From Microbotryomycetes sp. JL201 (lineage: Eukaryota > Basidiomycota > Microbotryomycetes), in the NCBI GenBank assembly GCA_033819885.1, contig JAQYUZ010000008.1, forward strand, positions 467,096 through 531,095: 64,000 bases of DNA, in the 5' to 3' direction. The stretch's first letter is position 1; each line of letters starts with the position of its first letter. The notes below the pieces were generated by a model. That model was not told where the DNA came from. It saw nothing but the letters and a program-made list of their open reading frames with translations, and ran no database searches. Of the stretch, positions 1 to 64,000 are shown one piece after another. The position numbers and the translations under genes are program-made.

Positions 1-1145
1 AGCGTATCTCCAGCGAGCGAGTTGATGTAAGCCACTCCCGCTTGACCCGCCCTTTCACGCTCGAGATACATTTGCAACTCGTGAGACATTTGGTCTGGTG
101 GCGTCGTTTCAACAACGTGCGTCAACATTGATCGAAGTTGAAGAAATTCAGAATGTAGAGCGATGGCTTGCTGCTGCAGCATTTGATTGAGAACCGAGTA
201 TTCGTGCGCGCCTGTGCGACAGATCCAGACGAGCGAGATCAGTCATCTTAAGTCCGCTGCCGACGTGTCACGGATGGGCCCGACAACCCAAAACTCACGC
301 GATTCAAGTTCTCCGACTCTTTGCTTCTTTCTCTGCCTGCTACGACTCGCCGCCAGCCTGTTACGAGCCAGGTATGCCTCTCGATCGGCGTTCGATTTGA
401 AAGAATGACCGGTCGCGCTGCCGCTCTTGCCACCTTTCGACTCTTGTTCGTCATGCTGATATACTCGTTCGGTACTAGCGGACATATGCTCGTTTACGCC
501 GACTAGCCCGCTGCTCCGAGAATGGTGCAAATGAGGCGGAGTCGCGCTCGGTGGCGTTCGAGTTTCCGAGTTTGAGGCCGACGAAGCCGACTCGGTGGAC
601 GCGCTCGACGTCAGAGAAGGTACAGGTGACTTGCTTGGCGATGTTTGACCCAAGGCCGTCGTCGCCGACAAAGAAGAGTTCGATAGCGCCCTGCTCGTTG
701 ATCCTTTGCCGCCGTCGGCCGACTTGTGCTTTTGAGCGCCAAGCGAGGCGGGAAACGACTTTGGCGAGTAAGAAGAAGGCGGAAGCAAAGCGTTGACTCG
801 GATGGGGGATGCAGAGTGGGTTCCATTGTGAGCTTGGTGCAAATTTGGCGCGTTCCAATGTGTCGAAGACGGACCGATGATGAGCTGCGGTTTCGAGTTT
901 TGGTGCTGTGCAGTCGCATTCAAAGTGATGTGCTTTGGTTCGGGCTGATAGTGCTGCATCCATTGGCCTGTGGGCTCGGTATAGTGCTGGGGCTGTTTGC
1001 CTGGCAGATCAAGTCGGGCACCGTGTGAGGACGAAAAGTGCGCGGGCATCGAGGACGCGTCGACGGGAGACATGGCTGTGTGCCAGCCCAAATTTTCATG
1101 TCCATACATGCCTGAGTGATTATAATCGTCGTATGCGTCTCCCAT
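1..1145 (-). CDS. bZIP transcription factor, 3' end outside the window
   Basis: Nuclear DNA-binding regulator of the ATF/CREB-like bZIP class. The basic region is clear (ARNRLAASRSRQRKKQ), followed by the start of the coiled coil. The reading frame ends in an intron (212-298, GTGAGT...CACAG); the exon at 1-211 continues the leucine zipper (heptad-like HEYSVLNQMLQQQAIALHSE) and leaves the window, so the C-terminus is missing. The first 250 or so residues are rich in Ser, Thr, Pro and His and look disordered. I start at the ATG at 1145 because an acceptor (CACAG) lies directly before it and a GTGAGT donor near 1233, suggesting a 5' leader intron; no better ATG is in frame upstream. The gene is divergent from the Zn2Cys6 factor at 1779. 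An Atf1/Atf2-like stress role is plausible from the family but cannot be shown here. Confidence 0.85.
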
Positions 1146-1778
1146 ACCTGTGTGCAAGCAAGCAAGTGGCATGGCAACAATCAGTCTCCCCTGACCTCGC
1201 GACTTGGGAACTGGCAGCAGAAGCGACTCACTCAACGGACCGTACGGTTGCGCCGTGCGACGCGTGCGCAGGGATGTGTGAGTTTACGACGTTGGGCCGC
1301 TTGTTGCACTGGCAGGGCGATCAGAAGACTGTGTGGCAGGATGGTCAAAGCCTTTGAATGACGAAGTCCAAAGCCAGCGGACGGGACGTCATTGTTTGAC
1401 GGGCAAACGCGCCAGCTGGCAAGAGCCTCGAAGAAAGACGCTGAGAGGTGAACCGACTGCTGTGGTGATTGTGGCTGTACTCGCACTCACTCGAATGATC
1501 GCCTACAGCGCGTCTTGCTTCACAGAAACGGATCAAATTTTTATAGAAGGTCTCGATGGACAGGAGGTGCGTGCAAGAACAGTAAAGTCAAGGCGCAGAT
1601 GCAAGCGAGTGCGCATAGTGGGGGATTTTCGGGGTTGCGAGCGCACAACTGCATGCCGGTTTCACATTCTGGCCCGGAGCGCTGCAGTGGAAATTTAGTA
1701 GATCGTCGTTGATCGTCCGTCCGCGCGTGAACACACACGCCGTCGGCTGCACGAGCTGGGCAACACGGACGTGCCACA
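1146..1778. promoter_or_regulatory. Intergenic region between two divergent regulators
   Basis: The 633 bases separate the bZIP gene (minus) from the Zn2Cys6 gene (plus) and must hold both promoters. The first part probably contains a 5'-leader intron of the bZIP gene. I see no convincing gene, RNA or repeat here. Confidence 0.5.
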
Positions 1779-4552
1779 ATGCGCGGCGGCCTCGAGTACT
1801 CTGCCTACATGCCAGCGACGTCTGTCGACGGCTCTGTGCTCTCGTGGACGGCGTACGCAGATGAGCGGCGGACGATCAGTTCGGGCCAGGCCGACTCCGG
1901 CCCCGGAACACGCTCAGCCACTGTATCGCATGCACCGACCGAGACTGCTCAGTCTGAGCGCGACGCCGGCAGCTTGGCGCAGGCGCGCCGCGATCAGCAC
2001 AGTGTCTCGCCGGTCGATCCGCCGCAGTCAACCACTATCGACCCGGCCCTGCCAGCACGCAAGAAGCACAAACACTCACCCTCAGGCACAGCCGCCGTCT
2101 CAGGCACTCAGGAAACGGGCCTCTCAGGCGGCCAGGCAGACGAGCACACTGCAGACAAGGTCAGTGTCGCATTCAGGTCTCGGCCGATTCAACCGAGCCT
2201 CGGCGCTGACTTGCATCTCTCGCCTTGATCGAAACAGTCTTGCAAGACTTGCAGGTCAGTCACCAGGCACTCGTCCCTCTCGCGCGCCATATTGACCATG
2301 TCCGCTCTCTGCCACTCTGGAAATTCTCTTTGCCAAAAGGCAACGCAAAGTCAGAGTCAGTCGCGCTGTCCCCGCCCCGCCACATCAACTTGATGCGCAC
2401 GGCTCGCCCGCTGACACGACCTCCCGGGCTCCCACAGTGTGACCGCAAGTGGCCCAAGTGCGGCAGGTGCACGCTCAAAGGCCTCGACTGTCACCTCAGC
2501 CAGCTTGTGCCTGTCGCGTTCGTCCACAGCCAACCACATCCAGCCGAGGTCCGCGTCGCAGAGCTCGAAGCGCGAGTAGGCAAGTTGAATTGGCAAAACG
2601 CGTCGGTTTGAATGCACTGCTGACTCGTCGCCGTTCACGCGCAGCTTCGCTCGAACAAGACATTGCCACCCAAAACTTGTTCCTGCCCCATGCCGCTCAA
2701 TTCGTCGAATCTATCGACCTTGCCGCAAAAGGCGGTGACGCTGATGCGGCATTCGAATGGATGAAGCACAGAGAGACAGCCGATGCTGCGTCAACGTCGA
2801 GCAAAGCCGTTCAAACGGCGGCACAGACCCGCGTCGAACTCGCAGGCCAGCTCAGCGCCGAAACCCGCTCAAGAAACCCAAGCTTGCAGCGATCGTTCTC
2901 TCTTCACCTCTTGGAAGCATTCTTTGCAGCGTGCTGCTCGAGCCTGCCCGTTTTTCGGCCATGGCACACACGTCTGCCGACTTTGTTCAACCTGCGCGAC
3001 CTAGATGCGCCGGACCGCGTCGCCGTCGCCGTGTTTTGTGCTATCGGTGCCAGATCAACGCCTCACTCTGCCTTGCTCGGTATTGCCAACGCTGCATCGG
3101 AGACTACATCGCCAAGCACGCTCGCAATGTCGGGCATACGCCGCGAACAGGCTTGTCGAGCACTGAACGCAGAGGCAATCGACTTGTTCGAAAAGCTCTC
3201 GATTGCCGACGACACGTCCGAAAAGACTTTGAACGCGACAATGGCTCTCATGCAGAGCTGCGTCTTTAACGAGCTCGTTCCGAGGCGTAGCCGGTCGATG
3301 GTCAGGACCGCTTTCGGACAACTGAAAGACTTGCTTGACCTGACCGCTACAGACTCGGAGCGCAACCAGCTCGTCATGATGTACGGACTGCCCTTACTGC
3401 ATGCCGACTCTGTCACGTCCGCATACGGTCGCAAAACTCCCTTGATCACGCAGCAAGATCTCGACAGTCATTTTGGTGTCATCAGACTGCCAGACTTGTC
3501 GAGCGGGACATTATCGTTCTCAGTCTCGAACATACTTGGCTCGGACCTGGATGACGAATTGGATCATGAGCGCTTGACGAAAGCGAGCATGGTCATTCTG
3601 CGGTGGATTGTCCAGACTCTGCGCGAGTTTGCCCGTATTTCTTCGCGTGAGCTCTTCGCTCTTTGTCCTCGTTGGCCTCCAAGAGCTCAGATCTGTCTTG
3701 CAGCTCGTGCCAGTCACAGTGCTCTTCCAATGGACGTCATCGTGTCACTATGGTCTGCCCTTGATCAAATCCATGCTTCTGTACAAAATTTGCAGCACTT
3801 TTTAGTCAACCTCGACAAGCTGCCGCCAGGTTGCGAGAACGACGGCTGTCAAGACCTGCACTTGCGATTCATCACGAGGATGAGCCGAGAAGTCGATAAC
3901 GTGACGTCACTCGTTCATTCGTTGCTCGATGAGAGGAGAAGTGGATCGCATGGGATGCCAGAGCAAGTTGACCAAGAATGGTACGAGGAGAGCGAGAAGC
4001 GAGTCAGAAAGAGTTTAAAGCTTGCTGCGTGAGTTTGTGTCGAAAAGACATCTTGTTTGTCGAGCTCTCTGCTGAAGGCTTCTCCTTCTTTACCGTTTCG
4101 CTCGATGTGGCAGGTTCTATTTCGAGGTGACTTGTTCGAGTTCCCTTCTAAATAAACCCGACCATCTGACCACTGTCTTGTCCACCGTTAGGCTTACTCG
4201 ATCAGCTCAGATCCCCACCAGACCTACTACCTCGCATGGCAACTCGAACTCATGCCAACCTGGACTCTGTTAGCCGTTCAAAGACACGGAGAACTCGATG
4301 GACCCCTCACGGCAGATCTCGAACTGACAGAAACTGAGCTTGACTGGATCGAAAAGGGCTTGAAAGTCGCAATGTCTTACCATCCCGTCGCTGAACGAAG
4401 ATTGGCTCAAATCAAAGCGGCTAGACGTCTACCCAGGCCAGACAGTCAGTCTTTGTTTCTGCCTTCTTTGCTCTCAAACTACATCGTTGGTCGCTATACT
4501 GACCTTTTTAGGAATCGCTATCGAACCATGCAGGCCTGCCATCGAGAGCTAA
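1779..4552 (+). CDS. Zn2Cys6 fungal transcription factor with micro-exons
   Basis: Nuclear regulator with a binuclear zinc cluster, a coiled coil and a long fungal middle-homology-like region. The cluster appears only after splicing: exons 1779-2159, 2238-2254 (17 nt), 2340-2355 (16 nt) and 2438-2579 give Cys-x2-Cys-x6-Cys-x6-Cys-x2-Cys-x6-Cys (SCKTCRQRKVRCDRKWPKC, then GRC and LDC). The coiled coil VAELEARVASLEQDI forms across an intron at 2580-2644 that starts with GCAAGT, a GC-AG intron. A third micro-exon (4114-4126, 13 nt) and exons 4192-4444 and 4512-4552 complete the protein. The summed exons give 748 residues with no frame break. Target genes are unknown. The start is the first ATG after a 5' region with no open frame. 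The weakest part of the model is the last exon; reading through would end at 4572. Confidence 0.82.
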
Positions 4553-4933
4553 TCAAGACCGACCTGGAATGAGGTTGCCGTTCGCTCTCAAACAAACGCT
4601 CGTCAACGCCGTACCAAACTGGGGTTGATCGCCTCCCCATTCCAATATCATATCATACCTTTTGATCATGTAAAGCTCTGCTACATCGGATGATTGTTGT
4701 TCTAGACTTGTGGTGTTGTATTGTGCTCGAACCTTGGCGACAGTCAACCATCTCAATTGAAACACACGAAAGAACCCGTCGTCTATGCTAATGATTTCAA
4801 CATGGGCTCGAGATCCATTGAGCCACTGCTATCAAAATCGTGTAAACCCGTTCTTTCTACTACCACCCCTTCAAGTCGAACAGAAAAAAAAAAAAGTAAA
4901 CAGTTCTTTGGCTGTCATACTCTGAACGTGTCT

Positions 4934-7174
4934 CTACAATTTGACATCATCCATCTTTTGACTAATGTCACCGTCTTGTTGGTCATTGTGGTTCTCTCCA
5001 GGTGATTCAGTCACCTCTGTCAAAATAGGTGCTGACGAGGTTGTGGCTGCAGGAGGGGGAGGTGACGAAGGTATTTGTCTATGAGTCTCGTCGGACGTTG
5101 CCGATCCAATATCTCCGACGTGCTCTTGTTGAGCTGAAGATCCAATATCGACTTCAGTAGGTTCGACAGATTCTGAAATCGGCTGGGCGGCAGGAGACCT
5201 CGGTGGAAGCGTAGGCGGCGCACCCTGCAAAAACCGAACGAACGGAACACGAAAGTCAGTCAGTCATTGTACAGCGGATCCCAGAAAGCAAAGCTATCTC
5301 GCCTTGTTGGCATCATCAGCAGCTGCAACAGCCGCTGCCGCACCCAGATCCCCTCGGTCACCTTCTGCCGTACCGTTTTGCAGTCTCGCTTCCTCTTCAG
5401 CCAAGCGTTGCGCATTAGCCTCTTGCATCTCTCGCTCCGCTTGTTCTCGTTCAGCAGCCAAAGCAACTTGAGGATCTTGATCGTCTCCAACCACGGCTGG
5501 GACCTCTGCCTTCTTAGTAAACTGTTTGCGCGCGAGACAAGAGTTCACAGCATTGTCAATCGACTGCACAGAGACGCGCGTATTCGTGCACGGGAGGAAA
5601 CCAACCTTTTCAATGTCTGTCCACCACGCGCTCAACTCTTCCCAGCTCTTTGCCCTCAAAACGTATTTACCATCGGGTGCGTCGACCGTGAACATCGCTT
5701 CTAACTGTTTGCCTTTGCTACCGACTTCAGGCGTAGGCATAGGTCCCAAGGTGCAATGCCTCAAGGGCAGAGACACCGCAGGATGTGAGATGGGTGACGT
5801 CGACGAAGCGTACGAATGCAAATGACCTGACGGCGACAAAATCCAGAATCCAGTCGCCCAAGTCTTCAAGAACCTCTTTTGACGTTCGAGTACACCTTCT
5901 CGAACAGGTTGAGTCAATGGGTCTTCACGACCTGTGTACTCGATGTCTTCAAGTCTTCGAGGGGCAGTGTCGGCTGGGATGACGTGATGGAGCTTGCTGA
6001 AAAATGTCCATTCGGCATCTGGCGCGATCGTGTCGACTTCGCCACTGAGCAGCATCGAGCGCTGTTGATTGCCAAGGTGCAGGTTGGAGCTGTTCCGACA
6101 AATCGTGGTCAACGTCTTGACATCAAATCCTTCCGAGGCGGCTCACTTTGCAGACTCAAAGACTGTCCAGCAGCGCCCAATCTCGCGAAAGACCTCTTTC
6201 TCCTTCGCTTCTGTCCGTTCTGTCCAATTGATGACGGCCGCGAGCATCTCATTCTCCTTTGTGACTTGCTGCCTGAGTTGCGCTTCGACGGCCGCGCGCA
6301 AGATGACTGGATCTTCGCCGCAAATTGTCTCTGCGTGCGAGTCGGGCCCGAGGGCGTTGCTCAAGGCTGTCAGGCAGACGTTCGAGGCGTCCCTGACGAG
6401 AATCAAGTCATGTCAATGTTGGCTCATTTCGTGTTAATGACGTTCGACACACCTTTCTTTCGTGACCGCGTCAGCCAATTTGCCCAGTTCCTTTTCCATG
6501 TTGGCAATGTGGGATTTGATGTCAGGCCGCTGTGCACCACCGAGTTCGAGTGAAGCATATGGTCAGCTAACTGTGTTCTTGCTGCCAGATCTCGTGCTCG
6601 ACTGACGAGCTTTTTGAGTGGCACAACGACGTTCTTGCTCAGATTGCGGGCGAACGCTTGATGATCTTCGCCCATCGCTTGCGTGGCGTCTTTTGTCATC
6701 TTGAGCAAGTCACCCCAGCCGTTAGCCGACACGTCTTCGGCGTCAGACTTGTGAGTGGACGTCGTTGCCGCCGGCAGGAACAAGCTCGACTCTTGTAAAG
6801 GCGCCTGGATGATGCCCGGTCCCGCCAGCTTTGCAATAGCAAGTCCATGGTTGTTGTGCGCAGTCGCCAGGCCTGGTGTCAACATGCACAAATCAGTTAT
6901 GGTTGGCTTTCAGGCGCGAGACAGTTCGCCATTTAGCGATCGCTGCTGCCGGATGATGGCGGGGCTCACCGTCAAAATAGTTGACAAGTGATTTTGTGAT
7001 GCGCTTAACTTCGTGACACCTGTTGATGAGGACCGAATGAGGTGCAGTGCCGCCGCTCGGCAGCGGATCCGTCGGCGCTCCCGCGTTCGGCGTTCCTGGC
7101 GTTGTTTGAGATTGCGCCGACGGTGGTGGCGACTTTGCCGACGTGACACTCGACGACGAGCCGTATCTGAACAT
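4934..7174 (-). CDS. SLM1: SLM1/SLM2-like PH-domain protein
   Basis: Phosphoinositide-binding protein of the Slm family; in yeast these are plasma-membrane (eisosome) TORC2 effectors. An N-terminal Ser/Pro/Thr-rich stretch (MFRYGSSSSVTSAK) is followed by the F-BAR-like helical region: VNYFDGLATAHNNHG across an intron at 6873-6969, KSHIANMEKELGKLADAVTKER after the intron 6530-6606, and LRQQVTKENEML. The PH domain (RFLKTWATGFWILSPSGHLHS ... SWEELSAWWTDIEKVGF) lies in the exon ending near 5294. A Glu/Ala-rich helix and a Pro/Ser-rich tail (to the stop at 4934) follow. All introns are GT-AG and keep frame. The gene is convergent with the Zn2Cys6 gene. Assignment rests on the order F-BAR-like then PH and on characteristic short motifs; TORC2 involvement is family knowledge. 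Confidence 0.85.
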
Positions 7175-7458
7175 GGTGAACGGCTCTCGGGACGGTTCAA
7201 ATGTTGGCGTGGCTCGACGCGCTTGGCAGACAACGGTGGATTCTGCTGGTGATTATTGAACAAGAATTGCGGAAAAATCTCTGCTGTACAGCACGAGATG
7301 TTTCGCTGGCTGATCACTGCTGAAGTCGATGTAGACGCTCGTCAAACGCGTCGGATGAGGCGCGTCGTTCGCATCTCAGTCTTGTTCTGTACCGCCGCCG
7401 CACGTTTGCACGCCAGCCGAGGCTTCGCGACTGATGCACGTATTTGGCTGTCCATGCC

Positions 7459-9906
7459 ATGCCGCTTGACAGCGCGCGACCTGTGCGGCGTTCGCAGCGG
7501 CTCAATGACGGTGACAACATGCCTGCAACAACCGGTAACCGCAAACGAACGCTCAGCATGTCCGACACAGTCTATCTCGATCCATGGCCGCCAACCTGCC
7601 AAGCGCAAGACCTGCTCGTGACCGAACAGAACGCTAATGTGAGCTCGCCCGATCAAGCAGACGCCGTACTCAAGCTCTGAAACAATGAGACTGACCATGC
7701 GCCACTTCACAGGCTGTTCCAGCTCAAGCATCGGCCGCTGGCGAGCCTTCGATCGAGCCCGTCGCCGCAGCGCAGCCAAACTCTTCGTCGTCTTGCCTTT
7801 CCCAATCATCTCGTTTCGCGACACCGAAAAAACCGTCAACCGACAGCAGTCAGATGTCGTCCGGGACCGAAGCCGAACACGCTCGTACACGATCACTCTT
7901 GCGCGGCAAAATTTTGGTTTCGGACGCGCCGACTATACTCGGCCAACTCGGCGTCGAACAGTCTGCTTGGGATCAGCACGTTGAAACGGCGCGAGATCGC
8001 CTCCAGAACGAAGAGCATGCCAGGGACGTGCTCACTCGATGCCAGACAGGCTTCAGAGCAGAGAGACAGCAAATGGGACACGGACAGACCGGCTACCACT
8101 GGTTCGAGGAGTTGGCCAGCTTGGTGAATCTTAATCCGATGTGCCACAGGGGCGATTGAGCACTGACGGTATGCTCCTCGTCTGTAGGGGGTCGCGAGTG
8201 ATACGACAACGACACACGTTAAAACTGCGTCGAAAGACATCTCCCTTCATGTGTTCTCGACCCCAACTCGAAGTTTGCGCATCGCAAGCGACGATCCACT
8301 TCAGAACGGGAGGAAACCGGATGCCTCTATCATCTACAAGCACCCTGGCAACGTTGCAAGCGATCGTGACAGCTTCGAGCCGACGTTAAGCCACATCATC
8401 GTCTCCCTCGAGTTCACGGACACACCTGCCCGCATTTCCACAAAACGGAAAGTTTCTCTGAGCACGTTACCGAGGAAGCTACAACAGCTCGCGAGCATGC
8501 TGATTGCGGTCATGGCGACTCAGCCTTTTCGAACCCACGTGCCTGGTCTCGCAATATGCAAGGACACGGCGACACTGATGCTGCTGAGTCGCGAAGCATT
8601 CTTCGTTGCGAGTCTTGCCCACTGCTGGTCGAACAAAGCGGCCGAACTTGCGGCGCTTGCTACCACGCTGCTCAACCTCGAAACGTGGCAGATTGGCCTG
8701 TTCCCCTTGTTCAGGTATAGTCTGACCCCGCAGCATGGGTTGTCGCCCTCGCATCTCCGGACCGACGCTCTTCCGCAACATGTCCTCGACTTCTACGCGA
8801 TGCGAGCATTCGAGGACATCCGGGTCCTGCGGCAGGTGTCGCCGCACCATTCGCCATTCAGCCGTGGCACTCTCGTCGTCGGCTTTGAGCGGCAAACTTT
8901 GGCGACGCTCATCCTTAAGCGGCAGGCCGTAGCCCTCGATCGGCGACAGCGCGAGTCGAAAATCTGGGAAGCGATAGACGCATCAGCTGGCAAGCTGGCT
9001 CGGAATACACTCGGCAAGCTCTCGCGGGTGCTCGCTACGGTCGAAGTCGCTCCAACGAGAAAACTCGCCTTGTTGCCCGATGACGCGATGGTCGCTCGTC
9101 AATACACGATTGTCCTCTACCGTAATCCCAGCACCCCGAGAGCTGCGCAAGCGCTTCTGCCGCGGCCCGTCTCTGACCATCCAGGCCCGACGCCAACTCA
9201 GCTTCTGTGCCTCATCAAGCAGGCGTTCGACGTGCTTTCAGACCTTTATTGGAGTGCGGGTGTTTTGCATTGCGACATCAGCACGAACAACGTGTTGCAT
9301 TGCGACGGGTCACTCGTCTTGGCTGACTGGGATTGTGCGATCGTCGCCAATGACAGTGCACCAGTAGGAAGCCGTTCTGAGCGGACGGGCACCATGGACA
9401 CGATGGCCATAAACGTGCTCGACGCTGTTCAGCATCTCAGAGCCTACGAGGAGGACTACGGCAAAGCGGAAGCTGAGACTCGTGTCGGATTTGCACACTG
9501 TCTGCGGCACGACTTTGAAAGCCTTGCCTACGTCCTGCTCAAGGTCATCTGGGCAAACCTCGAGCCAAGCGCCGACAACGTCGAGCGAAAACTGACTTGG
9601 AACCAGCACATGTTCAACAATGCCAATGTCTCGATGGACAGCCTCATACTGTGCAGGCGGAGCCTTTGGTACAAAAATGGTGCAGGTGGACGGTCAGAAC
9701 AATGCTTACGCAGACTATCGCCAGCGTTCGCGGACGTCGTGAGGTCTCTTTTCGCTCAACCATTCGACTCTTTCACCGAATTCGGACCAAACGAGGCCCT
9801 TGATCGAGTCACAGCAGAGCATGTCAATCGCGTCTTTGCCAATATTGCTTGGGAAGGCATCGAGACCGAGGCGCTCATGGCGAGATGGGGTGCCCGGCGC
9901 CGGTAG
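7459..9906 (+). CDS. FunK1-type fungal protein kinase-like protein
   Basis: Member of the fungus-specific FunK1 kinase-like family, predicted 769 residues from exons 7459-7638, 7713-8123 and 8188-9906 (GT-AG introns of 74 and 64 nt, frame intact). The catalytic loop reads LHCDISTNNVL, where most family members have HRDIS, and the metal-binding motif is ADWDCA instead of DFG. An RTGTMDTMAINVL segment matches the activation-segment end (family GT-x-x-FMA). The N-terminal 200 residues are Ser/Ala/Pro-rich and unassigned. The Cys for Arg in the HRD position places it among non-RD kinases; activity may still be possible because Asp and Asn are kept. Substrates unknown. An ATG at 7459 was chosen; a later start at 7519 is possible. 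Confidence 0.78.
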
Positions 9907-11130
9907 ACGATTGCTTCAGATTTGCCCCAATTGCATGTTTGAGTTACTTTGCCGTAACATGACAGAATGTGTACAAGCGTTTGTGTTGTCAGTTTGGTAC
10001 ATGGCAGTCCTTTGCTTCCCAGTGTCCCTTTCAATTCTGTGGAGGATGGACTGAGAGCCCACCGATGCGAGAGTTGGCCGTGCAAAGGTCAGTGGCGAGG
10101 TGGCGCGGCGGTCCTGGTCGAAAGCGAGGTGCGAGCGATTTGTTTTTCTTTTGAAGAACGTTGGAAACACATCAACAAAGCTCCACATGCCAGGCTTCTG
10201 AACTTGCACCGCACTGCACAGGCCTCTTTTTAACGGACAGGAATCCGTGCACTCGACGCGCCGCGTGAAGAAGAACGGGTCATTTCGTCGTCATGATAAA
10301 GGGAGCCCCGGACCGCCGTAGACTCATACCACTGCGATCAATGCAATTGCACATTGTGTGTATGTGCTCGTGTACCGCGTCGCCTTTCGCAAGTTCGCCT
10401 CGTGAATCGCCCGTTGACCGGTGGTGGCAGGATCTTCATACATTCAGGAGTCTCGAAAGCGACTATTTTTGTTCTACTTTTCGCCAGCGAGAAGACTTGC
10501 ACGTGGAGGCATCATGCTTTTGTCCTGCTGCGCGTCCAAATCCGTTGGAAAGAAGAAAACTCGGCGGGTGCAGTTCATCTTCATGCCTGTTTCCCATTCG
10601 CCATCTTGCTCGACGCACTTTGTGCGGCCATCCCTATGGCGCGGATGCACGGTGACTTGTGAACCTAAGTTTCACAGCTCGGGCATAACTTGTCGCCTCA
10701 TCAAAGCTGGCGCTCGGCGCGCGCATGTTTTGCGGAGAGGCCATGTGCCCAGCCATGCAGCCGGCTCCATCGCACATTGTAGCTCAAGCAGGACGGTTGC
10801 ATACCCGACATGTGCGTTGGCAACGCTCGCGCGAGGTACGGTGGCGTTTTCACGGCGACGGACACACAGACCGTGCAAACAGGGGCCGACGCTGACTGAT
10901 GCGCTTCGTCACTGGATAATCTTCTGAGAAAAGGTTTTCGAAGGTAAAAGGCACGGAGCACGACATTGTCTATTTGCACTGTGGCAACCCCTCCGCCTAT
11001 GACAGGAGCAACGCACGCGCAAATGCATGCGGGCGCGCTAAGCGGTCGTGCTGGGGATCTACTTCAATTGGTGGGCACCAGGCCATGTTTGGCCTACTCG
11101 CCTGCTCAGCCTTTGTTTGCCCTTGCGCGA
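9907..11130. other. Gene-poor stretch after the kinase gene
   Basis: About 1.2 kb with only short, overlapping open frames on both strands and no splice-supported gene. None of the frames gives a motif I recognise. It leads into the duplicated segment that follows. Confidence 0.5.
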
Positions 11131-11765
11131 ATGTCTCCTCTGAATCGCCTCCCGCAGGCCGTGCATCGAGAGGGCAGCCGAGCCAAACCCCAGTCGGCGG
11201 TACAGGGGCTCACACCTTGCCTCTATCGGCAGCGGCCCAGAACTCCTGTCGAGCAGTGCTTGGTCCACCAAGATCGGCGCAACGTTCGCCGTCGCCTTCC
11301 GGGCCAACTCGCAAACCCAGAATGCGGCTGTGCGTTTCGTCGCCGGTCGCGAGTTCGATTTGCTGTTGCCAATCCTGAGCGGCACCGAGCACGACATCAA
11401 TTATATGCACTGCGGCCTCGTGACGGCCGACGAAGAGACGTGCCCCGCGCCCATCCCACGCGAGCGCGATATCGCGGTCGGGCAGAAGATTACGCCTCAC
11501 GGTGGGCCACAGGCCACCGTTTCGCATACTGGGTCAGGCCTCGGTTGTCGATGCGCGTGCGTCACCCTCAACGTCTCCTTTGAACCGTCTCTGGCAGCTC
11601 GTCCATCGGCAAGGCCTCGATGGCCAGGGCCGTCCGAACGTCCCAGTCTGTCCACCTTGCCTTCCACGGCAGCGGCTTGGAGAATCCCGTCAAGCAGCGG
11701 TCGGTCCTCCGACTGCCATCGCGACTCGCGGGTGTCACAAGCCTCGTGCTGTCTTCAGAGCTCCT
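11131..11765 (+). repeat. Left arm of an inverted repeat, with a direct sub-repeat
   Basis: Positions about 11270-11765 match, in reverse complement, positions about 11806-12300. An easily checked stretch is around 11680-11745 against 11820-11885, where the two strands share long runs such as CTCCGACTGCCATCGCGACT. Within the left arm, about 11131-11260 resembles about 11571-11700 in the same orientation (shared TGTCTCCT/CGTCTCCT starts and GGCAGCGGC). The translated frame is conserved between arms (RFVAGREF on each arm; RLPSRLAG on each arm), so the ancestral sequence was coding, but the frame here is interrupted by stops and shifts. Confidence 0.7.
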
Positions 11766-11805
11766 CTGTCGTCGACAGTGTGTTGAACATTGCCGCGCAT
11801 AGGGC

Positions 11806-12300
11806 CCTCAGAGACAGGACCAGGTTTGTGATCCCCGCAAGTCGCGATGGCAGTCGGAGGAACAACCGCTGCTCGACGGGGATCTCCGAGCCCCTGCCGT
11901 TGAAGGCAAGGTGCAAAGGCTGGACGGTTGAGCGTCCTTTGGCAGCGATGCCTTCTCGATGCACGAGCTGCTGAAGGTGGTGCAGAGGAGAAAGGTTAGG
12001 GTTATGCTCGCGTATCGACAACCAAAGACTGACCGAGTACGCCGGAGCGTGGCCATCGGCCCACCGTGACGCGTAATGCCCAGCGCGACCGCAATATCGC
12101 CCTCATGTCGGGATGGCGAGGGGCACGCCCCTTTCGTCGGCCGTCGCCAGGCCACAGTACATATACATAATACTCTGTTCGGTGCCGCACAGAATTGGCA
12201 AGGCCGATTCGAACTCGCGACCAGCGACGAAGCGCATGTCCGCGGTCTGAGTCAGCGGATTTGCCCAACAGACGAGGGCGAGCGTGGTAGCGAGGTCGAG
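11806..12300 (-). repeat. Right arm of the inverted repeat
   Basis: Reverse-complement partner of the left arm; the two arms are separated by about 40 bases (11766-11805). It includes a short telomere-like GGTTAGGGTTA at 11994-12004. The arm overlaps the 3' part of the degenerate coding sequence annotated at 12103-12573. Confidence 0.65.
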
Positions 12301-12573
12301 GGTTCTTGACCAAAAGTGCGCGACCTCTGCCGTAATAGAGGCCGGTACCATGCGCGTCATTTTGACGCTTTCGCGTTTGACGAGTCGAAGGAGGAGGTCG
12401 ATGAAGCCTGGCGACGGTGTATCAGCAAGCACGGTCAAACGAGGTTGCAGCGACTGACCATCCTCGGATTCTTCCGGATGCACGTCCAAGCTTCGGAGCT
12501 TGGCGACAAGATCCAAGTCGGCTTGTTCAGCCAGAGTTGCCTGGACTTCGGTCTCGGACTCTTTACGTTCCAA
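12103..12573 (-). pseudogene. Unrecognised coding sequence, probable relic of a duplicated gene
   Basis: An open frame of about 156 codons beginning at an ATG at 12573. It contains HFWSRTLDLATTLALVCWAN and MRFVAGREFESALPIL; the second segment is closely similar to one translated from the left repeat arm on the other strand. After the stop, similarity between the arms continues in other frames to about 11806, which argues that the original gene was longer and has decayed by frameshifts, unless an unrecognised intron restores the frame. I do not recognise the family. Confidence 0.45.
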
Positions 12574-12973
12574 ACTTGAAAGATTTACATTTCGGCTCGT
12601 GGGATTGGATCACTATGTTGCCAATGCTGAAACAAGATGGAAGGATTTCGCAATATAGAGCAGCTTTCGCCACGTAGGAGCTGACTTCTACAGTGAGTTT
12701 TCATTTCACCTGTTTCACCAGCTACGTGCTCATCTCAACGAAAAAACGGCTCGGGAGAGAGGGCCAAGCATCGTGTGCGGCTAAGGCAAACAGCCAACGG
12801 CCAGTGGGCGTTCTTCGTGGTCTCGACGGTAAGCAGGCCGTTCGCATGGTTTGCTAGTGCTGCGCGACAGAACGGCGGGTCGCTCAAAAGCGTAGTTCTC
12901 CGCAAGCTAGACTTGCATATTGCTTTTAAATCAGACGATATTGTCACGCATACAACTCGTCCGTCAAAAGTCT
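12574..12973. other. Intergenic stretch
   Basis: Short frames on both strands only. A small plus-strand frame (12775-12990) has a TANGQWAFFVV segment faintly like the strand after the second Cys in FAR1-like fingers, but the zinc ligands are absent, so I do not call it. Confidence 0.4.
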
Positions 12974-13323
12974 TCATTTGCTACTGGTAGCCTTAGGCGG
13001 CGCTTCCCAATTCGCGCTCGACTGATCGTAGATCATGAGATTGATTACGCAGCCAGACTGATACCAGTCGTCCAGGCTTATTTCAGTCGTCCGTGGTGAT
13101 GGCTCCGTTCATTAACAAGAAAGAGGTGTTGGCACTGTAACACCTCCTATCCAGTATCGCGTGTGTGCGCGAGCGACTTGCCAAGTCCATCGGCCGTCGT
13201 TCTGTTGCCCCGACAAGACATCGTCTTGGGTCAACTTTACCGTGACATTCGTGCCGAGCGCGTCGCTGTACGTGTCAAGCCTGTCGTCGCTGACTTGAAC
13301 GCGCGCCGCGCGCAACGATCGCC
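12974..13323 (-). CDS. Small unrecognised protein, 5' end unresolved
   Basis: Two minus-strand exons look like one real protein. The first (about 13323 to 13130) reads RVQVSDDRLDTYSDALG, then LTQDDVLSGQQNDGRWTWQV and HTRYWIGG. The second (13057-12974) reads SGCVINLMIYDQSSANWEAP and ends in SSK and a stop. They are joined by a GT-AG intron of about 75-80 nt, in frame when the donor after GGVT (13128) is used. The composition (Trp, Asp, Gln, balanced hydrophobics) differs from the antisense shadows nearby. An acceptor GCGCAG precedes the first exon, so at least one 5' exon is missing from my model; an ATG at 13546 opening with a hydrophobic stretch is a candidate. Function unknown; it lies head-to-head with the MYST gene. 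Confidence 0.4.
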
Positions 13324-13597
13324 CTGCGCACGACAACAGCCTTTGCACGCGGGAAGCAAGGTCGCAGCGGCAAGCTTGATCCTCGTGGACGCGGCCAAGA
13401 ACGTGTCAATCGACGCCAACGTTTGCGAGCGAGCACAGGCGCTCTTGTTTTGAATCGCGGGCGACGTTGCGCGCGACCGCCCAAGGACAGCGGTGAGTGC
13501 GAGTATGGCGTCTTGTTGGCGCAGTGCACGAGCACAGGAAAGCATGGACTGATGACGCCCGCCTTTGTTTACTCGGACAGTGTCCTCCTCGCAGGCG

Positions 13598-18217
<4,620 letters not shown>

Positions 18218-18522
18218 GCCATGTCACAATGTCGCCTTTTCGCTCGGTAGCAATGGTGTGCATGGGACTGTGGCATTTTCCAGGCTTGCATCGCGGACTT
18301 TTCGGACACATGAACGGAGCTGAAGAATTATTTTGGATCGTGCCTCTCCTTTTGATGTACCCAAAAAAAAGTAATGACAAACACTAGTTTACGACATGGA
18401 AACTGTGCGGCCCCACCTTACCCGAAAGCTGAAGGCGATGACGTCGTTGGCCGCGTCTGCGGGTCTGTCGTCCTCGGACCGTTTTTCCCTCGATATTGAC
18501 TGTCGGAAGCTCGACCTTGAGA

Positions 18523-20114
18523 ATGCTTTCGAGGACCTTGCTTCGCTCTGAGCTGTTTCAGCGGACCGTCACGGCGTCTGTGCCTCGTGCGATCGCCGTT
18601 CGGTCGTTGTCGACGACGTCGAGGTTGCTGTTGACCGCTCCCTCGCGACCTAACTTGGCCACTGGTTCAGTAGCTCAACAACCAGGCTCCAAGTCTATCA
18701 GGGAGCTCGGCAAAAACGCAAAGGAAGAAGTACAAGGCGTAGCACAAACCGTCTCGGACGTCATCTCTGGAGGAGGCATCGCAGAGCAACAGAAACAAGT
18801 CCTTACAGACAAGAAAGGTGACCATGGTGGAATGGGAACTCTTACAGCTGATCTGGTAAATTGTCACGGCGGTCCCTTTGCTTTCTGTTTGAACAAACTT
18901 GGGCAGACCAATGAAGCAAGGCGCGAAGGCTGACTACTGTACGATGATGGGGTACAACAATTGTAGAACGCAGTCAAGAACCTCGGTCAAAGCATTCCAA
19001 AACACGCATTGATCTGGGGAGGCATGGGCTTGATTCCGTACGCTGGTACGGCCGCCGCCACAGTTCACCTTGCCCGTCAAGCTTCAATCGCCGTTGACGC
19101 TTCGCGTGCGTGCCATCAACGTACTTCAATCAGAAAATTGAATTGACTTGCTCTTCTTGATGCCATAGGCTCGACCGGTGTCGACCCGGAAGCAGCGCTG
19201 CTCGTTTTGTCCCAAGTCCAACATTTGCAGATCGCTTACGGCGCAGTCTTGTTGTCATTCCTCGGTGCTATTCACTGGGGCTTTGAGGTGCGGCCGCCAC
19301 TGGTTGTGCTACAGTCTCATGAATCGACACGCTAACGTTCGAGCACAAATTCTCAGTTCGCCAAGTACGGCGGCGTGCTCGGCAACACACGATATGTCCT
19401 CGGCATCGTACCTTGCGTTGTTGGATGGGGATCTTTGCTCTTGGCGCCGCAATATGCCCTGCTGACGCAGTGGGCGGGCTTTTTTGGAGCTTGGTACATT
19501 GACCAACAGGCGACAGTTCGTGGTTTGACACCGAGGTGGTACTCTACCGTCAGTCCTCAACAACGAAACATCGCGGCCACCCTGCTTGTGATGCTGATTG
19601 CTTCAGCCCGAACAAACAGTATCGCTTTTGGTTGACGGCGCTTGTCGGATCGTCAATCTTGCTGACTTTGGCCGGCGAGAGTTACTTTGGGCCTGACGCA
19701 AAGACGATGAAGACAAAGTCCGAGGTTCTCGCCATGGCCGAGGGCAAGTCTCGCAAGCCAACCATTCCTAGAGGGCAAGTCTTTAACGTGTCAGTAGAGC
19801 GATTGCGTCGGGAGCTGATTCTTGGTCGAACACTGCAGTGAATCTGCCGACCTGGGAGAGATGAGAGTTGCCAAGACCAAGGAGAACGCAGACGCTTTTG
19901 TGCAGTTTTCCAAGATTGACAAGGAGCAAGAGGAGAAGGAAGCAAAGGAGCAAGAGGAAAAAGAGGCAGAGGAGCAAAAGAAGCGGGAGGAAGAGGCAGT
20001 GCGTAATCACAAAGCTTGGCCAAATTTGTCCGCGCTAACATTCGTGTGTTGCAGACCAAGGCTGAGCGCGAAGAGAAGGCGAAAAAGGGAAGAGCACAGA
20101 GTGGACAATACTGA
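18523..20114 (+). CDS. Mitochondrial DUF3429 membrane protein
   Basis: The N-terminus (MLSRTLLRSELFQRTVTAS, Arg-rich and acid-free at first) looks like a mitochondrial targeting sequence. After a linker and the segment IPKHALIWGGMGLIPYAGTA, several hydrophobic helices follow: VLLSFLGAIHWGFE, GIVPCVVGWGSLLLAP, ALLTQWAGFFGAWYIDQ and FWLTALVGSSILLTLAG. The FLGAIHWGFE motif is characteristic of DUF3429/TMEM69-like inner-membrane proteins. A Lys/Glu-rich coiled tail (about 19855-20114) is spliced on through a 49-nt intron (GTCAGT...CTGCAG). The biochemical function of the family is not established. The ATG at 18523 is the first that opens the targeting sequence. Confidence 0.8.
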
Positions 20115-20391
20115 ACGGAACAGAATAGTTGAGAAGCTTTCAAGCATGATCATTGTTTGGCACATGACTGTATATTTCCTTTCGAACGTTTCGGCGAAGG
20201 GCTGAGAAGGCCCGAACAGGTCACGATCACCCCTTCCCATCGCCCTCTGCCTAGCTGACAAGCGGCCCATTCTCAGTATCTGAACCGTCCATCTCCTTCG
20301 TAGCCTCTAGAGCGTGTCGGGTACAGCGTCGACGGCTCGCGGATCCTCCGCAACTTTTGCTCATCGCCGACGAGCAACAACATTGACGAGC

Positions 20392-20987
20392 ATGGCACCA
20401 GCACAGCTAGAGTTGTTCAAGTTTGCACTATGTACGTGCGACCGCTCCACGCCGTGACCTGCTCAAGCTGTCGCCACAGCGGCTCAGCTTGAGCACCTCG
20501 AATGCCACTGCATCGGCCGTCCACAAGTGTCTGACCATATGCCTTTCTTTTTTTGTGCTCAGATGTGTTTGTCCCTATCGCTGCCATGATTCACTATGGT
20601 GACCCGGACTGGTACGAACGCCATGTTGGACCGCTGCGTGAATGGTACAGGAGAGACGATCTAAGACAGGTGAGAGCATTCCCGAATGATTCAGAACATT
20701 GATGTTGACCTTGTTTGCCAACGCATCACGCACTATTCCTCACGCGCCTTTTGCTGTCCGCCGAGAAACAGGTTGCGCCACCTCAAACGACGGACGAACT
20801 CAAAGCCGAGCTCGACAGGTTGAGAGATCAGCGGCTCGCAAGAAAACAAAACAAACTGGCAACGTCTGGGATTGGCTTGGATGACGAAGCCAGAGGTCCA
20901 GCAGCGTCTCAGCCGAGTCCAGTGTTGGACGCTTTGAGGGGAAATCAAAGCAGCGAGGCTTGGAAGCAGGAGAAGAGATGGGTGTAG
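20392..20987 (+). CDS. PET100: PET100-like cytochrome c oxidase assembly factor
   Basis: Small mitochondrial inner-membrane protein of 120 residues needed in yeast for late assembly of complex IV. Exons 20392-20431, 20563-20669 and 20772-20987 are frame-consistent. The N-terminus MAPAQLELFKFALYVFVPIA matches the Pet100 pattern (a LE-x-FKF motif leading into one transmembrane helix), followed by HYGDPDWYERHVGPLREWYR. The C-terminal half is charged (LKAELDRLRDQRLARK) and probably faces the intermembrane space, as in the family. The length is close to that of other Pet100 proteins. Confidence 0.85.
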
Positions 20988-21443
20988 TGAACTCAGGACA
21001 AATCTGTTGCGCTGTATCACATCCGAATGTCCAGGACGAGGGTGCAGGACATGTGAGCTCGGGAATGCCGATCAAATATCCTGAATGTGGGCCACCAAGG
21101 GTGGCCATAAAAAAGCTCGGCAAACAGTCAACATTCTTATTCGACAACCGTGATGCGGACAAGAGGTTTTGACGTTTCTGAGGTATAATGACCTATGTCC
21201 AGGTATCGTCGCCCTGGCTACACGCTCCCAGCGATGGCCTCAAGAAGGCGTGAATACATTCGTGTTTTAAGCGTTCAACTTGAGCTATACTTACGTTTGC
21301 CCGTGAATTCTTGACCTGGGCTCTAATGACGTCATTACTCACCCTTTCGCCGGCGCCGTAAGCGCGAGCCTTCGGGCTAAACACCTGCCATCTTCACCTC
21401 TAAACCTTTACCGCTCAACGTCTCTGTCCAACTCTCAAGTACA
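20988..21443. promoter_or_regulatory. Intergenic region upstream of the DJ-1-like gene
   Basis: Holds the PET100 3' end and the promoter of the following gene. No gene or recognised element seen; short frames only. Confidence 0.4.
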
Positions 21444-22145
21444 ATGTCTGCAGCAAAGCGCATCGTCCATGTGGTCACCAACGTCTCCAAGTACGAGAAC
21501 AAGCCAGAAGAGAACATTCCGACCGGACTCTGGGCAGGGGAGCTCTCCCACGCCTGGGACGTGTTTGCTGAAAAAGGTTACCAGCAAACGATCGTCAGTC
21601 CGAAAGGCGGCAAAGTCCCTATCGAACCAAAGTCGCTGCAGTTCCCCGCAAGTGATGCTTCGGCGAAATCATGGACCGAACAACAGGACAAAGTCGCTCT
21701 GCTAGAAAACACCAAGTCTGTGACCGACGTTGACGCCAAAGACATTGACGCATTGTACTTGACCGGCGGTCACGCCGTCATGTTTGACTTTGACGACGCA
21801 AATTTGCAAAAGCTTATCATGGACGTTTGGAAGAACGGCGGTATCGTTTCATCAGTTTGTCACGGTTACTGCGGCCTGCTTGATGTCAAGGACGACGCCG
21901 GCAAGTACTTGATTGCAGATAAAAAGTTGACTGGCTTTTCGTGGAACGAAGAAGTCATGGCGCTCGTATCAAAGCACGTACCATACAATGCCGAGGAACG
22001 TGCAAAGGAGCGCGGCGGCAAGTATGAAAAGGCGCTTGTCCCGTTTGTGTCAAACGTCGTCGTCGACGGAAAGCTCGTCACAGGCCAAAACCCTGCTTCA
22101 GCAAAGGCGACGGCCGAAAAGATTGTAGAGTTGCTGTCGGTCTGA
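21444..22145 (+). CDS. HSP31: HSP31-like DJ-1/PfpI family protein (glyoxalase III type)
   Basis: Intronless gene of 233 residues, an exception in this intron-rich window. It belongs to the class I glutamine-amidotransferase-like DJ-1 superfamily; fungal Hsp31 proteins convert methylglyoxal to lactate without glutathione and protect against oxidative stress. Visible features: GLWAGELSHAWDVF with the conserved Glu, DALYLTGGHAVMFDF, and the nucleophile elbow SSVCHGYCGLL with the catalytic Cys followed by His. C-terminal FVSNVVVDGKLVTGQNPASA is typical of the family. No targeting signal, so cytosolic. Confidence 0.93.
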   Translation: MSAAKRIVHVVTNVSKYENKPEENIPTGLWAGELSHAWDVFAEKGYQQTIVSPKGGKVPIEPKSLQFPASDASAKSWTEQQDKVALLENTKSVTDVDAKDIDALYLTGGHAVMFDFDDANLQKLIMDVWKNGGIVSSVCHGYCGLLDVKDDAGKYLIADKKLTGFSWNEEVMALVSKHVPYNAEERAKERGGKYEKALVPFVSNVVVDGKLVTGQNPASAKATAEKIVELLSV

Positions 22146-23154
22146 GCAAAAACCTTGCTGCATTCAAGTTCTTGTGAAGTGACGTAAACAACGAGGTTCT
22201 CGCATTCTGATCTCTCGCGGGGGAACCTGCATGTAGACCTGACCAAAAGCGAGAGCGAATATCTGTCTGCAATGCGGCATACGATTTCTCGGCAAGCTTT
22301 AGTTGGTGTCTGATCCGATGAACCGGGCAAAAAGGATGCAGCATTGAGAGCAGAAGAATGCAAGCCGTCACCTGCGCAGTCTGTGCTTTGTTCATCGGTC
22401 GGGTTTGCGAGGAAACTCTTTTGCCATTGTCGATCTCATGTACCTCCTTCTCTCGTTTCCTGATTGTTCGCGACGACAGCGAATCGTTCAATGTTTCGCG
22501 TCGGATTGTTTCCTGACGGTCAGAGGTTTGCGCGAGGCTCGCTTTCAATCGCCGTCGAGTATTTACTGTCCCATTCGACAGACTTTAGAGATAATTGAGG
22601 GTCCGCTCGGGGCACACCCGCGGATTGCGAAGAGGCAGGAAGGCCTGGGCCCTTGTCTTTTAAAATGAAGGCCTGGACCTGTTTGCGCAAAAGATTTCGG
22701 GCTCACGCGGATGTTTTCGATCGCGATCGGCATTTTGGCGGGTACATACGGGCTGTTGTGCGGGCGGTGCATGACTGACACGAAAATCAGGCGTATCAGC
22801 TGCGGCCCGGCGCCGAACGAGGACTGTCCGATCGCTAGCCACGCTACTCTTTTCAAACACACAAGGTCCGCTGTCTTCACGTGCAGTTGATCGAAACCCG
22901 ATTGTGCACAAAGACATCAGACTCGAGCAGAGGCGACAGGGAGATTTCAAGCCACCTTGGCGCGACGACAGTTGCGTCAACCCCTTCCTCACCACACCTG
23001 CTACAACACCTGGCGGAGTAGCACCGATCCCTCGTGATTCGTCAACCTATCCTGGTCTTTGTCAGCGGCAAGCTCGGGGGAAGACGTCAATCTCGTTTGA
23101 CAGAGCGAGTGCGTGCACGCCAGTCTGCGCCGATACACCTTGAAGCTGGATACA
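22146..23154. other. About 1 kb intergenic region before SKN7
   Basis: Only scattered short frames. It must contain the terminator of the HSP31-like gene and the SKN7 promoter. I see no tRNA, repeat or further gene. Confidence 0.45.
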
Positions 23155-24738
23155 ATGTCAGACTACCACCACTACAACGGAGGCGCCTATCAGCAGCCGC
23201 CCCACGCCGCGCACCACCACCACATGCTGCGCGGCCAGCAGCAACCGGCCCCACCACCGCAGCACGCTGCGCCAGACCAGCTCGACCAAGCACCGACGAC
23301 GCGCAAGCGAAAAGCTGCACAGCACCAGCAACAGCAGATGCACCAACAGCTCGAAGACGACGACGAGGACGAGCCGAAACCGTCAAAGGACAAGTCTGGC
23401 GGATCAGACTTTGTCAAAAAGCTGTACAAGTGAGCACTCTCTTTCGTCCCTCATAGTCGTAAAAGCCCACGATCGGTCTCGACGCGTGTCTGACAACGTC
23501 CTTCCCGTCGCCGCAGCATGCTCGAAGGCGGCCAGTATCCAGACGTCGTCAGCTGGGGATACACAGGAGACTCGTTCGTCGTCAAGGCAGGTTCAAGGAG
23601 ATCAAACTGCAGCTTGGACTATCGCTCTGACCCGTCTGTGCGGCATCTAGGACATTAACGCGTTTACGAAAGAGATTCTTCCGCTTCATTTCAAACATTC
23701 CAACTTTTCGAGCTTTGTCAGGCAACTCAACAAATATGATTTTCACAAAGTAAAAGGAACAGAAGATAGACCGAGCCCATACGGAGAGCATGTGAGGGCT
23801 CCTCGTCGGATTCATGATTAGCCGCTACTGACTGTCGACGTATGATCCAGTCCTGGGAGTTTACGCATCCAGAGTTTAGGTCCGACATGCAGACGTCGCT
23901 GGAAAATATTAAAGTAAAGTGGTGACGCCAGTATGATCATCTTGTCTCCCAAAAGGCTGACATCGGGACCCTTTTTCAGCGCAAGGCAACGTCCAAAAAG
24001 TCAGGAACGACGGCAAGGAAACAAGTTGCAGACAGCCAATCACCTGGGCCGTCGTCGATGAACAGGAACAGTGACGTGCAACGTCAATTGGATCAGCTGC
24101 ACCATCAGTACCAAAGCATGACCCAGCACATGAGTAATATTCAGCAAGACTATCAAGTCGTCATGAACGAAATGATGAACTTTCAGCGTAACATGGTCGC
24201 GCAAGACCAACTCATGCAAAATTTGATTCAATACCTGATCAACCTTGAAGCTGGTGCGTGTCTGTTATGGGGGGTATGGTGACTGCAGCGCGCATCATCA
24301 TGACTGACCTTTCGCAAACTTTCGTGTCGTAGATCAGAACGCGGCGACGACGGGCAGCGGCAACACTGCGAATGCGCAATCAGATTTTCAACCGTCGCAG
24401 CAAGCACAAAAGCTCATTTCGTCATACACCGAAGTCGCCAGAGCGTCCTATGATCAGATCGCAGACCTGTCAAGGCGGGCGTCCGTGTCTGGCAGCGGTC
24501 TGCCACCGATCCCTTTACCTCCTCCAGGGTTCGGTCAACTCGACATGCGAGGAGGAGCATTCAGGAGAGATGACGAACCGCCCCGCAACGACGGCTACGG
24601 TGATCACGAGCAGCACAGATCAGCAAGCGCCCAAGGTCAAGCTGCCAGACAAGCTCAGGAACATCAACGTCAACAACAAGCACGTGACCATGCGTCCGCA
24701 GGCCAAATGCGGCCTACTTCTGCTCAGCAACAGCAGTC

Positions 24739-24775
<37 letters not shown>

Positions 24776-26054
24776 CAACAGCAGCAGCAGCAACAACAAA
24801 ACCAAGGCAGTGCGAGCAGGACTGACTCGCCGATCGGGCAATTCCAACCCCGACACTTTCAACATCCGAGCGCTTCGTCCGGCAGCAACGAACCTGGTCA
24901 AACACAGACTATGGTCACTGCTGAAGGTAGCGGCAGCAGCCGTAGACAGACGTACATGCCCGGTTGGGCTGTACCGCCGCGCGTCTTGCTGGTTGAAGAC
25001 GATGCCGTTTGTCGCAAGCTTTCAAGCAAGTTTTTGGAAGTGTTTGGTTGTCAGATTGACGTTGCTACCGATGGTGTCAGTGCCGTCAACAAGGTATGTA
25101 CGAGCAGACGGTCCTCTTTCTTTCGGGCTTTGGCTGGCAAAACGAGATCTGACAAGACGCGGACACGCGATCGCAGATGAACATGCAAAAGTACGACTTG
25201 GTTCTGATGGACATTGTCATGCCAAACCTTGACGGCGTATCTGCCACGTCCCTCATCCGTAAATTCGACCCAATGACGCCCATCATTTCAATGACGAGCA
25301 ACTCTGGACCGAATGACATTATGACATATTTTTCACATGGTAAGTCGACAAGACGCGCGGGCCATTCGGTAGTCGTACGGCTCGCTGTGGCACTATTGTT
25401 GACTTTTCGGTTTGTTCCGGCGCTATTGTAGGTATGAATGACATTTTGCCGAAACCGTTCACAAAGGAAGGACTACTCGGCATGCTCGAGGTGCGCCCTT
25501 ATTCTGGTGAAATGTATGGCAGATTGGATTTTGTTTGCTGACAACACGCGTATCGATGCTATTTCAGAAACATTTAATTCACCTAAAAGTGATGCAACAA
25601 ATGGCCGAGATTCCGAGAGCACTCGGTTTTACAGATAATCAAATTCAAGACGCGTTGGCCGTTTCGACTTTGGGAGAAGAAGGCACGATCATGAACCCGT
25701 TCTCATCCATGGGCATATCTGGTACGTTGCCTGCGGACCGCGTTTGTAAACGAGGCTGCCGTCGATACTGACGGCGCGTGGGATGTGGCGACAGACAACG
25801 ATTATGTCGAGATGCTGCAAGGTATTGCGCTCGAAAAGAATGGCAAGCGCGAGCTCGAAGTCGTGTCGACGATGGATCCGCGCGAAGGCAAGCGCATGAG
25901 GTTCCAAGAGGGTCAGTCCTTTGTAACTTCAATCCCACCCGGCTCGTTGTTTTTCCTTTTCTTGCACTTTTGTATCGGCGGCGCAAAAGGGCACAAGCTT
26001 TTCGCTAACTTGTGTGTGTCTGTGTCTTTGGTTTGTGCAGTTGGTGAAGCCTGA
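23155..26054 (+). CDS. SKN7: Skn7-type response regulator (HSF domain plus receiver)
   Basis: Nuclear two-component response regulator of the Skn7/Prr1 family, the end of the Sln1-type phosphorelay and an oxidative-stress and osmotic regulator. Order: His/Gln/Pro-rich N-terminus; HSF-type DNA-binding domain split over several exons ([46 protein letters not shown]); coiled coil ([20 protein letters not shown]); polyglutamine run near 24725-24801; receiver domain with [13 protein letters not shown] and phospho-acceptor Asp in [13 protein letters not shown], the Thr/Ser switch in ISMTSNSG and the conserved Lys in [10 protein letters not shown]. About ten short GT-AG introns. The last exon adds VGEA and a stop at 26054. 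The long run of Gln separates the two signalling modules. Confidence 0.95.
24725..24801 (+). repeat. CAG/CAA triplet repeat encoding polyglutamine in SKN7
   Basis: About 25 consecutive Gln codons interrupted once by a Ser codon. The first part is nearly pure CAG; the later part alternates CAA and CAG. Pure CAG blocks are prone to length change between strains. Confidence 0.9.
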
Positions 26055-26276
26055 AAAAGGATGCGCGCGGTCAAGAATGGCATGCTCTTTCTGTATAGTT
26101 TGTCCTTTATAGCCCGTCTCGGTTGTTTTTTTCCACCTAGGAGAGGGCTTTGGTGTGAGTCTTTGTGTCAAGTGTCGTGTTGCAAAGTAGTCTGTTCCTT
26201 GTTTGCGGCACGTGATCTCCACTCGCCTTTGACGGCGCGCGGCCGGCGGGATTTTTTTTTGACTTTTGAGACGGCC

Positions 26277-27371
26277 ATGGACGCTGCTCACGTCGATGCT
26301 CTGTGGCGTGAGTTTGTGGGAGCTGTTCGCAAGAAAAGTAACGATATGAGGACGCTCACCGTGACCCACCAGACACTCACGTGTACGTGCTCGGTTTTCT
26401 GCGGTCTCAAGGTCTCGACAAGGCTGCGGACGAGTACCAGACCCAAGTCACCTCAAAGCTGGACAAGGCTTTTAAAAAGCACAGGAAACAAAAGTCGAAG
26501 CGAGCTGTTGCTGACGCTCGATTGACGGACGACGAGGACGTTTGGACGACGTTGGCGACGAAAACGCATCACAACAAGGATACAGTAGACGATGACGAGA
26601 CAAAGCCAGGTGACGAATTGGTTCGACAGAGTAAAGAATGTACAGGTGCAGAACTTGTGCCGCTCGTAAAGGCCAAACTCGCTTTGCAGTGAGTTTCTCT
26701 CTTTCTCTCTCGGGGTTTGGCCCGAATCAAAACAGTGTCGAAATCAGGGCTCCGCTGATAATGACGCTCATTTGCATTGTTTTCATGTTTCTTTCGGGCG
26801 CAGAGGAGGAGCGAAACAATCAACCGTCGTCGGGACAGACTCGGAATCGAGCTCGTCCAACAGCGATTCTGATAGCAATAGCAGCAGCAGCAGCAGCAGC
26901 GATGACGAAGATGATTCCGACGGCGACTCTGACGATGAGTCTGACGCAAAAGACGTTTCAGACCCCGCGTCTGAAGTTGCAGTCGCAAATTTGGTTCACG
27001 AAGCAGTCGAGGGCGTGAAAGCGGTAACGGACAAGGTTGTGAAAGCAGTCGTGCCCGGCAAGAAAGATCAAGACGACGATAAAGAGACCAGCTCTGATTC
27101 TGAATCGACTGACTCGAGCGACTCTTCGTCCTCTTCTGATGATGACGAGGAAGAGCATGAGGAGAACAAGGCAGAGGAGACAGAGTCGTCGACAACCGGT
27201 GGAGAAGAGGCCGTTGCAGAGCTTGTCATCCGTAAGTTTGATCGTGATAGACCGCGTGTTGATGTTTTGCGATGCCAGCAAACTCATGTCTGCTTTCTTC
27301 CATTCAAAGCGAGCAAAAAGCGCAAGGCTTCGGACAGCTCGTCGTCATCTTCGGACAGCGACAGCAGCTCG

Positions 27372-27403
<32 letters not shown>

Positions 27404-28073
27404 TTCCGACAACGACAAACCGCCAACGAAAAAGACGAAAACGGCTGATCGAGCATCCGCCGTACCCAAGCATATCAAGCAAGACGTGTCAGCCGCCTCT
27501 GCAACTACCTCAACGACAGGCACACCTGTTAGATCTCTGTCTAGCGTGGCGAGCGGCCGGGATTCTCCTGCGGCGTCGTCGTCAGGATTCAACACGCCGT
27601 CCGGTAGCGGCGGCGGCGGCAACGTCAAAAACAACAACAACAGTGGCAAGAAGAACCAGAACGAGAGATTTAGACGTGTCAAAGCCGAGGACGTTAAGTT
27701 CCTGGATGACCGATTGAGAGACAACTCGTTTGCAGCAAGGGTGAGTTTCCGTGAGACATGATTTTTGCTTTCCGTGCAATCTCTTATTTAAACAAAGTCC
27801 TGACGCTATTTTCCATCGGTGGCGTGTCAATAGAATGGTGGCATGAGCGATTATGGCAGCAAAGCATCTGCTGATTTGATCGTCACTCGAGGCAAGGGCT
27901 TTACCAAGGAAAAGAACAAGAAGAAGCGGTCAGTCTCGATGTCACTGGATTTTGTAGAGATGCAGGTAATCGCTGACATTTCATTCACTGATTAACTGCG
28001 TGGTCTCGTGTGCAGTGGGTCGTACAGAGGTGGCGAAATTACGATGCAGAGTCATTCGATCAAGTTTGATTGA
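26277..28073 (+). CDS. SRP40: SRP40/NOLC1-like nucleolar phosphoprotein
   Basis: Nopp140-type chaperone of snoRNP assembly. The N-terminus carries a LisH-like motif (HVYVLGFLRSQGLDKAADEY) formed by splicing the first ATG exon (ending after LW) to the next. The middle is a long acidic serine tract (SSSSSSDDEDDSD and similar blocks) with basic patches (SKKRKASDSS, PPTKKTKT), the typical CK2-phosphorylated pattern. The C-terminus is the SRP40_C domain (FRRVKAEDVKFLDDRLRDNS, NGGMSDYGSKASADLIVTRG, KGFTKEKNKKKRGSYRGG) and ends MQSHSIKFD. Introns are GT-AG; the last exon starts inside GSYRGG. Confidence 0.92.
27337..27415 (+). repeat. Serine-codon microsatellite within SRP40
   Basis: Runs of TCG/TCA codons, with TCATCG repeated about five times near 27373-27402, encode a block of roughly 15 Ser residues. 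It gives long spurious antisense Asp frames, which should be ignored. Confidence 0.8.
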
Positions 28074-28359
28074 ACTGCCCACGCATTTCGAGTTCCCTGA
28101 TCAGAGAGCAGGTAGTCTGGGCTGCAAACGATATGCTGCGTTTGCTTTCATGTTATACGACCTCTTTGCAATCTGGTGTCACACAGGGCACGAGCACGTC
28201 GAGCGATTTCCTTTTATGCTGATCTGTGAGCGGATGAGAAAAGGATGTAACTTGAACAAATTTATTATGCAGCGTTGCTTTCACATGACGGATTTCGTCT
28301 CTTGTTCGTATCTCACACACCTTCTCTTTGTGCATTGCCGACGCGGAAGCACCGACCCA

Positions 28360-29608
28360 ATGACGGGTACGAGACCGGATACGGCTTGCGCAATGTGCGA
28401 CGTGACTGACCATTTCGTTGTCCGTAACCTTCCCATATGGACCTTTTAATACGCTCGCGTGCCGGTCCTGTTCATGCCGTTCACTTGCTGGTCGGCCGCC
28501 GCACCTGCTCGATCCGAATGTGATGTACGGACGGACGTCTGACAGACTACGAGGAAGAAAGGAGATCAGAACTTGAAGTTCTAGAGAGCATCTATCCTGA
28601 CGAGCTGACCGGTCCGTCTTTTGCTAGGGTCACTTTGCAGCGTGACCACAGCTGATCATCTTCTGTGCACAGTCATCTCTCAAGACCAACTCAAAGTCAA
28701 AGTTGAACCCGAGACGCAACGTGAAGATGACCCTCGTCAGTCGACTCGGGAATGATTTGTTTGTTGCAAGCAAATCTAACTTTCCTCTCTCTCTCGCTCT
28801 GTGCGTCTGTCTGTGCATGAACGGCTGGTAACAGACATCGTTCAACTGGTCATCAAGTACACACCGACATACCCAGACGAGATTCCATTGATCTCTATCG
28901 AGCCCGACGTCGGCACGTTTGACGATGACGAGTTGATCGAAATCACCCGACGGGTCGATAGTCTTGCTCGAGACCAATTGGGAATGGCCATGGTGTACAC
29001 TCTGAGTCAACAGTTGAGGGAAGTGCTGAGTGATGTTTTGAAAGCAAGAAGAGAGAGGGAACAGAACGAGGCCAACGAACGAGCGAGGTTGGAAGAAGAG
29101 GCGAGTCGAGTCGTGTTCGAGTGAATCGTCTCAGACTGACTGTTTGGTCTTGATCAAGGCCGAGGCGAAGAAAACAAAGGGGACGCCAGTAACGAAAGAA
29201 TCGTTTGAACGGTGGAAGGTCGAGTTTGAGCGCGAGATGGACGAGCTCGCCAAGCGGCAAGAGCTTGAACGGTTAAAGGCCTTGCCTTTGAAAGAGAGGG
29301 ACGAGCTCAAGAAGCAAATGGCCAAGCCGACGGGCGAGTTCTGGGGCGTTTTAGGTTGGCCTCTTTCACGTCTGACGGATTTGCCACCTTGGTTTGTTTT
29401 GACAGGCCGCGAGTTGTTTGAGAATGCGACGAACGCAAGCTTGATTACGAGTGACGCAGCATACGTGGATGACGACGATGACGCTGTCGAGGTCGACTAT
29501 TCCAAGTATGACCGTACTGCCGGATTCGCCGACGACAGCGACGAGGACGAGGAATCTCGTGGTGCACGGCCCAAGATGGGCGACCTGAGTGATGATGATG
29601 ACGACTGA
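28360..29608 (+). CDS. GIR2: RWDD1/GIR2-like RWD-domain protein
   Basis: RWD-domain partner of Drg GTPases and Gcn1 in translation control. The start is a 7-nt coding exon, ATGACGG (28360-28366), spliced over 179 nt to 28546; this yields MTDYEEERRSELEVLESIYP, the same opening as RWDD1 proteins. The RWD fold continues with TVISQDQLKVKV and IKYTPTYPDEIPLISIEP. Then comes a charged helix and the conserved TKGTPVTKESFERWKVEFE. Between LEEE and AEAKK the best junction is a GC-AG intron (29101-29158, GCGAGT donor). A GT donor inside it is possible but adds four residues. The C-terminus is acidic (DLSDDDDD). Confidence 0.9.
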
Positions 29609-29644
29609 GTGACTGCATTCGAGGCGAATCATCAAAGGGTATGA

Positions 29645-29674
29645 GTGTGCGTGTGTGCGTGTGCGTGCGTGTGT
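29645..29674. repeat. GT-rich microsatellite upstream of ILV2
   Basis: Alternating GT/GC dinucleotides (GTGCGTGTGTGCGTGTGCG...) between the RWDD1 stop and the ILV2 start. Such alternating purine-pyrimidine runs can adopt Z-DNA; any effect on ILV2 is speculative. Confidence 0.75.
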
Positions 29675-29838
29675 TGTACTACCAGTTGCTGCTCGATCGA
29701 GTCGAGTGGCGTTGCCCCACATTCGCGGCCCCCCTTTTTTTCACTTGGGCCCAGAGTCTTTTCGCCGCCGCCGCCGCCGCGCGCGCGCTTGACTCAAAAA
29801 AGTCGCGGCCCGGCCATTGACGAGCTTGACCAGGCACC

Positions 29839-32397
29839 ATGTCGCGACCGATGCATCTCGCTCGACGGGCAGCCGCTCAACATGGCTCCAAACTGTCGAC
29901 ACAGCGCAATGCAGCAGCAATCACGGCAACAGCCATGCAAAAACCCGCCGCCGTCGCTCCGTCCTTTGCGCGCTCGCTCGCAACCGCCTCGGGCTCCTCG
30001 CAGGCTCAGGTCCAGCCAGCAAAGTGAGCCAAATTGTTACAAGCGCTTGACTGCATTCGATTGCTCGATGCGGTCTTTCGTGCGTGCGCGTGCGCGAGCG
30101 AGCGCGAGTCAAAACCACGCCCATTGTCGTGCAGCAAGGCAATGCCGTTCCCGACATTGGCCCTGTCGACATGCTCTGACACTCGTGCGCCGCGCATGCA
30201 AAGACCGCCAGACTCGGAATCCCGTACTCGAGGCGGCGTGCAACTCGTGTGCTGACTCGAGGCGCTCTCGTTCGTTCTTTTCAGACGCCCGCAGCCGGCA
30301 CCCACATTCCAACAGGTCCCAACGAGGCAGAACGCACCGACGTCGGCACCGGCGCCACTGACGCGCGGCGTCTCGCCCAACGAGCTAGACTCTTCATTCA
30401 TCGGCCTCTCGGGCGGCCAAATCTTTCACGAAATGATGCTCAGGCACAAGGTCGAAAAGGTGTTTGGATACCCGGGAGGCGCGATTCTGCCCGTGTTTGA
30501 CGCCATCTACAACTCGCCTCACTTTGATTTTGTGCTGCCGAGGCACGAGCAAGGCGCCGGACACATGGCCGAAGGCTACGCGCGCGTCAGCGGCAAGCCA
30601 GGCGTCGTCCTCGTCACCTCGGGACCGGGAGCAACAAACGTCATCACACCCATGCAAGACGCGCTTTCGGACGGCACACCGCTCGTCGTCTTTTGCGGAC
30701 AGGTTGCCACTTCGGCCATCGGCTCGGACGCTTTCCAAGAGGCAGATGTCGTCGGCATCTCGCGCAGCTGCACAAAGTGGAACGTCATGGTCAAAGATAT
30801 CGCAGAGCTGCCGCGCCGCATCAACGAGGCGTTCAAGATTGCAACTTCAGGCCGACCTGGACCGGTCCTGGTCGACTTGCCAAAGGACGTCACGGCCAGC
30901 ATCCTCCGACAGGCGATTCCTCACAAGTGGACGCACCCGGAATTGGTCGACTCGGGCATTCCCTCGCGCGATCGCGTCCACTCGGCGACGTCTCAGGTCG
31001 GCGGCGAGGCAACGCCAATTTCAGACGCGCTCTTGATCAAGGCTGCCAATTTGATTCACAACGCCAAGCGACCCATCATTTACGCCGGACAAGGCATGCT
31101 CGCGACTCCAGAAGGTCCGGCTTTGCTCAAAGAGCTGTCGGCCAAGGGCAACATCCCCGTCACGACCACCTTGATGGGCCTCGGAGCATTTGACGAGACG
31201 AACGAGAGTCACTCGCTGCATATGCTTGGCATGCACGGCTCAGCGTACGCCAATTTGGCCATGCAGTCGGCCGACGTCATCATCGCACTCGGCGCCAGGT
31301 TCGACGACCGCGTCACTGGCAAGGTTGACGCGTTCGCTCCGGCCGCACGTGCTGCCGCTGCCAGAGGCGAAGGCGGCATCATTCACTTTGAGATCCAACC
31401 CAAAAACATCAACAAGGTTGTCAACGCCAATGTCGCGATTACGGGTGATGTGCTCGAGAGCCTTAGGCAGTTGTTGCCGTTGCTGCCAAAGACGGCACCA
31501 AAGAGGCAAGAGTGGTTCGAGACAATCAAGACCTGGAAGAACGACTATCCGTTCACGTTTGAACCGAGTGACCCGTCAAAGGGCGAACTGATGAAACCCC
31601 AAGAGGTTGTCAAGGCTCTGAACGACTGGGCAGAACAGCATGGCAAGGAGGACGTGGTTGTTGCGACGGGCGTCGGTCAACACCAAATGTTTGCATGCCA
31701 ATACTACAGATGGACTCAACCGCGGTCGTGGGTCTCGTCAGGAGGTCTCGGAGTAAGTTGGGCAACTGCGTTCGCCAGAATGCGCTGACGAGAGTCACGC
31801 AGACAATGGGATACGGCTTGCCATCTGCCATTGGCGCCAAAGTTGCCGCACCAAACAAGATTGTCGTCGACATTGACGGCGACGCGTCCTTCTCGATGAC
31901 GGCAATGGAACTCGCAACGGCATCGGCTTACAACATTGGCGTCAAAGTGCTCGTGTTGAACAACGAGTTCCAAGGCATGGTCTTGCAGTGGCAAGGTGAG
32001 GCTTTCAAGCCGAGGCTTTGTTCTATCGTGCGAAACTGAACGTACTCGCAGACTTGTTCTACGACAAGCGGTACTCTCACACCGAGATGATCAACCCCGA
32101 CTTTGTCGCGCTCGCCCAAGCCATGCGCGTTCATGCCATCAGGTGTGACAATGTCAACGATTTGCCGGCAAAGATGAAAGAATTCATGGAGTACGACAAC
32201 GACAAGCCGGTCTTGTTTGACGCGCGATGCGTCAAGGTGAGGCTACCATCGTTCGTCATCATCCGTGTCATGAAGAGCTAACGACGCGTTTATTCCCTCT
32301 CAAGTCTGAGCACGTGTACCCGATGGTCGCGGCTGGCAAAGCTTTGCACGAGGTGCTGCTCCATCCGAGCCTGCCCCCGGTCAAGCCCGTCAACTAG
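29839..32397 (+). CDS. ILV2: Acetolactate synthase catalytic subunit
   Basis: Thiamine-diphosphate enzyme that makes 2-acetolactate or 2-aceto-2-hydroxybutyrate, the first common step of Val/Leu/Ile synthesis, in mitochondria. Exons 29839-30023, 30285-31752, 31803-31995, 32052-32236 and 32305-32397 give 707 residues in frame. The N-terminal 60 or so residues are basic and Ser/Ala-rich (MSRPMHLARRAAAQHGSK), a mitochondrial presequence. Catalytic features: VFGYPGGAILPVFDAI, HEQGAGHMAEGYAR with the ThDP Glu, LGARFDDRVTGK for FAD, and the ThDP/Mg motif GDASFSM ... NNEF. The first intron (30024-30284, 261 nt) separates the presequence from the enzyme and is three to four times longer than other introns here. 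The enzyme family is the target of sulfonylurea herbicides. Confidence 0.96.
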
Positions 32398-32748
32398 AGC
32401 TGACCCACGCTCTCAAAACGACTCGAGACCATGGCGGCGATTAGTGTCGACGTTGTGATCGTGTAGTCGAGACTCTGTCTGGACTGGCTCGAGGGTGGAA
32501 GCCGCGTGTATTTGTGCCTTGTTTCATTGCTCGGCTATGTTTTTTTTTCTGGTGTATTTGATATGTTCTATGACGCGCATGCTCATATTGCCAGTGGGAG
32601 ATGGCGCAATTGGGGATTTCGGCTGTAAGCAGCCGACGGACCCGGGGCCGACGTCTGCCGCCGGGAATCGTTTGGTCTTTGCTCGGGTTTACTCCATCCC
32701 ACAGACGACAGGCGAAACTGCGACGCTTCCTGAAAAGAAAAAAAAGAC
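32398..32748. promoter_or_regulatory. Intergenic region between ILV2 and the hydrolase gene
   Basis: ILV2 3' end and hydrolase promoter; an A-rich tract (about 32736-32747) precedes the next ATG. No gene seen. Confidence 0.4.
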
Positions 32749-33205
32749 ATGCCAGACAAGAGTGTCTCGTCAAACGACGGTTACCCACCGTTTGCGTTTA
32801 GCGAATGGCACAAACCTGACGGTTCGATCGTCGCTTACAAAGTCTTGCAACCCTCGAAGCGGCATGAGGATGACGGTCAATCACGCAAGGATGCAAAAAT
32901 AGCTAGTACACCTCTGGTACTTGTACATGGGCAAGTCTCCTTGTCTCTTGCCTATTTGGCCAATCCCCGGACATGTGGGGCCCTCGGCGCGCTCTTGTCA
33001 CGAGGACCAGCATGTTGTGCGGTTTCACGGCAATCGACGTGACGTTGAGAGACAGATCAAGCTGACAGTCTCGGTATTATGGCGTACAGGCTGAGTGCAG
33101 TCGGCCTCGTTGATTGGTTGCCCCTCGCCACTGAAGTCGCTCGTTCTAGACCCGGTCAGCCTCGACGATGTCAGCAGAGACGTTGTCATTGCAACACATC
33201 CGCTT

Positions 33206-33239
<34 letters not shown>

Positions 33240-34270
33240 GTTTGATCGGAAAAAGTCCTCATCTTTGACAATCGCAATATTGGCGCGAGCAGAGTCGCCA
33301 AGGACAACGAACAAGAGCCGTTCACAATGTTTGATCTCGCGCGAGACGTTGTCGAGCTGGTTCAACACGTTGGATGGAGCACGATCGACTTGCTCGGTTT
33401 CAGTATGGTAAGAGGGAGCCATTTCTGCTTCTCGCCTGGACTAGACCTGAGCTTGCGTTAATGTTTCGCAGGGAGGCATGATAGCCCAGTCGGTGCTCGT
33501 CACGCCGCGGTTGCCAATCAAAGTCCGACATGCAATCTTGGCAGCCACCTCTGCGTGCGTCTGCCATTATCCCATCACATGCCATCTGCTCACCGCACCT
33601 TTGACCGGTACAACAACAGCAAACCGGCTCATTCAGACTTGCTGCAGGCAATCCCTCAACCCGCTCAAGGTCAAATGACTCTTGAACAGAAAATGGCACT
33701 CGTCAGACCGTTTATCGAAGTTGGGTACGATCCAGAGTTTGTCAAGACTCACGAGGACGTCATCAAGAGACGAGTGCTCGAGTCTGTTCATACTCGACGA
33801 CCTGCGAAAACAGTCTGTACGTGGTTCAACCCCGATAACTAATACGGTGTCTGTTTATGCATTTCCGGGCTCATGCTTCCCTCCCCTTCTTATTCGGCTG
33901 AACAGCACATCAAGTTGGAGCGATCGCCGGGTACGACATTCGGAAACAAATGTCTACGATCCCTTCAACAATGCCAGTTCTTGTCTTGCACGGTGACAAG
34001 GACAGGTCAGTGTACTACTCCGAGTCAAAGTACATTCTCAAAGGTTTACCTCACGCGAAATTGATCACGTTCCCGGGAATGGGTCATATGTGAGTCGTTT
34101 GCGTTACGTTGATCGGAAGGCTATACTTGCTGACGGTTGTATTTGCGAGATACAGGTGGTATGATTATTACACGATAAGGTACTGGACAGAATTGATCAA
34201 TTCGTTCTTGGACGACAAAGAGTTGCCACCGAACCCTGCTCTCGAGCAAAACCGCAAGGCAAAGCTTTGA
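32749..34270 (+). CDS. Alpha/beta-hydrolase fold protein
   Basis: Predicted serine hydrolase of unknown substrate. Motifs in order: oxyanion HG in TPLVLVHG, LSAVGLVDWLPLA, VLIFDNRNIGAS, nucleophile elbow LLGFSMGGMIAQ (Ser), acid in VLHGDKDRSVYYSE, and catalytic His in FPGMGHMWYDY. The junction after the HG motif fits a GC-AG intron (32931-33089, GCAAGT donor) that gives LVLVHGLSAVGLVDW; the only GT alternative in phase inserts a few residues. The next intron has an acceptor preceded by a run of 31 T. No signal peptide. The stop is at 34268-34270. It could be an esterase, epoxide hydrolase-like or lipase-like enzyme; the fold is sure, the reaction is not. Confidence 0.82.
33208..33238 (+). repeat. 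T31 homopolymer in an intron of the hydrolase gene
   Basis: Thirty-one consecutive T on the coding strand, 17 bases before a probable AAAAAG acceptor. It may serve as an oversized polypyrimidine tract. Length is likely to vary and to be error-prone in sequencing. Confidence 0.9.
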
Positions 34271-34419
34271 TTGATTGGGGACAGGTTGCGGATTGTGTGA
34301 TGGGCCAAAGACAGTATGTGTGTTGTAAGAAAAAAAATGCAATGGCAATCTTTTATAGTTACAACAATTTTGGCGGATCAAGTCGTTCGAGGTACGGTGA
34401 TCGAACGAAGAGTCGTCGA

Positions 34420-35082
34420 CTATTGCGCTTTGGTGGCAGCTTCGGCGGGCGACATGGCTTTGATGGCCAGAGCGTGTAAACCCTTGTCAAACTCGTTCGC
34501 CAAAGCAGCGTTCACCAACCGATGTCTCTGCAACGTTCTCTGACGAGGCGTACAAAGGGAAATATCAGCTCGCAATCCAATCGACGATCCCACGCAAAGA
34601 AACTGGACGGGAAGGAATCACCAGCTTGTCAAACTTGTCGCTGACAATCTCGACCGTGAAATGAGTTTCACCAGCTTGAACGATACTTTGATCGACATGT
34701 TCTTTCATAGCGTGATGGTGACGATGTTTCCAACTATCATTTGATATTCCCAGATATGTCGGTGTGAATTCGGTAGTCAACTGCACCAGTCGTACGAAAC
34801 GCGTTCAGTGCGAGGCTCTTGCCAATCTGTTTGCTCTTGTGAACGGCTATCACAACGCAGCAACCCCATTCACAGTTTTGACACTAACACGATTCGCAAA
34901 CTGACCTTGTCGTGGATGCGCTGTTGCATCGGACCAACGGCGGAGCCTGCCGACGAGTTCATTCTCACTATCACTCGTGACGCGCCTTGCAGAGTCGACA
35001 AGGGATGTGGAACGGATCCAACGGTAGCAATAGAGGTGAACCGTCGACTTGAGCCGGATGCAATGGCGCGCAGAGCTTGCAT
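34420..35082 (-). CDS. BOL1: Mitochondrial BolA-like protein
   Basis: BolA-domain partner of monothiol glutaredoxin in mitochondrial Fe-S cluster delivery. The N-terminus (MQALRAIASGSSRRFTSIAT) is a presequence. After splicing over a GTCAGT intron, the BolA core reads KLTTEFTPTYLGISNDSWKH, RHHHAMKEHVD, then GETHFTVEIVSDKFD. A further exon gives RTLQRHRLVNAALANEF and LHALAIKAMSPAEA to the stop at 34420. The His in the QRHR motif is the conserved BolA cluster ligand. The insertion AMKEHVDQSIVQA is slightly longer than in bacteria. BOL1 rather than BOL3 is preferred from the conserved loop, but I cannot separate them firmly. Confidence 0.87.
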
Positions 35083-35298
35083 TCGCGAAACAAGGGTCGG
35101 TGGCACAAGGCCAACACGGGCGCCGACAGTTCGTGAGCCAAATTTTGGATGCGACAATACAACACATGCGAAAGTAAAAGGAAAAGTAAAGTTGTTAGCT
35201 GTATACGTGATCCCGCATCGCTCTCTAAGTGAACGTGTTGATCTGCTTCCATCGAGGTGTGCACGAGTAGCCATGGAACTCTGTACGCGTACATCAGG

Positions 35299-37024
35299 TC
35301 AGCTTATCCGCCCCCCAAAAAACGCTGCTGTTTGCGTACCAAAGTTGTCCTGGTGGCCAGGATCGCATTCGCAATTGAGGCCGACACCTGGCTAAATACA
35401 TCGAGCGAGCCGTCAGATTCTCAGACCAAACACAGTTGAGTAGGGAAGCACACCTGGGGACAATGACGAAACGGGTTGTGCCAATACCCAATCTCTTTGA
35501 AAAAGTGAATCTCTTCCTTTCGAAGAAAGAGCGCGGCCCCGATCGAATGGACCGGCGCGTCGCCTGAGGTCATGGTCAGTAATTATCCGCAAAAATCGCT
35601 AATCGAACGGTCCAACTCACCCCACCGCTCGTAAAAGAAGCCTCCGCTCTTGTCGAGATGATCAAAATATGCGCGATACGCTTCCGAGCGCCACAGGCTA
35701 AGAGACGCAATCTCGAAATTCGACCAAAAGTGCTGCCAAAACACGTCAGCGCAAGAGCAGTGAACGTGTCTGCGTGAGAGCGTACGCAAAGATTGTCTTG
35801 AATGATGCATGAGAACCGTCAGCATGTGGTCGGGAAGAACAACGTCGGCGTCGACTTACAATCGTCGCCCTCATTGTCAGAAAGCCACTTCATCGCGTTG
35901 TCTTTCGGGAGGTACTCAGGATGCTCTTTGATGAACTCTGTGTACAGTTGTCATATGAGCCACCCTCGTAGCTTGTGGTCCGTAAGCGGACTGACCCTTT
36001 GTGGTGTCCCACAATCCCGGGATAGTGTCACGATATTCGTAAAGGGAAAGGACGAACGCGTATTTTTTCCTGTTTTTGTACATGTACTCGAACGGATCGA
36101 ATGGGATGTCGCAACTGCGCGAGCGCATATCAATACCTCTTCGTCTCATGGCTAGAATGGGTGGGCTTACTAAAATTTGATGCCTGGCTCGACCCTCCAG
36201 TAGTACTCGAGATCGTCAAGCAACGGATGGCGCCAAAAAAAGCCAGATTGGTACCGACACATTTTGCGATACGGCAACGACCCTGCGTAAGGGATTTGCT
36301 TTTTTCCCATCTCGTTGATCAACTCCCACGCCTTTGTCTCGTCGACCCACTCTGGCATAGAGTTGCCTGGGGGCCAGTGCTCTTGGCCAATGAGACCATA
36401 CTTGCATTCGCCCGAAGCCAACCCTGACGTGTGCTTCTTAAACTCGTCCGAGAAGGGTTCTTGCGGCCGGTGGCGCATAACAAGTAAGTTCAAGCGAGTG
36501 ACGGGGCGATAAACAGATGAGCTCACGCTCGTTGAGAAAGATCCATGGATAGTGGTACCGCCTATTGAAGCGGTCTGCGTTGCGCTCGTTAGTTTATCTA
36601 TGAGTGTTCATCAATCGTTTGCGGTCGTGGACTCGCCTTCGACCTGCCTGATGCTCGCCAGGAGGTCCCATAGGTCCGAGTTGCGTGCGAGAACGACGAA
36701 TGCCGCGTTGACTCGAGTATGGTTGGTGCCCTTGACTGTTTCGAGCGGGCTTGCATCGAGGTCGAGCTGCCACTTTGTTGGCTGCCAGTCTGAAGGCTTT
36801 GAATGGCCGCGGTACCACGTCTGTCCGGCGCCTGACGACTTTCCGAACCTCTCACGCTGCCTTTGAATTGTGTCGACGACGCGCTGCCTCGCAAAGTCGA
36901 CCTTGTCGTGGTACGTTGACGACGAAGCGGTCAGGAGGACGTGCACGAGCGCAATGAGCACGACACAGGCCGCGACGGCGCGCGCGACGGGCGACCTGAG
37001 GACGTTGGGTGCCGCACCGAGCAT
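35299..37024 (-). CDS. GT15 alpha-1,2-mannosyltransferase (KRE2/MNT1 family)
   Basis: Golgi type II membrane enzyme that transfers mannose from GDP-mannose to O- and N-linked glycans. A short cytoplasmic tail and signal anchor ([20 protein letters not shown]) are followed by a stem and the catalytic domain: [64 protein letters not shown], and [21 protein letters not shown] with the metal and nucleotide region. Later exons carry [18 protein letters not shown] and [16 protein letters not shown]. The C-terminal exon ([14 protein letters not shown]) starts after a TTAG acceptor and ends at 35299. Every block matches the family order. It is divergent from KHA1. Confidence 0.93.
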
Positions 37025-37422
37025 GCGCGTGTGTGCAGCTCGCCGTCGACACGCCGGCGAGGAGGCTCGGAGCGCAACGAACGAGGTCCGAGCGCGACCG
37101 CAAGGCGATGCACGCGTTCATACAGAAGAATATGGCCCAGTCACCCGCATTAAGCTCGGCATGCTTATATCAGCAACAGTGTGCCGCTCAAATTGCCGTT
37201 TCGCAGACTGAAATGGCGCACGTGATTGCTGCGGATCGCCGTCTGCACGCACCGCTCGGCGCTCGCGATGTCTCCGTTCGTCCTGTTGTCGCTTGCTCAC
37301 CCGACACTCGCACTCCTTGCCGCTCTCTGGTTATTGCTTGCTTCCTCGACCTGCTGCCTGCCAGCGCGACACGCCTTGCCTGGAGACTGTGACGGACGGC
37401 CGAGCCGAGCTTGGTCGAAGCG
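37025..37422. promoter_or_regulatory. Shared divergent promoter of the GT15 and antiporter genes
   Basis: 398 bases between two start codons on opposite strands. It must serve both genes. No recognised operator; the short frames here are GC-rich noise. Confidence 0.55.
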
Positions 37423-40400
37423 ATGGCCGCGTCCTCGACCGCGCACTCGGTCACCCGCAGTGAGTGCCTGCACACGGCAGTCGAGCCGAAACAGTAACTG
37501 AACGTGGTATCGCTGTGCGCTCAGCCATTGTTGCGGCCGCTGGAGCGACATTGACGACCGTGTTCCCACCGGCCCAGACGGGCTCGTCCGCCGCCGCTGC
37601 GTCCATCTTTGATCCTCGCAAACCAAACCCAGTCGACTATGATCCAAGCAAGTGAGTCCAAGCTGCGCGCCTGGCCTCGGCGCGTCCATCGGCGAGCGCC
37701 TGCGCACGGACGCGCTGTGCGCGCTCCCGTGGTCAACGGTGGCGGCGACCGTTCCGTTCTTGGAGCTCGACTTGGCGCGCCGCAAAGCACGCATACACTG
37801 CAGCCTCACAATGCTGACCTGCCTTTTCCGCACTCTAGTCCCGTCGTACTCTTTATCGTCCAGGCGGCCATCATCGTTGGCTTCTCGCGCATCCTGGGCT
37901 TCTTTCTCAAAAAACTCAGGCAGCCACAGGTCATTGCAGAGGTTATTGCAGGCATTCTCGTCGGCCCCTCTGTGCTCGGTACGCGTGGCTTGCGATTACT
38001 TTGCCGCTCGCTGTTACTGCTCTCCTGCTGACGCTCCATCGGTCGCATCAGGCCGCGTACCCAATTTCACAAGACGCATCTTTCCTCCGCCGTCCATCCC
38101 TTTGCTCAATCTGGTCGCCAACATTGGGTTGATCTTGTTCCTTTTCCTCGTTGGCATGGAAACAGACTTTGGCGTCTTTCGGCGCAATTACAAGGCGAGC
38201 GTGTCGATCAGCGCAGTTGGCATGATCATTCCCTTTGGCATGGGCGCGGCAGTGTCGGTCGGCGTGTACAACAATTTCGTGTCGAGTTCAACAAACTTTG
38301 GCACATTCCTGTTGTTTGTTGGCGTTGCAAAGTGAGCCCGATTCGACTGTCCTCGTTCCGGTTCTCAGGTTGACGAGGTTCCAACGCAGCGCAATCACTG
38401 CTTTTCCCGTCCTCGCTCGCATCCTCACCGAGCTCGATCTGCTGAGCAATCACGTCGGCGTCACTGTTCTTGCAGCCGGCGTCGGCAACGATGTCGTGTG
38501 AGCCACCTCGGTCTCTCCCCGTCTCTCGCATTTTGCCTTCATCTGACATTTGCGTTTGGCAGTGGATGGGTTTTGCTCGCGCTTGCAATTGCGCTGGTCA
38601 ATGCTTCATCCGGCTTGCTCGTGCTCTACATCATTCTTACTTCTATTGGATGGATTCTCGTTTTGTTCTTCATCGGCAGGCCGATGCTGTCCTGGCTCGG
38701 ACGCAAAACCAATTCGTACACCGAGAATGGACCGTCGCAAGCCATGACGTGCGCGACGCTCTTTTTGGCTCTTGCAAGTGCATGGATGACGGATCGCATA
38801 GGGATCCACGCCATTTTCGGTATATCACGTTCAAACACGGAGACTGCAATTCGCTGACCGCTTGCGAATCCTGCGCAGGCTCTTTCCTCGTTGGTCTCAT
38901 TGTGCCGCTCAAGATGAGAGCTCCGCTGACGGAAAAGATTGAAGACCTGGTCGCTGCGCTGTTCTTGCCTTTGGTCAGCAGGTCTAGGCCAGACGTGAAC
39001 AATTTGCTCACGCCCTCGTTTGCAGTACTTTGCCTTGTCTGGACTCAAGACGGATCTTGGTCTCTTGGCAAACGGGTCAATTTGGGGCTATTGCGTCCTG
39101 GTTATTGTCGTCGCATTCGCCTCAAAGTTTCTCTCGTGCGGCGGCGTTGCCCGTTTGAATGGCATGTCATGGCGAGAGAGCGGAGCCGTTGGCAGTTTCA
39201 TGGGTCAGTTTCGGACGACAAACGTTCAGAGACAGTAGTCTGACTGCTCGTGCTGCAGCATGCAAGGGTCTGGTCGAATTGATCGTGCTCAACATCGGTC
39301 TGAACGCTGGAATTCTCAACAGCGAAGTTTTTGCCATGTTTGTCGTCATGGCCCTGTGAGTCGAGAATTGGAGAGTGACACTTGTGAGACTGACTGTGTA
39401 TTATGCAGGGTCACAACGTTTGCGACAACGCCACTCGCCCTTGCGTTCTATCCAAAGCACTACCGCTTGCGCCGCGAGCAAGAGCGCGCGGGCGGCAAGC
39501 TGTTCACCGCAAGTCCGTCAACAAACGACGAAGACTACGCCCGTTCTCGTTTCGCCATCGTTTTGGAGCACTTTGATCACCTGTCGACAGTATTCGCGTT
39601 CTGTAAACTCCTCGTCAATACAACATCTGACCCCGTCGAGGGCCGACGCTCACATGACTCGGGAGAAAAGGCGTCAGCGGATAATGATTCAATGTCATCG
39701 ACGTCGTCATTGTCTCTGTCGACATTGCGCGTCATCGAAGTGACTGAGCGCACGTCAGCCTTGATCAAAGCCGCCGAATCCGAGCAGGATTTGCTGAACG
39801 CAGATGCGCTGTCGGACGTCGTTCGCTCCGTTGCTACTGGGTTCCTGGGCATTCCTACGTCAACCAAGTTGAGCATCGTTCAAGGTCAGCAGTTTCCGAC
39901 GACCATCGTCGCTCGCGCACAAGAGTCGGCGACGGACGTGCTCGTCTTGCCTTGGTCTTTGAAAGATTCGTCCACAAACGCGGCAAACAGCTCTTCCGGC
40001 CCGAGTGCTACGTCACCGATGCCTCTTACGCCATCAGCGCTCTCTGGTTACATGCCGAGCAACCCGTTCGCGACTTTGTTTGGCGTCTCTGGATCAAAGG
40101 CCTCGAGCTTGCGAGACGACAGTCCGCAGTATGCTGCGTTGGTACGCAGGATTTTCGCAGAAGGTGAGACTGTCGTCAACTCACGCGCGTGGCGGTTGGG
40201 TTGATGTTTTGCTTCGACAGCTGTGTGCGATGTTGCGCTGTTTGTCGACCGTGGCGAGGCCGAGTCCAAGACTTCATTATCGAACCGATGTATGTGCGCG
40301 TGACATTTCGCTTTCAGCGTCGTCGCTCACGTCAATCAAATTGTAGCCCATATATTTTTCGCGTTCCATGGAGGCTCGGATGACCGCGCCGCTCTTGTGT

Positions 40401-41023
40401 TGTTGTCGCAGCTGGTCTCGCGCAATGCACAATTGACTGCGACGGTTGTCCGCATCGAGCGGTCCGCCGAGCCCACAGACGCCGACCGCGAGGACGTCGC
40501 GCAATCTGTCAAGCAGCCGACGAGCGACGGTTCGGTGGCGGACGACGCGCCGATCCTATTTTCTCAATTGACCGTGCAAGGTTCTGGCGCCGTCGACACA
40601 GTCTACCCGGATATGCAACATGACTTGACATCCGAAACAGCCGACACCGTCTTGTGGACCAAATTGACAAAGAGCGCCACCTCTCGTCTGTCATTCTCGA
40701 CTGTATCGACGGCGATGCCTTTGCACCTAACGACTGCTCGGTTGCGCGCCGTGTCCACATCACTCGCCTCTGAAGCAATTCGTCCTTCTCTCGTCGTCAT
40801 GTCAGGTCGAGGTCGTCGTGACGCGCCTTCACACACTCGCGAACTTGGCCAGTACTTGAAACTCAATATTGACCGAGTTCAATCGGGCGTTTGCGCCAAC
40901 TCTGACGTTCGTCGATCGCTCGGTGACGTTGGAACGGCTTGTTTCGTGTCGGGTTTGGGAGATCAGTTGCTCGTCGTGCAAGCGAAGCCGCCGTGCGTCA
41001 GTGGAGCGACAAAGGATGCTTGA
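37423..41023 (+). CDS. KHA1: KHA1-type K+/H+ antiporter (CPA2 family)
   Basis: Cation/proton antiporter of endomembranes (Golgi in yeast), involved in organelle pH and K+ balance. Start ATG 37423 ([15 protein letters not shown] across a GTGAGT intron) leads to about twelve hydrophobic segments: [85 protein letters not shown] (the family D-D/N ion site region), [29 protein letters not shown]. Then a long cytosolic domain (about 500 residues) with two weakly universal-stress-like parts, including DVLVLPWS and [13 protein letters not shown], as in Kha1. The stop is at 41021-41023. More than eight introns. The start exon was chosen because it keeps frame with [14 protein letters not shown] just before the first membrane segment. 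Confidence 0.9.
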
Positions 41024-41275
41024 GCTGGCTCTTGTTCCTCGATCTTTGATCTTTGCAGTTTGTGTGTGGTTCTGATGTGATTGTTGTGTTTTTTGTTATC
41101 AGTTCAGATCAGTCTTGTCTGTCAATGCATTTCTTTTTGTGCTGAGCGTTTTTCGACTTGTCAATACTTTGCCGGTCAAGTCGGTCGTACTTTTTGAGCA
41201 GTTTGCAGGGTAAATTGAGCTCCGCAGCTGTCGCGTCAAGTCACGTGACCCCCCCTCGGTTTTGGTCTACTTTCC

Positions 41276-42821
41276 ATGGCGGGTTTCAACCTTGATCACT
41301 CGGTGGCGGCAGACGGGGCTCGAGTGAGGATAACTTTGGCCTCACCTGCACCACGTCATTCCCAGTCGTGCCCTGTAGCAACTCTGACAATGTCGAACGC
41401 GCCGTGCCCCAGCAGCAGCGACACTGTCCAAGAAATTGGTCCGCAGAAAATCTTGGTGCTTCAGATGGGCAAATACAAGACGTCTGGCTTGGCTGGTGAG
41501 CACTCGTGGTTGTCTGGCGCAGGGGCCCGTGCGCACAAGAACTCTTCAAAATACATCTGACTATGCGTGCAGCAGTTTCAAAAGTTGCCAACAATGTTTC
41601 CGACCCGCTTTCGGAGCTATCTGTGCCCAGTAGTCTCGATAGCAAGCTGGACGAGGGCTTTGAGAATGAGCTCGGCGACGATTTCAACGGGAACAGCGGT
41701 GACGACGAGAGCTACAGGACTGAAACATCATCAGGACTTAGCGAACGCGAGTCGGACAATGATGCTTGTGATTCTCGCGGCAGAAAGGCTCAGCGCGTCA
41801 ACGCCACGAACCACACGGTTTTTATTGGCGAATCGGATCCATTGGAAAAGAACTTGGAGACGGACATTCTCGCGTTGCTCTCTCAGGTCAGTCTCATTCG
41901 GTGTCTGGGCATGGGGCCGCCCGAGAGCTCAAGTGACCGGACCAGGACAAGCCGCTTGCGTCACTCGACTCGAGTTCACTTTCATTCCAAAATCGCCGCC
42001 AAGCCATGGCGTACGTGTGGGCTTACGCTGCGCAAAACAAGTTTATCTTGTACCGCCGTGGTGGCAGCTTTGTACCTTCCAAAGCCCACTACTTTTGCTC
42101 CATGTCCCTGGCTGTAAACGCCAAACGACATTGCAGTCGTTCCTGCAACTACAAACTCGTTGTTCTACAAGTCTCTGGCGGATTATGGAAGGTGAAAGTC
42201 CTCGATCCGTCCCACACGCACAAGCTTGATGCAACAGCTTATCAGCTTTTGGTCGAAAAAGCTTTGGACAGCCGTCGGCGCCGCAAGGGTTATGAAAGGC
42301 TGACGGTATCAAAATCAGCCCTCGACAAGAGCTCAAGCGCGACCGTTGTCGGCAGCCACTCGCCTTTTGCGCAGCCGCGCAAGCGTCCAAGTTTTACGAT
42401 TGCGCCACAGCCTTTGCCATCGGACCCACCCCGCCCTTCTGACTTGGAAGCCCAAGAGTGGCCGCTCAAAAAGCAGAAGCGATCAAGCAGCCTTGGACCA
42501 TCTCTGCCTGTCCCTCACGACCAACTTTTGATCTCTGCAGCTAGCGACTCGGTCTCGGTCCCGATTTTGTCCAGTGTCCTTGCTTCAAAAGCTCCACACC
42601 TCTCTCGATTGGCTCCAACGCTCAAGCAACAAGGTGTCGACACCATCAGTGCTTTGGTGGACCTGGCGCACATGAGTCGGGAAACACAAACCGAGTTTTT
42701 GAAAGCTGTCGCAAGCAGGATGACCAAGGCGAGCATTGGTGTCAGCTCGGGTGCCACCATGACTCTTATCGACCGTCACCTTTTGCTCGAGCTATTGTCA
42801 CTCCTTCGCGGTCTTGCCTAA
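41276..42821 (+). CDS. FAR1-like (WRKY-GCM1) zinc-finger protein, paralog A
   Basis: Predicted 469 residues from exons 41276-41495, 41573-41886 and 41946-42821 (GT-AG, in frame). Residues about 190-270 form a FAR1-like DNA-binding finger: AYVWAYAAQNKFILYRRGG, a first Cys in YFCSM, CSRSCNYKLVVL, a GLWKVKV strand and the SHTH pair, giving the Cys-Cys-His-x-His pattern of Mutator-transposase/FAR1/FLYWCH-type fingers. A basic, Pro-rich linker follows. The last 95 residues are helical and conserved with two other genes here: SRLAPTLKQQGVDTISALVD, then MTLIDRHLLLELLSLL. No transposase DDE domain is seen. Probably a nuclear DNA-binding protein; domestication from a transposon is possible but not shown. 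Confidence 0.75.
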
Positions 42822-43187
42822 CCAGAGACGTTTGATTTGATTTCGTTTTGCTTTTGACGAGATCGTTGTGGCATGTATAGCGTGCGCTTGCAATCATGAG
42901 TCGCGTCTAGCGAACCTTGTGTCACAAGCTGTCGCCGGAAGAACGCAGATTCGCTCGGCGAGCGAGGCGCAAGAAAAGTTGAGCGAGTTGTAACTGCTCT
43001 CGAGCATTTGGTTTGTCGTACTAGAACGGCATGCTTGTTGAGGCAACTTGGTGCTCGTCACCCGTCTGGCACTACTATCAAGTGCTTGATTTGTCGCGAA
43101 AAGTGGAGCACCGCTCGCCGAGTCACGTGCGCCGCGGTGCTTTTGTTTTCTGTTTGTTGCCGCCGTCGTCGTGCATGCTCGGTCGTG
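42822..43187. promoter_or_regulatory. Intergenic region between paralogs A and B
   Basis: Spacer of 366 bases between two tandem paralogs. No terminal repeat or target-site duplication that would mark a transposon was noticed by eye. Confidence 0.4.
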
Positions 43188-44866
43188 ATGATGAACGAAT
43201 CACAGTGCAAGTCTGTACAGGCGAATGAGCATGCCAGTGAGCCATTGCTGCCATTGTGCCCCGCGCCGGTTGTCATGCCAAATCAAGCAATGCGTCTACA
43301 CGCGGGAGAAGACACACTGTACCAGATGTCTGTTGGTGCTCGCTTCGAGTCACTGGACGCTTTCAAACTAACCTTGCACCGTGCTACGCGTGAGTTTCGC
43401 CGCCCGCGAGGCCCGAGCGCGCGCACTTTCGACAGCGTCTCGCCTGCAGGCCACGCTGACATCGACTTGTCTCGATGGCTGCACAGTCACAGACGGTGTC
43501 AAGTACTGCGTCAAACGTTCGACCGACGCTCTGATCGAGCTAGGCTGCAATTGGCACGGCGACCCGACCGTTGCTACAAACGCAAAATGTCCTGCACGAG
43601 TTGGTTGCACACACGTCGACGGATCGTCAACAGTCGTCGTTACCGTCAGTGAAATGAGCGCCAGTTGTCATGACCATCCGGTGACGGACACAGCAGCCAA
43701 GCTGCGCAAGCGCAAACTGTGCGAGAGCGACATCAAGACGATTTTAACCCGAGCCGAGCGTGGTCACAGTCGTGGAAGCAAGCAAGCTCGTCTGGACGAC
43801 CGTGATCGTCCAAAATCCCGCTCTGCGGATGACGACGACGAGGTGGCTGCGCAGCAAAGTACTTTGTGCCCGCCTGTTGACCGTGCAGACGTCAAATCTG
43901 CGTTTCGTGTCGGCGCCGAGCAGGACAGCGACATGGCCACGAAAGAGCAGCTGGCCGAGGCGTACCCAAAGCAAAGCATGCTTCAGGATGAGATACGTGC
44001 CTGGCTCGACTCGGTGAACCCCTTTCGTTCGTGCAAAGTCGTCGCTTCGCTGACAGATTTCGCTCTCCAAGAACAACAATCTCGCCCGACCCGATTCCTG
44101 CACGCTTTCATTCGTGTCTTCACAGGAAATTACGGCTTATCTGCACGCATACGCCGCTCAAAACAGCTTTGTCTTGTACAGACGCGGCGGTCTCAACATG
44201 CAGTCGACGTTCGAACGAGCTTGGTTTTTTTGTCTCGCGTCAACGCGCCACTACCAGCAAAAGTTTAGCATCAAGCCGTGCTCGTACAAAATCAAGATTG
44301 AAAAGCGTCTTGATGGGACGTGGAAGGTCTCATCCGGCGTATGGATGCATTCGCACGCGCTCGACCGGGCGACGTTTGCTGATTCGCTCAACTGCTACGA
44401 TGGAGGCAGCGCCCGTGGCATTTTCCCAGATGCACTCTGGCCGCAACGTGAAAGCGTTGAACGCGGAGACAAGACCAGTGAGGACAATAAAACAGGTTCT
44501 GATCCGCCGACCAACGTCTTGTCGCCTCATCTCGACCTGGAGGTTCCAAAGGCTTTGAACGGGGTTGATGAGGTTTTGATGAGGAATGAGCATGTGGAGC
44601 ACAACTTTGCATCTCGTCTTGGCTCGTTGCTGAGCCACAAAGCAGCAATACCTCGTCTTGCCGAGCTTGCGCCAGTTCTCCTCGCTCACGGCGTGTCCTC
44701 CATGTCTGCTTTTGTCGACCTGATTCTCATGACCCAACCGGCTAGATTCGAATTTATCAAGACTGTCACGAGCAAGACCACAAACTCGACTGTGAAAATG
44801 ACGTTGATCGACAGACACCTCTTGCTCAATGTTTTGGCGGCGTTTGCTGACGACAAGGGGGGATAG
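43188..44866 (+). CDS. Double FAR1-like zinc-finger protein, paralog B
   Basis: Predicted 512 residues from exons 43188-43389, 43487-44013 and 44057-44866. Two FAR1-like fingers are visible. The first (about residues 45-125) reads GARFESLDAFKLTLHRAT joined by splicing to DGVKYCVKRS, then AKCPARVGC, VVVTV and the ligand pair CHDHP. The second (about 255-335) reads ITAYLHAYAAQNSFVLYRRG, WFFCLAST, KPCSYKIKI, GTWKVSSGV and MHSH. The C-terminal domain RLAELAPVLLAHGVSSMSAF ... MTLIDRHLLLNVLAAF matches paralogs A and D. All junctions keep frame. The basic stretch KLRKRKLC may be a nuclear signal. Tandem with paralog A in the same orientation, so local duplication is likely, followed by strong divergence. 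Confidence 0.77.
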
Positions 44867-45443
44867 TTGCGCTCGAGTTGATCTTTCTGTGCACTTGATT
44901 GCTTGTCAATGGATGGGTCCTTTTCCAGATGAACTTTTACTCCATCCTGGCTTGTACGCTACACAGGCTTTTGGCCAAGACAATATGTCTCGCAGAAGAT
45001 ACAACGGTTGAATAGAGTTCGTCTTGAGCTATCTGGATATCAAGCAAAGATGATGGCGGACGTCCAGATCGACCCGTGCACGAGCGTCGACTCGGAATGT
45101 CAAGACATTGCGCCTGATTTTCGACTGTAAATCATGCTTGGAAAATCACGCGCAAAAGTCTGACTGTGCCAATCTGACCGCTGTCGCAGTGACAATGTGC
45201 GCAGAGCAAGAAGAGAGGCATTGCTGTCACACTCCTCGTCCTTGTAGGCAAATGAGCGCCGAGTGTCGATACCGAAGCTCGTTTGCCAACTCGATACGCA
45301 AATACCCGTACTGTAAAGCTCGGCCCGGAATGAGATCAATACAGCGTCCGTCAAACTTGTCGGGCGAGCAAATGTCGCCGGTGGCGAGATGGCTATCTGG
45401 AATCGACCGTTCGGCATTGCAACAACGCTTTTCCGAGATACAA
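44867..45443. other. Convergent intergenic region
   Basis: Holds the 3' ends of paralog B and QCR7. Short frames on both strands; nothing recognised. Confidence 0.45.
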
Positions 45444-45953
45444 TCAAGCCTTCTTGACAGAGTCCCATTCTGCTCGCTCCTTTGCCTCTGCCTCGATCTC
45501 TTGAACGATCGGCTTCAAGTATCGAACGTCCTTGTGGCGGGCGGAAATGTCAGTAAACGGGACGGCGCAACATGATTGCGTGAATCCCGAGCGTACCTCT
45601 GAAGCAGGCACCCACTCGTCCTTGGGCAGTTCCTTGTGTGCGACGGCGCACATGGACGCAGTGCGCAGACGGAAAGCGCGATCATACGAGTCTCGCTCAG
45701 ACAAGCGGGTCAGCGCCTGTCGATAGAGGCCATGTCAGCCGGTCTCGAGTTACTCGGTAAACGCGCGGGCGCCAAGCGCGAGACGCACCTTTTGAACGGT
45801 CTGGTTCTCCTCAATCAGGATATCGTCGTACTTTAAGCCGTGCTTGCGGTAGCCTGCGAGTGACGCATATCGGTCTGCGAGCGGCTTGAGGAAGCTGTAC
45901 AAGCCGCGCGAGTTCTTGACGGCGTTGGCGAATGACGGGCCAAGAACAGACAT
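45444..45953 (-). CDS. QCR7: Cytochrome bc1 complex subunit 7
   Basis: Matrix-side subunit of respiratory complex III (UQCRB family), 123 residues from exons 45953-45789, 45716-45597 and 45530-45444. The sequence MSVLGPSFANAVKNSRGLYS, KPLADRYASLAGYRKHGLKY, DDILIEENQTVQKALTRLSE, RDSYDRAFRLRTASMCAVAH and KELPKDEWVPASEDVRYLKP matches the family along its full length, including the conserved DDL/DDI and RLP/KELPKDEW elements. No cleavable presequence, as usual. Confidence 0.94.
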
Positions 45954-46422
45954 GCTGTCGTGCGCGCCCATGGGAAGCACAGTCAGTCATACGATCATGC
46001 AAGCACAGTCGTGAGAGTCTTTGGCCTCGTCGACGCCAGGCGTGCGTGCGACTGTGCGTGTGTTGCGCTTGTCGGCGTCGGCCGCCGTCGCCACGCTCGA
46101 CGTGCAGTGCGACAGACACGGTCGCAGGGACAGACGTCGCGTCGCAAAAATGTTTCTGGTCGAGGCCAAGGTGGCTACTTACGTGTGCGCGTGCGTCAGA
46201 GGGCGTCAAAGGCCAACCTGCGACCGCTTCCGATTGGCTCACGGATAGGAGGCGCGCCCGCGTTCATGGTCATTTCAACCAGATATAGTGCACAATGTTT
46301 GACGATGACAAGGAGCTTGTTGACGCTACTAACACGATCACCAGCCGGGACCTTGTTCACAGAGAGCACAACAGGAATTGATTGCAATAATAGTAAAGCG
46401 ATCGTACGACATGACCGCAGCA
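45954..46422. promoter_or_regulatory. QCR7 upstream region
   Basis: About 470 bases holding the QCR7 promoter and the 3' end of the next minus-strand gene. Nothing else seen. Confidence 0.4.
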
Positions 46423-49206
46423 TTACCGCTCACCGCGCAACCACGTCGCCTCGAACTCGGCAAACGAGGCCCTTCTATCCGGCGCTACAGGCTTGACCGA
46501 GGGCGCCACTTTGACGGGCGACTGGCTCTGCGCTTTGCTGCGGATGCGAGAGAGCAATGACGGTTTGAGCGGAGGCACGGCATTCGACATGTGCAGGGTT
46601 TTCACTTTCGTCGTCGTAGTCGCAGTCGCGGCAACGCCTGAATCGGATTCAACCTCGGCAGGAGCAGGAGGAGGCGCGGGCGCAGATGCAGACTGCGGTG
46701 ATGTTGAGACGACGGACTGGAGCGATTCGGAACTACCATCGGCCGACTTGAGGGAATCGCCCGACCTGCTCGCGAGCGTCACCTTGAGCGATTTGGGTTC
46801 CGGCTTTTTGAGCTCGTCACCTTGAGCTGCAAAAGTCGTCTTGCTCGTGTCGGCGACTGCTTTGGTGCCGAGTGCGACTTCACTCGCGATCGTCTTGCCT
46901 ACGCTGTCCTCGGTCGACTGCTTCGATTTGGGCTTTGGCACCTCGACGCCGATGAACGTCTTGTCTTGACGCGTGGGCATCTCACGCATGCTCTTGCCGA
47001 CAGGTGGAGCGCCAGCTTCGGGCGCCACTGTCATTGCCATAGAGGCATCGTCGACCTCGGATTTGTCGGCCGTCGCAGCCGTCTCTGTCGGCGCAGGTGG
47101 GCCTTGCACGCTGTTGGCACCGCTGTACAGAGCTTGAAGGCGTGCCGTGTATTGATTTTGATCAGGCACAAAGTGGCCATCGTCACTGTCTTCGACCTCT
47201 GGGCTGGGTCTCGCCGAAGATGACCGAGTCTCGACGCCCGTCATCTGCACGTCTTTGTTGTCGACGCTCGTCTGACGATCAACTCTTGTGCCATTGACTT
47301 GCGAATCACTGACGGCTGGCTCGACCGGCTGGATTGGAACATCTTCGACGGGCAGTTTTGGAGAAATCTTGCCTCCTTTGACCAATTCTGTCCACACTTG
47401 TTCGCCTCGATCGCGAACGGCAGCCTTCAGTCGCATCCTCGGCCACACGCCGACTTGTTCTGCCTCGAGCATGTCAATCATGGCCAGACGTAGCTCAATA
47501 GATTCTGCAAAGAATGATTGAGGCGAGACGGCCAACGTCGGCAGGGCGAGAACTTTTGCAAGCGGTACGAAATCCGAATGCAGCGCAGCGAGGTACGTTT
47601 GCCAATCGGCGAGAGACGATTGCTTCGGCAAGACTGACAATTGCGGAGGCGGGTTTGGTGCGGGCAGGATTGCAGGTCGATACACGACGACAGTGTGACC
47701 AGGGGCAAGGTCGCCAAACGGCAGCGCGCCCGAGTGGGCAGGAGCACGCAAGCCCGTCTGAGCGTGGCCGGACTGTCCAGACAGTGCGGGCGCGATTTTC
47801 TGATCGAGCAATAAACTGCGCGTGAACGGCGGCGCGAGAATGCGCGACTCGACTTTTTTGCCCGACATGCGACCGCCGCTCAAAGCTCCGCTAGTCGCTG
47901 GATCGCGAGTCGCAGGCGATTGGTACACCTCGTCAGCCGCACCGGCTTCAATGTCCATCGACGATACAACGTTTTGCTTGCTCGCCGACGGCGCAGCTTG
48001 CTGAGGAGCCTTTCTCGCTGGCAAGACTCTGGTCGGCTGTTTCGGCATCTTTTGCTTCTTTTTGGGCGGCATTGCAGTGTCAATGCCGCCCAACGATGGA
48101 TGCAGAGATGATCCTAGCTCGTCTTTAGGTGGATGTACACAATTGTAGTTGGAACGGGCGAGCTTTGCATCGCTCGGCACTTAAAACGATTTCGAGTCAG
48201 CACGCTTCTACACGAGTCGCAAAACCTGGCTCACCGTCTGAAGGAGGTGGGTTCTGCGGGCGCAAAACCCAACCGCCTTCCTTTGCTTTGGCCAGCTTGA
48301 GGATAAAAGGGCAGCCGGCGCGACGATACGCGCAAGTGATGTGCATGTATGCGGATTGAGCTTTTGTCGTGCGGTCATCAGTCACGACGACGACCATTCC
48401 CAAGTTGCTGCAATGATTGCAAGTTGTTGTGTCAGAGAGTGTGTATTGACGCTCGAGACGGACACGACTGACGAGGCGATTTCAAAGACCAAGGACGTGA
48501 ACCCCTTTGGCGTCGAAAATACAATGTTTTCGAGTTTCGACCACTCTTGGTAGTTGGAAAGAGGAGGTTGGACGATGGGTGCAGGTTTGCGGTCCATTGT
48601 CTCGGCTGGAGGTACAGAGCCAGACAGTGAGCGAGCGAGCGAACCTTGGCCCGTGTAGTCGCTCTCTTTTGCCGGACTTGAAGGCACCGAGTGAATCGGA
48701 CCGTGCTGATACGGAGAGCCGAGAAATGGAGGGTCGCCATCGCTCTCGTTTGCCTCGTCTTCGTCCGACGAAGGTTCGCGGTACGTTGGTCGGTCGGGGT
48801 TTCCAAACAAGCCAGAATGACGGCGCGACGACTTGCGGACGGGCTCGTCAGTCTTGGGTCTCGCCGTGCGTCGTTTTCGTTTCTTGGGCGGCGCGGCAGT
48901 GGCGGCGGCAGCGTGCACGAACGTGGGCACAGGAGCGACGCCCGATGACAGGGCCACTGATTCCATCGGTAGAGCCAACTGCTGGTGCTGTTGCTGCCAT
49001 GGGTTGACTGACGCGTACGAGGCTGTTGTCGACGTCACAGTCGGACCTTGAGCCGGCACAGACGGGGCAGCAGCAAAGCTGGTTGAAGCGGCTGGTGCAG
49101 GCGACCTGTGGTCGCTGTCCGACTCTTCCGAGCCTGACATGAGTACTGTTCCGTTGACGTGTTCTGGTACGTTTGTCAAGGCGTTCCATGTAGGTTGCGA
49201 GGCCAT
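46423..49206 (-). CDS. Large FAR1-like zinc-finger protein, paralog C
   Basis: Three exons (49206-48473, 48407-48235, 48179-46423) join what look like three separate frames into one of 887 residues; donors GTCAGT and GTGAGC and acceptors TGCAG and TTTAAG keep phase. The joined region forms a FAR1-like finger at about residues 230-325: IVFSTPKGFTSLVFEIASSN, MVVVVTDDR, YMHITCAYRRAGCPFILKLA, GGWVLRP and the terminal NYNCVHP, where Cys-x-His takes the place of His-x-His. Upstream lies a Ser/Pro-rich region with a basic patch (PPKKRKRRTARPK), a likely nuclear signal. Downstream, LADWQTYLAALHSDFVPLAK and MIDMLEAEQVGVWPRMRLKA resemble the C-terminal domain of the other paralogs weakly. The remainder is disordered. 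Function unknown. Confidence 0.7.
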
Positions 49207-49924
49207 TTCTCTCGTGAGCGGGCGAGGGCGCGGGCTGGTGCTCGAAAGCGCGAATCAGACCGACAGCAGCGGGACAAGCGTCGGAGCGAGTACAAACAAG
49301 CGATCAAACGTAGCCGAGCCTGCCGCCAACGTTGAGTGATGACGTTGTAAGTTGCAAAGATAGAGTCTCGGCGGTGTGGGCAGCGTGCGATGACGGCAAG
49401 CGACGAAACCCTGAAGCAGTGAATCCAAGGGTGGGAAGGGGGTTTTGACGAAATGAACGAGAGGCCGGGCTCGTCGACGAGCTCGTGCGAGGCCGCGTCG
49501 AGAGTGCAGAAGCAAGCTCGGAGCGAGAGCGCACACGCCGCCTGAAAACACGTTCGTCCGTAAGCAACGCGGTCCTCGCAAGACCACGCAGAGCGCTAGA
49601 TGCATTTGATAGACAGAACAAGCAGGTCTCTACGTCAGATTTCGCGATCTGCATTGCTGTGCGTCCACCGAGCAGCCGAGCCGCGTGGCTCGGGCGTCGC
49701 CCACCAATTTTCATTCGTGTGATGCTGTACAGATCATCCGACAGGCCGACGGACTATTCTCAGAAGGCTTGCAATCACAAGCTCGTCAATGGCTGTTGTC
49801 TTGTCATCGCCAGACATTTTCCTGGTACGGAAGCTTGCGTGGGGATAAGCATTGCAAGACGCATTTACAGATCCGAGCATTCCCTTTTGTGATCGACTAC
49901 AGCAAAGACGCGCCAAGTGCAAAT
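49207..49924. other. Intergenic region
   Basis: About 720 bases between paralog C and NDK1, both on the minus strand. It holds the promoter of paralog C. A minus-strand frame at 49304-49714 is Arg/Ser-rich and unsupported. Confidence 0.45.
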
Positions 49925-50669
49925 TTACTCGTAGATCCAGACCTGCGAGCAAGTCTCGGTTCAGTGACGGTGCAACGAGATGTGCGCAAGAAACGCCAAC
50001 TGACCTCGTTGGCGAGCTTGTACTGGTTCAAACCCTCGGGGAACCACAGAGCAATCTCCTTTTGGCCGTTCTCGACAGAGTCCGACTGTCGAAGCATGAT
50101 CAGTGCGTGTCTTGGCAGGGTAGACTCGCAACTTACGCCGTGGCAGACGTTGCGTCCGACGTCAATGGCAAAGTCACCACGGACTGATAGGACGGAGAAA
50201 TCAGTTGCACATTCACAACATGTGACTCCGAAGCAACGCACTGGTGCCAGGGGCCGAGGCCAAGGGGTTGGTGGCGCCGAGGAGGGTGCGACCAGTCTTG
50301 ACGGCGTCCTTACCCTCCCAGACCATGGCGACGACGGGGCCTGCGACAGGACGACATGTTCAAACGGTTGCCACGCGCTAGAAAGCCAAACACGCACCCG
50401 AAGCCATGTACTTGACGAGGCCAGGGAAAAAGGCCTTTGACTTCAAGTCCTCGTAGTGCTTCTCGAGGTGCTCGACCGTGGGCGAGACCATCTTCAAAGC
50501 GACCAGCTTGTAGCCGCGGCGCTCGAAGCGGGCAATGATCTCTCCGACCAAGCCGCGGTTGACACCGTCGGGCCTGCACAGACGAGCGAGTGCCCGTCAG
50601 CAAGAGCGCGAGCGTTGGCCGGACACTGCAACATACTTGATCATGATGTAGGTCTGCTCCTGGTTGGCC
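49925..50669 (-). CDS. YNK1: Nucleoside diphosphate kinase, first exon unresolved
   Basis: Transfers the terminal phosphate between nucleoside tri- and diphosphates through a phospho-His. Exons read [103 protein letters not shown] (active-site His in NVCHGSDS) and [18 protein letters not shown]; a last exon adds VWIYE and the stop at 49925, the standard ending. Exon 1 with the ATG must lie upstream of the TAG acceptor at 50670-50671 and end in phase 2; I could not fix it. All other junctions are GT-AG. Confidence 0.92.
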
Positions 50670-51093
50670 CTATTGTCATCGAAATGAAAGAATTGCATAG
50701 AGCGTCAGAGCCACATCCAATGCATGCATGCGCACGTTTTGCTGTTTTTCCTCGGCGTGCCCGCGTGTACGCTGTATCGCCAGGTAGGGCCAGCACTAGC
50801 GAGCTGACGCTCATTCATGCACCTTGGTAGCTGCTACGTGTTGCCCAAATGGCATCAAGGGCAGGGCTCTTTCGCTCGTGCGAACGCGACAGCCACGTTC
50901 AGGCCGCTCGAGTGTGCAATCGTGCACACCCTTGGACCATGGCGCCAGGTCATAGTGGAGGTGTAGCTCGTGTACGCGACTCACATGTCTACTGCAATGG
51001 GGGTGAAAGTAGAACCGCAAACGCCAACGCGCGCATGCAAACAATTTCCGCATACACGCAGGTCATCTTTGAAATACAGCTGATATAAGCAAC
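50670..51093. promoter_or_regulatory. NDK1 upstream region
   Basis: Must contain the missing first exon, a 5' intron and the promoter of NDK1. No other feature recognised. Confidence 0.4.
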
Positions 51094-53539
51094 CTAATAG
51101 TGTCCTCTGTATGGCTGCTGAGAATACATTCTCGGTGCTCCAACATCGCCTGCCCACGCCTGTTGCTGACCACCTCCGCCGTCGCTGCTGTAGCCTCTCG
51201 GAACCTGAGGCCGCGCATAGTTGTTGCCATAGTAATGCTGAGCACCGGCGGGAGGGTTCTGTCGATGCTGTGGAGGTCGGGCGTCGTACTGTGGCGCCGG
51301 CGAGTGCTGTCTGGGCAAACTGTACGCGTCTTGCGCTTGACCATATTCGTGACGAGGACTCGCGTGCGGGTCGTAGTACTCTTTGCGCATGCTCGACGCC
51401 AGAGACGTTTCCGACGGTTGTGGCGCCAGTCTGCGTTGACCCGCAGCAGTAGCGGCGGCAGCAGCAGTGCCACCTTGAGGCTTGAGCGGGTATGCGTTCG
51501 GGTCGCCAACTTGCTTGTATGACGCCTTTTGGCCGGACCTGCGACACCGAACGATACACGTGCACACTGAAACGATCACAAAAAGCGCACCGGCAGCCGC
51601 GCCGATGCCGATTCCCACTTTCTGTGAACCACCGCGTCAGCGCTCGCCAAGACCGAGGGCCGCCGAACGAGAGACGCACCGCTGCCGTCGGCAGTTTGCC
51701 CCACCACGTGGTGGCAGCGTGCGTGGCAAGATCTCCGGAACCCGTGCCAGACTTGACGCCTTTCGTGTCGTTCTCCTTGATGATCACTGCAGGCAAGGGT
51801 CAGCTTGCGCACGTGTGGCGAACGAGGTCACTCACTGTTGACACCGGTCGAGTATTGACTGAGCCGGGACATGTCAGCTCGCATCGCAAAAAAGCGTTCA
51901 CGCAAACTCACCTATTGATGATGGTTGATGCGTCGCTGCCGGACACTTGCGGCTGACCCGCCGAAGAGTTTGCTGCGGAAGCGGGAATTAGACGCGCGTC
52001 CGAACAGAGCGTCCGCAACTGAAACGCACCGCCCCAAAGGTACGAGCTGATCGTGTCGGCTCGCTCCGTCAGCCAGTGCCGCTCGTCGTCACCGCGTCTG
52101 ACGAGCCTGCTCGTCGAATTCGAACCGGACGTCGAGTTGGTCGGACTCGTCGTCGTGTTGCCGGCCTGGAACGTCAAGTCCGAGTTGTCGTAGCACTGGA
52201 TAGAAACCCATTGCACGTACGACGCAAAGTAGCCTTGCGACTTGTAATCAGGCGCGTTCCAATCAATCATGCCGCCAGCCCAATCGATTGTACCTTGCGA
52301 CGTGCCCTCGACGCCTGCAGGCCACACTGACATTTGAATGCGAGATGGCGTTTGCGGAAACTTGGTCAGGCTCCCATTCTTCGTATTGGACGCCTGCAAG
52401 GTGCGAACAACGTTGCCGTCGATGGTCCACTCGAGTTTATTCGGCGTCCAGTCGAGTCCGCTATGGAGCCAGTCACCGGTCGGCTTGTCACTCCAAAGGA
52501 CGCGGGTAACGAGCTTACTACACATGGTACTGCGTGTCGCGATCTTCCGCTTCGTGTTGTCCGCCATGTGTATAGCCGTCGACGTCTCCCATCCAATACT
52601 ATGTGAAACTCGGTCAACAGTTCAAGCAAGTGACCTTTTGTGACCCACATAGTTGCTCTGCAAAGCGCTCGCACCGGTAAGCTCGAATCGCCACGCGGTA
52701 TACACAAGTGAAAGACTCGCCTGCACCTCGTTCGTGTTGTTGCTCGTCCACTCCCAATCGATCTCGTCTTTGGATCCACTCATTGTGATGAAAGCCGTGA
52801 CGACACCCGGTGCGCCCGTCGTCTTGATGCTCGCTTGAATTTGACCGTACAGCAGCGTGCGCGTCGTCGATAACCTCGTACCTTTGCCTGCCTGCGTCAT
52901 CAACAAGACGAGTTCGTTGTTTTGAACGATTGATGTGTCGGTATTGTCTTGGTGGTCAAGTGTCCAATCGAATGCGCTGGCGTCGCCGTTGAATGCAGTC
53001 AGATTCATCTGGATGCGACTCGTGTCGGCAAACGTGTACTGCGAGATGTTTGTTAATGGTTTGGCACAAAGCAAGTCGCGACAGATTTTGCGCACGTTTG
53101 CATTCGTGCAGGCGGGCATTGGCGCGCAATATTCGTGCGAGAGTGAGCCGATAGGATTGCATCCTCCGAGGCAGCCTACGCCTGCTGAGCACGTGCCAAA
53201 TTCAGTGCAGCACCTGTGATCTCCATGGGTCAGCTCGTTTGAGCGCGCTCGGGGTCTGTGCTCGACTGACGGAGCTGTGTCTGGACATTGGTAGCCCTAC
53301 GGTTACGCAGTCAGCACGTGCAGGACAAGTACGCGACACATTTGCTGACCCATCCACACGCTTGATCTGCCACATTCGTGCCTCCTTGGGCAGGCACTTG
53401 GGCACGAGCACCGCCCACGGCGACGGCGCACGCGACAGCGGCCACGAGCCACGACGAGCTGGCAAAGGCAGGCGATAAGCAATGTCAGTGCAATTGCACG
53501 AGCCGCTTCGTGCATCGCGCCGAAAACTGACGGGTGCAT
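51094..53539 (-). CDS. CRH1: CRH-type GH16 cell-wall transglycosylase with membrane anchor
   Basis: Secreted enzyme that cross-links chitin to beta-glucan in the cell wall. Start at 53539: MHPSSWLVAAVACAVAVGGA (signal peptide) forms across a GTCAGT intron. A Cys-rich module follows (ACGWGYQCPD, CCTEFGTCSAGVGCLGGCNP), similar to the chitin-binding-like part of Crh proteins. The GH16 core has the catalytic motif DEIDWEW with both Glu, then NTNEVQ, and the later block DWLHSGLDWTPNKLEWTIDG and RIQMSVWPAG, WAGGMIDW. The tail has a Ser/Thr-rich region, then one transmembrane helix (VGIGIGAAAGALFVIVSVCT) and a Gln/Pro/Tyr-rich cytosolic part ending RGHY, so it is anchored by a helix and not by GPI. 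Confidence 0.92.
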
Positions 53540-53814
53540 TCCGCTCGTGCGCGAGACCAGACGCGTCGTCGCACGCGTCAAATTACTGCTGGTGAACAAG
53601 TATCGAACGCGTCAGACGCGCGCGCGCGCTATGACTCGAGCGAGATGATGAATAGAGGGAGGTGAGGCGGATTTGCGGACTATTCTCAGAGGCGGCGGAC
53701 GGACACCGCCCTCGCCCGCACGCATGGCCCCGACTGCAGCCTGATTCACACATTCTATAAGCAGTGCGCTCATGCTATTGCGATCATGAAATGATTGGCC
53801 CGAGCATACACCAC

Positions 53815-56800
53815 TCAGAACAGTGACCTGCACAACGGACACGACGAGCCATGACTTGTTGAGAACCACTGCGGAACTACTCGTTAGCAAACCATGTCTT
53901 TCCGAACAGCCAGAACACTCGCCTTGTACAGACACGCAGCATGGAACCGGTTCGAGCATGTTTTGCACTGCTTTTTGGGTAGTGACCGGTCGACCAGGTG
54001 CACAGTCGAGTAGCAAATCGCGCAAGCTTCAACGCCCTCGAAATGCAAGACGACATTGCGTTTAAACACGTTGAGCGCGTCGGCAATCAGACCGTTCTGG
54101 ACAGCACCGAGGTTTGAATGAGCGGTTTGACCACGGTTGTGCCGTGCTCACCTGATTCGTGATGACTTGGTTGATGCCAAGCAGCCATGCGCGCCACTGG
54201 GCGTCGTTGACGCCAACTTTGCGAACATCCTTGACTTGAACTTGCTGCAACGGAAACTCGGCCGGCAACTGAATTCCAATCTCCATGCTCTCTTCGTCGA
54301 CAACAAACACGGCTTTGACCTCGTTGGCTCCAGCGGCAACCTTGACCGTAAAGTCGTCGTTGTCGCGCAACGCTTGACCAGCAGGATCGTTCGGGTCGCG
54401 CAAGTGGGCAAGCTCGGCAGAAATGAGCACGGGCGAAAAATGTCGCGCCGTAAACGTGGCAAAGGCCATGGACAGTTGTCGGTTCTTGCACGCCTCCCAC
54501 CATTGGCGAATGAGCGATGGGATTGCTTGCAGTGACCGAAAGTATACATGGCTCGCAAACACGGGCATCGTAGTGTGCGTTAGCTCGTCCAAGCCTGCGT
54601 GCGTGTCGTCAGCGTCCTAACCTAGAACATGCAAAAGCGCACTCACACTCGTGATGAAATTCGTCAACGGCCCACGGCGAAATATCGACGGGCCTCGTTC
54701 GGTCGCTCAAATTGACAAGCGTAAAGATTGTCGGCAGAAGCGACGTGGCGACAATATCAGCGCGACGAAGCTGGTCGTTATAAGCGGCTTTAATTCTCGG
54801 CGACTGTCGATCAAATGAGGTCACGGACTGTTGCGCTCGGACGATGGCTTTACTCACGGCCATTTCGAAAAAGCGAAAGGTGACGAGCCAAGCAAACAGA
54901 TAAGTGGTGGTCTGGCATGCGCCGAGGTCAGCAGATTGACAATCGAAAGCCAAATCGACTGACAGTCGAGTACGTCTCCACGGCTTGCGCGTCCGCGTCC
55001 ACCTTGTCCGAGATCAAGGCGACCAGCTCGACCGGCAGGGCAAGTTGCAGCGTATCGTCCGTGTCGAGCTCGGCTTCGACGACCAAGTCTGCGATGTGTG
55101 TTTCGACAATCTTGACAAGAAGGTCGAACGCCGTTTTCTGAACTCGAAAGGACGAGTCTTGAAGCAGGAGCGCGAGCTGTCGGGCAACCCTTAACCAGCA
55201 TCCAAGCTCGAGAATATTGCGCCGACTTACGGGCAAAAAAGAGTCCATAGTCAGCATCTTGCTGGGTAGCGTCTTGATCAAACGAGACATGACGTCGAGG
55301 ACAGCCAGCCGAGGCGCGTTGCGCTGCCGCGAATCTGCCGAGAGCGTCAATGAGCATTGGCAGTTGTCACGCTGGCTGGAGAGCGCACCTGGCCTCGCCA
55401 CAAACAGGTCTCGAACCAGCTGCAAGCCCTTTTCAAAGCGCGGCTTGATTGTCGTTCTCAAATCGCTGTTGCTTGCCGCCAGGTCGACGAGCGTTGCCAA
55501 AAGCTGGCACGAGTAATATAACGCCGGGATCGTCGACGCCTCGTCCCATGAAGCGGCCTGTGCGTAGACGGTCAATTATGCGCATTAATTTGAAGCGCCT
55601 ACCCACTTGTATGTTGAGTTCGAGAACGTCAAACATGAGGTCCCAGTGCGAGCCGCTCATGTCTTGAATGATTGGGGCCAGGTGGACAAATAGCTCTGCG
55701 AGCCTGCTGTACAACTCTTCGTCGAGGTCGTCATCGCTCGAGATCCAGGCCAAGAGTGTCTTGTATAGAAATATGCATCGCTGCTGGGGCAAAAAGATGA
55801 TTGGAGCGTCGCGTGGTGGTGCAGACGCTAGTAGCAGTTGAAGCAGCGGCAGACCCTTGCTAGTTGCCTCGCGGGCCGAAACACCGGCCACGTTGGCCGC
55901 GAGCTCGTTCTGATACCGTTCGAGACGAGGCGATTCGACGAGCACAGGCTTGATCGCATGCAGTGCAGCACAAGCTAGCTCTGGAGCTGAACGATCAAGT
56001 CAGCATGATTGCCCGTTACCCGCTTTTGACGCGCACCATTGCTCAGCGATTGAGTCCATGCCAGCCATCGCTCGCCGTCCTGCACGCCGCTGTCTGTGTA
56101 TCGCAGCATTGATCCAAGAACTGTCTTGAACGCCCGCTGGGAGTACACGGCGCCGGGCGCCCGAGCCGAGTCAACCAGCTGACAGAGGATTGCAATGATG
56201 CTGTCTGATGGTTCCGTGCGGTCCCTCGATCGAACGCTTGTGACAGCCCTGAGGTGCCAATCGGCAGGAGCCGTGTTGCCGAATGCTGACAAGATGTACG
56301 CCGACAATCCCTCTGCGGCGCTTGCGAGACGCTCGAGCACGTCGCCTCTGACCGAGGCGCCAAAGAAACCGTTCGTGCCGGAACTGAGGGCGAGCTCGTC
56401 GCGAGCGGCATGGGCACCAAGCAATAGGTACGGCAGCCACCGAGTTTGTGACCGCGCCCAATTGTGGTCCTCGCGCGCGGCAATCTCGAGCAGAGCAATC
56501 AATACGCGAGCAAAAGGCGGCAGACCAGCCGAGTCGGTTTCGTCGGCCGGACGAGGCACGAAACCGAGCGTCTGCGACACGAGAGGCTGTAGCACGGCCA
56601 AAGCGGGGGATGGAGACGATGACGCCGGCAACATTGATTCGACAGCGTCGACGGCTGGCAAGAGACTTGTAAGCTTTGCGACGGGTAGATCGGTCGACAA
56701 TATTGCTGCTGCATTGACAATGTCGACCGGCCTGAGCAGAGAGATGATCAGTTGGCACCGAATGATACGGCGTGGCAACTGGCTCACGAAGGCACGCAGT

Positions 56801-59679
56801 GAGGGTCGACGAGCAACGCGTTCAGTCTGGCCACGACGCTCGCGGCGACTTGGGCGTCTGCGGTTTTGCAAATTTGGTCCCAGGCGTGTCTGGCTCCGAA
56901 GATGGCTTCGTCTGGTACGTCAATTACACCGATGCCGAGTTCGGGCAACATGACGGCGGTTTCAAACACGCTGACGACTACGTCTGCCGATAATAGTCGA
57001 GCGTTGTCGCCGACGCTGGTGTAACGCGCCAGGATTAGGCAAGGCGCCGCAAGGAGATACGGATTAATGGCCAGACCGCTCAGTATGCGTATTGTTAGGA
57101 CGGGCAGACGGTGCGCCACGCTCGTAATGATGCTGTCGACCGTTTCGTCCTTGATGAATGGCTCTGGACGACCCCCTCGTCAGCCCTGGCAGTGAAATAG
57201 AACACGCCTACTCACCAGGCTGAACGACCAGATCCATTAGGACGTCAAGCTCCACGGCTGAAAACGACGTCGAGTCGTCCGACACGACGCAACCCGCGAT
57301 TTCAGTCATGCGATCATCCAGGCCAGCCGACGGCAGGTCTGGCGGTATGCTTCCTGTTTTTACGGCGCGTACAAGTTCCTTGATTACAGCCATTGGCAGT
57401 TTGGGCGCGAACAAGCTCGACCACACGGACGCCCGACTGGAACTGTCGGCTTCGCCGAGCAAGTCCAAGAGGAGCGGAAAAGCCGCATCGCGGATAGCTG
57501 GAGACTGAAGCATGGCCGACACATGATCTCGTGCCAAGGATTCCAAGGCCTGCGCGCGCAAAGTCAGTCAATGTCCCGTTGCAAGATGAAGCACGCACAG
57601 TCTGAGCCTCTGATGAGGGACCGCAGACACGCCGAGTTGCTCGAAGAAATTCTAATCTGCTCGCAACTCGATCGCCTGCTCCGTCTTGCATGAGCGCGTT
57701 GGCGACGGCTCTCACGCTGTTGGCGGCGAGTTGCTGTCCTCGTTGAACCACCGCGTCGGAGCCATTTTCTACAAACGCCACTAGAGCGACAGACAGCGCC
57801 TGTAGTGCTTCATCGTGACTCAGCGCCTGGCCACTTCTTTCCTCGACCACCGTCCAAACCGACTCGAGGTCTCGGAGTTGTGCGAGAAAGTTGGCTTGAC
57901 TGACAGCGGCAGCCCGCGTTGCTATGCTTGCATGCTGCCTCTGACTGTCCCCTGCAAGTCCCAAGAATGTCGAGTATAATCGACCGAACCAGTTCTGAGC
58001 GAGCCGAGCCGCCTCTGCACCGCCGTCGTCTGCCTTTGCTAGCGCCGTCAACTCGTACAAGAGGCACTCGAGGAAAGCGTTGACGAAATCAAGGACAGCC
58101 GAGCTCGATGCGCTCGGGGTGATCCCAGAAAGGGCGCGTCCGCCCCAAGCCGCCCAAAACGATTCGAACAAGAACGAAAATGCGTCAAATGTAGGGGGCA
58201 GCACGGCGGGTGGGATAGTAGAGAGAAGTAAGAGGATCGTTGGATACAGGTGCGGGTGCCCGGAGCACGCCAGGGTGAGGTGCTGATAAAGCCTTTGTAG
58301 CGCGCCGCTTGAAGGAGCACGCAGCGAAGAAACGGACGCGCTCTCTTCGCCTGCGTCTGCATTATCATCCCCATTTTCTGTGGAGGCCTTGCTAGGCGGT
58401 GCAGTGCGCAATTCCTCAAAAGTCCAAGCTTGCGGGTATCCTGGCGTATTTCGGGTTAGCTGTGTCTTTTGAACGGGTAGGAGGATAAGCGCACTTTGCA
58501 AAAATCGTATGATCCCAGGCCATCCTTCATCTTCAGCCCAGCAATGCTCGAGCACTCGTGTCGCAATAGTTTGCAAACCATCGTTTCGCTCAACCAAGTG
58601 CTCTTCTGTCCGCGCCGTCGCCGCTCCCAACAGCTCGTACATGGCTCGACGCAGGTGCACAGGCTGCTCGGCTTTGACGAGGTCCCACAGTTCGTCGCTG
58701 ACAAAGAGCTCGAGCGATTCTTCCGGTATTGGCAGCGGGCTCGGCAGAGTCGACAACAGGTATGCGATGGCCAAGACGCTCTGGGATTTGACGAGTGCAT
58801 GCTCGTCCGTTCCAGTGTCAGAGCTGGACAGCGATTGAGAGAATATGTTGCCTGCTGCAAAGTCGAGTATACTTGCAGCGTGCTCGGCGAGGTTGATCGA
58901 AAGCTCTGCGGCGTCGATTGGCGTAGTGACGGCTTGCCAGCTGCGCTTGGCGATGGCTCGCACAGCCTTGTCGCTATCAAACCCACTGCAGCACCAAGAT
59001 CCGACGTAATCATGCTGCTCTGTCCACATGGGCGCGAGCAGCGCCTGGCGAGTCTGCGCGAGCAGCGACGATGGCCTGTGTTGCGACGGTTTGGCGACGA
59101 GCATCGAATGGAGTGAATGTGCTTGGTGTCTCACTCGCCTCTCCGGATGCAGCGCGAGCCGCGGGAAGTGAGATGCCTGAACGGGAGATCAGCTGGTTGT
59201 GGGCGCCAAACTCGGCTCTGAAGCCTCACCCAAACTTGCATGGCCTCGACGACCTGCTCGACTTTTGTCTCTATTTTCCAGTCGTCTCCGCCTCGAGCTG
59301 CCAGCTCTTGGCTGATGACGTCCCTGATCCATCCTTCCAAACCGTCGATGCCCTTGACAAGTGTCGCCTCGTCCTTTTTGTGTAATCTTCGCAAGATCAC
59401 GACGAGTTCTGCATCTACAGCCGCTCCTCCATGAAGGTAGACGTCTACAGGGTCTGGCTTGCCTTTGGGGGGCGGAGGCGGCGGCACGTACCGCTTCACT
59501 TTGGGTTCAAACCGGTTACGCTTTTCTTTCTTTTTGGACCCCGTCCGTTGTTGCTGTTGCGCTGGCTTATTGGCGTCGTGACCGTCTTCGTCTGCACCGT
59601 CACCTTGCTGCTGCTGCTGTTTCTTGCGCTCATGCTTCTTGCGGGTCGCCGACGACGCACTCGACTTGCTCTTGGCCAT
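53815..59679 (-). CDS. LTN1: Listerin E3 ubiquitin ligase of ribosome quality control
   Basis: Large E3 (roughly 1700 residues) that ubiquitinates nascent chains on stalled 60S subunits. The N-terminal part (MAKSKSSASSATRKKHERKK, then RYVPPPPPPKGKPDPVDVYL and VVILRRLHKKDEATLVKGID) is the typical listerin opening. A very long HEAT/ARM-like middle region follows over many exons, for example ALLAPMWTEQHDYVGSWCCS and AVRAIAKRSWQAVTTPIDAA. Near the C-terminus are an RWD-like region (FSPVLISAELAHLRDPNDPA) and the RING: CAICYSTVHLVDRSLPKKQC, CSNRFHAACLYKWFSTSHGS and SCPLCRSLF. The last intron (53922-53869) has a GCGAGT donor; only that GC-AG junction yields the family's LYKWF. The ATG at 59679 is the one that opens the conserved start; frame upstream is not conserved. 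Confidence 0.93.
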
Positions 59680-59942
59680 CTCCTGGTACAAGAGCTGGGC
59701 TCGACTTGACTGCAAGTGCGTGCAACAGGGCGAGCGGCGGAGGATGAAACGACCGATGACGAAATGCGCAGAAGCAAACAAGTCATGCAAATGGCTATAG
59801 TACAAGCTCGACGAGGTCTCTTCTACGGTGAACAAATGTCTCAAACATTTTATCCTTTCAATCACGATAATGCCGGCGGGCGACGGCCGGCCAGACCTGA
59901 TTGATTGTCATTCAAGCGGCTACTTGGTCAGGCGGCTGCGGG

Positions 59943-61115
59943 TCAGTGTGTCTGTTACAAGTGATCAGCTTGGGCGCGGGCAATCCTGTGAGGAAAGGGA
60001 CTGACTGGCTTGATTTTAAAGTGCAGACTAATCAATGAAAAGATGAAAATCTGCGAGGACAAGGCGGACGTCAGACAGAGTTCCAAGGCACGGATCAAAA
60101 CGTACCTTGAGATCCTGCACGAGATAGTAGAATACTCGCAGTCCATCCGGGTCGTCAGACTGTTGCACGTCGACGAGCGAGCCAATTTTGGCCGTCTACA
60201 GCAGCGGCAGCAAAGGAAAATCGCATCAGCATATCGCCACATTGAACAAAATACAGACTTTGCTGACCTCGAACGAGACGTGGTAGTCACCGAGTCGTAC
60301 TTCCATTTCTTGCCTGCCCACAATGTTTCGTTCGGGCCATTGCTTGTCGTCCTCCCTGTTCGGCCAAGATGTGAGGAAAGAGCCACAGCAGCATGGCATG
60401 AGTGAACTGACTTGACGATCTCGGACTCGTGAACAATTCTCTTGATTTCGGAAACGGTCAGCGGCGAGAGGTGGGCTGAACAAGCAACGAGGTCAACCAG
60501 CGTTCCGTGCGTAGCGATTAGTGAGCGATGCGTACTCTCTTTGCGGATGAGAGAATCATTGCGGTAGCTGCGTTTATTGTCGGTAGTCAGCGCCTGCGCG
60601 TAGACTATCCGCTTGTGATGAGGAGCCACGATCACACTCTGAGCAAAAAAGTTGTCTCAAAGTCGGGTGTGTCGTGTCGTGTTTGTGCCGTGCGGGCGTG
60701 GGCATGCGCAAGCGCGGTCGCAAACAGACGTACTTGGAGTTGTTGGCGTATCGTAGCCGACCGTGAGAGATTTCAAATTCGAGGAACTATGTAAAAGTTC
60801 AATAGCAAATTGAGGTCGGGTAGGGTTAGCGTTGCGTTCCAGAACGGTCTCGAAGCCACGACAACGGTCTCAAAGCCACGACGTGGCGATTGTGGTGCTG
60901 TAATTGTGCACGTAGCAAACGCAGATCGACTGACCTCGTGACCGTGTTGTCCAGAGTGTCCGACGCTGTGCATGGGCAGAACAGCGATCAGCGCGCGCCC
61001 GCCCCAAGCTACCCAGAACGGTTCGAGCCCGCGCCTGGGCCATGATGGCTCACTAGTATCGCAGGTAGAACGGATCCTCTTCAAGAGCGCGCGGCGCGAT
61101 CGCTTGCTCGGTCAT
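59943..61115 (-). CDS. MAGO: Mago nashi, exon junction complex core subunit
   Basis: Binds Y14 in the exon junction complex deposited on spliced mRNA. Many short exons give, in order, [140 protein letters not shown] and [15 protein letters not shown]. This is collinear with Mago over its full length of about 145-150 residues. The final intron probably makes the protein end PTH at 59943; reading through would add 14 residues and end at 59955. It fits an organism with this many introns to keep an EJC. Start codon 89 bases below paralog D. Confidence 0.94.
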
Positions 61116-61203
61116 GGTGAGCGGAGGAGCGGAGGGAGGGAAGGAGATTTTGGAGTGAAAGCGCCATAGTATTTACAACAGTGTGAGGCCTCCAACATCT
61201 CGT

Positions 61204-62254
61204 TCATGCTACCTGTACGCCAGCCTGTTTGCCCAACTTTTTCAAAATGGACAAAAACAACATTCGGTCAACCGTCGTGAAAGGCGGTGTTTGCTTGGCG
61301 TACTCGACCTCGATTGCGCTCTCCAAAAACATTTTGGACACGTTTGGACCCATGTAGAGCAAGTGCGCGAAAGCGGCCTTTGTTGCTACACCATGCTTGA
61401 GCAGCAATGGCGCAAACGACTCGAGGCGAGGATTGAGGGAGCGCAGGATCACCGGTAGACGGTCAGCAAACGATTTCTTGCCCAATTGTTGTCCCGATGC
61501 CGGCGGCCGCAGTCGGGTTGGAATTTTCTCGCGATGCGATAAACTCGAGTGCGACGACTCATTGCGCGAAGGGTGCGACGAATCGTTGCGCTGACAGCCT
61601 GCCTGGCCCTGCGACTCGTTCTCGATTGGCTGATTGTGTGCCCACGAGCCCTCTGTCGCCGTCACATGCCATTTACCGCATGAGTCGGCCAAGATGGTAA
61701 TCTTGCATTTGCACAGCGGTGCCGGTGCGATCCTACTGTGTTGCCTCGAGCAGACATAGTCGGCCCGTGTGCTCGTCGCAAGACCGAGCCTGAACATTTT
61801 GAACGAGTGTTGGCGTGCATACGCGAGGAGGTAAATGACAATGTCGGTCGCCGAGTCGAACCTCCCTGACACCTTGTCAGGTCTCGTGAGGTGAGATTTC
61901 TGCCACACGCAACCGCTTAGTAGTAACCGTAAGCGCAAACAGGCAGGAGCTCATCTCTGCAGCCAGTTTCTCAACCTGGCTCTTTATCGAGAATGGATTA
62001 GGGTAGACACTACGCCACGAGTGTAAAGTCGGTCCTCTTGCGCGCTTTTTTGGTGTGGCCGATTCAGAATCCGAGTCTGCTTTGGATCGCTTGCCGCCGA
62101 CTATAGATCTCTCTGCTGAGCCTGATTCTGGTTCCAGCTCGTTGCGGGCGTCCGAGCACGAGAGCGTATCGCGGCTAGCATTGACCTCGCGTTGCAAGGT
62201 GGAGGTTGTCGAATCGCGTCGTTTGAGGGCGCGCAGATCCGCCGCGTCGCGCAC
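61204..62254 (-). CDS. FAR1-like zinc-finger protein, paralog D, 5' end unresolved
   Basis: Two clear exons joined by a GTTGAG...GGCAG intron of 80 nt (about 61905-61984) with a TACTAA-like branch site. The upstream part is Ser/Arg/Lys-rich with a basic patch (TPKKRARGPT). The finger reads GRFDSATDIVIYLLAYARQH, MFRLG, DYVCSRQH, LCKCKITIL, KWHVTAT and SWAHNQ; the last ligand pair is His-x-Gln, so one zinc ligand may be lost or shifted. The C-terminal domain RLESFAPLLLKHGVATKAAF ... TTVDRMLFLSILKKLG matches paralogs A and B and ends at 61204. The frame is open to 62254 but has no ATG there; an acceptor (ATTCTAG) at the border implies a further 5' exon, perhaps in 62290-62531. Confidence 0.68.
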
Positions 62255-63924
62255 GACCTAGAATATTGCTTGTGCGGCGAGCCATTGAACCAATGAGAAT
62301 ACATGCCGATCCATCATTGTGAAGCGTGTGCGGTCGTCTGATTCCGAATGATGCACTGGTAGCGATATCACGCCACTGTTTGCGCGGCGCGTTGCCTCGT
62401 TTGACAAAATTCGCCAAGTCGAGAAGCCGACTGCTCGTACGCGAGGAATCGGCTGTTCTCATGCTATATCCGCTGACCACATAGCTTGGAAGAGTGACAA
62501 AAGCTTGATCGTGTATGTCATAGCCGTGCATCCTGCAGCATCTGCTTCGCGTTGGCCGGAGCGATGGGCAACTTGAGCGCTGCCTTTGAGCCTGTGCGTG
62601 CAGGCAGCCCTGCTGTGTACTCCTCTGACCTTTGATGCGACCGGGAAATCAAGATGGGTTCTGCATGCCAACGACTCGAGCGAGGCGATTTCAGGTCTTG
62701 GCAATGTTCGACGCGCGAAAGCTCGGGCCTCTTTCGCTCTCGCGTCTCGGCCGGCTGCAACCGACGCCCGCGGATGATTCGGCGCGCGCTCGACCAGGAC
62801 ACTTAGCGCACAAGGCACGCTGTGTCAGACAATATCACGTTCATGAGCGAAACTTGGCGGCGGCGGCGGCGACGATGATGGCGCGCGCTCTGCCGACCCC
62901 GATTGCGACTATCTCCAGCCTACGCCAACGCCTGGCTCAGCGGCAGCATATTTGAGTGTTACAAGCTTTTGATCGCGTGCGTGTGCTTTGACGCGCGGCA
63001 GCCTCTTCATGCGCCAACGTACGCGGCTGACCGATGCCGCCTCAGCCACATCGTCAAGGCCATCGCGAAGCTCGGCGACGCCTCGAAATAGACTTGCGTT
63101 GACTGATGCGATGGTTCGCCGTGCCATCAAGCATATGACGAGGGAACCCTTGACGTCGCCTGCCCATCGCGCGCCACTTAGGCAGTCCCGCGCCAGTGAC
63201 GTACACGCCCAGAGGCGATGCGACCACCATCGCGCGACAGCACAATCATTGAGTATGACTGTGAACGTGCTACTTGCTACTGAAATGCGCGTTGGCATCG
63301 GTGGCGTTTCTCGAACTATCGCGCTTCGTGACAAAGCAGACGCAACCGTGATCAGCACTAGTCTGTTGCAATTCACTGCACCATCAGTTGTCTCCGTGTG
63401 CTTGCGCGCGCGCATATGGACAGTGACTGTGTCCGCGCGCAGCGTTGAACGCGAAGTCTGTGAGCTCGAGCCCCTCGGCGTCGCACAAAATGGCCACGAT
63501 GTCGCTATGCGCTAGTGCTAGCGCCAGGACAGGCATGCGGCGGGCTAGATGTGACGCATATGAGTGCGAATCGTAACCGGCAGAGCACATACAGGTCACT
63601 CTAGGGTGGGCAAGTGACCGCTAGAGGCGCCAACGTCTTTCAAGCTTGCGACCAGTTTGGGACGCCCGCAGCCATGCTCTGCGTTGCGTGTGTAAGTATT
63701 CTGACGTGCATCATGCAGGGTGAACCTTCTGCACAAATTATTGTAATGCACAGAGACCAGCATCGACAAGAGCCACAAGGCAAGGCAAGAGGCAACTTTG
63801 AGCTTGAGACAGTGTTAGACACAGCAAGAGTACGATCTAATGGAACGGAACCCTTTCATGCCAAATGCAACTGTGTCAGCTCAGACACCAGAGCAGAGAA
63901 CAGAGCTCAGCAGCCCAGTGGCAA
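62255..63924. other. Subtelomeric stretch without a firm gene
   Basis: About 1.7 kb between paralog D and the telomere. The left 280 bases may contain the missing 5' exon of paralog D (minus-strand frame 62531 to about 62300). The rest has overlapping Arg/Ala-rich frames on both strands without motifs. No helicase fragment, tandem array or transposon end was recognised. Confidence 0.55.
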
Positions 63925-64000
63925 GGGTTAGGGTTAGGGTTAGGGTTAGGGTTAGGGTTAGGGTTAGGGTTAGGGTTAGGGTTAGGGTTAGGGTTAGGGT
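63925..64000 (+). repeat. Telomere repeats (TTAGGG)n
   Basis: Twelve complete and one partial GGGTTA units without a mismatch, in the orientation expected of the G-rich strand running 5' to 3' toward a right chromosome end. The window ends inside the array. Confidence 0.98.

Follow-up and report, generated by a model that had tools for sequence, protein, structure and literature searches.

A local family of three paralogous genes with a putative WRKY-GCM1/FAR1-type finger and a predicted SAM-like tail in Microbotryomycetes sp. JL201

Introduction

The closest described systems are the WRKY-GCM1 superfamily with its FAR1 DNA-binding domain, the FRF proteins of plants and the SAM domain of LEAFY. 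Zinc fingers of WRKY proteins follow the spacing C-X4-5-C-X22-23-H-X-H (PMC2390551). The N-terminal domain of LEAFY is a SAM domain whose identity is not predictable from sequence and which forms head-to-tail oligomers (PMC4844672). In fungi, FAR1 numbers are usually low, and the seven single species counted have 0 to 1 each (PMC4469406, Table 3); the average is 1 in Agaricomycetes, and two rusts have 14 and 4 (PMC4469406).

Here, we describe three genes, A, B and D, in a 64,000-nucleotide stretch of contig JAQYUZ010000008.1 that ends in a telomere. We refer to the whole stretch as the window and count positions from its first letter. The reading that we prefer, although we put it somewhat short of an even chance, is that A, B and D form a nuclear DNA-binding family that combines a finger of the WRKY-GCM1/FAR1 type with a SAM-like, self-associating tail.

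Results

Three diverged paralogues were found at one locus only

Paralogue A (41276..42821, forward strand) was modelled with exons 41276-41495, 41573-41886 and 41946-42821, encoding 469 residues; its introns of 77 and 59 nt are of the GT-AG type, and splicing gives a single open frame. It forms a tandem pair with paralogue B (43188..44866, forward strand), which also has three modelled exons (43188-43389, 43436-44013 and 44126-44866; 506 residues; GT-AG introns) and whose first 3' splice site was picked so that the frame stays open. Both genes look intact. The finger-and-tail exon of paralogue D (61204..61899, reverse strand) is an open frame that matches B in genome searches. Directly upstream of the D finger, the model places a 76 nt phase-0 intron (61900..61975, reverse strand), and a phase-0 intron before the finger is common to the gene models of A, B and D. 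Beyond this intron lies a further open frame (61976..62257, reverse strand) with a basic, NLS-like stretch. A stop immediately precedes this frame and no ATG occurs up to the intron, and the start at 62254 given in the initial annotation was not confirmed; the frame is probably cut off at the border of the subtelomeric repeat, which begins at ~62246-62257. Because one finger ligand is lost and the start is missing or elsewhere, D may be decaying.

Sequence comparison indicates that A, B and D are real, diverged paralogues. Their tails are 46% (A/B), 34% (A/D) and 33% (B/D) identical with 20 invariant columns, and their fingers 37% (A/B) and 26% (A/D) identical with 16 invariant columns. In genome-wide single-sequence searches, A and B matched each other in the finger (E 4.3e-13) and the tail (E 2.9e-9), as did B and D (tail, E 2.7e-5; finger, E 0.0105). 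A and D matched in the finger only (E 0.0085 and 0.0212); their tails gave no direct match to each other in these searches and are linked only via B. With the A, B or D protein as the query against the 17.15-Mb genome, only these three loci were recovered, and at the sensitivity used the family is restricted to this locus. Differences between A and B at codon positions 1, 2 and 3 number 120, 99 and 146 over 225 codons, and different codons are used at 52 of the 85 identical residues. These codon patterns fit selection on the protein.

A small local family with a common finger and C-terminal domain, as originally proposed, is therefore borne out for A, B and D by the identities and the genome searches, but its supposed fourth member, gene C (46423..49206, reverse strand), shows no detectable homology. 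A 363-residue part of C found C itself as its sole match in the genome, and C was not among the matches of the genome searches with the A, B or D protein. In hhalign comparisons, the C finger core aligned with the family finger at P = 0.037 and the alleged tail with the family tail at P = 0.63, so the weaker version of the tail reported inside C was not upheld. The ligand spacing of C, read on a guessed splice, is C-x6-C-x38-C-x-H, and a search of its finger against PDB sequences gave no significant match. We considered C as a fourth paralogue and rejected it as unproven.

The middle domain plausibly resembles a WRKY-GCM1/FAR1-type finger

By profile alignment and spacing, the finger region of A (41982..42251, forward strand) reads C-x15-C-x22-H-x-H and that of D (61609..61863, reverse strand) C-x12-C-x24-H-x-Q, the last ligand being replaced. 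The main finger of B (44126..44386, forward strand), placed by profile alignment and AlphaFold2 strands, has the same spacing as A. Hence, all four ligands C, C, H and H occur in order in A and B while D ends in Gln; the two cysteines and the first histidine are invariant across the three paralogues. A loose C-C-H-x-H pattern matched 8 times in the 603 window frames of >= 60 aa, compared with a shuffled mean of 6.0 and maximum of 16. Taken by itself, the ligand pattern does not exceed chance expectation; the case rests on conservation between paralogues and not on the motif.

AlphaFold2 placed strands at residues 17-20, 31-36, 55-60 and 66-72 of the B finger, flanking the ligands, with moderate confidence; the finger-plus-tail model had a mean pLDDT of 55, and the alignments behind this model and that of the tail alone held 3 sequences each. 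The predicted strand order plausibly fits the WRKY-GCM1/FAR1 type (PF03101), membership of which is unproven. Further likenesses are the order C, C, H-x-H in A and B, the x22 between the second cysteine and the first histidine, and a W-x-V before the histidines, which we take to be a likeness to the FAR1 consensus. However, the first spacing, x15 in A and B and x12 in D, is longer than in the WRKY pattern as given in PMC2390551, no MULE or SWIM part was recognised, and the last ligand of D is Gln.

Database searches recognised no known family. At E <= 10, no Pfam family matched A or B at full length, or C and D in the parts searched. The finger profile found nothing significant among PDB sequences, where ribosomal eL43 came first with E 1.6, and Foldseek with finger plus tail returned 147 matches at E <= 10, none significant (best 2.1), with WRKY, GCM or FLYWCH proteins absent from the best 50 of the 147. 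Our search of the genome with PF03101 (FAR1) carries no weight, its controls being positive in 0 of 14 genomes. The FAR1 label is plausible, given the order of the ligands in A and B and the predicted strands, but failed the Pfam profile test. The middle domain could instead be a separate fungal domain, outside WRKY-GCM1, that contains cysteines and histidines by chance, joined to a tail that binds a protein partner and not itself. Every known-family test (Pfam, PDB sequences, Foldseek) came back negative and D is without the last ligand, which speaks for this reading; nevertheless, the invariance of both cysteines and the first histidine in three paralogues, and predicted strands in the order expected of the WRKY-GCM1 fold, lead us to consider it improbable.

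B might carry a second, N-terminal finger (43546..43677, forward strand; C-x13-C-x26-H-x-H), proposed from the pattern, which is not beyond chance. This candidate aligned with the main finger at hhalign P = 0.26 and had no Pfam match at E <= 0.01, and the N-terminal part of B had no significant PDB-sequence match. We treat a second finger in B as purely hypothetical.

No transposase core was found with the fingers

The MULE core PF10551 had 0 matches in the genome (its control was positive in 4 of 14 genomes), which, together with the Pfam result above, supports the original statement that no transposase core is present. Plant FRF proteins likewise have such a finger, and neither a transposase core nor a SWIM domain is recognised beside it; they differ in being plant proteins and in that a SAM-like tail goes unmentioned in the parts of PMC6000157 cited here. 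The same source derives plant FAR1-type fingers from MULE transposases, and describes FRF proteins as retaining the finger only and some FRS proteins as having two fingers. A, B and D might by analogy be remnants of Mutator-like transposases, in which the finger, and the possible second one in B, is the old DNA-binding head, the core has disappeared, the tail is a later addition, and the genes perhaps serve no function today. We think such an origin unlikely, since the core is absent from the genome, the family occupies three loci with no dispersed repeat, codon constraint is seen between A and B, and Pfam does not recognise the finger as FAR1.

Searches for relatives elsewhere gave 67 and 28 pattern stretches in viral contigs and 35 in prokaryote genomes, 0 of them confirmed in either. 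Judged by titles and abstract openings, the literature searched describes no FAR1-type finger joined to a SAM-like tail; one may exist in print. Separately, a kinase frame matched the fungal kinase family PF17667, and PDB searches with the kinase frame and with the frame that contains Mago had no result.

The tail is predicted to be a SAM-like helical bundle

The C-terminal tails span 42558..42815 (A, forward strand), 44603..44860 (B, forward strand) and 61216..61473 (D, reverse strand). Those of A and D are supported by profile alignment, and that of B, with five predicted helices, by AlphaFold2 and Foldseek. Modelled alone, the tail was a confident five-helix structure (mean pLDDT 83.5, pTM 0.70). 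Among 45 Foldseek matches in the PDB, TM exceeded 0.5 only for 4ude_B, the SAM oligomerisation domain of LEAFY (TM 0.63/0.70 over 86 columns, 14% identity, probability 0.51), which was seventh by E-value, and its E of 4.3 is not significant. Small helical bundles can look alike by chance. The single match of the tail profile among PDB sequences, HI0572 at E 1.5, was not significant, and a BFVD search gave 122 matches at E <= 10 (best E 1.6), with TM > 0.5 in none of the best 50 of the 122. Nor did the SAM family profile match whole A, whole B or the parts of C and D in Pfam at E <= 10.

Like the LEAFY N-terminal SAM domain (PDB 4ude), the modelled tail has five helices, superposes over its full length and is attached to a DNA-binding domain, here a putative one. 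It differs in being C-terminal, in the type of DNA-binding domain, in its low identity and non-significant Foldseek E-value, and in that its oligomerisation is a prediction. The invariant D and R fall at the start of helix 5 in the tail model. In SAM domains, the end-helix surface lies in the region of the helix 5 start; polymerisation is not a property of all of them. An acidic mid-loop partner surface was not conserved across all three tails. From the model, we read the tail as SAM-like and probably oligomerising. The earlier suggestion of an oligomerisation module therefore gains from the five-helix model and from a lone full-length PDB look-alike that is itself a SAM oligomerisation domain, but not from a significant Foldseek E-value.

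Only D adjoins the subtelomeric repeat

The window ends in a TTAGGG telomere array (63924..64000, forward strand), preceded by a subtelomeric repeat (62246..63925) that is partly common to 6 of 11 other telomere-capped ends, in pieces 74-92% identical; it had 20 matches on 19 contigs, the window's own included. Measured to the array at 63924, the starts of B and A lie 20.7 kb and 22.6 kb away and the low end of D 2.7 kb, so that a distance within 21 kb, as first described, holds for B and D but not for the start of A. D alone adjoins the repeat. The neighbours of A and B are ordinary genes (sodium/hydrogen exchanger, QCR7, NDK, GH16, LTN1, Mago). Profile searches covering the outermost 10 kb at each of the 11 other telomere-capped ends, and at 9 of these the adjoining 10 kb as well, found no family copies; the best E-values were 0.39 for the finger and 2.4 for the tail. 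The proposed expansion near a chromosome end is weakened by these results, and the link between family and telomere is weak.

Within the repeat, we noted FTMMDRHVF (62297..62323, reverse strand), the nine-residue core of a possible decayed tail relic. A frameshift-tolerant test gave z 3.4 for the window, 3.9 for the L024 copy and 1.6 for the L022 copy. Against the maximum of 40 shuffles, the window score was lower (27.7 versus 29.3) and that of L024 just higher (30.3 versus 30.0); profile E-values were 0.58 and 2.4, and the copies hold frame-breaking indels. We regard the relic as suggestive only. It could mean that exchange between chromosome ends spread a subtelomeric family, of which D and the relic are what is left, while A and B would be older inner copies. 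The sharing of the repeat among chromosome ends and the z-scores of the window and L024 copies favour such a history; the L022 score, the shuffle comparison, the profile E-values, the indels and the lack of a finger or whole tail at the other ends searched count against it, and we rate it below either of the alternatives raised above.

Discussion

Our analyses lead us, tentatively, to favour a nuclear role in DNA binding for A, B and D. The middle domain would be a WRKY-GCM1/FAR1-type finger in which three or four strands hold one zinc through C, C, H and H, and this finger would read DNA. The tail would fold as a SAM-like five-helix bundle by which the proteins self-associate or pair with one another. 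Paired tails would then bring several fingers onto neighbouring DNA sites together, as LEAFY does with its SAM domain. A bolder version, which we find as doubtful as spread between chromosome ends, is that a hitherto unrecognised finger and a polymerising SAM-like tail make up an independent LEAFY-like design, in which the tail would enable weak fingers to bind site arrays or chromatin that is closed, and that part of the family once lay on the subtelomeric repeat.

Since Pfam at E <= 10 recognised neither domain in the proteins searched, such genes are likely annotated as hypothetical. If our preferred reading is true, a fungal finger protein that lacks a transposase core bears its own oligomerisation module, and the family would offer a testable example of a transposon-type finger turned cooperative regulator.

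A, B and D are homologous putative zinc-finger genes near a chromosome end

The window forms the end of its contig (C78; the genome comprises 17.15 Mb on 92 contigs) and closes with a TTAGGG telomere array at 63924-64000. The putative zinc-finger paralogues A (41276-42821) and B (43188-44866) lie in tandem on the forward strand, 366 nt apart and preceded by a sodium/hydrogen exchanger gene, and modelled GT-AG splicing yields open proteins of 469 residues for A and 506 residues for B. The third paralogue, D, is on the opposite strand, and its finger-and-tail exon (61204-61899) is an open frame. A 76-nt phase-0 intron sits immediately upstream of the D finger, and a phase-0 intron is likewise placed in the A and B models; in the frame upstream of the D exon, we found no ATG from the stop at 62258-62260 to the intron. 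Elsewhere in the window, we noted a frame at 8188-9903 whose Pfam match is to fungal protein kinases (PF17667, E = 2e-20), which is the chief indication of a fungal genome. We also noted the N-terminal and central domains of a thiamine-pyrophosphate enzyme at 30256-31785.

We then searched the whole genome with single sequences, using exon 3 of A (41946-42821), exon 3 of B (44126-44866), D and the B tail as queries. A, B and D were the only loci listed in these searches, which scored the best candidates alone and which distant members could escape. The strongest of these matches was between the fingers of A and B (E = 4.3e-13) and the weakest between those of D and A (E = 0.0212), and the tails of A and D did not retrieve each other directly in these single-sequence genome searches. 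The coding sequences of A and B are constrained: their codon patterns, compared with each other, fit selection on the protein.

The initial annotation had proposed a four-member family sharing a finger and a C-terminal domain; the genome searches bear this out for A, B and D but not for the fourth gene, C (46423-49206, reverse strand). A genome search with 363 residues of C, joined by guessed splices, retrieved C alone, and profile comparison gave P = 0.037 for its finger core (22 columns) and P = 0.63 for its alleged tail. We did not count C as a member of the family; its finger may be distantly related to those of A, B and D.

The finger best fits the WRKY-GCM1/FAR1 type

The putative zinc ligands of the shared finger are spaced C-x15-C-x22-H-x-H in A and B, and C-x12-C-x24-H-x-Q in D. 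An AlphaFold2 model of B exon 3, built from an alignment of three sequences, placed strands at residues 17-20, 31-36, 55-60 and 66-72, surrounding the ligands; the mean pLDDT was 55 overall, and the finger blocks were mostly at 63-73, with one at 44. We observed no significant match to the finger in Pfam, PDB sequences or Foldseek, and the bare motif was not enriched beyond chance, as 603 frames held 8 matches against a shuffled mean of 6.0. The FAR1-type assignment proposed earlier is therefore kept as the best fit to the finger, but not as family membership. A candidate extra finger, C-x13-C-x26-H-x-H followed by a basic stretch, was also observed at 43546-43677 in the N-terminal half of B.

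In agreement with the initial annotation, we detected no transposase core: Pfam MULE gave 0 matches in the genome, while the control was positive in 4 of 14 genomes. According to PMC6000157, MULEs are the source of plant FAR1-type proteins, some of which retain the finger only. It is possible that the finger of A, B and D was domesticated from a transposase.

The tail is predicted to be helical, with a fold resembling the LEAFY oligomerisation domain

Predicted alone from three sequences, the tail folded into five helices (pLDDT 83.5, pTM 0.70). Foldseek with this model returned 45 PDB matches at E <= 10 and zero at E 0.001. Only one of the 45, at rank 7, had a TM above 0.5, namely the LEAFY oligomerisation domain (4ude_B), with which the tail aligned at TM 0.63/0.70 and rmsd 3.7 over 86 columns, with 14% identity, E 4.3 and a Foldseek probability of 0.51; the likeness is at the level of fold, for a tail model built from three sequences. 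We tentatively regard the tail as a putative SAM-type domain.

Six other telomere-capped ends carry part of a repeat that borders D

TTAGGG arrays were found at twelve contig ends by an exact 30-base search. For each of the 11 other telomere-capped ends we examined the outermost 10 kb, and for nine of them the adjacent 10 kb as well; among the 5044 frames from these regions the finger and tail profiles gave best E-values of 0.39 and 2.4. No family copy was seen in those regions, and the genes between A/B and D are ordinary ones (QCR7, NDK, GH16, LTN1 and Mago), which weakens the proposed expansion near a chromosome end.

This subtelomeric repeat (62246-63925) is present in part on 6 of the 11 other telomere-capped ends, and genome-wide it has 20 matches on 19 contigs, its own included. 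It contains a core, FTMMDRHVF, that resembles the end of the tail. A possible decayed tail relic (62258-62540, reverse strand) lies inside the repeat and ends at the border of D; its statistics are weak, with frameshift-tolerant scores of the tail-like core reaching z = 3.4, 1.6 and 3.9 in three copies (40 shuffles each), and copies of the relic carry frame-breaking indels. This tail relic is suggestive only. The end of contig C69 shares a different repeat with two places on contig C25, at 72-74% identity (sequence pieces L024:9711-9988, L029:80-710 and L035:4-350).

A joint reading of finger and tail

The analysis shows that A, B and D are homologous, that the coding sequences are constrained and that the tail is predicted to be helical. 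In the mechanism that we infer beyond this, the finger would bind DNA as a putative zinc-coordinating domain, and the tail, as a putative SAM domain, would associate proteins, presumably by oligomerisation. Taken together, DNA binding via the finger and association via the tail make up the reading of this family that we rank first, though tentatively, as plausible and somewhat short of probable.
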